Made by a program: the position numbers and the translations under genes. From positions 23,632,115 to 23,696,114 of the forward strand of contig NC_091947.1 in NCBI RefSeq assembly GCF_041260155.1: a stretch of DNA of 64,000 nt, written 5' to 3'. The stretch is from Ptychodera flava (Eukaryota > Hemichordata > Enteropneusta > Ptychoderidae). A model generated the notes under the pieces. That model was not told the DNA's origin. It made no database searches and worked only from the letters and a program-made list of their open reading frames with translations. The number at the start of each line of letters is the position of its first letter. Within the stretch, counting starts at the first letter, position 1. This document shows, in pieces, positions 1 to 64,000 of this stretch.

Positions 1-744
1 CAAGGGCTTTGTCCACGTCTGTACACCTCACGGGATAGCCGAGTATAGGGGGCCTAACATCTAGGCCTACCTCTCAGTATTGCTACGCCTCCGATTGACA
101 GCACACATGTTGGTTGGTTTTTGTTTCTCCGATTTCACTTCCGTGCTATGTTGTGCCGATTACAGTCATGCGCCATTGGCATTGTTTGTATGTTAGATAT
201 GTAAAAGTTGATCGATTGGCACAGGATATCATGTCATTATTTCCTGGAACTTTCACTATTCTACCGTTGAGGTCGCTATGATGTGACCTTGGGTAACTAC
301 CAACGTACATTTCTGCATTGTTGTGTTGAGCAGGTAAACATCACCGGAATTCCCCACTTTAGTTACCTCGTTTCCCCAAGGCGTATCAATCGCAGTCTCC
401 TTAACATTCGCAAAGTTGCTATGGGGTTTAGGTTAGTCTTGTTGACGCATGGGGATAGAACCGTCTTACATGAACACTACGTATACGAACGCCCATAGCC
501 ATACTGATAAATCTTCTACTTCCTGCTTACGCCACACACTTTCCTTTATTTTTTTTTTTTTTGTATTTTTGGTTGCTTGTTATTTTGGTCACTATCGTTT
601 GTGGTTTACGCGCCGAACGCCCAATTGACGTGTGTATTTTTAAGAAGTCAGTCGGACATTCACCGTGTATCTAACCACAAACGACTGTAACTTGGGTTGG
701 CTGATTTCAACTATGTTCGCTGAATTCTGTACTGCATTGCCTCT
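1..744. other. Intergenic, nothing recognised
   Basis: Mixed-composition sequence with a short T-run near 547-562. Open frames are short and show no family motif. It could include the flank or distal exons of a gene to the left, but nothing supports this. Confidence 0.4.
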
Positions 745-1110
745 TTGGCTCACTATCAAACAAACATTTCATTTTCACATAGACTTAGATTACCCTACGA
801 AAACTGCATTTTGAATATCGCCAGACTACTAAATAGGCCAGAATGGCCAATATCACACGGAGAGATACAAATAGAGACTCGTATGAATGTGAATGCAGCA
901 GATAGAAAATGCCCCATTTGTCAAGACCAACAAGGAGTGGGGGATGAAGTACATTTTCTGCTTACATGTAGATTTTAAAACACTACTCAGACATCAGGAA
1001 TCAGTTCGTCAATATGTTTCCAACAGGCTGACTCATTTCAAACTTTAGTGAACGTCTCGACAAGGACTTACATACAGACATCAAATAATTTAGGCAAATA
1101 CATTCACATA
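745..1110 (+). mobile_element. LINE C-terminal tail relic
   Basis: The frame from 745 ends in a Cys/His tail of the kind found at the C-terminus of many non-LTR retrotransposon polyproteins: ADRKCPICQ, then GDEVHFLLTC. The usual continuation (LKHYSDIRNQFVN) appears after a one-base frame change at the T/A run near 975-983, so the copy is broken. Only a few hundred bases of the 3' end remain, consistent with 5' truncation. The family cannot be named from this stretch. A second, differently worded tail relic lies at about 10300-10655 on the other strand. Confidence 0.6.
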
Positions 1111-1478
1111 GCTACGTAAAATGAGAGAACAAGTTGCAAAACAATACACAAATCCGCTCCCTTTACCAAAATATGAAACTTCACGTAATTATAGTTATTC
1201 ACATATGTATCAAATATTCACATATTTGCATACTTTCGTATACACATAAAGTTACTTACTTTTCTTGATGTCTACATTTTTGGGAAATGTCTTATAAGAG
1301 ACATTACCAAACATGTAGTTTATGAGACCTTTATTGTGATTTAAATTCGGGTTCCCTTAAGGGGATGACATTTCAATAAACGATTACATCATCAACAGTG
1401 CACATTTGCAGTCCTAGGAAACAGCATGGACGTCTAAGCGCTTCTACTACCATGGCACTGACCGCTGCTCCCGGGTGT
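1111..1478. other. Intergenic, nothing recognised
   Basis: AT-rich, no convincing reading frame. The last bases before 1479 form a small GC-rich palindrome-like junction (CTGCTCCCGGGTGTGGGAGC) next to the inverted-repeat element. Confidence 0.35.
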
Positions 1479-2800
1479 GGGAGCAACTTTAACTTCAATA
1501 AATGTTATAATCTCTATAAATATAACACCAATCTTATGAGTAATTGTTATAAAATACGGTAAGTTTTCACTCGGGTTCGAACTCACAATATACGGCAGCA
1601 CCCGTAATTGTTATATCGCCCATAAATGTAACAAAAATAAAACATGTAATAGAAACACTATCCAAAATTGTAATAAACGTTAACCATAAATGTGATAAAT
1701 AAAACACCAATAAATGTAATACTTATCAACCATAAATGTAACATAACTATATTGTCATCGCAATTGAAGAATTAGCCCTTACATATTTATCTATAAAGGG
1801 AAAGCAACTCCACACATCTTTCTGGTTGTTGCGTTTAGTGTATTTTGTAAGTGTATTTTACGTTTCGGGTTTTTTGTGTATAGAACTGATTAGTCACGGC
1901 GAGACACGGCTGTAATCCGCGTGTCAGTGCAGAGTCTACTCCCAGAGTGGAGAGATTCTATAAAAATATGATCCTTTAATGTTTCGAAATTTTGCCATAC
2001 TTTCTTCACCGGTCGCCTCAAATTCATTTTCAGTGGATAAAATGTTTGAAATAATAGATAAATTGTATAGTATGTTGTCCCACTTGAAGTTTGTGCTTTC
2101 ACTGGGGAAGCAAGAATGTGTCATTTTTGTTCATGATGGTGTTCAAGTTTGTGTTCATAATGAATATTCTCGTCAACATGTTTTGTATCGTACTTTTCTG
2201 TGATAAGGTTGTATTTTTCTCTGTTGTTTGTTCTGAGTCGTCTGTTGTAAACTTTGTGTGGTATCACTGGTTGTCAACGAGCTATTTTGGCGTTTCATAA
2301 CGTGATCATTAGTGTCTAGAACTTCTGTTCCACTTTCTTTATGTCTAACTGTTTGATTGGTAACTCGCTGTTTTCTGATAGTGTTCTCAAAGTATTCTAT
2401 TCTGTTTTTCGGAAAGGAAACCTAGTTTCAGGAAAGTATGCAATGATAACATTACACTAGTCTTATTAAAGTTTATTACTTACTCAGGGCATTGATAAAC
2501 AAATGATCACATATACAAGTTCAAGTTTATTATATTTATGGCTGAATTTTATTAAAATGGTTAATTTGGTTATTACATTAGTGATTCCGGGTTGTTACAT
2601 TAATGTTTATGGTTGAGTTTTATTACATTTATGGTTAATTTTTATTTATTACATTTGTGGTTTCGGTTATTACATTAATGGTTGACTGTTTTATCACATT
2701 TGTGGTTGATTTTACTACAATTGTGGTTAATATCACATTTATGGAGATTATTGCATTTAACGGAGTTTACTGCAATGTGAAATTAAAGTGCATTGCTCCC
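1479..2800. mobile_element. Non-autonomous inverted-repeat (foldback) DNA element
   Basis: The ends are inverted copies: GGGAGCAA at 1479 and TTGCTCCC ending at 2800. Similarity continues inward (CTTTAA, then ATAATCTC with ATAA). Each side then carries an array of a short AT-rich word: about 1495-1745 reads CATAAATGTAATA-like units, and about 2520-2760 reads their reverse complement (TATTACATTTATGG). The middle (about 1790-2480) is unique sequence with only short frames and no transposase motif. This layout fits a MITE or foldback transposon of about 1.3 kb. No clear target-site duplication was found, so the superfamily is open. Confidence 0.65.
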
Positions 2801-2811
2801 TGATACGATAT

Positions 2812-2870
2812 ATAACAGCCATGTTAAAGTACCCAACTTCTAACAGCCATGTTAAAGTATCCAACTTCTC
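2812..2870. repeat. Short tandem duplication (2 units)
   Basis: Two adjacent copies of a unit of about 28 bp (TAACAGCCATGTTAAAGTA, then CCAACTTC) lie just outside the right end of the inverted-repeat element. Confidence 0.75.
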
Positions 2871-3409
2871 ACTTGTAAAGGGTATTCTGGCCACCGCATA
2901 GTGAGTGTGTCGATGAAACAAATTACCTGCAATTCTGTTTGATTTTGCAGAACGCGCCTCGGAAATTAAAGAGTTTAAACCTTTGCTCAAACTTTCCCCA
3001 AGAAAATTTCAACCATTCTTATTCCGAATCAAGAATAAAAACCAAAGGCTACAATTTTTTTGTACTACAGAAAAAATTTCCCTACATTGAAATTCAAGAT
3101 GGGCTCTATCCCTCCACGAAGAAAAACAAATAAATCTTTTTAGATTATAAAACTAACAAAGCGAAGAATTTCGTTGCTCCAAGAGCTCAAAATGAGCCCC
3201 ACTGTGAACATGCGGACGTAGACCTGAAAGGTTTGACGCATTCTGTCAAATGTCACTTTTTTAATGTAATATTAATATACATGTGTTTATTTGAAATATC
3301 ACAGATACAATAAAGATGTCATCAAAAGGAGATGTGTGGATTTTTTGCTTCTCCCTGTAGTGTGTGCCTTTGCACAAACCACGTCACTGTGAATATCTTT
3401 GGCATGGTA

Positions 3410-3781
3410 GTTGACGAATGTCCATGAATCTCGCGAGATAGAACGAGACAAGTAGTCAAACAATATGGCCGCCCCCATAACAGGTGTGCGTTGACATTGT
3501 ATTCTTGACAGCAAGCATCAGTTCACGTAAGTTTCCGCTTATCATGATACGTTAAAACGATGAATGTTCTCCACATGTATACTGAGTATTAAGAGCCGTT
3601 ATTGAGATCCTTATTCAGCATAAATACAATAAAATACAATATGATATGAGAAGCAGAACAGTTTGCCTCGTCGCGTCGCGCACTACAATTTGGTGAAAAA
3701 GTTGCAACCCCAGAGTTCCAAGTGAACTAAGGATCGAGTAATCATGCATAACCCGTAACAGCATACACGGTTACTGAAACG
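3410..3781 (+). promoter_or_regulatory. Probable DHX34 promoter / 5' UTR
   Basis: The palindrome TCTCGCGAGA lies at 3429-3438, about 345 bp upstream of the DHX34 start codon. This element is known from promoters of broadly expressed vertebrate genes, where it is bound by BANP. A YY1-like word (ATATGGCCGCC) follows at about 3465. An in-frame stop at 3749-3751 precedes the ATG at 3782, which supports that ATG as the first of the frame. The transcription start is not visible. Confidence 0.5.
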
Positions 3782-6700
3782 ATGTCAAGACATACTCATC
3801 GTGATTACAGCTCAAGCCATGGGCATAAACGACGAGGAGACTTTTCGACCGAAAGAGGTTTCGACGGAGACGCCTCGAATGAAGAGCGCCCTCGCGGACA
3901 CAATCGCCGTCAAGAAAGAAGTCTATCACCAAGGAGGACTACTGCCAAGGATGGGAAACGCCAAGGAGAGCATGAACACATCGATCACCGCAAGAGTAAG
4001 GATTCAAGCTCTTCTCACAAAAAGAGCAAACACAGAGATCGTGAAAGAAAGAGTAAATCGAAACGCAGGAAAACCGGGGACAGTGAAACCGACAAGACAA
4101 GTCGAAAGCGCAGAAAGAGTGATGATACTGACAGAGATGTGACTTCGAAAGATCGCAGGGAATCAGAACCAGGCGTTCATCATAAAGCTACTGACACTGA
4201 CAGGAAAAAATATGGAAATGATGGAAGAGCGACAACATCAAGAAGCCCCAGAATCCCGGATGAAATTATCCATTCACACGCTGGCACAAGTGGCAGACAT
4301 GACAGTGCTCATGACACAGAGAGAAGACAGGCTGTTAAGTTTTGGGATGTTGAGTGGATTGAATGGCAAAAACACCAGGCAGAACTTGATGCAATCTTTT
4401 TCAGAGACCGTGATTTCATAAAGAGGTTTGTGATTGGCAGACTTTGTGAAAACATTCTATTGGTGCATTACACTGATTATTCAGTATTACATCATACCAG
4501 TATATTGATGGCACAAATATAGTGATCTGATCTGATCAGACATGAAAGTAACGATGCTTTATTCACAATACAGCACAATTGGAACACAGATGAACTCTCA
4601 GCTAGAAAAAATTCCCCATTTTTTTCAACATTTAACACCAATACTTCAATATACTGTTATGACAGTAGACAGCATCTCACCGCATTTTAAAAAGTTCACT
4701 GTATGCACTTCCTATGGCTCATAATATGTGTCTTGAACTGGTAATAATCTTATGGTATACCCATTGCTAGTTGTAGTTCACTGGTCAAATATGTAGCACT
4801 TTGAATTGAACTCAACTCATATCTTTCTTGCATAGTGTATGCAGCGTGAGAATACAAAACACAGTATCATAAATGATATCTTAGATAATTCTAGAACCAT
4901 GAATAATCAAAACTGTGTACTAAACAAGCAGTTGTGCTGACTGTTTTATATAAAAAAATGTTTCAAAAACTTACTAGGATTACAGAGTTTTCTTTAGGAC
5001 ACACAATTGCAGGAATGCCCCCTATCTAATCAGAAATCCTCTTTAAAATGATCACTAGTACACAGCATATTGTGACCTTTCTTTAATGAAGTTTGAAATT
5101 ATGATTTACACAGAGTATTTAAAGTAGCATTCCACTTAATGATTACAGTCTATGACGTAACATCATACAGTTGATGTAATCCACTATCTGTAGCCACAGT
5201 AAAGTCATACAAGCTTCCTATCTGCAGAAGGATGTGATACAGCTGAAAGATTGTTAACTAGAGTTTGCCTCCAGATTACAAAACTCTGTTGGAACTGAAA
5301 TAGTGTGAATGATTTGTGTATAGGCTTCTGAATTACTCAACATTACCTTGATTGAAAAAACTAAGAAACAGGAATGTCTTTATTTATATTTGACTAATGC
5401 TATTACCTTAATTTGATTATATTGTGAAAACATCTTAATTTGCATAAGTTAAATTTGAATAATTATCATTCCCCCTGAATCAGAACCAAATTCCCCTTCA
5501 ATTCTCAAGCAGAGGGTGCTATTCCCCATTTTAGAGAAACCTTGAGAAAACACTGAGATTACGTGACACCGAGGAAGGCAAACATAACACTTTAAAAGAT
5601 TATGAAACACTTTAAAGTTTGCCCTTTTTTTTCCGTTACTCAAACACAAACACAAATTATCTATATATTAAAATAAGTCTGCATAAAATTACATGCACAA
5701 TATTATTATTTCACTGTAGAGGGACAAAAGACTATGAAGATTTTTGGGCATTCTTCAAGAAATATCAAGCATTCCAAAGCAGAAAGCAGGCATCAACTGA
5801 AGGTGAGAATTTTCAACGTAAAATCTATGTAAGTATCCACAAATGCTATATGCAGATTACTGTCATAGGACAAGTGATCAGATATGCAGATTAGCAGAAA
5901 CAGGCAATGGTTATTAGAGAAAAAATATTGGAATCAACCTTGTCATCGGTAGATAACATAATCAGATAATCTTGTTTAATGTAGTAAAAATTGTAATATA
6001 GTCCCGCTCTTTCTATGAATAATGAGTTACACATAGAAAGTAGAGAAACACACATACTGTGTATGGTTCTACAACAGAAAGAAGAAGGTTCTTTTTCCTC
6101 TATTGCTCATTTCCACAGATATGTCCACGCACTGTATGTGGTTATATGGGTGAATTCAGGTAACACTAGCTGTGTCATGGTCAGCCAATAGTGAAGACTC
6201 AACTCTATAGCTTCAGCCCAAGCTGAAGTTTTTACAATGTTGTAATGACAGTCTTACATGAAAGGGGTTCTCAATAGGAGTATTCGAGGGGTGTTTCATT
6301 CCTCTGTTTTCAAAACCAAAGAATATGCAAATTATGTATTGTACTTATGTAAATTTGTCAGTCCTCTGTATTTCCAATTGGTTGAGAACACTGTCAATTA
6401 CTAAGAGATAAACAAAAGGCTGTTAATATATTCTTTGTGTTTTAAAATTCACCAACTTTGACAAAATCAGGACATACAAACACAATTGTGACTGTAATCA
6501 TATTTTTCCTTCATTCAGGTCATCCTTCTAACATTGATGCCTCTGATCGATCCAGCAACAGATTGGGATTACCAAAGAACTATGACAAGAGATACAGAAT
6601 CAATGTTTCATTGAAATCAAAAGATTATGAACACTATTCAACACCGTATTCTGTGTCAGGAGAAAGAGGTAAACAAACCATTCATTGTCTCAATGTGATA

Positions 6701-9700
6701 TAATACCGGCAGGCCAAGTTTCTCTTGTGCTTACATGTTTCAGTGTGCATACTTTACAATTATTCATATTCACATGACTTACTCTAAAACACTTTGAATA
6801 AGCTGCATGCATTTTTGGTGTTTTCAGATTTTCACTTGTCTTTGATTTAGCTAAAGAGACATCCTAACTATACAGGGAAAAGTTAAAATGATCGGCACTC
6901 TAAATTTGTGAAATGACATACTTAGGTATTAAATTTCACTAAAAAAGGATACCATCTGTAAAACAGACATGTTTTATAGTAATTCATTTGCACTGGATCT
7001 AATCCTTTTCAGTTTGGCAATATTTGTCGAACATCTCTTTTTTCTTCATCATTAAAATCTCTTATAGTAGGAGAAATGTAAGATAAAAGTACCAGTAGTT
7101 ATCATAAGTGTAATTTTGATAATGCAGAAATAACAAGTAAATTGTCTGAGAAGGATGTCACATTCTACTCAGACTATTTATTGGCACTGAATAGATGACG
7201 TGATTTCTTAAATCAAATGGAACTTTTAGTGGATATCGTATTCTTTGATCTGAAAAGCCATTAAATATACAAAAAGAATATCCCACTTTTTAGTGCAGTA
7301 AAAGAAGTAATTTTATCTGACTGGTTAAGATGTGCTTACTTCCCTGAGCAAAAACAATTGTTGTTTGCTACGTTCTTTAACACTGATGTGTTTAATTCCC
7401 TGAGCAAACACGATTGTTTTATTGCTATGTTCTGCAACAATCTGATTGTATAATTGTAACAATATGAGCTGTTGCATGTAGATCACTTTCAATTTGCATA
7501 TTTTGACTAACTTTTACCATTTAGGCAAACATCTTTCAAAACATGATGCCAACATACATTTAGATTAACCTTCTGAAAACTAATTTTTCCCAACAAAATT
7601 TTAATGAAGCATTTTGCCAAGTTTTAAGCTTTTTTGGATTGTTTGATAATTTTAGACCAAAAGGACACAACTTATTATTGGCGACAATATTTGAACAAAA
7701 TTTTTGGAAAAATATGAAAAAATTGTCTGGAACTGAAAAATAATTGTATGCTTTATATTTTTTTAAAGGAGACAAAAATTGACTTTGGCAGTCAAAGGGT
7801 TAATGGAGAGAATCATCACATATTTTTGTTTCATTTGGGTTGGTTAGTACTGATAATTCTAAACTTTTGACAAAAGTCTAGAATGGTCAGTAAATTCTTT
7901 GAGTTCTAGGTTAAGCCATACCAATTATAAGTGAGTTCATTCCACTTCTTTTATCATATGCTGTACTGAGCATAAACCAAAGCCTGTGAATTTCATCTCT
8001 CTGTAATTTATTGACATAAAAAAATCATGCAATTTTCCCTTGGCAACCCTTTCACCACAATAGTTTAGCCCGAACCCATTGTTGTCAATGGTGAGTGAGG
8101 ACCTATCTGTATATACAGCATTGCACTGGAGCAAACAGGCCAGCCCTTTGAACTCTGACCCCTGTGACCTATGACATCATGTAGAGACTGACACCTGAAC
8201 AGCAAAGACGAATGTAAAGTTGGCGTCATCCTCATCCTCAGCCTCAGCCTCAGGTGACTTTTCTAGCTGATGCTGAAAATGACGCTACTAAGCGTCAGCT
8301 CAGCGTCCTATCCGAAGATTACAGAAGTTACGCTACCCTATGACGGATAAATGATAAAATTCGCCCATAACTTAAGAAAATAACAACTCCATTCTTTCTC
8401 AACTTTCTTTTGAATCGTTAAACTGGTTCGCAGGTAATATTTTATCGTTAGAATATCTCATACAGACTAGTTTTTTTGAAATGTTCGTAATTTTCAGTCC
8501 ATGGATCCGTGGATGTGTTTGTTGGTATCCTCTCAACTCTTGCGTTAAGATTTTCCAAAATTGGTGCAAAAAAGGTATACATGGTCCGAAATGTGTAAAA
8601 ATCGCCACCATGAGAGGCGATATGAAAACCCTAATTATTCAGAGGACATATAAAACAATTAACTGGTATAACTATGACTTGAGGTCTGAAAAAGTCAACA
8701 TATTAAACATACAACCTTAAGGGCTGAGAATATTGCCTTGTAACTACATCGTGAGAAACGGATATTAAGAGGAGTGGTTACTAAATATTACAAAATACAA
8801 ACCCCACTGTGTTTGATCAACATCTACAGTGATATGAAACTTGGAGCACATTTTTAAAGTCGTTTTTACACTTATCATTCCATCAGACGCATTCGGGAAT
8901 AATCGGATCTGACGCCGGTGAAGCTGACGCTGTAGCGTCATCCTCATCCTCATTTTCGTGTGACCCCTGAGGCTGAGGATGAGGATGAAGCCAGCTTTAC
9001 GTTCGTACAGCAAAGTGCGGCACATCATACTGTCTATGGACACACAAAGTTAAAAGTAAAAGACTTACTGCACTGTAACAACATTCATTTACAACAGAAT
9101 GGGCAAATAATTTAATAGGTTTCATTTCACATTAGATTTCCTGCCCTTTTGAGAAATACTTGTCATAATACAAAGAAATCATAGAATACAACATCTAAAA
9201 TTAGGCAAGTAAGTGTCATGTGTTTGAATCAATAGCACTGTGATGTTTCTACAAAAGTCTATTTATAACCATGTACATTCAAATACAATAGAATGTGGCT
9301 TTTCATAATCGCTTCTGGATAGAAAAGAGAGACAAAAATTGAATACATGTTAAAAAATATAGATATTTGTTTGTTGTTTATTTATTTATTTATTTATTTA
9401 TTTATTTGTTCGGAAATCCTACGGGATCAAGTTCCATTTACAGGTTCCTCAAAAGCTCAAAAGAAAACGGTTAAAAAACACTGAACAAGCAAGCAACAAA
9501 CAAAAAGTATTTACAAAGCTAAAATCAAGTGTAGGACACAGACAGTATACATATATAATGACACAAATTACCTCAAGTGCAAAGTGATTTATATCTGTTG
9601 CTTAAGTTTCATGCATCTACCAAAAGGAATCTGTAAACTTTGATAAGAAATTTGTTTGTGTTGTACCAGAGTTAAACATAATGTCTGGAAAGTATTTGTG

Positions 9701-12700
9701 TCCATGAAAGTCACAAGATTCTCATAATTGAGAATCTTGTGAATACTTTTACTCCCACTTCCTTGTACTGAGGTCAAATGTTTCCATAGAAAACAGTGGA
9801 TGTCCAGCAGTATTTTCTGGTGAAATGGTAACATCCTTATTGAATAAATATACCTGCCACTCTGCCAAAGAAATTCTCATGTTCTTAGCACTGTGCAAGT
9901 TACTGAACTGTAACAAAAATTGTGTGTTCCTTATTACCTTTTCTCTTGACATCAACAGATTATGACAAGCTTAGCAGAGAGAAAGTGTCTGAATTCCGCC
10001 GAGTTCTGCTCCACTATGTTGATTTCTGCCAAAAGCAGCAGGTAAAAGATTTTTGATGTTATGGCGCAGTAAACTTATATTTGTGTCTGGTCAAAAATTC
10101 CAGGAATTTCTACACTTCAGTCTCGTGGCTTTTTCAGTTCTAGCGTCCAGCTAAAAATGAACATACTATGACAGAACAGTTGTATAGATAAGGTCCTATC
10201 AGTAATCCTAGTTTTAGGACACATAGCTTTGCAGCATAGACAGTACTAACCTTGACATGCAAAATTTTGATTTGATTTATTTCACACAGTATATAATTGA
10301 TGATGATAATTTATTCAGTATCGTAGGCCACCGCCCTTTATACAATAGGTTGAAAAATAAATATACAGGCAAGTATAGTGGGGCTTAATGTGAAGGAACT
10401 ACAATGGAAATTGTACAGAGATAAACATGAAGAAAGTCAAGTTTTCTCTAAAAGGCTACCCCTTAGTTTGAAACTATAATAAATAAACTTTGCCAGGTTT
10501 AACATGGTATGAGTATTTTCCGATCTTAAAAGGCTAGAGTATTTCGTCAGTGATGGTTGATCATAAAAGAATGGTGAGAGGAATCTCTTCCTTAATTCCT
10601 TGTAAACTGGACAAATTAAACAGAAATGAAATTCACACAGTATATAGATAAGCAAACTATTTTGAAGCCCTGATAATGTTGTTTATGAGTCAGTGTATCT
10701 GTTCTTGTTTTGTTCAGTTCAACAAGCTGGCAAAGCTTCGCAGAGATCAGGCTAATTTACCCATCGCACAGTACAGAGAGAAGATTGTCAATGCAGTGAG
10801 AGCCCATCAGGTGGTTGTAGTTGCTGGAGATACCGGATGTGGGAAGTCTACACAGGTAATACAACAATCTGGTGCTGTAAGATTCAACTCTTTATATATA
10901 GTTCCACCCCATGGTGTCCGGACGATTCCACTGGTTGTTCCACAAGCAATACATGTGTAAAACTGATGAATGATCCTTATCCTAGATTACGCCAAATTTC
11001 AGATTTGCAGTGGTTAATTTCACGGTGCTGTATTGCTTCTTTTGTCGAGTTTTAAGTTTACAATTCAGACTCAAATTTCTACAATTCTTTTCTGATTTAT
11101 CACTTGGAGTGAGAAAAATTGAGAAAAATTGTCCCTCTTAGTTTTTCAAAAATTGTATTTTAACCTATTCAGAGATGGAAGCCATTTTGAATTTACAGTA
11201 TCGGTAATTGTTAGGTTATTCATTTCTCTAGAACCAAAATTTGCATGGTTACCCCTGATATTAGTCCCCGCGGACGAAGTCCGGCGGGGACTTATAGATT
11301 GGGTCCCGTCCGTGTGTCCGTCCGTCCGTCCGTCCGTCCGTCATCAACAGTTTCTCAGACACTGCCAAACCAATTTTGTTCAAACTTGGCACAAAGGCAT
11401 AGCACTATGACCTACAGATGCACATCGATTTATTTTGCGATACGATCCAATATGGCCGCCAGGCGGCCATTTTATTACAATATTTCATGTACGGAGCCAT
11501 AACTCAGACATGTTTCAACCGATTTTATTCAAAGTTGGTACAAGGACATTGACCAATGTCATATATATGCATGTGGATTTGTTTTGTGATATGATCCAAT
11601 ATGGCCGCCAGGCGGCCATTTTATTACGATTTTTTCATGTACAGAGCCATAACTCAGGCATGTTTCAACCGATTTTATTCAAAGTTGATACAAGGACAAT
11701 GACCAATGTCATACATATGCACATTGATTTGTTTTGTGATACGATCCAATATGGCCGCCAGGCGGCCATTTTGTTTCGATTTTTTCATGTACAGTGCCAT
11801 AACTCAGGCATATCTCAACCGATTTTATTCAAACTTGGTACAAGGACATTGACCTATGTCATATATATGCATGTGGATTTGTTTTGTGATACGATCCAAT
11901 ATGGTCACCAGGCGGCCATTTTATTACGATTTTTTCATGTACAGCACCATAACTCAGACATATTTCAACCGATTTTATTCAAAGTTGGTACAAGGACATT
12001 GACCAATGTCATATATATGCATGTGGATTTGTTTTGTGATATGATCCAATATGGCCGCCAGGCGGCCATTTTGTTATGATTTTTTCGTGTACAAAGCCAT
12101 AATTCAGGCATATCTCAACATTGAATTGTTTTGTGATACGATCCAATATGGCTGCCTTGTGGCCATTTTTTTTACGACTTTCCATGTCCTGAACAATAAC
12201 TCAGACATGTATCAAGCAAATTTATTCAAAGTTGGTACAAGGACATGACTTATAGTATACATAAGTACATTGATTTGTTTCTCGATATGGTCTGATATGG
12301 CCACATGGTAGCAATTTTGTTATGGTTTTTTTCATGTCGAGAGCCATAACTCTAGCAAGTCTCAACTGATTTTATTCAAAGTTTGTACCTGGACATTGAC
12401 TTATGTAATACATATACGTGTTGATTTTTTAAACAGTAAGATCAAATATCACTGCGTGGCGGCAAATTTGTTACGATTTTCTCATGTACTGAGCCATAAC
12501 TCAGACATACCGGTATTTCCACCAGTATCATTCAAAGTTGGTACAAGGACATTGACCTATTTCATACATGCTCGTCAGTTGTTTCACGTCATGTAGCAGT
12601 ATCATGTCAATTATTGAAGTTTCATAATTAGGTTGATATGCAGAAATACTGCATCAAATTTCATGAAACTTTGTACAGATGTTAAGCTCACATTGCTTTA

Positions 12701-15700
12701 ACAATGAAAAAGACATTTATCAGTGTCATTTTAATTAATTGTAATTGCATATGTAATGAACTTTCCTAATTAGAGTGATATATCCACAAATACAACGTCA
12801 AATTTGATGAAACTTGATACAGATGTTGATCTCATAGTGTTGTAAATACTACATTAAACTTTATGAAATATGGTACCGGTTATCTATTAGTATTAGGATA
12901 GAATGAAAAAATGTTTTGCAACATCCTGTCAACTAATTCCCAGTTGACTCATTTAATGACCTTTAGGATAGTGGCCTACATTGGTTTTATGTTTTTCATC
13001 ACCATGGAACTCATTCTTGGCCATTGAGTGCCATCTGTATCAAAGTATTTTTATCACAGAACCTGTAATCAAAGTACCCATTAGCAAGCGGGGACTGGGT
13101 CATCAACGATGACTTGTTTATTCTTGATTTGGTAAGATGATTGTTGAAGGGTTTAATCGATGAAAGTTTGATTAAAAAGTTAAGGCTTTCATTTTCCCGG
13201 TGCATACTACATTAATCCATCTGTTAGAAAATACCAGAATGTTCCAAATCTGTGCTGGAAATAGAGAAGGTCAAATGCAGTCCAAATCGCATCACAGCGA
13301 TTTTCTATATCAGAAACATTTATGACTTTACATCTTTATAACATCACAGGTTCCTCAGTATCTGTTGGCGGCAGGATTCACCAACATAGCATGCACACAA
13401 CCTCGACGGATTGCCTGCATTTCCCTAGCAAAGAGAGTCGGCTATGAAACACTCCATGAGTTTGGCTCTGAAGTCGCATACAAGATTAGATTTGAGTCAA
13501 CCAAGAATATATTTACAAGGATTTTGTTTCTAACAGAGGGTAAGAATAAAATGGTCTGTTTGAGCCACTGTTCTCAAAAACTTTACGTGAAAAACTTTGT
13601 CAAGAATTGTCAAGGCCAATATTGGTAATTTGTTGTATTACTGGTACTAATATGTATCACCATGTAAGAGTGTGAAGAGACAGAGATTACCTGTGAACGT
13701 TGAATATTTCTGGTAGTTTTGATTTATTGGAGTGAAGAATTACCAATTACTTCAAACCTGTGTTTGTATAACAACCGTGCACTTTTTTCATTTGGAGTTC
13801 AGTTGTACATCAGGATTACAAAGTTTATTCCTCCCAAGTGTTTTTCCAGTTCACATATAGAAGATGCGGCAAGAAATATCAACAATTTAGTATTTATGTG
13901 GGAATACTCCTACAATAAGCCAAATATGCCTCTGTCGGAAAAACAATAAGCAGAAAAGTTCACAACAATTCCAGTATTTTCATGAAGCTGTTTTCATTCA
14001 ATTCAGGTTTACTGCTCAGACAGATATCCACTGACTCTACCTTATCGCAGTACAATGTCATTGTGATTGATGAAGTCCATGAAAGACACATCCATACCGA
14101 CTTCCTTCTCGGTGTCTTGAGATGTCTACTGCAACACCGTAAGGATCTCAAGATTGTCTTGATGTCAGCCACAATCAACATCAGTCTCTTCTCTGGATAT
14201 TTCAATGATGCACCAGTCATACAGGTCAGTATGCATCAAAGGTGAAATTAAATTTCTTTTAACCTGTTCATCCCTATGCCCAGTAAACAGGTCCAAAATC
14301 ATCATTGATAACAACGGATTTGGGCCAAACCATGGTGGTACAAGTTGACACTTAGATTTTTACCATACTTTTCTTGTGTGCTGCTTTTGTGGATTCACAA
14401 GTAAATTAAGTTTTCACCAGCTTGTTTTTGTGAAAATCACAAATTTAATTTTTTCCCATAGAGTTAACACAGGGCATAGAGCCATTTTGAGTTTGAAATA
14501 TCAGTAAGTTTTAGGTAATTCATGTCTAAAATCCTAAATCTTGCGTGCTCACTGCAATTTTTATCCTTGATTATGAAAAGCAATGATATAAATTTGAAAC
14601 TTTGATTTCTAAGGTGCTCTGTAATTTCTCATCTCTGAAACTCTGGTAACTCTAGACTGGGTAATATGGAAACTTGAGAGATTGAGTTAAAAAAATGTTT
14701 TAACGTCAAACCCTCACAGGTACCAGGAAGACTTTATCCAATCAAGTTGGAATACGTCCCAATAAGTCAGGAGGTAAGAAATCCAAAACAGGAATATTTT
14801 ATCTCTTAGCACAAGATGAAAGATTCATTCAAGGCAAATTTCAGTCATTATGATAGAAAAATTGCAGTGGTAAATAAATATTTAAGAAGCATCCCCTTCA
14901 TAAGCTATCGTCATGGTGATCATTGCCATAGAAACATAATTAAAAGTGTATGTAAATTGCAGAGTCAAATAATTATCTTAAGGACATGGACATACATGTA
15001 AATGAAAATACTGATGTAATAGAGCATTTGATGATGTCATACTATAATTGGATGATGTCATTGGGCACTTTGATGACATCATAGGGCAGCTTGATTTAGA
15101 CTATTGATCATTTCCATGTATACTCTCTCAAAATTCCAGGAGCAGTCTAGCAAATCAGAGAGACTCGACCCAAGACCCTATCTGCGCATCATGCAACGCA
15201 TTGACAATAAGTATCCCAGCACAGAGAGAGGAGATTTGTTGATATTTCTGAGTGGAATGTCGGAGATAACTAGCGTTGCAGACGCAGCCAGACAGTATGC
15301 CATGCATACAAAGAGATGGATTATACTGCCATTACACAGTACACTGTCAGTATCTGAACAAGACAAGGTGTGTGTTTATTCTTGTCATTTTATTTCAAAC
15401 TTGCTTTCCTGATGGTATGGCGAATTTCACAAATAATTAAAAATCTCAATTTTATAGCAAGCATTTTTTTAACATGCCTTGTGTTTGCTACAGATTGTCT
15501 GTACAAATTTTGGCAAGCTAAAATATATGTCAATTTCATTTATTTCTTCCCAGCAATTATGTTTTATTATCATCTTGTCAAGATAAGAACACCATCTGGT
15601 CTTTTACAATCTTAAATAGAAAATCAAGAAATCTGGTGTCAGCAACACGGAATATTACTTTTCCATTTCACCTAGCTAGACACGGTTCAAAACCAGTGAA

Positions 15701-15973
15701 AGTGTCACAGGAAAATGAAAGCTATTACCACTGAAACTTAGATTATGTTGTTTTCTAGGTGTTTGACATTGCTCCTGAAGGTGTTCGTAAATGCATTGTA
15801 TCAACCAACATAGCAGAGACTTCAGTGACCATCGATGGCGTCAGATTTATTGTAGATTCTGGCAAGGTATAGTTTTAGATTTTGTTCAACCTTTCTTACT
15901 TCATCACCGACAATTAATCTTTTTTATTTGCATATTCAAAGTAGAGATTCTATATGCTTTGTAGAATTCTTGC

Positions 15974-16010
<37 letters not shown>

Positions 16011-19000
16011 TCAAAAATACATTCATATATATTCAAAATACATTCAGTTGATGAAACCCTAAACTGCAACTTCCGCCACTATTTTTTATCCATTTTTGTA
16101 AAAATTCTCGCAAGTTATGAATGGTGAAAGTGACTTTTCTAGAAGAAGCGACCCCTAGGCTAGCAAATATGTAAAATTCAGCCTTAGTGAATTTCCCTTT
16201 AAATAAATTCACTTCCCCAGCTACGTAGTAAATTTCAAGTACCTATTTGTTCTCTACCACCTCACTTTATCGACATATTTGTCCACATACAAATGCACCA
16301 CATACTACATGAAATGCTTCTTTTCACATACACCTACATTCTGCCCACCAATGTGTACCATGCCATCAGCTGCCTTTCATACTCACGTGAAACATTTCTA
16401 AATGCCTACTGTTGACTACCAGACCAAGAATATATCACATGTATATAGTGTACCTAGCATCTAACCTTCTCAGCAGATAGCTCTACCTCTCGCTTACTGT
16501 ACATTTTCTCTACCTACCAACTAATGAAAACACTTACACTACCTATTCCTACCCATGGTCTCATTCTCCATCAATCCCGACGATGTTGTTTACAATGTTG
16601 TTTCCAATGTTTACTTTTCATCAGGTGAAAGAGATGAGTTATGATCCCAAGGCGAAGATGCAAAGATTGCAAGAGTTCTGGATCAGTAGAGCCAGCGCTG
16701 AACAGAGAAAAGGAAGAGCAGGTATGATGTTTTCTAATTCAGATTTTAGAAACGTCATCAGTTTTTGTCCTCTGCTTCCTTATCTTTTGACTGTACTTTT
16801 TAATTACGTTTGTGTATCGTGTTGTATCATTTCCTTACTGAATCATAATGAATGCAAGAATGTTAATCTATGCTGAATTCAGGGCAACAGTGGTTCTGTG
16901 TAATTTCAACAGATTTCAATGTCAACATTGACATCAATGAACCATAAATATATCCATGGAGACAGTATTAATATTAAAGTTTTTTTGTGAACGTCACATG
17001 AAGGAAATACCATAAAATGTTTACTTTAAACAGGCATTTGATTTCATCCCCATTACTCACTGAAATGTAACAGTTAACGGTATATGCCAAAAAAACAAAA
17101 TCTGCACATGCTGGACAAAATCTCCAAGTTCTTCAGATTTATACATTTTTACAATCTGATCACATTTTGCAATTTGCTTGGATACAGGTAGGACAGGTCC
17201 GGGTGTCTGCTTTAGACTCTATGAAGAATCTGACTACAATGAATTCCAAGAATACACAACTCCTGAAATCCAGCGAGTTCCTCTGGACTCCCTGATCTTG
17301 CAAATGATCGCAATGGGATTACCCAATGCCAGAAGGTGAGGTACACACACTCCTGTTTTATCGTCAGAATGGTGTGACTTCAAGTAGTTGCAGTGTGAAC
17401 TGTATAGCTAAGAACACATTGGTTTACTCTGATATGTGTTCATCTATATGGCAGTCCAACTTCTAAGTTTTATCTTGTGGAAACAAAATAGTGGAGAAAG
17501 ACACATGCATAAAATTGAAAATTCTTTCCTTCATGTAGAAAATTTTCAAAATTATGCATTTCTTTGCAGATTATTGTCGCATCTTATATGTCCATCATGT
17601 TTTACAATGTCAAAATACAGTAGCTCTGCACATTTGAAGTTCTACATATTGTCTTTTAAACTGTATACCTCAAGAACAATCGTTTACAAACATTAGAAAT
17701 CGTTCCCACCTTTTGGTTTTAACCAAAATAATCTAGTATTCTAATCTTTGCAGTGTCTACCGTACTTTGAATTGGAAAAATTAAATTTGCAATCAAGGTG
17801 GAAAAAATTCTAAGTGAATACAAAATTGAAAATTGAATATTTCTGATCTGAGATAGAAAGTATCTTTACTAATACCTTCATTTGTCAATATTTTTCAGTT
17901 TTCCATTCATTGAGCCACCCCCGGCGTCAAGCATTGAAAACTCCATACTCTTCCTCAAAGAGCAAGGAGCTTTGACCAAAGATGAGAAACTGACACCAAT
18001 TGGTAAAATGCTTGCCCAGTTACCAGTGGATGTTGTCATCGGTAAAATGCTCATCATGGGAACTGTCTTCCATGTGAGGATTCCTATACTTTTACTTTTT
18101 TTCCTCAGTTTTCTGAAAATTGATAATTTCACTAAAAATTGAAACAATTTTTGTACCATTTTAATGTACTGCATGCCAAAGGGAAGTTTGATTCAAAATA
18201 TGCTACATATACTGTATGGAAGTGGCAAGATTTTAATATGGAAGGTTTGTGCATTGTATCATGTTAATCTGAGTCATAAAATCAGTATTCTGGACACATG
18301 GCTCCCTCATGATACTTACCCGGTATATCCCATGATTCTCTGCTGTAGGTCATACACCCTGTGTTGTCAATAGCAGCGGCTTTGAGTGTGCAGTCACCGT
18401 TCACCAATAAAGCCTATCACAATATTGACATTGCTGTGAGTATACACAAGCTTACATTGTTGTCTGGCTTATTACCAGTATTGGAGAAATGTGTAGTGAG
18501 TGGCATTTGGAGTTGAATCTTTCAAGTAAGTCGTAAGACTGTCAATATTATGAAGAGGAAAAACTTAGATAGGAATACCCAATTCTGTTCAATAATGCTG
18601 GTTTTACTTATTCTGACATTCAACTGTATTTCGTAATCTTGAACAAAACAAAAGTACAATGGTATTTTCGTTTCAGACTGCAAGACGCCCTCTAGAGTCA
18701 GACCATGGAGATCCATTCACTTTGCTCAATGCCTATGATGAGTGGCTACAGGTATGGAACCACTGTCATCTGTATGATATACTGCTTAAATGTCAATTCA
18801 TCATCAAAAGCAAAGTTTTTCCTAATCATATTTTTGTAATGATATATTTAAACTGCAACACTAAGACTATGGTAACAAAGTGCTGAGATGTACACCCTTG
18901 CAGTATCTGCTCCTAATCAAAGAAAAGGAGAATGGTGACATTAGAATTACAACACTGAAAGCCATTTGTATGACTCTGCTGACCTTACATCCCTTTTGTA

Positions 19001-22000
19001 TGACCCCTGCATTGACCTAGCATACTTGCATGGTCATTCATGTGAATCCTGCCAATTTTATTTCAAAAGCTACATAAGTGTAGCATGCTATTCCCCTTGT
19101 ACTTTGAACTCCTCAACCATATTCTAAGACCAAATATTTTTAATCGTTTTCCTCTGCTAAGGAAGAAAATTTCGATGTTGCTTCTTCAAATTTCACAACT
19201 GGCATGTATCTTGAAAGGTGTTAAAAATTTCCACACATTTGTCATTCAAAGCTTCTGAGTTCCCAAATTTAAAGCAAACATGACTAAAATTTTACTTAGT
19301 TTTGAGAATTTTCATTACCTGACAGACCAAGTCAGAAGGGAGGGGATCATCTAGGAATTGGTGTAAAAGAAGAGGACTTGAGGAGCAGAGATTCTACGAG
19401 ATGTCCAAACTCAGACAACAATTCAAAGATCTTCTGAAGGTAATCATGACATACATTAATAGGTGTGGGATATATCATTCAACCACCTATAAAGATAGAG
19501 AACAGCTCACATCAGTGAAAGCTGGCATGTTTCTGAGATACTTCAAGGAAAATCTTTGCCAGGAAACAATTACAGCATCTATTCAGATTTAAGCAGCTAG
19601 AATTTATGTGGATAATCTGCTGGAATGCACTGACATACAAGAATCTATGAATTGGTATCACACCCTATGTTCCTATGGTCTTTATCATGCAAATTTAAGT
19701 GCTGCAAGCATATGCAAATTTTAATCATATTTATAGCTGAGTCTATTATGATCCTAAATAGATCAATTGTACTATGATTGTGATATGGTACTTGGAGATA
19801 CAATTCATCACATGGTGTTCAGATCTTTTTCCGCCAAGTTTTGACGAAGTTTCCAAATGTTTTTAGGATGACAGCACAGTTTTTTTTAGCTTTGTCTTGA
19901 TGACTGTGTCTTGATGTGCACACAGGAGAGTGGCCTGCTTGGCATGGCTGGACAGGACAGACAGTACAGCAGTCTAGAGAGAAACCAGAGAAACATGGAA
20001 AGAGAGAAGCTCAAGAAGATGAAACGAGAGCAGAGACACGCCACAAGAAAAAGAAAAATCCTTAAACTGGAACAGGATGTAATTATGATTAGTGCATGCC
20101 ATTCAGTTCTTTCTGCGTATTTAGTCATTTAAGTGTCATCTGATACAAACTTTTTATAATTGTCCTGTATCTTTAACTATTGTCTCATATCAACACATGC
20201 TGGATTCTTAATCAGACGTAGTAAGATGTACCATCATGTTGCCATAGTTTTCCCTATCGCCTTGGTTACACTTTTCATCATAGTACAGTAGATGTTCTAA
20301 TGTATCTCCATTATCTAAATTGTCTTTATATCCATACCTTTGTTTATGTGTATCATCCTTTCTTTAATATTTGTCCTTTTTGAAATTTTGATGTTATGAA
20401 ATGTTATGGAAAGTTTTAAATGAATGCCCTGGATAAAGTAATCCATAAAAAGTCAAGTCTCTCGCATAGATTTGTACATGGATAAATGTTCACAGGAATA
20501 ACATGGCTTCATGTGCTTGTCTTTAATGTTAATCATAAAACTTTATTGTAAACCTTTATCATTTCTATTTCAGGACTATGAAATCAGTGACAAAAGTGAT
20601 AATGAAGATATTGACATCGCTGATATTGATTTCAAACTCACCCATGACATTGATCAGATGAAGGTCAGTTGAAAAGTTTGTAAAAACATCTCCATTCAAA
20701 AGAGGTTAACTATTACGCAGATGGCAAGTTCAGCTAAAATACAGATGAAGATGAAGATATACCTTTAATTCAGGAGAGAGTCCATCTCCTGTATAAAAGG
20801 AGTTATCAGTTTGTTTCCCTACATTGCCAGTGGAAGAAATACACTAGGAAATGTTATTTCTAATCAAGTCATCACCAGATGTTTGTTGTTTTCGATGAGT
20901 GGGTCAGACCTATTTACAGAGAAATAGAGTGAAAGCGTTCATAAAGTGCCAATTGTGATGTCAGAGTGACAAAAATATCATACCACTTGTCAGTTAAGTG
21001 TTGGTTATGTTTATTGTGTTACTTAAGAAATACGGTTATATCTCATAATTTTTTGGTTTTCATCCCCTGACTAGGAAATGTCGACTGTGAGTCACAGTTT
21101 TACTCTAAGAGACATCAACCTCCTGAAGGTGATTCTGTGCAGCGGACTTTATCCACAGATTGCAATCTCTGATGAGTGTAATTCTTACAGGAAGGATTCC
21201 GATCAAATCTTCCACACCAAGGTGAGCATTGCTTCACTACAGACATCAGAATATGCCTTTTAGACAGCTTTGACTCTTTGAAATGTACTTTAAATTGCTT
21301 AAATTGCACTTGACATTGCAACTATTATTGATGACCTTCAGCTTGTTCAGACTGACAGCTGCCATGGAACACATTTCAAAGCAATACTCATGTAAACTAT
21401 ACATCTATCATTGTGTGTATATCATGGTACTTTTGAATATATACTTTCCCTGAGAAAATGCAAGGAATGTCTGTCTGTGAAATTACTTTAAAGGGAGGCT
21501 GTCATCGGAACTCTGCTCAAAAGTTGCCAGGGACCCCTACAACAGATGTAAACACTGTATCTAGGATACGTTGGTGATTGATGAAAGTTAAAATATGTTT
21601 GTTAACAATGAATATCATAGAATATAAATGTTGCAGCTATGTTGACTTGTTGCATCTAGATATCATGCACGAAATACATTGTTTGTAAACAAGAAAGTCG
21701 CACACATGCTGTTCTGGCGACCACCGTCCTTTAAAGTACCCACAGTTAAATTTATGTTTTTAGTTTAGCAAACTTATTAATGCACCCTTGGTACGATGGA
21801 TGGTCCGACTCTGGAATAAATAGGATGTGCAGTGTTCTGCAAACTCAGTACACTCAAGAGATTACATGATGGCATTACAAACAAATCCATGGGTACAAAT
21901 TTGTAGGGAAATACACATATTTCTGCGCACGTTTGCGCATGTGGTTATGTTTTACCATGATCAGTTCAACGTCTGGGTTTTACCAATTCCTGATTCAGCA

Positions 22001-25000
22001 TTTATTGTTGCTATATTAGAATTCTTAAAGAATTTTCATGTTTCAAAGCTTCATGGCCAATGTATAGATGGTTATATGTATCTAGTGAGGTTAAATCTGG
22101 GTGAATTCCTATTTACTGCAAAGACACTTCTAAAATATTACCCTTTGCATCCTGACCCCCTGGTACCTTATGACATCATGCGGACATTTTTGTCCAAGCC
22201 GGGGTCAAAGGGTTAAGAGTGCAAATCAAAGCAACTGAATTATGTCTAGTAAAAGAATTGCAATATTTTGAGAATAGGCACAGATATTTTTGAGCAGTGA
22301 TGCATTGGTATTAGTGGTATTGGAGAGATGACATACGAGATCATCCTTGGAGAAGATGGTTGAAATTAAAAGTGCAATGAGTGTTGCACTTCTACAACTT
22401 TCAAAGTTTGCCCTGTACCCTAGTTAGAGAAAGAAGATTATTTTGAATGTGGTCTCAATGAGAAATGCAAAGTGCTGATAAAGTATTATACAGCAACTCC
22501 TCCGCTGATAGACTGTATTGGTCTCTGCCAACTCCAGCCATAACCACAAATGAAGGCACAGTGTAGGACACCATGTTGAACTCAAAGAAATGAAATACCA
22601 CCCACAAATGACACCGTAGACTTTCCAAACATGCAAAATGAAGTTTTAGCCAGTTCAAATAGTTATCAAGTTTGGTTACATAATAAAAAAGACAGTCTTA
22701 GTACCCAATATATTTTCAATCAGTTCAACAGTATGATATGATTGGTTCCCACAAGGCCTTTTTTGTCTGAGAATGGATACTCAACACAGGGCTTTCAGTC
22801 ATGGTTTGGGTTTAGAGTTGAAGGATACCCATACATGATTGGATATTTCAGTCTTCTATGCTGATAGTTATGAGAGAGAATGCAAACTAGGTGCATTTGT
22901 ACTGTACCTGCTATGATTTGTTTCTCATCAAGTTCGTAGTCTGTGGGTTGTTGAGGACAAAGTATTATTGTAACTGGAGTAAGAATTTACTTTGAAATGT
23001 ATCATATCTTTATCCATGACGACATATTTTTTTCCAGTCCAAACCATTTGTAGTGTTGCATCCGACCGGTGTGTTTGCCAACAATCCAGACATACTGGAG
23101 CCAAGGATAAAGAATAAAATGAAATGGATGCCACTAGGATGAATTTCGGCAATCAACACGAATTACTTTCATTTGTGTAAGTATTGCACTGTAACTTTCA
23201 GGAACGTGACATTTATTGAGTTCTGAAATATATCAGATGTGTGTGAGTGTTGATATTTTTCATAGTTCAATTTTCTGTTTGGTTCCATGACAGTGTGGCA
23301 TTTCCAAAGCATGAAAGAACACTACAGCTATAAACACAAATTGTTTCTGTAAACTATTGTGTGCCTGGAGTTTTACCCAGTAGGGCAAGACTGGAGATTA
23401 GTTTGTGCAGATAGCATTAGCATTTGGTAACCTAAGGAGTCATTTGAGTCAGGATTAGAGATAAAGTACATACCTTCATACCAAGAGTCCCCCTGGAAAA
23501 CCCTTTTAGTTCACATCTAAAGGTTTGTGTCCACTAACTTTCACCCATGCCTTGACGTGGAAAAGTACGTTTTACCACCATGGTTTTGCCCGACACTACT
23601 GGTTTTTGATTACCTGTGTACAGGAAATTATCAGTGAAAGGAAGTCAGGAAATTAAAAACATAAAAAATTAGTTGGGTCACCTAGAAGTGTAGTAATGTC
23701 AACACAGGATGATAAACAGTCAACAAAAGCTGGCTGCAAATAGCTTTGTATGATTAGAATTCCAAAACACTTTCTGAACTAAACCACATTTCAAAATAGA
23801 ATCTTTGTTATTTAGTGCCTTCACCCATGCCTTGAGTTATGTAGAAGTGTAACAATGTCAGCACAGGGGAATATATTGTCAACAAAAGCTAGCTTCAAAT
23901 AGCTTGGTATAATTAATACACCAAAACACTTTCTAAATTAAAACATGTTTCAATTTAGAATCTTACAGTGATATTGTTTTTGCTTCTTTTCCCAATCTTT
24001 AATACAATAGTTTATTGCCCCACCTGGGCTGAACTCCCTGGTAACCCAGGAATGACCTTTCCCGACCCTACACCCCAACAAGCAACCATTGTCAATTGTA
24101 TATTTACTTGTTGGTAACCAAAGCATGATCATGTCCCTTGTTCCTCTTTGTATAATCAGAACCTTTTAATTGAACTTTGCAGGTCATTGCTGGAAACCAA
24201 CAAGCCATACCTGATGAATACCATGAGAGTCCCAGCTCTGCAGACGATGTTACTGTATTCTCAGAGTATTGATACAAATGAAGACTGCACCAGGTAAGAT
24301 GAAAAATGTAAGGGAATCCTTGTAGAAATACATCTGAATTTGACAAATGGTGATTTTGTGTCCCAAAATATTGTCACGTAAACCTTGACAGTTCATCAGT
24401 CTAGACAAAGAGAATACATGGGACGGCATCATCTGGTGATGGATTGCCACTGTTCTGTATTTGACATTGTTTTCATCATTGTTTTCAAGTTGCAAAGGTG
24501 AAATTCTGTACGTTGTCTACAAGGACAAAATGAAGATGAGGTATCCGCTGCAAATGTTATTTTAATGACCATACTTAAAAGTGTTCAAGTTAGAGATTTT
24601 TCCATTCTATGATCCAAATATTGACAAACTGGGATGAAATCACCTCCAAATTTGCATGCTGCTTGGAGAAATTACTCATTTCCTCAGTCATTCAAGGTGT
24701 TGTTACAGTGTAATTCTGTGTGTTTTGCAGGATTGTAGTGGATGAGTGGATTGAATTCCGATTCAAAGAGAGTGAATCAGCTCAGTATCTACTGTCCAGC
24801 ACCGTACAGCTCAGATCAACATGGCAGAGATTACTACAGATGAAACTGGAAGGTAAGTTTGATTGTTTTGTCTATCCTCATGGAAATCACGATGAATAAA
24901 TACTACCAGTAATGTTTTTTACTGTAAGAGGGCGCTGTCTCCAATGTACATGACATTCTCATGTCTGACTACAAGCCTAGTACAAGAACTTACCGTCCAA

Positions 25001-28000
25001 AGTAATCAGTACCTGGAATACCTGAATTGTTAGAGTTATATACTAGGATGGCAAACTAAATTCAGAACAATTTCAAACTCAAATTTACTGAATCTCAAAT
25101 TCAAACCCAAATACAAGCAAAGTCAAAATATAATTCAATGCAAACCCAAACTTAAACTGAATTTCAAACTTTAATACAGAGTGATGAAATTTTTTTCCTT
25201 GAATTAATATAGACACCATGTCAATGTCACGAGACAGGACAGATACAAGCAGTCCAGCTAATCTGAATGTCCTGAGAATGGAGAGAATTCTAGCCAGTAA
25301 ATTATCAGAGTTTTTAGACAGTGATGTCCATTACAGTGTGAGAAAACTCCGATCTACTGAAGCTGCTCATCTCTATGCCTGTGCTGACAAACGTAAGTCT
25401 ACTTTAACAAAGGATTACCTGTGTGGCTGTTAAAGGGCGCCCTCAGTGGTCAATTTATCAAATCTTTCCAAGACGAAAATTTGAGAGGTACAGGACTAGT
25501 TATTTAGACCTGGGTTTCTGACAAGGGGCACAAATGAAATAGCTGGTTAAAAATGCTTCTATGTATATCTACAGAATTCATTACAAATAGACTAATTGAA
25601 TACTTTAAAAACACACAAAAGCAGTGATGGGCAAGCCAAAATCCAGGTAATTAATAATGAAATCCCATCACCATAAGTAGAGCGGATATGAGTATCTTGC
25701 TAACTCTCTATGAATGAATTTATTTTCAATGCCAAACTTTTAGGTTTTTTTAGTCCCAACGGACACCGTCCGGGGGGACTTATAGTTTGGTCATGTCCGT
25801 GCGTGTGTGCGTGCGTGCGTGCGTGCGTGCGTCCGTCCGTTCACGCAGATATCTCAGAGATGCCTGGAGCGATTTCATTCAAACTTGGTACAAGGATTAC
25901 TTCATATGTCATACAGATGCACGTCAATTTGTTTTTTGATACGATCCAATATGGCTGCCAGGCGGCTATTTTATTATGATTTTTTCATGTACAGAGCCAT
26001 AACTCAGACATGTTTCAACTGATTTTATTCAAAGCTGGTACAAGGACATTGACCAATGTCATAGATATGCACGTCAATTTTTCATGTGATATGATCCAAT
26101 ATGGCTGCCGTGCGACCATTTTTTACGATTTTTTCATGTACAGAGCCATAATTCAGGCAATCTCAACCGATTTTATTCAAACTTTGTACAAGGACATTGA
26201 CCTATGTCATACATATGCACATCGATTTGTTTTGTGATACGATCCAATATGGCCGACATGTGGCCATTTTATTACGATTTTTTCATGTCCTGAACTACAA
26301 CTCAGACATGTATCAAGCGAATTTATTCAAAAGTATTTTTATCACAGACCTAAAGAAGAGGACTCTATCCTCTCTGAGGACATGTAATCAAAGTACCCAT
26401 TAACAAGTGGGGACTGTGTCATCAACGATGACTTGTTCTCATTAAAATGAAATAAAAATATTTTTAACAAACCTTTAATCCACATTCTGATAAATGTGTA
26501 TTAAAAACATGAAGAGGAGTTCAGAATAGTAAAGAGATGTCGAATTTATATTTGATGAAAACAGATAAGACTGTCACCTGTGATTATAGAATATAATTTG
26601 TATCCTCAAGATTAAGAAATATGGAAATTGATTAAGGATAATTCAGAAGATGATTTATCTTTGTTCTGCTCTTTGTGTGATGTAAGAATTGAGTATCGGG
26701 ACTGTCACCCCTGGACAATTCCCCATCAACCATAGGATTAGTGCTATTCTCCTGTTGGTAAAATGTCCAGGGGGTGACTCTCCTAGATCCAAGAAATGTT
26801 GTACCACAATGTGGATAGCATGATGATGTATCAAGCTATATCAAGAATAATGCTAAATGTATCCAGATTGTCAGTCTATAAAAATTTCTGTTTATTTCCA
26901 ATTTTTGTCACTGCAGAGGAGGACAATTTACAAAGCCAAGCTGATATAAAGTTTTTCAAAGTTCAAAGTTCAGACAGCAGACCACACCCAACGAAAGGTG
27001 GCAATCAGGTTAATGAATACTTAACATATGGATGGTAAGTCAACGTTATTAACTCTATAAAAATCAGCTTTCATGAGAACTTTCAATGAATATGTTTCCT
27101 AACCACCATATATTCCCATTTGTACATTTCAAGAAGTACACCTCCCATAATGTGAAGTCTTTCTAGATTGTTTACACTTTTTCAACATCTATTCTTGTAT
27201 TAGGAAAATGTTTTCTCAAGTTTTTCTCAACAGAGGAAGAACATTTCCTTATCACTCTTGTAGTTCGCTGATGAATAAGTGTTCATGGAAACTCATAAAC
27301 CCTGAATGTAAAATAAGTGTTCTTGGAACAAAACTCATAAATTCTGAATGTGTGAATATTGGATAAATTTGAACAAAAGCAAAGTGGATTCAGAGAGACT
27401 AAGTCATTAAGTTCATTTGTAGAATATGTTTTAAACTTTTTCCATTTTCTGACCATAAAGTTGGTGCCAAAATTTTTAAATCTATTTTTTTTTTCACTCT
27501 CCCCGGGTATAATCACAAATCACTAAATTCATACTCATCAGTTAAGATGAAACACGTAGGGCAGATAAATCTTATTTTGAACAGTCTCCTCCTGAAAGTC
27601 AGTTTTGTCACTTCTTTGCAGTCTGTTAGATGAAGAGACAGCTAGCAAAATGGAAGGATTCAGCTCTGTGATCAGAAAACACTGGACATGTCCTACATGC
27701 AACAAGTCATTGATAGTAACAGTGCTGGAGAAGATACAACATGAAAGCCAGTGTGCAGGAGATACAGGTATGATGAAGGTCATAGTGCAGAGGTCATAGT
27801 TCAGAGTTCATCCTCAAATCTGACTTTCATTTCCATGTTCTGTCAGTGATATGCTTCATGATATGTTGGTATGAAGAGAGTGTGGATTTGAGGGGATTGG
27901 AGAGTTTTGTTGAATTTCTTAAAATATTGTAACTGTTTTAGCATGGAAGGCAGAGCTGAAAACTGTGGAAACAAAAAATGTCAAATATTACATTTGCTCC

Positions 28001-28270
28001 TGCTGAGTATTGAAAGGTCATTATGTTTTTCAGAAATCAAATTAGAATTATCAAACTGTATGATCTCATTGTTATACCATTTCATTCTATTTTCATTCTA
28101 TCACAGAATCCAAAGAAGACAACGCAGAGACTGACAAGGAGTTAGCTAGGAACAAACCTGACCAGATGAGTCATTTGAAAAAGTCATATCACTGCCCTGA
28201 CTGTCAGCAGGATTTCCAGTTCACAGCGGTTGAGATTTTAAAACACAAAAGGTCACACAAGAAGTCATGA
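3782..28270 (+). CDS. DHX34: ATP-dependent RNA helicase DHX34 (DEAH box), 26 coding exons
   Basis: DHX34 is a DEAH-box RNA helicase that promotes nonsense-mediated mRNA decay. Coding exons, all GT-AG: 3782-4425, 5720-5802, 6519-6668, 9959-10041, 10718-10855, 13350-13539, 14007-14224, 14720-14773, 15140-15367, 15759-15866, 16625-16721, 17188-17335, 17899-18073, 18349-18435, 18677-18751, 19326-19439, 19926-20078, 20574-20663, 21075-21221, 23038-23176, 24183-24293, 24731-24852, 25213-25392, 26917-27034, 27622-27767, 28107-28270. The product is about 1320 residues (human about 1143). Visible motifs: Walker [10 protein letters not shown] (about 357-365), DEVH (about 451-454), SAT (about 483-485), [13 protein letters not shown], and QRKGRAGR across the 16721/17188 junction. 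The C-terminal zinc-binding segments CPTCNKS and [10 protein letters not shown] match DHX34 rather than other DEAH helicases. The N-terminal ~200 residues are an added Arg/Ser/Lys-rich tract. Phases agree at every junction except exon 20 (23038-23176), whose entry and exit frames differ by one base. Confidence 0.95.
4426..5719 (+). other. DHX34 intron 1
   Basis: Donor AAGAG|GTTTGT and acceptor TTTCACTGTAG. No coding signal or recognised repeat was found inside. Confidence 0.6.
7565..7803. mobile_element. TTAA-target MITE (piggyBac-like ends), copy 1
   Basis: The element lies between TTAA tetranucleotides and has loosely inverted ends (TTAACCTTCTG on the left, GTCAAAGGGTTAA on the right). It is AT-rich and non-coding. 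Copies at 39689-39905 and 40940-41137 share the interior words (TTGGATAATTTTGGACCAAA-like, then GACAAAAATTGAC). A CCCTTT start next to TTAA is typical of piggyBac-type ends. It lies in DHX34 intron 3. Confidence 0.6.
8208..9006. mobile_element. MULE-like MITE with 9-bp target duplication
   Basis: Terminal inverted repeats start ACGAATGTAAAGTTGGC at 8208 and end CTTTACGTTCGT at 9006. They extend inward through a CTCATCCTCAGCCTCAG block on both sides. The flanks are identical 9-mers, ACAGCAAAG at 8199-8207 and 9007-9015. A 9-bp duplication suits Mutator-like elements, though other superfamilies make 8-9 bp duplications. The interior is non-coding. It lies in DHX34 intron 3. Confidence 0.75.
9376..9408. 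repeat. (TTTA)n microsatellite
   Basis: About eight TTTA units in DHX34 intron 3. Confidence 0.9.
10300..10655 (-). mobile_element. LINE 3' tail relic, minus strand
   Basis: On the minus strand the frame ending near 10437 reads [19 protein letters not shown] and later [13 protein letters not shown], the typical C-terminal zinc-like tail of a family of animal LINEs. Downstream it ends at GGCGGTGGCCTACGATACTG, then AATAAATTATCATCATCA, a short ATC-type tail as left by target-primed insertion. The copy is a 5'-truncated stub in DHX34 intron 4, antisense to the gene, just before exon 5. Confidence 0.75.
11263..13119. mobile_element. Helentron-like non-autonomous element with central tandem array (copy 1)
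   Basis: Five parts in order: a 5' hairpin (AGTCCCCGC, then GCGGGGACT, 11263-11292), a (CCGT)n microsatellite (about 11308-11340), a central array of about eight units of ~150 bp (about 11360-12590), unique sequence, and a 3' end with the matching inverted word GCGGGGACT (13089-13097) followed by the hairpin TCATCAACGATGA and CTTGTTT. Sub-terminal inverted repeats, a microsatellite, a central array and a 3' hairpin without target duplication are the layout described for Helentron-associated elements (HINE/DINE type). The assignment is inferred from structure only. It lies in DHX34 intron 5. Confidence 0.6.
11360..12590. repeat. ~150-bp tandem repeat array
   Basis: Unit landmarks CCAATATGGCCGCC recur at about 11447, 11596, 11746, 11896 and 12046, then less regularly to about 12440. 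A shortened unit (~97 bp) follows 12046. Left units are the most alike and right units the most diverged. Because 150 is divisible by three, one frame stays open for 214 codons (11435-12079); I do not regard it as a gene. Confidence 0.85.
14258..14600. mobile_element. Degenerate TTAA-type MITE fragments
   Basis: About 14440-14600 matches the GGTAG-family MITE (AGCCATTTTGAG, then TTTATCCTTGATTATGAAA). The left part (14258-14400) resembles another MITE type also seen in inverted form near 8040-8110 and 23540-23600 (TTTGGGCCAAACCATGGTGG-like word). Both are broken and lie in DHX34 intron 7. Confidence 0.45.
15977..16006. repeat. (TA)n microsatellite
   Basis: About 14 TA units in DHX34 intron 10. 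Confidence 0.9.
21488..21734. mobile_element. TTAA-target MITE, AGGGAGG ends
   Basis: TTAA at 21488-21491 and 21731-21734 bounds inverted ends AGGGAGGCTGTC and GACCACCGTCCT. About 247 bp, non-coding, in DHX34 intron 19 (21222-23037). A second TTAA-type remnant with a GTCAAAGGGTTAA end finishes at 22216. Confidence 0.6.
23038..23176 (+). CDS. DHX34: DHX34 exon 20, with internal one-base frame break
   Basis: The exon enters in phase 0 and reads [20 protein letters not shown], matching the DHX34 segment after the HT(K/Q) dipeptide. It must leave in phase 2 to join exon 21 ([16 protein letters not shown]). The exon is 139 nt, one base short of what this needs. Frame 0 meets TGA at about 23140, and the frame that reads [13 protein letters not shown] meets TAA at about 23115. 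The switch therefore falls in the A-rich stretch between about 23100 and 23140 (ATAAAGAATAAAATGAAATG). A lost A in a homopolymer, by assembly error or allele, is the simplest reading. Confidence 0.8.
23540..23965. repeat. Local tandem duplication in DHX34 intron 20
   Basis: Two diverged units about 158 bp apart share GTAGAAGTGTA, GTCAACAAAAGCT, AAATAGCTT and CCAAAACACTTTCT. A CACCCATGCCTTGA word also recurs at about 23543 and 23822. Confidence 0.7.
25752..26437. mobile_element. Helentron-like non-autonomous element (copy 2)
   Basis: Same order of parts as 11263-13119: 5' AGTCCC, then GGGGGGACT hairpin; a (GTGC)n/(CCGT)n microsatellite at 25798-25840; about three ~150-bp units (CCAATATGG at about 25946, 26096 and 26244); a 3' TGGGGACTGTGTC, then ATCAACGATGACTTGTT. 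Shorter, with fewer units. It lies in DHX34 intron 23. Confidence 0.6.
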
Positions 28271-28745
28271 CCTTTGGCCTTGAGGGTACCATCATCTGGA
28301 ATGAAAGTAATCTCCTCTGACTGTGGAACAGAGAAATCCTTTCCACAGACACTTTGCACAGTTGAGTGTCTTTATGTCCAGGCTAGCACAGACAACTTAC
28401 ACAGTTATGGCAACAATCACAGAGATTTAAAGTTGAAAATTTTAACGCAAAGTATGATAGGAATTTCCAAACCAAGCTTGAACTTGAACCATTTTGTTAC
28501 TTCAAATGTTGATCTTTCATGGAATGTCAAAGAGTTTTAGCTTGATATAGACGTTCAGCTCATCCTGTAGAAATATAAACCGGAATGTCTATAGGAATTG
28601 ATAAAGTATTTAGGATCTGTAAATGACAAGAGCTGGAAGATGTATAGGATTTCCTTGGCATTTACCCTGCACAGTACTGTCCAAGGAAAAAGTTTTTTTC
28701 AAATGTTCTGTGGGGAACACCAGCATTGTGTAAATTAAGACAATT

Positions 28746-28751
28746 AATAAA
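28746..28751 (+). terminator. Candidate DHX34 poly(A) signal, proximal
   Basis: AATAAA, 476 bp after the DHX34 stop. Confidence 0.5.
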
Positions 28752-29092
28752 ATGGAAAATCAGGCCAGAAGTTTAGTTGTTTATTTTTCATGCCCCTAAT
28801 ATCAAAGATATGGTCATTTTGAATCTAGTAAATATGCGTATTCTGGTTTTCAGAATTGAATCCTGGATTTACAGTGTAATATTAGTAAGTGGATTGTGGT
28901 CCATATCATGCCAAATTAACTATGTTGAACAAAGGTCTACCCACTCTCTCACAAGTTCTAGTAGCATTTAAGTGTGTGTTCTTGCTTGTTGAATGAAACT
29001 TTCCTTTGGTACATTACACTGTTGGTCATTGCATCACATCTCTGTGTGACTACATGCAAGCAACACTGAACACAATCTTTATGTATAAAATA

Positions 29093-29098
29093 TTTATT
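29093..29098 (-). terminator. Candidate SOX30 poly(A) signal (minus strand)
   Basis: TTTATT on the plus strand, i.e. AATAAA on the minus strand, 160 bp beyond the SOX30 stop codon. It lies between the two DHX34 signals, so the two transcripts could overlap at their 3' ends. Confidence 0.45.
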
Positions 29099-29167
29099 TA
29101 CGTTTTCTGTGATTCACAAAATGTACATTATTTGTTTCCATTGTGAATTGCATTTCCCAAAGGGTTC

Positions 29168-29173
29168 AATAAA
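29168..29173 (+). terminator. Candidate DHX34 poly(A) signal, distal
   Basis: AATAAA about 900 bp after the DHX34 stop and only 85 bp before the SOX30 stop codon on the other strand. Confidence 0.5.
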
Positions 29174-29257
29174 AATCATGAAATATGCACAACGATTATT
29201 TCATTTTATAGTTACGTCTCTGACTTTGACATTCAAGTGACTAGTGTTTCTTAGATT

Positions 29258-31387
29258 TTAGTTTTTTTCATTCTTTTCTGTCTGAACTTTCTTTCCTTTG
29301 TTGGTCTCTGTGTTTGACTGCCCAGTAGGACTCAGGTTACCGCCTTCCCACAGAGTGGGCTCCAAGTCCTGCAGAAATCGCTCAAACTGTGGCATACTGC
29401 TGATACTGTCCCCAGACTTGCTGGGTCGCAAGTTTCCATGGTTTCTCAGAGATCCACTGTCACTGTATTCTGAACTCTGCTCAGTTTCAAATTCAATGCC
29501 ATCTTGCAACTCCTCTTCGTAGAAATGCCCCATCATTGGATCGTCTTGATACATTTCTGGATAGGGACGTTTGCGACAGTCGCTTACGCCATAGACCATG
29601 GAGTCATCGTCACGGATCGACTCAGTAGCTCTGTAGAGTTCCTCCTCATCTATTGAGATTGGTCGGCCGCTGCCAGCCATCTGGTTTTTCTGCAGCCACT
29701 CTTCGATAAAACTGAAATCTTTGCCGTCTACACTTGGTTCATTGCAACTCATTTGCAGCTGTTGGCCATACTCAGTCATGACTACATTCGATGGGTTGTA
29801 CTTCGGGACAGGGCAGACCCTGACATCGTTTCTGGCGGTGAATGCTGGTGTACAAGACACAGGCAGGTTCAGCATCTGTGCCGTGCCAGATGGTGTGTTC
29901 ATGATTTGAGTGACATTGGGTGGCAATTTGTTGACTGAAGATTGCGTAATTAGGTATGCTTCCTTTGGATGTCCTTGATACCCGAGTGGCTGTTTTGGTA
30001 AAAAAAAAACAAAGACCAGGTCAAATAGTCTCCCCAAAAAAGAGTACATGGGAAATTTCAGATCAAGGGACAAATTTTTGAAGTTCAATTTTAATGACAT
30101 TTATTTGATAGCAAAAGCTATCAGAATTTCATTGTGTGCAAAAGAAATATAATGGTTTGTTTGTCAGCAAAAGCATAGCCCTGCACAGAGATACTGTGGC
30201 ATATTTCCACTTAATGATGTGGTATTCACCATTAAAATCGGACCGCCGAACACAACGCACTTTAAACTCGTTAAAACGTGATGCAGTAGGCCAGTCTGCA
30301 CTACGGTGGCAAAAAGATTTCGCTGAGCCACAGAAAAACGAAAGTGTATTGAATCTTACTGTTGGCGGCGCGCTCACATTTGCCGGTTGGATTAGTCTTA
30401 TCGTCTGTCCGTACACTCTCGGTTTCAGAACGTTTGTGCCAGGGTAGAATGCAGGTGAGGAAGGCGTCGCTTGTCCTTGTGGCTGGACTGGCCCTTGTAA
30501 TACAAAGAAAATCATAATAAAGTGGCTTTAGAGCATGCAGTTTGACTGAGTTGATTGCAGGTAAGTTTGAAAATAGTCCGCGTGAGCATACTTGCTTTGT
30601 ATGGTTTAAATTACCAAATTATTGACGCTAAAATTACCTTATTAAGATGTACGAGAGATAGATAGAAAGAGAGAGAGAGATTAATGGTTAAAAAGATGGA
30701 CACATGGGTAGAAATAGATAATGCAGTACCTATTCTGGTCATCGTTGAGGATGGCTGATTTCCGGCAAACCTCAAGCCTGTGGTTGCCATGGGAGCATAT
30801 CTGCCCGTTGTCATGGAGGCAGGATCAACACCACTGTAGGATATCGTGTTTTGATAATTCTGGATTCCAGTGCTTACAGTTGGTATACTCCTTTGGGTAA
30901 ACATGGGGTTCATCGGTATTAGAGTATTTAAGCGTCGTCTCTTAGGCGGCCTAGGTTGGTAAACCCATCCTGATTTGAAAAATAGACAAAAGTTCCCAAC
31001 GTAATTTGCCAAAAATTATTGATTATAAATCACACTTTAAAAAAAACCATCATGACTTAAAAAGATTCTGGATGGTATTGCAAACTGCAGCACATAAGCC
31101 GATTACATTCAACCGGATTCCGCGGCCAGAGTTCTTATCTCGTATTCTCACGATTCTTTGCAATGTACTGTCACAGCGATAACTTGGGTGCCAAACACGA
31201 CCCTCAACCACTGCACTTGAAGAAGATCGTTTCAAGTACTATACCAGGAAACACACATCCAATGCGTAATAAGTAGATTCTAGCCAACACTAAATTCCTC
31301 TGAGATATTTAGTGCTGACAATCTGTACATATGATAGAAGGCGCCACTAAATACCGTGCGCTGAGTGTACTTTATTTATTTATTCAT

Positions 31388-31426
<39 letters not shown>

Positions 31427-31630
31427 TTTTTCAAAAAATGCTTATTAAGTATTTTTCGTTCATGAAGAAGTTCCCTAAACATAAGATAGAGAACAATAGG
31501 GGGTGTCGTCGGAACTGCGCCTGTGCGCTTTTTGTTCACAAACAATGTATATTATGCACGATATTTGGATGCATCACGTCAACATAGCTCAATATTGCGC
31601 GTCATCATATTAACCCACTATGCAATTATT

Positions 31631-31686
<56 letters not shown>

Positions 31687-33005
31687 CATCTCAATCGCAT
31701 TTCTTTACCTGGGTGATCCTTTTTATGCTGGTCTTTAATCTTTTGAGCTTCCTCGTAGTATGGCTTCTTTGCATCGTTGCTCATACTGTTCCAAACCTCG
31801 CCAAGTTTAACACTGATTTCAGCGTTGTTAGCGCTTGGACATTGCTTGGCCAGAATTGGTCGATAGATGCGAGCCCACACCATGAAAGCATTCATTGGTC
31901 GCTTGATGTGGTTCGGATCATTGTTGCGTCGTCCGTAGTCTGAAATCGGATGTACAATTCATCATGAACAATACATAAATTGATGACATAAACTGTCAAC
32001 GTTCACCGTCATTTCTGATCATAGGTTTTTCTTCTGTCCGATCTTCAAGTTACATTCAAACATGAGTTTGTATAGCAATTGCACGTATCACTTTCAGAAA
32101 TTATTAGTTTGACGTAGCTCAACGGTTAACAGTGAACAGCACATCTTGGGACTGAAAGCAGAACGATTATCGTAATGCTGTAAAGTAACTGTGCATATTA
32201 TAGTAAAGCCTCAAGCTAATCCAACATTTCAGAATTTTTGATTTTCTTCAACTAGACTACTTTCAGATGAATTTTCTTTTGAAGGCATTAACTATTCGTA
32301 ATCAACTTAAATTTGTGCTATTTAATTTGTGTAATTAAAGACTTGCAATGAAATCAATGTTCTTTCTGTCTTATCTTACTAACCAAATTCACTTTCCTGC
32401 GATGAATTACTTTGTTGCATCGACACTTCGGAAGTTTTCGTCTCTGGAGTTCCCGCTGCCGACGACGTCAAGGGGGATACATCCACAGTTCGTAACCCGG
32501 TGTTGTTTAAGGTCGGACCGTGCAGCATTTTCATCGCTGTTGAAGTATACGTTGCAGTAGTAGTAGCTACTGTAGGTTTTTGCACGTGTCCGGATGATGT
32601 AGCAACGACGTGACTACCTTCTGCTGTGGTAGACGTAGGCAAGACCACTTTCATCGGAGTACCGGGAGGTAGCTGTCTCGTAGCAACAGAGCAAGGAGCT
32701 GTTGTCCTGACTATACTGTAATACATCGGCTCCGTGCATGTTGCTAAAGTTTTCACTTCGGCTATTTTCGGCATATCTGATTTGGAAGAAGCCAGAGGCA
32801 CGACTTGGATCTTGTCTGCCGATGTAAAACGCAGAGTGGCGAGATCTCCGCCGGCGAAAACTTTGCACGCAGCGTTGGTATCCGAGAGCGCATCTTTATT
32901 GTTGGCATGGGATGCTCTTTCGGTCTTGACGACGATCACGGATTTTGCTGCCTGCTCGCCATCCTCTTTTCTGATGACGCTGGTTGGTTTGGCTGTCTCT
33001 GACAT
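29258..33005 (-). CDS. SOX30: SoxH / SOX30 HMG-box transcription factor, five coding exons
   Basis: SOX30 (Sox group H) is a nuclear HMG-box DNA-binding protein, known in mammals as a regulator of male germ-cell genes. Exons on the minus strand: 32384-33005, 31709-31939, 30730-30969, 30360-30493, 29258-29989; phases agree throughout. The product is about 652 residues (human about 753). The HMG box starts near residue 219 ([18 protein letters not shown]) and continues through [14 protein letters not shown] and [12 protein letters not shown]. Exon 3 opens with [12 protein letters not shown] directly after the box; this PGWVYQPRP junction is diagnostic of SOX30 and lies at a splice site. The N-terminal 207 residues are Ser/Thr/Ala-rich; the C-terminus has an acidic Glu/Asp stretch ([20 protein letters not shown]). 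The start is the ATG at 33003-33005. The gene is convergent with DHX34 and divergent from Dmrt. Confidence 0.95.
31371..31430. repeat. (TTTA)n microsatellite
   Basis: About 15 units, one interrupted by a C. It lies in SOX30 intron 2. Confidence 0.95.
31635..31682. repeat. (GA)n microsatellite next to the HMG-box exon
   Basis: About 24 GA units on the plus strand, i.e. a (CT)n tract on the SOX30 sense strand starting 27 nt after the HMG exon ends (donor at 31707-31708). Confidence 0.95.
31709..31939 (-). CDS. SOX30: SOX30 exon 2: HMG box
   Basis: This exon carries essentially the whole DNA-binding domain. RPMNAFMVW, the group signature, is intact. It starts two bases into a codon and ends one base into the next (DHPG|WVYQP), leaving the domain in a single exon as in vertebrate SOX30. 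Confidence 0.95.
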
Positions 33006-33593
33006 CACTGAAGTTTATGTGTATTGTTGGGAGGATTTGGTCGACAAACCAAATAAAAGCTTCCCTGTGTCTCTGCCGCTTCCACGATGACAATGACACA
33101 AAAGATGGTGGAAATCCGAACAATCACTAGGGATCGTGTTCTGGAATTCGACGCAGAGTTCCATGCCATTGGCAATGATCTATGCGCGCAGGGTGAAGTA
33201 CGTCACCTGACTGTGGACACAGTGCACGCATAATGACGTGTACAGGGGCATGTAAACTGTTCCATAAGGTTTACAAGAATTAGCACAATAAATAAAACAT
33301 TAAAAATGAAACAACAATAACATAACACCATGGAACAAAAAATGTGACAGTACCAATGTTATTAAAGTTTCTCCAGACGCTGACGATTCCCTTTTAAAAT
33401 ACTCGGTAGTTCTCTGTTTTTATTTTTTCCCGTGAATTTTAAGCTTAGGCATACTCGCACACAAGGTGCGGTACCATGAGTGTTAGAAACTTGTCGGCCA
33501 AGACGCATGAAAGTTAGACATATGTAACACACAAAATTGTACCCTTCACAACTACAGACAAGACGAACTTCATTTGCACGTGTCCAGTGACAG
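33006..33593. promoter_or_regulatory. SOX30 upstream region
   Basis: Upstream of the SOX30 start on the minus strand; presumably holds its 5' UTR and core promoter. No TATA-like element at a convincing distance and no coding signal. CpG dinucleotides are common in the first 250 bp. Confidence 0.35.
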
Positions 33594-33752
33594 TTAAAGG
33601 GGCAGTCCTCAATCCCTGGTTCCGGATAAGTTCTTGTTGACAGTGAGTGCCTACATGGTGTTAGCCCTTTGTTTCCCCATTATAATTTTTATCAAGTTAG
33701 TCAATTTAATTTTTATAGATAAAAGTGATAAATGACTGACCTGCCCCTTTAA
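33594..33752. mobile_element. TTAA-target MITE, AGGGGCAG ends
   Basis: TTAA at 33594-33597 and 33749-33752; inverted ends AGGGGCAG and CTGCCCCT. 159 bp, non-coding. It sits in the region between SOX30 and Dmrt, adjoining copy 1 of an 81 bp duplicated segment. Confidence 0.75.
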
Positions 33753-33827
33753 TGAGAATCTTGAGAAGTACTTTCGATTTCCTTCATTCGGCGTTTGTCC
33801 TCATAAGGTGACGTTTTGTCTCAGTAT
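33747..33827. repeat. 81-bp direct repeat, copy 1
   Basis: About 90% identical to 35171-35251. Shared words: TTTAATGAGAATCTTGA, AGTACTTTCG, TTTGTCCTCATAA, GTGACGTTTTGTCTCAGTAT. Both copies have the same orientation. Confidence 0.85.
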
Positions 33828-35170
33828 GACTGTACAGGTGATGGGGCCGAAAATATAATCTAGAAAAAAATATCGGTAACTTTTAATTCCGCAGAAGACA
33901 GACTTTCGTGTACTGATTGAGCTACATTATGATTTTCCTTCAGTGGACTTATTCTCTTCGTTTAAAGTCAGATAAAGAATGTATTACTTTCTACCAATTT
34001 TACCTTCTGCAGTACCTTCACTTTCCAAAGAAGAATTCATCGGTACAAAACACGTTACACACAGAACATGGATTGCGCTATTCCGAAAAGTCACCTTATG
34101 TACAAAGTCACATGATGTACAAAGTCACATGATGTGCAGGCCAGATAAGGTTTTAGTATAGATCTACAAAATTTAAGATTTTGAATTCTTTGCTCTGTGT
34201 TTTGAACTATGCTCTAAATGTAATTAATTCTAAGGTGAATTTGAAAGCATTGATAAAAAAAATGTAGCCGTTCCCTACGATTTTTCCTCATAATGTAGTG
34301 TGATTTCCTCTGTAGGTAAGATGTTTTCCACACTATGTATAATAGTGTGATTTCCTCTATAGGTGCATTGAACCCCGATGAAAATTTCTCTTCTGAGAAA
34401 CTCAGTCGCTCATTTAAAGTGTAAAACAAATACAAACAAACAAACATGTCAAAACCTGACAGATTTCTCTAAAACAAATATTTGCCTCATCACTTTTACA
34501 CTTTGCTTAATCCCATAGCTTTCTTTTCAGGCCAACCTAGACGAAAAGTTCCCATATAGCTTGCACTAGGGCGGATAACTACTGAAATTTCAAGTGAGAA
34601 GGCTACCATTTTCGTTATTAAATTGCATGTGTTGTAAGTTACAGTAAATGGACAAGAACCCTCACCATGCTCTTTGAGATTCATCATCTGTCTATATCCT
34701 TTAATTTTACACAGCTGTAGGGCTTAGATCAGCTTTCAACAAAGAGGAGAGTTGATTCATACTGACGCATTGTCGATGTCTTACCCCCCCCCCCAGCGTA
34801 GATTTCTGAAACGTGCCTTGGCTTTCAAATGAACCAAAGTCCCTCCCGCACAGACTGCGGACGAACGAAAACGAAGAAACAAGTGCAGGATGTTTAGCAA
34901 GCAGTGAGGATTTGCATTTGCAATGTTACTTTTATCAAAAGTAAAAAGGCCAAGAGAATTTGTTTTCCGTTAATAAAAAAGGAGGTGAGAAACATCATGA
35001 AAAAAGGGAAATTGGCAAATCATAGGTCATGGGATATTTTCCATGAGGAATAGTACAAACACTGGTCTAGGATACATTCAACATAGCTCTGCGTGACAGG
35101 TATATGTGTTATGAACTGCTAATGAGTAACTAGTATTTGGCCAGGGCACAGTCCGTGTGGACATAGACCA
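33828..35170. other. SOX30-Dmrt intergenic, unique part
   Basis: No gene seen. Minor repeats: a doubled TACAAAGTCACATGATGT at 34097-34135, a doubled TAGTGTGATTTCCTCT at about 34287 and 34347, and an 11-C run at 34784-34794. Confidence 0.4.
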
Positions 35171-35251
35171 CTTTAATGAGAATCTTGAAAAGTACTTTCG
35201 GTTTCTTTCATGTGGCATTTGTCCTCATAAAGTGACGTTTTGTCTCAGTAT
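35171..35251. repeat. 81-bp direct repeat, copy 2
   Basis: Partner of 33747-33827, 1.4 kb away. A further tandem pair of about 36 bp (TAGTTAGGCTGTACTGAATT-like, then TTGCAGCGCATA) follows at 35264-35330. Confidence 0.8.
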
Positions 35252-35423
35252 CTTGTAATTAAGTTAGGCTGTGTTGAATTTTGCAGCGCATATGTATAGT
35301 TAGGCTGTACTGAATTTTGCAGCGCATACTTTGTTCTTTTCTGCAAATACTATCAACAACAACAACAATAATAACAACAACAAATTTACTGAGTCCAAAT
35401 ATATTTTTATTTTTCTTCATTAT

Positions 35424-35424
<1 letters not shown>

Positions 35425-35463
<39 letters not shown>
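35425..35463. repeat. (ATC)n microsatellite
   Basis: About 13 ATC units after an (AAC)n/(AAT)n-like stretch at 35352-35383. Confidence 0.95.
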
Positions 35464-36269
35464 GGAGACTGAGGACCCTATGGTTGAGTGTGTGGTGGCA
35501 TGGCTGTGAGCATTGTATACTACGTATAACGGTATAGGCCTACCCTTCCACCACGACCGGTGATAACACACATCCCCGCCATGCAAAGCTATGAGGAATG
35601 TGTGGATGATGAGTACTAAATCCTGTATTTTTCCTTTTCCTCATGGAAACCTCCGTCGATCGATCACCATGCCACACGGCTATATTTCTGGGCGTGCATA
35701 AAATTTTCCACCGGACTTTGTCAACGGTTGACCTTGCTCCGTTGCATGGATTGTCATGCTAATACATTTATCTCAATGAATATCAATTTCAAATAAGCTT
35801 TCCGTTGAAAATCCGATCGACAAACGTTCCCACGTTGTCGTGAATTGATTAAATGTGATATCCCAACAGTATGGTTCTTCGTTCCTTTGATTGCATGAAG
35901 ATTTAATCATGCTCGTTGCATTTCCCTCTTCCCTGCTACTTCCGTTAACTTACCCGTCTCCTCTGTTTTTGTCTCCAAGGTCAGGTTGACCGTTGATCAT
36001 CGCCAAATGGTGAGCAAGATCGCGACCGCAATGCCCCTAAGCCCTCCCAATTTTTTTCTTGTCAGACGGTATCCCGATTTTTATATCTTTAGTTTACCGT
36101 AGATACGTACAAAGACGCACGACCGACATCACTTACCCGCCTGTAGGTTTAGTTGGCTTAAAATCAGAAAACGATTAAAATGAAAATTGATAAACGGAAC
36201 ACGAAAATCAAATCAAATTTAAACAATAACGCAATTTACAATTTTACCATGGAGGGCATTGGGGTTCAT

Positions 36270-36316
36270 CTAGCCATGGATGTAAAAAAATTTTTTTTTT
36301 TACATCCATGATCTAG
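36270..36316. repeat. Small inverted repeat (A/T-cored hairpin)
   Basis: Left arm CTAGCCATGGATGTAAAAAA, right arm TTTTTTACATCCATGATCTAG, virtually no loop. Ten bases separate it from the larger hairpin to its right. Confidence 0.85.
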
Positions 36317-36325
36317 CTGCAATAA

Positions 36326-36447
36326 TTGTAGCCTTGGTTGGCCATGGGGATTGGGCTTCTGTCGTGCGGCTCGCGCCTTGCCCCAACAAAGGCAAGGCGC
36401 GAGCATCACGACAGAAGCCCAATCCCCACGGCCAACCAAGGTTACAA
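36326..36447. repeat. 57-bp near-perfect inverted repeat (long hairpin)
   Basis: Arms 36326-36382 and 36391-36447 around the 8-base loop CCAACAAA, with four mismatches in 57 by eye. The sequence is GC-rich (GGGGATTGGGCTTCTGTCG, GCTCGCGCCTTGCC) in AT-rich surroundings. It could be a recent inverted duplication, a structured RNA or a foldback relic. No flanking target duplication seen. Confidence 0.9.
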
Positions 36448-38025
36448 CCTGTACGCTGCGTTGGAGTATCTGCCGGATGGCTCCGGCGTTGTCTCCAAAG
36501 AAATTACATTCCAAGAGGATAACGCCGCGCTTGTACATTGTGACAAACAACCAAGAAAAGATAAAAACACATTAAAAACATCGTTCAATGCATAGTCTAC
36601 TGCTAGGGTTTGTTCACGTATCACAACATGCAACACCCCGATGTCGGGTCGACCGTCCCATACTTTGAATCGCATGCGATACGCGTTGCGGCATGCGATA
36701 CCATACCATTCAAAGTCTCCATATACATGATGTACGTACGTGCGTGTATGTGTTGCTACAATGTGTCCGAAGTACCTGTGTCCTTTTTGGAAAGAAAAGT
36801 GTTCATGAGTCACGTGAGTCTAGTGAAGGTGGACCCTGGACATGCAGGAAGTACACGCCTTAAATTTACATATGAATAGAGATGATAGAAATACTTCCCC
36901 TGGATTGGTCAAAAGTTTACGAATAATTTTATTGACACCAATAATATTGGCTACAAACCGATTCATTTCTGGAAATCTCCAAACGGCGCCAGTAGACAGT
37001 CAGACGCCCTATAGCTGGAGCGAGGTGTAACCGTCAACCAAATTTTGACAGATTGTGGCAAAAGTTTCTGTGAAACCGTCAAGGAAATCCCCGTTACTGC
37101 ACTCGATATTCAAAGTCTGGTCAGTATCTCATTGAGTCTGCGTTTTACACACAAATATTGTGATTAGTGTTACATGCAATCTAAAGATTTACACCGAAGG
37201 TTTTACGCGCTAAAACTTGAACGGCGATACCGACTTCAAATAGCTGACATTGGCAACGCGATATGCCGATAGTCTGGACAGACTATCGTTCAAATCATGT
37301 CAAGACCTGAAGTCTCATCGAGAATCATATTTTACCAAATAATGTCAACATCTAAAGTGTTTGATGATTATCTGTCAGAACGCTCATCGGATGTCGTATG
37401 GAAATTGAAAGTTTTAAAGCCATCGTGAAGTCTTTTTTGATAAAAATCGTGGAAAATCATTTTATGAATGTTGCAAGAGCAAAACTGATCGGTGTCGAGC
37501 TTTAATGTTTAAGTGCCCACGAAAAGATACATGTACTAAGTTGTTGAATCATTCTGATTCATATCCAGATATTTGTCACAAAATTCGATCCAAATGTTTA
37601 CCTTTTGTAAGTTTCTTTTTTCAAATTAATGCTTCCAACTTTCTGTTCCTAAAGGCTAAACATTTGCCAAACGCTGCCAATTTTCGTGCGTCAACACCTC
37701 TGTGTACTACAATGGTCCCTTTCGCCAACCTATAGCAATTCTGTCTTCTTTTCTGAATTCATTTCCCGTCCGACAACTCCAGGAATTTCGTTGGTGATTT
37801 TGAGGATGTCCGCGACACCAACGCTACGTAGGTAGTACGTGCAAAGCCGCAGTGTCCTGAGTTAAAAGTGACAAAGACAAGCTTTAGGTGTAGTAGTAGT
37901 ACCTGCCGCCGCACCGACGCAAGTCTGCTACCTGGTACCATTGCAGAGAACTTCTACAATGCCTTGGTAACCAAAGGGTTGATTTACACACCTAGCGTTG
38001 TTTTTATCGCAATTTTCTTCGCAGG
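36448..38025. other. Dmrt upstream region
   Basis: No gene recognised. A frame at 36338-36595 ends in a protein-like stretch (GYNLYAALEYLPDGSGVV) but begins inside the hairpin and matches nothing I know. A DMRT-site-like word lies at 36753-36767. CpG dinucleotides are frequent near 36460-36760. Confidence 0.4.
36753..36767. promoter_or_regulatory. Candidate DMRT binding site
   Basis: TTGCTACAATGTGTC resembles the published DMRT consensus (core TACAWTGT preceded by TTG). It lies 1.3 kb upstream of the Dmrt start and 3.7 kb upstream of SOX30. A single match of this kind can occur by chance. Confidence 0.3.
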
Positions 38026-38032
38026 TATAAAA
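38026..38032 (+). promoter_or_regulatory. Candidate TATA box of Dmrt
   Basis: TATAAAA, 46 bases before the Dmrt ATG at 38078. This spacing would give a 5' UTR of only about 20 bases. Alternatively, the CTTCGCAG immediately before it could be the acceptor of a 5' UTR exon. Confidence 0.35.
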
Positions 38033-38077
38033 ACTCTCTCAAATACTTGAATATTTTAATATCATAAAGATCAATGT

Positions 38078-38238
38078 ATGAAGAGGATGGATGAAGAGGT
38101 GTACGTGTACAAGACGATCAAAGTCAAATCTCCAACATGTGCAAGATGTCGAAATCACGGTGTGATTGTCTTGCTAAAAGGCCACAAGAGAGAATGTCCC
38201 TACAGGTTCTGTGAATGCCAAAATTGCTCCTTGATCGG
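38078..38238 (+). CDS. Dmrt exon 1: zinc-binding part of the DM domain
   Basis: The first ATG at 38074 runs into a stop within six codons. The ATG at 38078 ([20 protein letters not shown]) opens the DM domain. The exon ends GG|GTAAG in phase 2 and joins 40216, reading [14 protein letters not shown] where most DM proteins have LI(A/V)ERQRVMAAQVA. Confidence 0.9.
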
Positions 38239-41200
38239 GTAAGTTCTAGATCTTAGTATGGAACTTGGTATGGATGAAGTTTTAATTCTTATAATTTAGT
38301 ATTGCAATTTGTTGAAAAGCTAGTGATATTCTGTGCATTTGAAGGCGCGTGTAAAATTAGACATCGAAAAAACTCAATTTTGCCGTCTGCATTGCTCCTT
38401 GCTCACAAGCACACCATTGCACCGTTTGTTAGGTTTGCAACTGTCACAACAAAGAAGTCAGTATTTCATCCAGAGAGGGGATGGGGGATTCCCCCACTGT
38501 TGACATTTCGGCACCCCCAAGTAATTTGTCAAGGGGGGACCAGCCTCCTTGAAATGGTGCCAGTCACGCCTTAGAGATACAAGTACAGAACACATGAACT
38601 GGTGAAATCCCCCTAAATTTTCTGTTAAAGGGGAATTCCATCTTTTGATGCCATCCTGGATGAAACACTGCCGTCTTCCGACTTGTTGATGGGATTTTGC
38701 AATTGTAAAATCACAGCATTCTGTTCATAGTTTGCTCCATGTAGCATTATATGTACATTGTAATATATGACATCAAATCGATTCCAGCAATCATTATCAT
38801 TCAAGGCAAATAAATTACCAGGTCCAATAAACAGTAAAAACAAACACACAAAGAAACATAAGATCACTGACAAAATCGGTAGTACAATCTTGAATCACTA
38901 TATAAGTGGTGGTACCAGGTGTCCGGAATGGGTAAGCGTACCCTGCTAGCATGCTACACCCGTCAAGATTGAACTAGTGTGACAAAGTTATTGTACGGTA
39001 ATTCAGCTATCTGCTAAATTACTGTTCTGAGTCAAAGTCGGGAATACTGTCTTTCATCATCTGAGTGACAGATTTGCCATATTTAGATATAAGATCTCCA
39101 TATCTACATAGAACTTCTTAAAAGATCTAACCAACTACTTTGTGAAAATCCTTGTCTCACCAGCTTTAAGACTAATAAGCTGTGTCTCTCTTGAAAATCT
39201 CCATATGAATCACAAGCTCTACAGTATCTCAGTAGTTGTGAAATGTACACACCATAAGCTGGACTCGACGGAATATTACTGGTCAAGTAGGGAAAGTTAA
39301 TGATTTCAAAATTAAAATCATCCCTTTTATCATACAACTTGGTGTGTATTGCATTGTGTCTAATTTCAATAAATAGATCAAGATACGATGCTGAGTTCAT
39401 GCTCTCCGTTGTTTCTTTAATTTCTAATTCATCTGGATATATGTGATGGAGGTAATTAGAAATTCCAGGATTGTTCAAACTGATGAGATCATCAATATAT
39501 CTATAGGTATTATTAAAGGACTTTGCAACTCTTTTAGATCCTGAACTATGAGTACATTGTAACTAATGTTACTTTTTCGGTCAAAATTTACAGAAGTCTT
39601 GCACTGGCATAGATACTGACATCTTGTGGATATATTTTCAATGGTATATGGAATAATTATTTGCAAGCATATTCTGTTGAAGTTTTGATTAACCCTTCGA
39701 GTGCTGTTTTTTCCACCAAAATTTTATTGCCACATTTTACCAACTTTTTATAAATTTTTCTGAATTTTTTGGATAATTTTGGACCAAATGGACATCATAC
39801 TCCATTGCTACAGTTTTTTATCAGAATTTTGGCAAAAATCTGAGGAAAATTGACTAGGGTATACTTTATAAAGGCGAGAAAAATTGACGGCGCACAATGG
39901 GTTAAATACATATTAGCCTTTCACTTGTGAATATTAGTTTTTCATCTGAATGAATACTTGCATGAGAAAAATGTTATTGTATGTGTGCTGACCTAAATTC
40001 CCAGCTTAAAATTAACATCAATTTAGCATGAAAAACTATGTGTCTTGCCTCTATGCCTCAGTCCACACCTAGGTTGTACATTGATGTGTGGTAGCAATAT
40101 ATGACTATCAGTATTGGGACGGTGGTACAAGAGGAATTGAATGTTGAGAATTTTAAACTTTAGAATAACTGGCAAATAGCAAAATGGAGTTTCACATTAC
40201 TCTTTTCAAAAAAAGGGAACGAAGAAGGATTATGGCTGCTCAGGTTGCAATCCGTCGGCAACAAGAATCACAAAAGAGACAACTGACATCCAAGTCCAAA
40301 TCAGAACCTTACATTCATCCGAGACCGATCAAGAAGAAGAAAACATCAGAGTCAGGTATTATTGGTTGTCAAATGTTTGTGCTTCCTGTCAAACTGGCAA
40401 TGAAAATGAAAATGTTGAAATTTGTATCCAGTCTTATCTACCAATGTTTTTCTATCACATAATTATTTAAAGTGTCTTCAGGTCTTCACAATATGTAAAC
40501 TGTTCTCTGACATCTACAAAAATTACAATTGAGAATGAACATTTGATGTCACTTTTGTGTTCAGTGATTTTAATATCATATGACATATGGGCTGGTACTG
40601 CCAAACAAATGTGGTGCAAGTATTTTGAGGGAGTAAAAGAAATGTTAAGAAAAATTAGAATTAGTTGAGAAAAATGAAACGTCGCTCTCACTTTTGTATT
40701 TAACAATTTTAATATGGGATGGTAGTTCTTTCCAAACATGACACAAATATCATGGGGGAGAAATCAGTGCTTGAAAGACAACACGTTAAAATTGTTCTGA
40801 GGAGGCAACTACCGACTTAGCTCAATCAAATGTTTGCACTGCCCCTCAGGCATTGTGACATCGCTCAGTGTAGTTTATATTCAGCTCATCAGTTCCAACT
40901 ATGAAGCAGTGACTGACATTGATAAACAGTAGCCATAAATTAACCCTTTGAGTGCTGTAATTTTTTCCCACCAAAATTTGAGTGCAACATCTTACCAATT
41001 TAAGAAATTTTCTGTAAATTTTTTGATAAATTTGGACCAAATTGACATAAAATTTCATTGGCTACAGTTTTTTATCAAAATTTTGGCAAAAATCTGAAAA
41101 AAAATTGTAAAGGCGACAAAAATTGACTGGCACTCAGTAAAAATACACAATGCACTGAAGACAAACTAGGTGATTTGATAATACTCTGCAATATTTAAGT

Positions 41201-44200
41201 ACATGTAGATTTAGTTTATTGTACATTGAACATAGAAAGATCCATATCTGATCATCAGACGTTAACTTTTGTGTGTCTGTGTTTCTATCAGAACACTCTA
41301 GCCATGGGGAAATTTTCTTGCCATCGACATCAGATGTGAAGAAGACAGTACTGCCGAAGACACCTGCATGTACAAGTGGATTGAATTCTTTGACAACTGA
41401 CATTTGTTATGACCCATCCACTAGCACAATAGATACAGACAGTGTAAGTAGACTCTATTGTTTCAAAAACCATGTCCCATTGTTTCAATACAAAGGACAC
41501 ACTTAATTGTTGCCAAGTCCCATTCACCTTCCTCCAGCACAAAAAATAAAAACTTTCACAAAACTGTAGATGTGCACTCATGCATGCATAGTTGTGAGCA
41601 TTGACTTTATATATAAACAGAACTTTTACAAAATGTGAATTAAAAATTTCTCATTATTTCATGATTGCATGCTTTTCTTTGTTTGAATTATGGAAGATTG
41701 TTTTGATAAACACTGTATAAGCACTATGTTTCTGAAGCTGTCTGAGATATATTTTGTCAAGCTCAGTATGTATAGAGTTAGCGTGGAGATATGGTGTAGA
41801 TCTGTACATTAGGTAAAGGATAGAGTGTAAACAAGGAAAGAGATTCAAAGAGCTATCTAGATGGAGAAAAATTATTGCATCAAATTTCGATGTTTTGAAT
41901 GATCAAATATTAGCAAAAGGAAAAAACTGTATATTGTCTTGACAAGACAATGGAAGCAGCAACAAGTGAACTTTTCTCTGTCCAGTGAATTTGGGATCTT
42001 GAATTCAAGAACAACACAAATAATAAATAACTGCATGTTTTTCTTTTTTTTTAATTATGGAAGATGGCTTTGATAAACATTGCACTACCATATGTCTAAA
42101 GCCATCTGTATTTTGTGAACCTTGGTGTGTATATTGTTAGTTTGAAGATAGAGTAATAATTAAATCTGTGCAAAAAAATTAATAATTTAATCTGTACATG
42201 CCGTGACAAGAGTGTGAGGAAAGTCAAAGGAAAGTACAATGTCCTCTGATTTTCTTGACAGGACAACAGAGGAAGCAACAAGTAAACTTTTCACCAACCA
42301 GAAAATCTATCAGTGAATTTGTGATCTTGAAAGCCCAAACCATACTAATAATAAATATTCTTTCTTGACAAATTCATCAGTACGTAATAACACTACAACA
42401 AATAATTGTGTATGAGTATAGGGGACTGAGGGGCAATGCGATGTAAAAGTTGTTGCGGCAGATTTCCTAAAATCTATTTTCAAAAAGTACTCCAAAATCA
42501 GGGACAGAGGAAGTTGTGATTCTGAGACAATTTATCTGATCTAATAAATATTTTATTGTTTTTTTTTTGTTTTAGAAAACAAATACATTCTCTTTTTGTA
42601 AATTTTCTAATTTTACAAGGTTTTATATGAAAGGGACAGTAGCTTCAATTTTTGACAAATTATCATTGTTTTGTCCAAGGAAACATGTCTTTTGTCTTCC
42701 AAGGTATTCTGGAATACAAAGTATTAAGCTCATGACAACTACACTCTGTGTAATGTAATGTTGTTACTGACTGATCGATGAATTCCTGTCCGGAATAATT
42801 ACTTCTCCAACAGTAACATTAGGTTTTACACGCATACAGGCTGTTTTAATTAAGTTGAATACTTGGCATTGAAAGTGGCTTTGGGAGTAGAACAAGCTAC
42901 TATGTAAACAAAAGGAACTGAGATAATGACAAATAGATCAAAAGTTACAGTCAATGGAGCTATTAAGATGTCTGTCTCACCACTGATAGTTTCCTGGCCA
43001 GCTTCATCACCTCAATCAAGTCACCAATCAAGGCAAGAAAGTGAACCCAAGTACTGCTGCATACAACTGGTCTCCAAGTCAAACTAACCTTGCTCAGCTT
43101 GCCTGTATTTTCCCGGAACACAGTCCTGAAATACTGCAGCGAGTTTTAGGTAATCAAGCTACTGTTACCTATGCTCACACAAAAGTTTGAATATCAAAGC
43201 ATTATTTCAATCTTATTATGCTGAATTGATTACTCTGTTTCAGTTATACTTGGACATTAAGTGGTTTTGTGCAAAAACAAAATTGTTACACTATCGTGTA
43301 TGATTTTATCAGATGTATGTTTTGCATTTTTTTGTGAATAGAATTAGAAGCTCATAAAAGTAACAAAAAATAGTCCACAGTAATGTTAGAATAAATGGGT
43401 TGAGAAATTGAAACTCTGGAACAAATATGCTCCTTGCATTCACAGATGACTGACAAGAGCGCCCTCAAGTGACAGTACTTCAAGTACACTGTGGAACTAT
43501 TCTTTCATCTACAAAGTTTGAAATTGCAGGCAGAGAGTTACTTTTGCTTCTTTTCTTTGTTTCTTTCCTACAGATTTTTACTCTAATGATGTATCCCGAG
43601 CCATAGCATTGCTGCTATCAGGCAACCCTTCGGTACTGCAGGGGTTCTACTCACAGCAACCACCGACTGCCAGTGCTGCAGCCATTATTCCAGGGACTGC
43701 TCAAGTACTGAAACCAATACCAATGCCACCAACCACTGGTTTTATCAACCTCTCCCAGCTGGCTAACTCGCATGTGAACACGACAAGTGCTGGGTACTCC
43801 CCTCTGCAGAATCCTGTACAGTTATCAACGTCTGGTTGTAACTTTGTGACATCTCCGAACACAAACATCCAGCAGGTAAAAATGAGTGTTTTAAAGGCAT
43901 AGTAGTGGGGACACTTGTTGAGCAGTGTATCATCATTAATGCACAATTTCTGGCCATTTCAATATTCTCCATTGATAATTCATCAATGACTCAATGGTTG
44001 ATTCATACTCAAACAATGCTCATTCATATACTTTGCATAAATGAATATATTTATCCAGGAAATTTAGCATGTAAAAATTGTACATGATGTTGATGATATG
44101 GTCCTCTGGAAAACTCACTTTTAAAGGAAAAGCATTTATACAGGTGTATAGCAAAGACATGAACATTAAAAGAAAAAGAATTACCAATGTCACTTCAAGT

Positions 44201-45029
44201 TCCACTGCATGTATTACTTTTGCAGCAATACAGTCATCTACAGCCAGTGGCTCCAAAGTGTGGATACACCAGTAGAAATTTTTCTTTTTGTGGTGGATTA
44301 CCAACAAACACACCAGGAGTTGTTGTACCTGCGGTATTTCCGAGTCAGGCTATGAGCCCCACTGGTCAAAGTGCTGTAACAACCTGCCACTTGGAACCCA
44401 CGCAGCCTTGTATGCGAAGTCCTTGCTTTAACAGTAAAGAGTGTCAACCAGACGGTGTTCATGATGCAGAAACAAAGTCAGGTAAGGCTTTGCCAATTAA
44501 AAAAGGGTAAGATCTTCATCTGACTAGGTCACGGGTAAAAAAGTTGTAAAATTGATAAGATTTGCATGACAGTTAAAAAACAGTATAGTCTGACTTGGGA
44601 TTGGTAATTTAACAGCTGGTGTTATTGTATGCGTTTATTTATTGCTAAAGCTGTGCAGTTGTTGAACAAAGTATGCTCACAATGTGCAATTTTATACAAG
44701 CATTTACTGGTATATTCTAGTACAGTATATGTGTTTAGATATGTGCAAGGTCTGCAACAGATTTTTTCTGTAAAAAAAATCATTTTTTACAGTTCACCCC
44801 TAATTGAACAGAATGTACACGGGACCTGCTCTCAAAGATTCAAGATGAAGATGTTTGATTATTTTTCTTCTACACAGGAGATGTTCACCATCACACAGCA
44901 GCTGCCCATGCTTTGGTGTCCTTGGGTTCATCACCAAGCTCCAAGGCAACCACTGTTAGCAACTTGGGTGATGAGATTGATCAGGATGTCATGGAAACCA
45001 TTCCCATATCCGACCTGGAGAAGTTCTAG
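38078..45029 (+). CDS. Dmrt transcription factor with DM and DMA domains, seven coding exons
   Basis: DM-domain factors bind DNA in the minor groove and control sexual development and neural patterning. Exons: 38078-38238, 40216-40355, 41292-41443, 42990-43149, 43574-43875, 44226-44481, 44878-45029; all phases agree, giving about 440 residues. The DM domain (about residues 20-75) reads [20 protein letters not shown], then [15 protein letters not shown] and [16 protein letters not shown], with all zinc-binding Cys/His kept. The centre of the finger module ([20 protein letters not shown]) differs from the usual wording of DMRT1-5. A DMA-like helical domain spans the 43149/43574 junction ([20 protein letters not shown], then [17 protein letters not shown]). 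DM plus DMA points to the DMRT3/4/5/93B side rather than DMRT1/2; the subgroup is unresolved. Introns hold a reverse-transcriptase fossil and TTAA MITEs. Confidence 0.92.
38765..39046. repeat. 282-bp dispersed repeat, copy 1, with tRNA-Ser-like core
   Basis: Nearly identical to 47662-47942 (two substitutions and one single-base indel seen by eye). Both start ATATGACATCAAATCG and end AAAGTCGGGAATA. At 38911-38980 lies a tRNA-like segment: an A-box-like GTCCGGAATGGGTAAGCG, a GCTA anticodon-loop-like stretch and a B-box-like AAGATTGAACT, resembling tRNA-Ser(GCT). The tRNA-like part is internal, unlike most SINEs. It lies in Dmrt intron 1. Confidence 0.75.
39104..39666 (-). mobile_element. Reverse-transcriptase retroelement fossil (family uncertain, possibly Penelope-like)
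   Basis: The minus strand shows an RT palm signature ([12 protein letters not shown]) followed by [28 protein letters not shown] and [16 protein letters not shown], a tail wording found in many marine-invertebrate RT elements. Only the C-terminal part of the RT remains, and the copy is broken. I cannot assign the family from this fragment; a Penelope-like origin is a guess. It lies in Dmrt intron 1, antisense to the gene. Confidence 0.65.
39689..39905. mobile_element. TTAA-target MITE (piggyBac-like ends), copy 2
   Basis: TTAACCCTTCGAGTGCTG at the left and CGCACAATGGGTTAA at the right; 217 bp between TTAA sites. Same interior as 7565-7803 and 40940-41137. Confidence 0.7.
40940..41137. mobile_element. 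TTAA-target MITE (piggyBac-like ends), copy 3
   Basis: TTAACCCTTTGAGTGCTG at the left; the right end is eroded after GACAAAAATTGACTGGCAC. It lies in Dmrt intron 2, just before the exon at 41292. Confidence 0.65.
42990..43875 (+). other. DMA domain of Dmrt, split over two exons
   Basis: [20 protein letters not shown] ends exon 4 (42990-43149), and [20 protein letters not shown] starts exon 5 (43574-43875). The pattern (hydrophobic-L..IFP....E.L...L......V..AI..LL) is that of the ubiquitin-associated-like DMA module found in some DMRT proteins. The rest of exon 5 is Pro/Thr/Ser/Gln-rich. Confidence 0.75.
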
Positions 45030-45208
45030 AACTGATGTAGTATATCCACAGGTGACTATGGCATTTTCAATAGGAGTTTACCATCTTGTACCCGAAGAGA
45101 AGGGTCTCTGGGTTCACCCAACCCCCACTCCAAAGAAAAATTAGTAAAATAAAAACAGAAAGTGGAGAAAACTGATGTAGTATTTTCAATAGGAATTTAC
45201 CAGCCTAG
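45030..45208 (+). other. Dmrt 3' UTR start with a local duplication
   Basis: AACTGATGTAGTA followed by TTTTCAATAGGA and TTTACCA appears first at about 45030-45090 (with an extra ~21 bases inside) and again at 45168-45202. A candidate AATAAA lies at 45148-45153 and a later one at 46454-46459. Confidence 0.5.
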
Positions 45209-45210
45209 TA

Positions 45211-45486
45211 TGCGTTGATCGCAATTTTGGGTTTGTTACTAAATATAGCTGCACGCGCGCGACTTTCGGACAAACAAGCTGAAATTCGGACAAATTTTGT
45301 CGTTGTATGCGCGGCTATTGTTGCAGCTTGTAGTCTCAGTCATCAATTCATACGAATAAGTGTGACGCTAAATAGCCTTTCTAACACTTGCAGGTTTTAT
45401 TTTCGTCGTTTAAGCGGAAAATTTGGACAAATGTTTATTTATGCATATTAATGAGAGGGAACAGTGACGTCATTTGCGATCAGCGC
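45211..45486. mobile_element. TA-target MITE
   Basis: Inverted ends TGCGTTGATCGCAAT and TTTGCGATCAGCGCT flanked by TA at 45209-45210 and 45487-45488. 276 bp, non-coding, relatively GC-rich. TA duplication fits Tc1/mariner or ISL2EU types. Confidence 0.65.
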
Positions 45487-45488
45487 TA

Positions 45489-46317
45489 TTAAGTAAAGGG
45501 TCTCACCCTCATATACAAGAGAAGAATGTAATCTCATCAAACTGAAATGCTAGGCATAATCTCATTTGTACTGATATATTAAAAATTCATGGTTTTATGT
45601 TGTCTTTTTTTCCAAATGTATCATAATGTACCATTTAATTGATTGCAGTTGATATCATCTATCAAATTTTATAGCCCTGTTAAGGTGATATTTCCCGAAG
45701 GATAGAGATATCACAAATATAGATTCCTATAATATTTGATATCCTTGGCTATTAAACTTTAAGTTGTAGGAAAAAGCACACTGTGTTTGCTGCAGGGCAG
45801 TTGTGATCTTAATAGCCAACAATGAAAGGAAGTTGCCAGTTTTGTGGAATTTATACTTTTTTCTCAAAGCCTATAGATAAGTCCATAAATACGCGCAATT
45901 TTTGTAAGTGCTCACTGTCTACCACAGTGACTTTGCATTCAATGTCATAAAATTATTAGAGAAATATCATGGCTTGGTTGCATTGCCAAGCAAATTACAG
46001 ATACAATATTTTTTTTCTTCTTTCTTGAATAACATGCTTCCATGATGCTACTGTCTTGTTATCTAGAAGATGAGACCACACTTTAGTTTTGAAGCAGTTT
46101 AGTTGTTTAACGTGTCATGTTTTCTGTCAAAAGAGTTCTTTTTTGGACCAAACATCTTTAAAGATTAGAGTTCAGAAGTCCACTTTTTAAACAGAGTATT
46201 TAAGTCTAGTACATACTTAAAAAGAGATAATTGATCCTTGTTGTACACTTTTTGTCACTAAGATTTTTTTACCTCTGTACTCCATCAAAGTGTTTTATAC
46301 AGAAGCTGTTCTTTGAT
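45489..46317. other. Intergenic / possible Dmrt 3' UTR
   Basis: AT-rich, no coding signal or recognised repeat. Confidence 0.35.
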
Positions 46318-46491
46318 GTTGTTTTTGTAACTTTAGTACTTTTGCATAAAAAAAAAATGTTTTATACAGAAATATGTTCTTTGAAGTTTTTTTAAACTTT
46401 TGTACTTTTGCATAAAAAAAATTATACAGAAAGATGTTCTATTGTTATATAAAAATAAAATCCCTTCTAACGAATGTTCACCAAATAGCAT
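46318..46491. repeat. Diverged tandem units sharing TACTTTTGCATAAAA
   Basis: Two adjacent units (about 46330-46385 and 46387-46440) share TTTTGCATAAAAAAA, ATACAGAAA and ATGTTCT. The segment 46387-46491 recurs almost unchanged at 47059-47161. Confidence 0.75.
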
Positions 46492-46939
46492 TGTGTTGCA
46501 TTCTCAACTCTTGATGAAGCTGGGAAGTTTTCTATCGACCAGATTGACACCACTACCTTAAAGTAGTTCTGACATATGAAATAATTTTACATGTAACATC
46601 CAGTGGCACTCAGGGATGTAGGAAATTTTGGTTACAGGTGGCAAAGATGAAAGTGTAGATGGTTACATGTAGTGTGGGAGCACATTAAGTTTGTGCAAAA
46701 TGCCCTTTTTTTGACTAGACTAATAATTTTTAGAGCTGGCAATTAGCTACAGCCAGTAGTTTTTGCTGGTGCCAGCTATTTTCTATATCCCTGATGGTGG
46801 TATGAGCTGATGTAAAGATATTTCCAGAAAAAAGGGTCAGGCTTTGATCAGTGAGGACAAGCTCTGTGGCAACGTTTATACAATTTGTGGTCAGAGGTGC
46901 AGCTAACAAATTGATTTTGTATAAATAATACTGATTGCT

Positions 46940-47420
46940 GTTTACCCATGCCAAGAATGATCACATCACATCGTCACTCCAACAGCTGCTCTAATTTCCA
47001 GTCACTTACAGAATCCATTTCAAAACCCTGTTTATCACTTATAAAGCACCACATGATTAGTTTTTTTAAACTTTTGTACTTTTGCATAAAAAAAATTATA
47101 CAGAAAGATGTTCTATTGTTATATAAAATAAAATCCCTTCTAACAAATGTTCACCAAATAGGGTCACAGGAAATTACATGCTTCCATGATACACTCCATC
47201 ATGCACTTCCGACCTCATCACACAAAGTTATACCGTCTGAACTCTCCATTCCAGCAACAAACAACTCAGTGCACCTAAAACCAGACTTAAATCACACAGT
47301 GACAGTAGTACAGCACCCAGTGTGGTTAGTATCTTCAAGTTCAGACTCAAAACTAATGTATTCCACAGTCACTCCACACAGTTGGGAAACATCTATTGTT
47401 TTAACATGTGAAGTATCGGA
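46940..47420 (+). mobile_element. LINE reverse-transcriptase tail relic, interrupted
   Basis: 46960-47055 reads HITSSLQQLL, one stop, then FPVTYRIHFKTLFITYKAPH, the thumb-end motif of many LINE RTs. After the foreign tract 47059-47161, the tail resumes (ELSIPATNNSVHLK, then SIFKFRLKTNVF in another frame), matching the usual end of such proteins (F..RLKT.(L/V)F). Broken by an internal stop, frame changes and the inserted tract. Confidence 0.65.
47059..47161. repeat. 103-bp copy of 46387-46491 inside the LINE relic
   Basis: From AGTTTTTTTAAACTTTTG to AATGTTCACCAAATAG it matches 46387-46491 with a few differences. Its borders coincide with the gap in the LINE tail. Confidence 0.8.
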
Positions 47421-47661
47421 TTAGGAATTGTATGCGCATTATGGTTTGGCGTCAGTATTTCATACCCATTTTCGTTGTTTTTCTTTCAAACATTTGTTAC
47501 CCAGAACCACTGATATTTACTCTAATATGTGAAGCCTGTGTCAACCATTTCAAAAACTGCACAATCCATTAGGTTTTGGAGAGATCGGTCATTTGGTTTT
47601 GTATTGATTTCTATAAAACAAAATGGCGGTTACGGTAGCTCGCCTGCATTCCGATGCAGTA

Positions 47662-47942
47662 ATATGACATCAAATCGATTCCAGCAATCATTATCATTCA
47701 AGGCAAATAAATTACCAGGTCCAATAAACAGTAAAAACAAACACACAAAGAAACATAAGGTCACTGACAAAATCGGTAGTACAATCTTGAACCACTATAT
47801 AAGTGGTGGTACCAGGTGTCCGAATGGGTAAGCGTACCCTGCTAGCATGCTACACCCGTCAAGATTGAACTAGTGTGACAAAGTTATTGTACGGTAATTC
47901 AGCTATCTGCTAAATTACTGTTCTGAGTCAAAGTCGGGAATA
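47662..47942. repeat. 282-bp dispersed repeat, copy 2, with tRNA-Ser-like core
   Basis: Same orientation as 38765-39046 and about 99% identical. The tRNA-like part is at about 47809-47878. A short direct match (GTAA) is possible at the borders but is too short to trust. Confidence 0.75.
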
Positions 47943-48235
47943 GTAAAAGCTGTTGTGACTTTACCAGTTACCTGATAATAAACTTTTAAGACAGGTATCA
48001 CATGAAATGTGGTGTTTATTTTGGTGTGGGGTGGATTATATTCAAACCGAAATGAAGCCTTTACAATTACAAACAGATACATGTTATCAAACCATAAAGC
48101 GCATTGTAACAATAGGGACCCAGGCGTTTCCAAACCAGTGTGTTGAGGGACTGTGTGTATTCCAAAGATGCTTCTGTGGACGGCAAGTGTCATTGTGCAT
48201 CTTCGAGACTGATAATGAGGGGGTTATATATTCTG

Positions 48236-48588
48236 TTAAGGTAGAATGTGCCTATGGGACAGATATTCAGACTAACTTTTACAATTCTTTTCTGATATAC
48301 CACTTGTGAGGGTTCATTTTAAAGCTCTTGGTGTACGAAAACTTTTCACCGGCTAGTTTTTTGAAATTTGAAAATTTTATTTTTCTCTATAGGGTTATTA
48401 AAACAGGGATGGCAGCCATTTTGAATTTTAAATATTGGTAAGTCTTGGGTTGTTTCTCTAGTACCATAATTTGGACGGTGACCCCCAATTTTTATTCTTG
48501 ATTTTGAAAGAGAATTGTTGAGAGATTCCTTAAGGAAAGTTTGAGCAAAAGTTTAAGGCTTTCACTTTAGAGTCACATACTACCTTAA
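48236..48588. mobile_element. TTAA-target MITE, GGTAG family, intact copy
   Basis: TTAA at 48236-48239 and 48585-48588 encloses a 345 bp element with inverted ends GGTAGAATGTG and CACATACTACC. Relatives: the split copy 11053-13210, fragments near 14440-14600 and 59890-60185. A TTAA duplication suits piggyBac or Kolobok types. Confidence 0.8.
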
Positions 48589-51500
48589 ACTAAAAATCAT
48601 CAGCTTTTCTAAGCTATCCCTCCCTACTCTACAGGACATGTTGGTTACAATTTATGACGGAAAAGGCAAATCATGGTTCAGCACATGCATCATCATATCC
48701 ATCAGATGCATGCAGATTTGATCAAACACTGGGTTCAGTAATCTCAAGACAAAAACCAGTCACAGGTGTATGGCCTGAACCACGGTCCCTCCACAAAACA
48801 AACGTGCATTAAAACTCCAATGGCACAAGCTGCATTGAATGTAATTTTACAAATACTGCCGAAAGACATGCAGATGAAATGTCATTTTGAAAGGACTATA
48901 AATTCAGAGATACTTTCAAAACCTTGATTTTGGAAAATAGCAAAGTTCAATGTTGCTTTGCAAATGAATTTTCATCACATACACAGTAAATGACTTTCCA
49001 GAAATTCCTACAAAGACTTGAAGAGGGTCGAGCTTTCAAGGGAAAACCATGACAGCAGCCTTGCTAATAACAAATTGAGTTTTATTAGTTGGGTCTGAAG
49101 AAATTTACTAAAAATGTTAAAGATCTAAAATTTGTGTTTGTAAACATTGATGTGTTTAAGAAACGCTTTAAACATTTTTGTTCAAGAACCTCTCATTAGT
49201 CTACAAAGGACGCATGCATCTCTGGAAAAAAATTGTGATCAAGAATTGAGATTATGAGAAACACAACCAGACATTTATAGCTTCATACAAATATTTATTA
49301 CTTTCAGATTTTGACATTCTGGTGTCTGAGTGACAATGTAGCACATTACACTCGCTGCTGAAGACAAGAATGAAAATCTGCAGTTCAATAAAGTGTTCTG
49401 GTTACTCCAAAACAGAAGTACATGTGAAAGCTTGTAGGCAGCTCTAACTTTATACAGCTTTACTTTTCAACATCCTTGGTTTGGTAAATCAGTCAAAGCA
49501 ACTACATGCAAGCACTGTGAATAATAATTTACACAGAATTTCATAATATTGCTTTGAGTTGGCTGTTGTAAACTGCACATGCATTCTGTAGTTTTTACCT
49601 TTGTCCTTAGAAGTAATCAAAATATGACATTGGGTCATGACTTTTGAAAGTTTTAGGAGAAACCCAGTTTTCAATCTGCTCAAAATTATGTTATTCATCA
49701 AGGTTAATTGCGGAGAGCAAGAGATATCGAAATGGAATTAGAAAAGTTTAATTAGTGATCAACTGAGATCTTTTACGATACCATCACCAGGTGTGCATTA
49801 GTGTCAGTTTAGGTCTCTGGAATCTTCAGAGAGAGATAAAGTTACAATGACCTTCATTCTCCCAAGGGGTTAAGGGTTAAAGTTCACCACCACTGGCTAA
49901 GGTCAAATGTAGTTGAAACGTAAGCGTTCCATTAACTCTCTGTCAAAACCATCCCCAACAAATTTATGGTGATGCTAGCTCATTAGATCTCTAAATATGG
50001 ATGTTGATTTTTACAATATCCACATTAATTGTCAATCAACATATTGTAATGGGCAGGAAAACATGTTCAACAACTTGCTGAACCGAGCACTGACAACATG
50101 TTTGTGCAGTACTGGACATGCATGTCCACATTTTTTTTCATCTACGTAAAAAATAACCTTACATCCTGTTGTCTTACTTTTTGTCAAAATTGCAACTAAA
50201 AAGAAAAAATTGTTGTAGGGAAGCTAGCATTGCTTCTTTATAAAAGCTTTTTCTCCAAGACCAGATTTGCTATGATGCAATCACAGGCTTAACATCCATA
50301 AGCCATCACTTGCAGTTAACCACTTTTTTAGCAAATGTACTTTTGTCCTCTTAATTCTCGGAATCAACAGTTCCAGCTTGTTGGAACTTTAACGGAATTG
50401 TAACTGGGCTTTTCACAGCTTTAGCATTCATTAAAACACTGTGAGTACACACATTAATACCGATGCAATTTCAACATTTCCAGATTCATGAGAATTCTCT
50501 GCAGTCTGTACAAAAAATTTCACGGACAGGAGCCGGGAACAAAAATCTTTTCACAAGACTTTCTCTAAATTACAAGCAGATGATAAATGAGAAATAAATG
50601 CCTTTTCAAATCTACATTGTATGGCCCTGCCGTTCACAATGCCGCAAGTCGTGTCATGTACAGAGAAATGTACATAACAAACAAAAAACCTCTTTCTCCC
50701 AACTGGTTGTATAATTCACAATGGATGGGCATAATTCAATAGAGATGGGGCCTCACATGAAAATGGAAGTTTAGACAAGAACCTATAAATTCTATTAGAT
50801 TAGATAAGTTGTGTGTTCAACAGCTTATCATGCTCCATAGGCGAGTGTTCATATTTTCTTGAAATGACAACATTTTACACAGTTAATGGTGGTTTTGAAG
50901 ATTAATCTAGAATAAAGTTGACAGATATGTTTCTGGCAGGAAACACTGAATAATGATGAAGATAAACTTGCTCACAGACAAGCAATGCTCCTGGCTTACT
51001 GTGCGCTCTTTGGCAGAGACAGAAAAGAAAAGTACTTTTGGTGTACTATATAGATGCATCAACTACAACGTCCTCTCACAATACACCAGAACATCTGTAC
51101 CTAAAAGCTTAGTTGATATATTACACATCAAAACATCACTGAGATATCAAAAACTGATGCTTCATCAGTTACAGTACCAGTATATAAATGAAAAGCTTTG
51201 GAGATGTGATATGTGGGCAAAACATAGTCAACAGTCTGGTCGGCAGACCTGCAAATTACTTCTTACCACATATCGGATACAAATGCCAGTGATAAGCGCA
51301 AAAACTAGCACTATTGTTCATCACCAAAGTCCTGAGGGAACTGGACTTGACAAAAATTGCATTGTGATTCAAGAAAATTATACTTTCCACACACAGATTT
51401 GTGTGTATAAAATATTCAAATTAAATTTGGTAGGAAATTTAAGTGAAGCACAATTTACATACACTTGGTATGTTTTCAAATAAAGGCCTGATACTCAAAT

Positions 51501-51766
51501 CTTTTAGGAATCACTCTGAAAAAATACACTCAGACTTTTATTTACAGTCATTTCTGTCCTTGGTTGGTCCATCATTTTATGACCAACATGAAAAGAACAA
51601 TCAATCAAGTGTCAAACCCTTGACATGCTATAAATATTTATCTTGCATAATTCTGTTTCAGCGTACTACCAGTAGATTTTGTGCTCCTTGCAGCATTAGA
51701 TTTGTGGCAATGAAATTTCTAAGTGGAACAACTTTTTGTATTTAATATATCTGAAAGGGAATATAG
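48589..51766. other. Intergenic and probable 3' UTR of the PGC-1 family gene
   Basis: The part nearest 51766 must hold the 3' UTR of the minus-strand PGC-1 gene; its 3' end is not visible. A plus-strand open frame of 176 codons at 50953-51483 has no recognisable motif and is not called as a gene. Confidence 0.4.
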
Positions 51767-54700
51767 CTATTTTTTCTTCTTCAATTTAGCTCGTGCTTGC
51801 TTCAGCAGCATGTCAAAGTCCAGGTTGCTGGCTGGATCATTCCCGTCAGCTTGTGAACCCTTGCCACTTCCATCTGCAAAAGATAAATTATATAGTAATC
51901 TATCAGACTTAACCTACTAATGATAGCAGTCTTTCTACTGTAACTACCATATTCACCCGAGTATAAGACCAACCCAAATTTCAGGGGAATTCTGAAATGC
52001 TATACATCCCTGACAAGACCTTGCCCTAGTTTAGCTCAAATAAGCGATTCAAAAATTGATGATAGTGTGACTTTAACAGTTCAAGATATTTGAAGTTGTG
52101 GCTGACTGACTGATGGATTTGAAAGCATCTCTTCCAGGCTGTATTTCACTGTGATTTCACCCATGCTAGTTGTACTGGTCTGTCGAGGTTGTTCAAAACC
52201 ATTGTGTACTCTGTGTACATCTCGGATAGTTCTTATGGAAAGACTATTTGTTGCAAGGGGTGTGTAAACATCAGAAAGGTGAAGTGAATAACTATAGAGG
52301 GTAACATTATTTTTAAAGAATAAAGAAACTATTATAAATGTTAATATAATGCAATATTGATATTCATACGGTAGGATCACAAGGAAAAACATGTTTTTCG
52401 GATAATTTTGATTATGTAACCCTCTGTGGCCCCTGCTCCAATGCTGAACAGTCTTACTCATAATGGCCATATTTGGTTTCTATCTCCAATTTAAAGATGT
52501 TTTGCTTGCAATTTCATTCATTTGCAGCAATCTGATTTCATTCATTTGCAGCGACCTACTTTCAATTTCATTTATTTACAGTGATCTACTCAAAATTTCA
52601 TTATTTACAATGATTTACTCAATTTCGTTGATTTGCAATGATCTACTCACAATTTCATTGATTTGCAGTGATCTAACTCACAAATTTCATTGATTTGCAG
52701 TGATCTAACTCGCAATTTCATTGATTTGCAACAATCTAACTAATTTCATTTATTTACAGCGATCTACTCACAAAGTCATGGATTTGCAGCCATCTGCTGA
52801 AAATTTCATGGATTTGCAACGATCTACTCACAATTTCATTGATTTGCAGTGATCTAACTCACAAATTTCATTGATTTGCAGTGATCTAACTCGCAATTTC
52901 ATTGATTTGCAGCGATCTACTCAAAGTCATGGATTTGCAGCCATCTACTGAAAATTTCATGGATTTGCAACAATCTACTAGCAATTTCATTGATTTGCAG
53001 CGATCTACTCACAAAGTCATGGATTTGCAGCCATCTACTGAAAATTTCATTCATTTGCAACAATCTACAAGCAATTTCATTGATTTGCAGTGATTACTTT
53101 TTCCCTTTGTAACTTACAATTCTGGCTAGTCACAATCACTTATTTCACAGTTATATACTTTTTTCAACTGACAGTGACAATTTGATCTTGGAAAGGTTAG
53201 CTGCTTTTCTACGTGCAGTAAATGTATGTTCACAGCATGTTTGTCTGTACAGTGATGCCAATCAGCTGTAAACATGACTGTTTTGTTTTCATTGCTCTCC
53301 GTATTTAAGAATAATTTCAAGTTACAATTTCAAAACACAATCAAGTATTTTTGTCATCTTCTGACGTATAGATTTTTCAAAGTCATTGAAAATTGAAACA
53401 GAAATTGACAGAAAGCACAAGGTTGCTCGATTATGTGCCCCCTTTAATTATACCCCTGTTCCGTGTCACCCAACCTGGGGTAGAATAATCGAATGAATAT
53501 GGTATATATGTAATTTCTAAATGGTGACACAAACACACATCCATACCTAAATCAGCATAGGCAGTTTTACAGAAATGCCGTCTTCCTCCAAAGCATAGGT
53601 CATAAGGTTGATCAACTGAATTAGAGTTCCCTTCTGAAACGGCAACAACATATTTCTATTATTTTTTGAGTGAGTTCATTGTAATTTCCTTGTTTGAAAT
53701 CCATTCATATATCATTGATGACACGGAGGAAATCATAAGACATGTAATTTGCATGTAACTGAGAATTCATGCATGGCAACCAGAGTGCTTGGACAATCCT
53801 TGCGTTCAACAACCATGTGTACAGAAGTTTTTTTACACCATTTCACCTCCAATACGCTTTGGCTTTTAGAGTCTTTTTCACCAGAAAAATCAGCTTGGCT
53901 TAAAAGCAGAATCATCTCCTGCAGAAACACCCTAAACACAAAGCTGCAACAATTTATCTCCTTAGAAAGATGCAGTTTTGAAAGTCAGCTTGCAAGTCCA
54001 ATGTTACTAAAATGAATTCTTTGATGATAAAATGGTATCTTTCAGAATCTCCAGATAGAATTGACAATGCATTGTGCATTGTCACATTTTCAGAGTCCAC
54101 AGCCTACATGCATATACTTAAGCCCGGGGCGAAATGGACCGGGATCCGGATTAATGCCAAGTTTGGGTGGGCGTTTTGGGGCATGGCTCTGCATAATGAG
54201 TCTGTTGGTAACGGTTGCTATCGTTCGCATTATCTGCGTAATCTGTTTGCTCTCAACTCACGCTCTGACTATAAGCTTAGGTACAGCCTTTGCAATACGC
54301 GAAAGAAAAAAGAAAGAAGGAAAAAATATCAATTTCCTAAAAACAGGAGCGTGTTGAGTTGATGTACTGAAGTTTTGCTGAGTTGATTCACTGAAGTTCT
54401 GGGTCATCGTTCGAGAATGATTCTGCTACTGACCGCCATATCTACATACGGAATTGGCGCCGTACGTAGTACGCGTAGTGGAAATAATCATCAAGAAAAA
54501 ACATTAAAAATAATCCGAAGCTGGTAATTTCGTATGTTGAAATCACGAATTACTGATCTAAACATTGACTGAGAAACACGGTCAGGAAAATGGTAGGAAA
54601 CAGGTGAACGACGCGACGTCATGACCGATCGCTAAAATAGAAAAATAAGTTCACTACATCACGGAAGGATCGAGATTTCCATGAATCTCGCGTACCACGA

Positions 54701-57700
54701 TATCTGTAAGCGATCGAGGTCGGCTGCTCGGTTGCTTTGTCCCTGGACAACTCATCACGATCACGAGTTATGTTTATTTTCGGAGCAATGGGATGAACCG
54801 GGGACTGGGTTCATAAATATCTTCGTAATTGAAGAAATTGAAGTCCAACCTTTGTCGAAATCATACGATGTAGTGCCAACTCAATGAACCGATCTCGGAC
54901 ACACGTATCAATAGGCCTAAGCCTTTCAAAGAAGATCGGGTGACGACGCGTCGACGCTCAATTGCTCAGCTTGAACTGACATTGACAAATACTGTTTTGA
55001 TGTCTTACAAGCTTTGTTTAATTCTCATAGCAGAAGTCCAAACGTTACTAGGGCAACCGGTATGTCAAAACCTTACCAACCCTCCGAACATGACATGTCA
55101 TTGTGAAAACACGTGTACATGTACAAACCATACGGCCGTTTTCAGGGCTAGCATTTATATCAAAAGCGACTGTAGCGTACCGGTACTTTCGGCCGTAGAT
55201 TTGGGGGGGGGGGGGGGGGGGGGGGTGTTAAAAAAGTGGCTCTCTTTGACTGACTGTAATTAAATTGATCATGGAGGCTACCGCCATGCTTTAATATTTA
55301 GTTGTTTTCGATGTCATTGTAAACTATGGACTCTGCCTGCAGTTCTGTAAAATACAGTGTACGCACTTTTCGCAAGGATACATCGTACCGGTACTGACTC
55401 ATCTCTTGCTAAGTCACGACCGAAAATGGCTCACTTTCGCGATGTCATTGCATCATAAACGCTTGTTAGTAAAATAGTTTATGACAACCACGAAGTTTTC
55501 ATCCTGTGTGCACGCCAATATACATGTAACTCTGAGCGTACACATGGTTTATTTACATCGTAATTATTCTCGTATGCACAGCAAATGTTTGACCAGTTTA
55601 CACCTTTGCGCGTCACTGCATGATTGACAATTGTTTGAATCGCGGAACGACTGTTCCCTTGGGGCCATTTCCTTTGTTACGAAAGCGATTTTCCCCCCAA
55701 TCGTCGTAATTTTAAAAGGCTTTGTGAAACTTTGCGGATACCTGTATGGCCTACGTGTTTATGAAACAGTCTATGTTTATGGTATGCCAATAATGTTTGT
55801 TTGAGAATTGCTTCGGCTGATTTTCACGGAGCGGTCTACCTTGCTGTTGTCAGTTGTCACTCAAGCGCCATTATGAATTTTCGATGAGTTAGGGGTCTTT
55901 TATACCCCCACCGGGGTTTAAGCACTTCATGGACAGAAATCCTTCGTGTCCAGTCTTTTGTTACTATTGATGCAAAAAAGGTTTTGCTGACATTTTCACA
56001 CAAGAACTGTTGAGAAATGCAAGAGAGCCAGAACTCACCGTCAATGCAAGCTATGGCATCACATTTGTACTTGAAAGTAATGAAAGCATAATTATCCCTG
56101 TTGAAGATAAAAGATGACGACCCCTACATTGAGTGAAACTGAAATGACAATGAACTTGTTCTAGCTTTATCTTCCATTTTGATACACATTTCAATGATTT
56201 GGTCTGAAAATGTCTATTAGTGCAAGATGCGGGGCAGATTAGTATTAATTTATGCAAATTATATTAATGAACATTGTTTCAGTATTGAAATTTTATGCTA
56301 ATGATTCTTTATCAATGTGGAATATTCATCTGCCCCGAATTGTGCATTATATAGAACATGTAGCTATCTCTGCTGACAGCTCACACATCTGCTAAATTAT
56401 TTTAACGAGAGTAAATTTCTATTTCAGCATGTCTTCCTTTTCAACCCTGAGCTGTGAACCAATCGTCTCTCTGTTGTTTCAGTTAGAACGATTTCAACAA
56501 AGGTACGGGATTACAATGGAAGGACAACATACATTTATCAGACAAGCCTACAAGACCCAACATAAAATTTACACACTTCTCTGAGACAACGTCTATTTAT
56601 GACGCTTACAGCAGAGCCTTGTGGCTGCATCCTTTTAGCATTATTGCATTACAGGTTCTTTTCAAGTAGTTGTGGCACACACTTCAAATGTTCCATACTA
56701 ACCCATAATCTCTGAAGTGAACGCTGACTTTTTCTATCTCCCCATACTTTGAAAATCTCTCACGCAGGTACGCTCTAGTTGTTCCCTCCTCAATTCTGCC
56801 AACATACACCACTCTGCGGTCCTCCTATTTTAAAATGAAACCCAGACAGCGATTAGTCCAAGTACTTCGTAAAGTCTCCCTACAGTGTCTTTTTTTATAC
56901 AGATCAGCAATCAGTCCCAATACTTTACTGTAATATAAACATCAACTGATGGTCACTTTGGACACAGATTAATTTTTTCCATATGAATCACATGTACAAT
57001 TGATATCTTCCATGGTGAGTACACAAAGTACAAGATACATAAGTAAGTATTGGAGTCTTACACCGTTCTCTATTTCACTGTAGCTTGCTGTTTTGTGACA
57101 AAGCTGGAGGAGTATTCTTGTAAAGAAAATACTGGCTAAAAAACCCTGAATGATTGGCAAAGTAAATCTATTGGTGATTTTTAGTGGCTAATACAATTCA
57201 ATTGTTATATCAGACGGAAGTGCAGTGATGTTAAATCATGAAAACACACATTCTGAGAGCAAAGCAAATCTAAAATTTTCCTGGGGAATCAAACATCTAA
57301 CCGTAACCCTGTCTACCCTATTCCCTCTAAATGGGTCCATCCACCCTATTGAAAGCAATGGGGATATACCAAAGTCTGGTAATGAGCGGGTGAACCTGGC
57401 CCCTAAAGGAAATAACTTTGAATACATCTAGTACTACCTTCTTTCTTTAAAATGCCTGTACATGCTTACAAAGATACACAGCAAGTATTTACAAGAAAAA
57501 ATGTCTCCTGGCAAAGTTAAATTCAAAAGCATCCCTTACCCACTGTTCCTCCTGTTCTTTATCATGTCTGGTTTCATCAATTCTCCTGAAAAACAGTGAG
57601 AACATTAAATTTTTGTTTTAGTCTGCTTACCTCTGATAAAACAGACTCTTTTGCTTGTAAATGGTCAACCCCACAAATGTTCCAATTCACATCTCTCAAA

Positions 57701-60700
57701 AAAAGATTCTTACGACATGTGCAAGTGAAATATCAATATTCCATATTGGAATTCTCTGTGTCTGTCCATCTCTTGGCTGGGTGTCAAATTTTCCAACAAG
57801 AATGTTTTGATTTTGTGTTGAGGGGAAGATTAAAACCAACAATGGGAAGAGAATATCTTACCTTTTGCTTCTTGGAGGTGATTTATGATGCCTTGTCCTG
57901 TGAGGTGACATTGACCTGTGAGGTGACATTGACCTGTGAGGTGACCTTGACCTGTGAGGTGACCTTGACCTATATGGTGATCTTGATCTATATGGTGATC
58001 TCGACCTATATGGTGATCTTGATCTGTATGGTGATCTTGATCTGTGAGGTGATCTAGATCTGTAAGGTGATCGTGATCTGTAAGGTGATCTTGACCTGTA
58101 TGGGGACCTAGAACTTGATCTGCTGTACGAGGAGTACCGACGGCGTCTGTGTCTTCTGCGATGCCGATGTCCACGTCCACGTCCACGTGATCTCGATCGT
58201 GATCTGGAGTATCTGTGATATGGGCTGTAAGACCTTGAACGTGACCTTGACCGTGAATGAGAACATGAATAAGAAGATCGTCTGTGACGCCATGATCTAT
58301 CTCTAGAGTAAGATCTTGACAGGGACCGTGAACGAGATCGGGACAAACTACAGTAATGTCTCCTGTGTCTGCATCGTCTGCGAGTATATCGATAGCTGCT
58401 TGAATCAGAACTGATGGACCATGAACGTGAACGAGAACGAGAATACGAGGAGCTTGATCTTCGGCTACGATACCTCCTCCTCTTCCTGGGGCTCCTATCC
58501 TCAATTTTTATCATGGGTTTATCAATTACACTACTTTCCAAAGAGTTGGGCATCAACAGTTTACTTGTATAATACTCCGGTATTTTGTCAAAGTATCGCA
58601 CAGTGACATGGGGGCGTTCAACTTCGGTTTCCGGTGGACCCTCCTGAATTTGTGGTGGACTATCCCATTCACTGAGTCCCACAACACCTGTATCCTGTCC
58701 AAAGTCGTTCTTCTGTTCTTCATGAGAAATAAACAGATTTTCCTCTTGTGATGAAGGAATGACTTTTCCTTTCTTTTTGATCTTGAACTTATTTCCGTAC
58801 TTAGCGGCTGCCACACTGGACATTTCCCAGTCTTCATTGCCCGAGTTCAGCTTGTCACTGGATTCAAGTTTAGGATCAGGCTCTGGAAAAGTCTGGCAGT
58901 AATCATGGTCTATAATTAGCTCTTGATATGCATATGGAATTTCATTGTCAGAGATCAGACACTCCTTGGACTGTTTGCTGGCTGGGCTGCTGGATCGGCT
59001 GCTGGGTTGGCTACTGGGCCGACTGTTTGGCCTACTTCTGGCTTTCTTAGTCGGCAAGGCTAAAGGTTCTGTCAGTATTACAGATTTCCTCTTCACAGGC
59101 GTGATTTTCTTGGTAATTTCGGCAACATTCAGCGATGGCGGTGGTGTGGAAGTGGCACCAGGAATTGTTGGAGTGGTAGGTGGTGTTAGTACTGGAGAAG
59201 AACAAAGATTATGAGAAATTACTTTAGAAGTCATGTCCAAAGGGCAAATAATGTAATTTTCGTTACTGCATGTGTTCTAGATCTGTTGTGTAGATCAAAC
59301 AATAATTTTCATTGCAAGCTTTCTGTTGAGCAGATCACATGATAATTTTTATTATTGCAAGTGTTCTGTTGTGTCAATCACACAGAAATTTTAATCATTG
59401 TGAGTTTTCCATTGAGTGTGTAGACCACTCATATTCTTAACAGTTGGCACACTTTAGAATCTGGCCACTGAGCTTGTTGTAGATGGCTCTTGAGCGTGTT
59501 CATTGTTTATTTGCAATGCTACAAGAACTTCTTGATATCAAAACTATAGTGTTAGAGCATACTCTGCATCATTGTTACATTTGGCGCTCAAATAAATTCA
59601 AGTATTGTTGAAGCTCCTTTACCTGTGAGTTTTGATGTAGTATCCACATGTTGTGTTTCTGATTGTAAATTAGTTTGTCCTTCGTCTAACATCATATTAA
59701 AACACCAAGTATTCAACTAAATGATATAGACCGCATCTGTGTAACATTTGTTGTTACTGCTGATCACTGAACTCTAGTCAGAATTATTTTGTTAAACAGT
59801 ACATATTATGCATTATTGCTTGTGTTGGTATAGAATGTCCAGCCTTGGGGACATATTTGGACTCTCAAACATTAAAATATTTTTTTGGCCTACCACTGAC
59901 TTGTGGAAGCTCATTTTGAGGGTTATAGACTGAATAGTATTCACCGGCTAAGTTTTGTGAAATTCGAATGTTATTTTAGTCCGTATAGATAACATGTGGA
60001 TAGCGGCCATTTTGAATTTCAAATATCGGTAAATATCGGGTAATATGTTCTATCGTACCAAAATTTGCATGGTGACCCACAATTTTATGCTTGATCTTGA
60101 AAAAATAGTTGAAAGCTTTCTTGAGGAAAGTTTGAGCAAAAGTTTCAGGTCTTTCATTTTCGAGGAAGTTCACTACTTTGAGGCTAGGCTTTGTATTGGA
60201 ATTATCATTTTCAGTAGAACAATCCATTATTTTAAAGCCTAATATTTTCATTTTGAAAGCAGGATTTTGCGAAAATCTTTCATTGGTATTAATCTGACCA
60301 TGATTGTACCAATTGTCATGGTATATACCTTCCAAAATTTTACAGACACTATCATCACTGCTCAATTGCAAAAACATGACAGATCACATAAAACTCATCA
60401 CCGAAAATGTTTGTTCAACATTTTCTTTTACATCAGAAGCATATTTGACTGTACTCACTTCCTGATATTTGATTACTTACAATGACTTTTCTGTAACTGC
60501 GGCTTTAACAACGGGTATTTTTGGGCAAAGCTGACAGGTTTCTTCTGCTCACTTTCTCCCTGGTTGTGCATACTAGCAGCCCTACACATGTGAAAACAAA
60601 ATATTAAATAACAAGCAGTTGGAAAACTTGGCATTGATATTTAATTTACATATATTGTCAAAACTTTCTGAAATCAAAGACCTAACATCCACAGATATAA

Positions 60701-63700
60701 CCCTATTGGTTATAGTGTTCACACCCCTATGAAAAAAATAGTGACAATGTCACTGGTCGCTCCCATATAGTTATCAAAACAAGCTAAAATCAAGCTAAAA
60801 GATTTTTTTATCACAAATAGAAACAATTCCCCAATAAAATAAAATTATACAAATTTCACCAGAATTTGATCAAATCTTACTGACGTCACCCGTAAAAACC
60901 TCTACACTAAGTTTCAACTCAATCGGACGTGTGGTTTCAGAGTTAAAAAAATTTTTGATCAAAAATGAAAAAAATAGCCAAAAAATGCAAATATGCAAAT
61001 TTCACCACGATTTGCCCAGATTTGAGAAAGGTCACTCCTATGCACTTCCATACCAAGTTTCAAATCAATCAGACTTGTGGTTTCAGAGAAGAAGATTTTT
61101 TGACCAAAAATGGGAGAAAATTACAAAAAAATTCATGAAAAATAGCAAGTCCAAGATACTGACCCAAGATGTGCACAATCATTTCAGGTCAGCCCAAAGT
61201 ACTTACATGCTAATTTTTCATCTAATCTGCTCAGTGGCTATTGAGATTTTCAATAAAATGTAAACTTGTAAACATATATACATATGGCTATGGGAGCTAA
61301 CAAACGACCCAATGGTCGACAGAGCTCTGCTGTGCTATGAAGAGAGCAACGTTTTGTGACATATGTATTGATGAAGAAGGTTGAGATCTTTGATAGCTCA
61401 TTTCAGGATGGCCTGACCTAAAATGGCAAAATTAGCTGCAAAAATACAAAATTGATGATTTCATCATAATTATGTATAAAATGTATACCAAATATCAAAG
61501 CTATCACATGAGTAACTTTTGAGAAACAAATATTTTGACCAAAAACGGCAAAAAACTGACCCAAAAATACAAAAATTGAAGATTTCATCAAATTTCACTA
61601 TATCACACTAAGAGAACCCCCAGGAACCTGTATACCAAATATCAAAGGCATCAGACAAGTAGTTTTTGAGAAACACATTTTTTGACCAAAAATGGCAAAA
61701 ATTGCACCAAAAATACAAAATTGCAGATTTCATCATATATTCTGTATATCATATTTAGTTATCTGTAGGAACCTGTATACCAAATATCAAAGCTGTCAGA
61801 CGAGCGGTTTTGATGAAATAAATTTTTGACCAAAAATGACAAAAAAATTCCTTAAAAATACAGATTTGCTTATTTCATCACAATTTGAACAAATCCAAGT
61901 TGGGCTATCCCTAGGGACCTGTATACCAAATATCAAAGCTGTCAGACGAGCGGTTTTGATGAAATAAATTTTTGACCAAAAATGACAAAAAAATTCCTTA
62001 AAAATACAGATTGGCTTATTTCATTACAATTTGAACAAATCCAAGTTGGGCTATCCCTAGGGATCTGTATACCAAATATCAAAGCTGTCAGACGAGCGGT
62101 TTTGATGAAATAAATTTTTGACCAAAAATGACAAAAAAATTCCTTAAAAATACAGATTTGCTTATTCATCACAATTGAACAAATCCAAGTTGGGCTATCC
62201 CTAGGGACCTGTATACCAAATATCAAAGCTGTCTGACCAGCGGTTATGAAGAAGGAGATTTTTTACCAAAAACGCCTTTTTTGGCACTAATTTGCATATT
62301 TTTGGCAATGACAACTTCATTTGAACAAAATCTCATCTACAGCCCATCATCCATGTACACACCAAATATCAAGATGAAATGTGCAGCGGTTTTGGAGTTT
62401 TTGATGTTGACGGACAGACATACAGACATACAGACATACAGACATACAGACATACAGACATACAGACATACAGACATACATACATACAGACATTTTCCTA
62501 GCCTATAAGAATAGCTTCCATTGCCATATATACATATGGCTATGGGAGCTAAAAAATCAGAGTGAGAGAAATGGACAATGCACTACAATCTCATGAGAAA
62601 GCTGTGACCAGCCAAGAAACACTGCACTTGGCTGTTTATGTAACCCTAACAATCTGCAGTCTGGCATTTGGAGGTATTACTCCATCAGCTTGACCAAAGT
62701 CGTTCTGATATAGCCAGCTTTTACGCAGAATTCTGTATGGAATTCGGTCCCTACTATTCAGTTTCAAGTAAATTTGTTCTTTATTTACAAAACGATGTTT
62801 GAATTTTGAATTCAACTCATGAAAACAGCATGTGAAGATCACGTGATGCTAATGAACATGGTGTCTATTGGCATTACAGGTGCCACTGTCTAAGCAAGGG
62901 GTATACTTGACAAAGTAGATATGGGGAAGTAAGATATCATGAAAGGAGAGCAATATCTTATACATTAAAAGGTGACTTCATACATTATCTTTCCAATTTT
63001 TGACACACAGTAATGACCAAATGCCTTGAGAAAGGGGATTAAAATTTGCTAGCAAGAAAAGTCTGAATGGATTTCTGTAACAAAACATGAATGACTTCCT
63101 GTCTGTGATGATAAAAGAATCACCATTACTACTAGTTTGTATTGAAGACATGCCATGACGTTTGTCGAAACAATACATTTCAATATCATTGTGACATCAC
63201 ATAAGAGAAAATCAACTATTGTGTATGGACAATTAGTGCTTCAACCCATTACAAATTTCATATTCTAAAACTGTTTACATAAATGCTCTCAGAAGACAAC
63301 TGCATCCAAGATTGCCAGGAAAATCAACTTATACTCAGTTAACAACTTTCACTGCTTAGCTAGCTTCCAAACATAGTTATACTGATTTTTCTCAGTGAAA
63401 AGCTCTGAGAGTACAGATATTAAGTACTTCCTGTTAGGGAAATAGGAACAATCAAGCAATGCTGCACAGACAACTGCAAAGGGCAGACATTATAAACATA
63501 TACACACTCAAATAATCCTGGTATCCCTTTACCATTATGACTCATAAAATGTTACTTCATACAAAGTCGATCCGAGACAAAAACGTGACTAGAATTCAGA
63601 ACTGGTACACAAACTAGAACATTTTGACACAATTTCCACAACCAATCAAAACTGTTTGACAGCATTTATGTAAACATTTTCATTTTTCATGCTATTACAT

Positions 63701-63897
63701 TTAAAACAAACCCCCACCCTGTATCAATAGACATAGCTATAATAAATAGGCAGGCAACCTAATTAAATTGTTGAAAATGTCACGACAGATCTTCAAAACT
63801 TACTCTGGAGAGTCAGCTGGTGTTGGTGGTAAATTCAGATTATTCGCAGTCTCCTCAAACTGTTCGAGTAAACTATCAACATCTGTTGCCTCTATGC
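51767..63897 (-). CDS. PPARGC1: PGC-1 family transcriptional coactivator (PPARGC1/spargel-like), 5' end outside the window
   Basis: PGC-1 coactivators bind nuclear receptors and NRF-type factors and drive mitochondrial gene expression. Exons on the minus strand: 63804-63897, 60481-60581, 59623-59685, 57862-59191, 57540-57585, 56703-56824, 56039-56097, 53547-53633, 51767-51873. All phases agree, giving about 669 codons here. In order: an acidic segment (DVDSLLEQFEE); LTPPTTP, as in vertebrate PGC-1; the HCF-1-type motif DHDYCQ (58893-58910); a large Arg/Ser region; an RRM with RNP2 VVYVGRI and RNP1-side DNYAFITFKYKCDA; YDLCFGGRRHFCKTAYADL, matching the PGC-1 FELYFCGRKQFF segment; and the family tail (NLDFDMLLKQARAKLKKKK). 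The first exon(s) with the start codon lie right of 64000. Which vertebrate paralogue it matches best is not meaningful; one pre-duplication gene is expected. Confidence 0.93.
52490..53092. repeat. 30-32-bp minisatellite, about 20 units
   Basis: Units read like ATTTCATTGATTTGCAG followed by (T/C)GATCTACTCACAA. Many are exactly 30 bp, which keeps a plus-strand frame open at 52902-53093. It lies in the last intron of the PGC-1 gene, whose sense strand is minus. Confidence 0.9.
54100..55900. other. CpG-retaining stretch inside a PGC-1 intron
   Basis: Words such as GACGACGCGTCGACGC, GTACGTAGTACGCGTAGTGG and GATCGAGGTCGGCTGCTCGG contrast with the CpG-poor flanks. Two plus-strand frames here look protein-like. 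54681-54887 is 68 codons. A frame from ATG 55000 to 55263 starts with a hydrophobic MSYKLCLILIAEVQTLLG and then has clustered Cys and three N-glycosylation sequons (NLT, NMT, NHT). No following exon was identified. Confidence 0.4.
55203..55225. repeat. G homopolymer of 23
   Basis: Unbroken G run within the CpG-retaining stretch; may form a G-quadruplex, and its length in the assembly is unreliable. Confidence 0.9.
57892..58108 (-). repeat. PPARGC1: 18-bp coding minisatellite encoding SP(Y/H)RSR repeats
   Basis: About 12 units of 18 bp (plus-strand form CTATATGGTGATCTTGAT) inside the large exon, each encoding SPYRSR or SPHRSR on the minus strand. The units nearest the exon end differ more (SPHRSM). 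It extends the RS region present in other PGC-1 proteins. Confidence 0.9.
59890..60185. mobile_element. GGTAG-family MITE, degenerate copy
   Basis: Matches 48240-48584 through TTCACCGGCTA, GCGGCCATTTTGAATTTCAA, TTTGCATGGTGACCCACAAT and GAGGAAAGTTTGAGCAAAAG. The ends are eroded. It lies in a PGC-1 intron. Confidence 0.7.
60759..62549. mobile_element. Tandem-repeat element with short inverted ends and ~145-bp units
   Basis: The left end GCTCCCATATAG and right end ATATGGCTATGGGAGC are inverted. The right-end sequence also occurs internally, ending at 61297, so two elements may be joined or nested. Units of ~145 bp carry the landmark TTTTGACCAAAAATG at about 60957, 61103, 61539, 61684, 61828, 61974, 62120 and 62263; the three ending near 62220 are almost identical. 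A (CAGACATA)n microsatellite (62415-62490) precedes the right end. It lies in a PGC-1 intron. Confidence 0.65.
62415..62490. repeat. (CAGACATA)n microsatellite
   Basis: About eight units, part of the element 60759-62549. Confidence 0.9.
62550..63803 (-). other. PGC-1 intron, nothing recognised
   Basis: Intronic sequence between the first two visible exons. No coding exon with matching phase is needed, because 63804 joins 60581 directly in phase 2. Confidence 0.4.
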
Positions 63898-64000
63898 CTG
63901 CAACGGGGAAAAAATTTGAGCACATCTTTGAAAACACACCGTTCACTTTCTAGATGAAATGTGCATGCACAGTTTGTGTTTAACATTTCTATGCTCTCTG

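Follow-up and report, generated by a model that had tools for sequence, protein, structure and literature searches.

A SoxH (SOX30) gene and a Dmrt gene are divergent neighbours in the hemichordate Ptychodera flava. Here we describe the gene structure, domains, orientation, spacing and CpG profile of the pair in a 64-kb stretch of DNA (the whole stretch that was analysed, hereafter the window), which is gap-free (zero N). SOX30 is encoded on the minus strand and Dmrt on the plus strand, and the region between the two start codons (33006–38077) is 5,072 bp in length from ATG to ATG. We consider that these are probably two ordinary transcription-factor genes with separate promoters, in an adjacency to which we assign no age; this reading is compatible both with an ancestral linkage and with a lineage-specific rearrangement. 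If the pair is conserved or co-regulated, it would provide a physical basis for the male pathway that has been proposed for SoxH and Dmrt, and a single small region in which to test it. If it is neither, the locus is an unremarkable one in which members of two known families happen to adjoin.

The SOX30 model runs from 33005 to 29258 on the minus strand and has 5 coding exons that encode 652 amino acids. Exon 1 (32384–33005) begins with the start codon at 33005 and ends at the donor GTTAGTAA; exon 2 (31709–31939) encodes the HMG box; exon 3 (30730–30969) carries the GWVYQPRP tail that follows the HMG box, as in SOX30 7jjk; and exons 4 (30360–30493) and 5 (29258–29989, with the stop codon) complete the gene. 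The Dmrt model runs from 38078 to 45029 on the plus strand, with 7 coding exons and 436 amino acids. The first part of the DM domain is encoded by exon 1 (38078–38238) and its end by exon 2 (40216–40355). After exon 3 (41292–41443), a CUE/DMA-like domain starts in exon 4 (43002–43149; an alternative in-frame acceptor lies 36 bp on) and ends in exon 5 (43574–43875), and exons 6 (44226–44481) and 7 (44878–45029, with the stop codon) follow. Splice sites of both predicted models were picked by eye from the sequence; all 10 inferred introns are GT–AG and the reading frame is kept across every exon junction. On these models, the coordinates, orientations and order given by an earlier sequence-only reading of the window, with SOX30 starting leftward at 33005 and Dmrt starting rightward at 38078, are exact. 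The context of the Dmrt start codon at 38078 is poor, and an out-of-frame ATG precedes it at 38074; the context of an in-frame ATG at 38087 is better. A TATAAAA motif read by eye on the plus strand (38026–38032), 46 bp upstream of the Dmrt ATG and directly after the acceptor-like TTCTTCGCAG, is a possible core promoter only.

The identities that the same reading had given to the two genes, SOX30 and Dmrt, were also right. The SOX30 protein matches the Pfam HMG_box family (1.2e-23), and the best match of its HMG box in the PDB is SOX30 (7jjk), with 107 bits versus 80 bits for the best SOX9 chain. An SRY/HMGB1 fusion (2gzk) reaches 104 bits, but as the sum of two stretches, the best single one of which scores 55. 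Identities over the HMG box are 48/70 for SOX30, 36/70 for SOX9, 30/70 for SOX2 and 28/70 for SRY, in a pairwise comparison (no tree) that covers only proteins with PDB entries; within it, the box is nearer to SOX30 than to the other Sox proteins compared. Splicing of exon 2 to exon 3 restores the tail PGWVYQPRP, which is present in 7jjk. The SOX9, SOX2 and SRY chains compared lack this tail, which we take to be diagnostic of SOX30. Outside the HMG box, the SOX30 protein gave no Pfam match at an E value of 0.01. The five coding exons compare with five exons reported for mammalian Sox30 (PMC4232546). As in relatives, the protein is probably a male-germline HMG-box factor. A search for relatives of the HMG exon among viral contigs produced 95 pattern matches, none of which was confirmed.

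The Dmrt gene encodes an N-terminal DM domain (Pfam PF00751, 1.1e-22; DMRT1 4yj0 in the PDB, 4.7e-19), through which the protein probably binds DNA. The domain is divergent, with 29/46 identities to DMRT1 and 26/46 to Dsx (letters from PDB alignments). Against provisional sequences of six human paralogues, the count is 33/46 for DMRTC2 (DMRT7), the nearest of the eight DM domains compared, and 25–30 for the others. Kinship with DMRT7 is a lead only, as it rests on these provisional sequences and on pairwise counts, and we did not adopt it; DMRT7 is regarded as confined to mammals and reptiles (PMC6737965). In the middle of the protein, a CUE match (residues 182–218; 3.9e-5; 23.7 bits, above the Pfam cut-off of 21.1) overlaps a DMA match (residues 183–211; 5.7e-4; 19.8 bits, below the cut-off of 23). 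DMA domains are described as CUE-like and ubiquitin-binding (PMC7538159), and the two matches therefore describe one domain. Ubiquitin binding and an effect on stability have been reported for C. elegans DMD-4, and binding for human DMRT3 (PMC7538159); by analogy, ubiquitin binding through the CUE-like domain may tune the stability of the window Dmrt.

A DMA domain is annotated in most bivalve Dmrt3 and Dmrt4/5 genes (PMC12530298) and is present in DMD-4 (PMC7538159), which has been grouped with Dmrt93B (PMC6737965). The window Dmrt resembles these types (Dmrt3, Dmrt4/5 and Dmrt93B/DMD-4) in combining an N-terminal DM domain with a mid-protein CUE/DMA-like domain. It differs from them in that its DMA match is below the cut-off and its CUE match above, in its divergent DM domain, and in the lack of another Dmrt in the window: tblastn with the SOX30 and Dmrt proteins as queries (E up to 1) found no second DM or HMG gene in the 64 kb. 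The dmrt4/5 neighbour that is typical of Dmrt93B is thus lacking from the window. Echinoderm Dsx-like and starfish-specific Dmrt classes, which the source does not name in its Dmrt2/3/4 clusters (PMC10175285), are comparable by description only, the window Dmrt being likewise alone in 64 kb.

This solitude bears on how the pair arose. A lineage-specific rearrangement could have placed a Dmrt beside SoxH, such as a dmrt93B that had moved or a duplicate that had diverged, and we regard this as a possible history, although not the one that we would expect. It would account for a DM domain as divergent as this one and for the absence of a second DM domain in the window, given that dmrt93B adjoins dmrt4/5 in Saccoglossus and Branchiostoma (PMC6737965). 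However, that adjacency is not strict, the two genes being on different scaffolds in the sea urchin (PMC6737965). In addition, any class given to the window Dmrt is provisional, and a 64-kb window may be too short to contain its cluster.

The sequence-only reading had further claimed that no other gene lies between the pair, and this was borne out for domain-bearing frames: nine open frames of 80 or more amino acids lie in or overlap 33006–38077, and all of them lack a Pfam match at the cut-off, as does one from Dmrt intron 1. We rejected a hidden gene in the gap on this basis, although exons smaller than these frames could still be there. A codon-usage scan did not separate coding from non-coding sequence, as scores of the best windows were 0.12–0.52 for 12 known exons (2 of which scored best on the wrong strand), from below 0 to 0.43 for six non-coding controls and up to 0.54 for windows in the gap. 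A FLYWCH finger in the open frame at 37418–37732 was also rejected (E value of 0.11, below the cut-off; nothing relevant in the PDB for the first 63 residues). The weakly FLYWCH-like part of this frame (37418–37608) is followed by a GTAAGT donor-like site, and may be due to chance or be an old remnant. No repeat in the gap recurs elsewhere in the window at an E value of 1e-3, and the gap contains only short internal repeats and inverted pairs. One of its features is a near-perfect hairpin (36326–36447; 57-nt arms, 93% complementary, 8-nt loop) that has no Rfam match at the gathering score; a search of the whole window against Rfam at gathering scores likewise gave no match.

Binding motifs in the gap were counted using provisional definitions (the DMRT core ACAWTGT, its 8-base form, AACAAW, ACAATG and WWCAAWG). 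The DMRT core occurs 4 times versus 3.4 in shuffled sequences (two palindromic sites, both strands counted) and its 8-base form 4 times versus 1.5, a count that was reached by 61 of 300 shuffles. For the remaining motifs, the counts are 17 versus 16.9 (AACAAW), 7 versus 5.2 (ACAATG; 83 of 300 shuffles) and 19 versus 11.2 (WWCAAWG; 4 of 300 shuffles). The last of these lies within the range of 7–22 found in 12 equally long tiles across the window (two of them include part of the gap). The motif counts in the gap are thus ordinary for the window, with no enrichment that is specific to the gap.

Divergently paired genes are described as having less than 1,000 bp between their transcription starts, with synchrony that falls with distance (PMC12672016). 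SOX30 and Dmrt share the head-to-head arrangement of pairs with bidirectional promoters, but their spacing, which is measured between ATGs rather than transcription starts, is around five times the 1-kb limit of the class. The pair therefore does not fit this class unless transcription begins well upstream of the ATGs. As enhancers can act over 5 kb, the distance speaks only against the narrow model of a shared promoter.

Loss of CpG is a record of germline methylation. We profiled CpG content by two-state segmentation, in 400-bp windows and in 500-bp bins. The ratio of observed to expected CpG is close to 1 across most of SOX30 (0.62–1.08 in 500-bp bins, 30.0–33.0 kb) and 0.33–0.69 over its last exon; the segmentation places the gene in five CpG-rich pieces (29310–33904) that are spaced 112–273 bp apart. 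A CpG-poorer dip (33905–35456, from the segmentation and the 400-bp windows) lies between these pieces and a CpG-rich block over the 5′ end of Dmrt (35457–38671 in the segmentation; ratio of 0.96). The dip is shallow, with ratios of 0.42–0.66 at about 34.0–35.4 kb, and holds one CpG-rich piece of 137 bp (34751–34887), flanked by CpG-poor stretches of 846 bp on the SOX30 side and 569 bp on the Dmrt side. Past exon 1, the body of Dmrt is CpG-poor (0.15–0.49, 38.5–45.0 kb), as is much of the window. The segmentation is imperfect in that it labels as CpG-rich a 232-bp piece at Dmrt exon 5 (0.27) and the last exon of SOX30 (0.56).

The gene-body CpG levels of SOX30 versus Dmrt suggest unlike germline methylation histories, in which most of SOX30 and the 5′ end of Dmrt stayed unmethylated and the body of Dmrt did not. 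As evidence of two promoters the profile is weak, because the dip is shallow and a piece with a ratio of 0.27 is labelled CpG-rich; the dip could be the poorer middle of one CpG domain. On the reading that we favour, each gene most likely has its own promoter, that of SOX30 in the CpG-rich stretch that ends near 33.9 kb and that of Dmrt in the CpG-rich block at 35.5–38.7 kb, and the 5-kb gap is ordinary intergenic DNA in which enhancers of SOX30 or Dmrt may lie. The shallow dip, the imperfect segmentation and the chance that the transcription starts are closer than the ATGs speak against separate promoters. The evidence against a shared promoter is mild.

The sequence-only reading had raised the possibility of shared regulation or of a small sex-related cluster. 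No feature of the sequence demonstrates joint control, and such a link would draw on expression in relatives. SoxH expression is reported to be testis-specific in two sea cucumbers, Apostichopus and Holothuria (PMC11218330), to be confined to the testis in the oyster (PMC4232546) and to rise in Ciona spermatocytes (PMC9776925), and a Dmrt named Dmrt1 is more highly expressed in testis than in ovary in Apostichopus (PMC9894652). The oyster study includes the speculation that a testis Dmrt is a target of SoxH (PMC4232546), and work on bivalves favours SoxH and Dmrt alike as male determinants (PMC12530298). The two families of the proposed bivalve Dmrt-1L/SoxH pathway, which are suggested to act jointly in males, are those found here (PMC12530298, PMC4232546). 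However, the parts of these reports that describe the pathway do not state that the genes are neighbours. Dmrt-1L is regarded there as restricted to molluscs, and the oyster CgDsx, a male-biased testis Dmrt, is described as having no recognisable domain beyond DM (PMC12530298, PMC4232546).

From such observations, it could be argued that both genes are switched on in the male germline or gonad by enhancers in the gap, and that selection keeps the neighbourhood. We consider this unlikely, even though it draws on the testis expression of both families in relatives and on the lack of an intervening domain-bearing frame among the nine searched. The CpG-rich regions of the two genes are separate and their gene-body CpG levels are unlike, the genes are 5 kb apart, and the gap has no motif enrichment of its own. 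Furthermore, the Dmrt types that carry a DMA domain (Dmrt3, Dmrt4/5 and Dmrt93B) are reported to function in neurogenesis (PMC6737965), and the male-biased CgDsx has no such second domain (PMC4232546); the window Dmrt and the testis-enriched sea cucumber gene are candidate orthologues only. Of 11 echinoderms surveyed, only the sea cucumbers and starfish were reported to have SoxH itself (PMC11218330), and the pair can therefore not be general in that phylum. The window Dmrt may act in the gonad or in neurons, a neural role being as possible as co-expression with SoxH. Both families are linked to the testis in several relatives, which fits co-expression and counts against the reading of two separately promoted genes. 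An old, selected male-germline module, in which enhancers in the gap serve SoxH and Dmrt jointly and the lineage uses this Dmrt, perhaps a relative of DMRT7, as its germline Dmrt, is in our view very improbable.

Among the literature matches listed, we found no report of SoxH–Dmrt linkage; one may exist elsewhere. An ancestral linkage without function, in which slow gene-order change in this lineage left SoxH and Dmrt as neighbours, seems doubtful. Other pairs that involve Dmrt genes have stayed together: dmrt2 adjoins dmrt3 in deuterostomes, and dmrt4/5 adjoins dmrt93B in two species each of deuterostomes and molluscs (PMC6737965). On the other side, SOX30 lies near THG1L and ADAM19 in five vertebrates (PMC3004900), and neither was recognised in the window, in which open frames were read by eye with no whole-window family search. 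The chance that a Dmrt is one of the two neighbours of SOX30 is approximately 2.7e-4 to 8e-4, assuming 4–6 Dmrt genes among 15,000–30,000 genes. This figure overstates the surprise, because the pairing was chosen post hoc as ‘sex-related’.

Both flanking genes converge on the pair. To the left, a rightward DEAH-box helicase converges on SOX30; one of its exons matches DEAH helicases in the PDB (1.2e-20), with Pfam HA2_N above and DEAD below the cut-off, and by its motifs it is a putative DHX34. Related tandem arrays of an approximately 150-bp repeat occur at 11427–12119, between two helicase exons, and at 25870–26331, near or beyond the 3′ end of the helicase. To the right, an RRM gene on the minus strand (53550–59276) converges on Dmrt. 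Its RRM is split over exons and scores 24.5 bits for one exon alone and 38.0 bits for the joined piece (cut-off of 20.7), and in the PDB it matches other RRM proteins. By its motifs this gene, which has a DHDYCQ stretch, is putatively PGC-1-like. A CpG-rich, non-repetitive block of 1.8 kb (54106–55951; ratio of observed to expected CpG of 1.18) seems to lie inside it. Within Dmrt intron 1, a minus-strand open frame (39104–39562) has the look of a reverse-transcriptase fragment by eye, with nothing in Pfam at the cut-off. A stretch of the same intron (38820–38930) reads by eye like one downstream of Dmrt (about 47733–47828), and the two are probably copies of a dispersed repeat.
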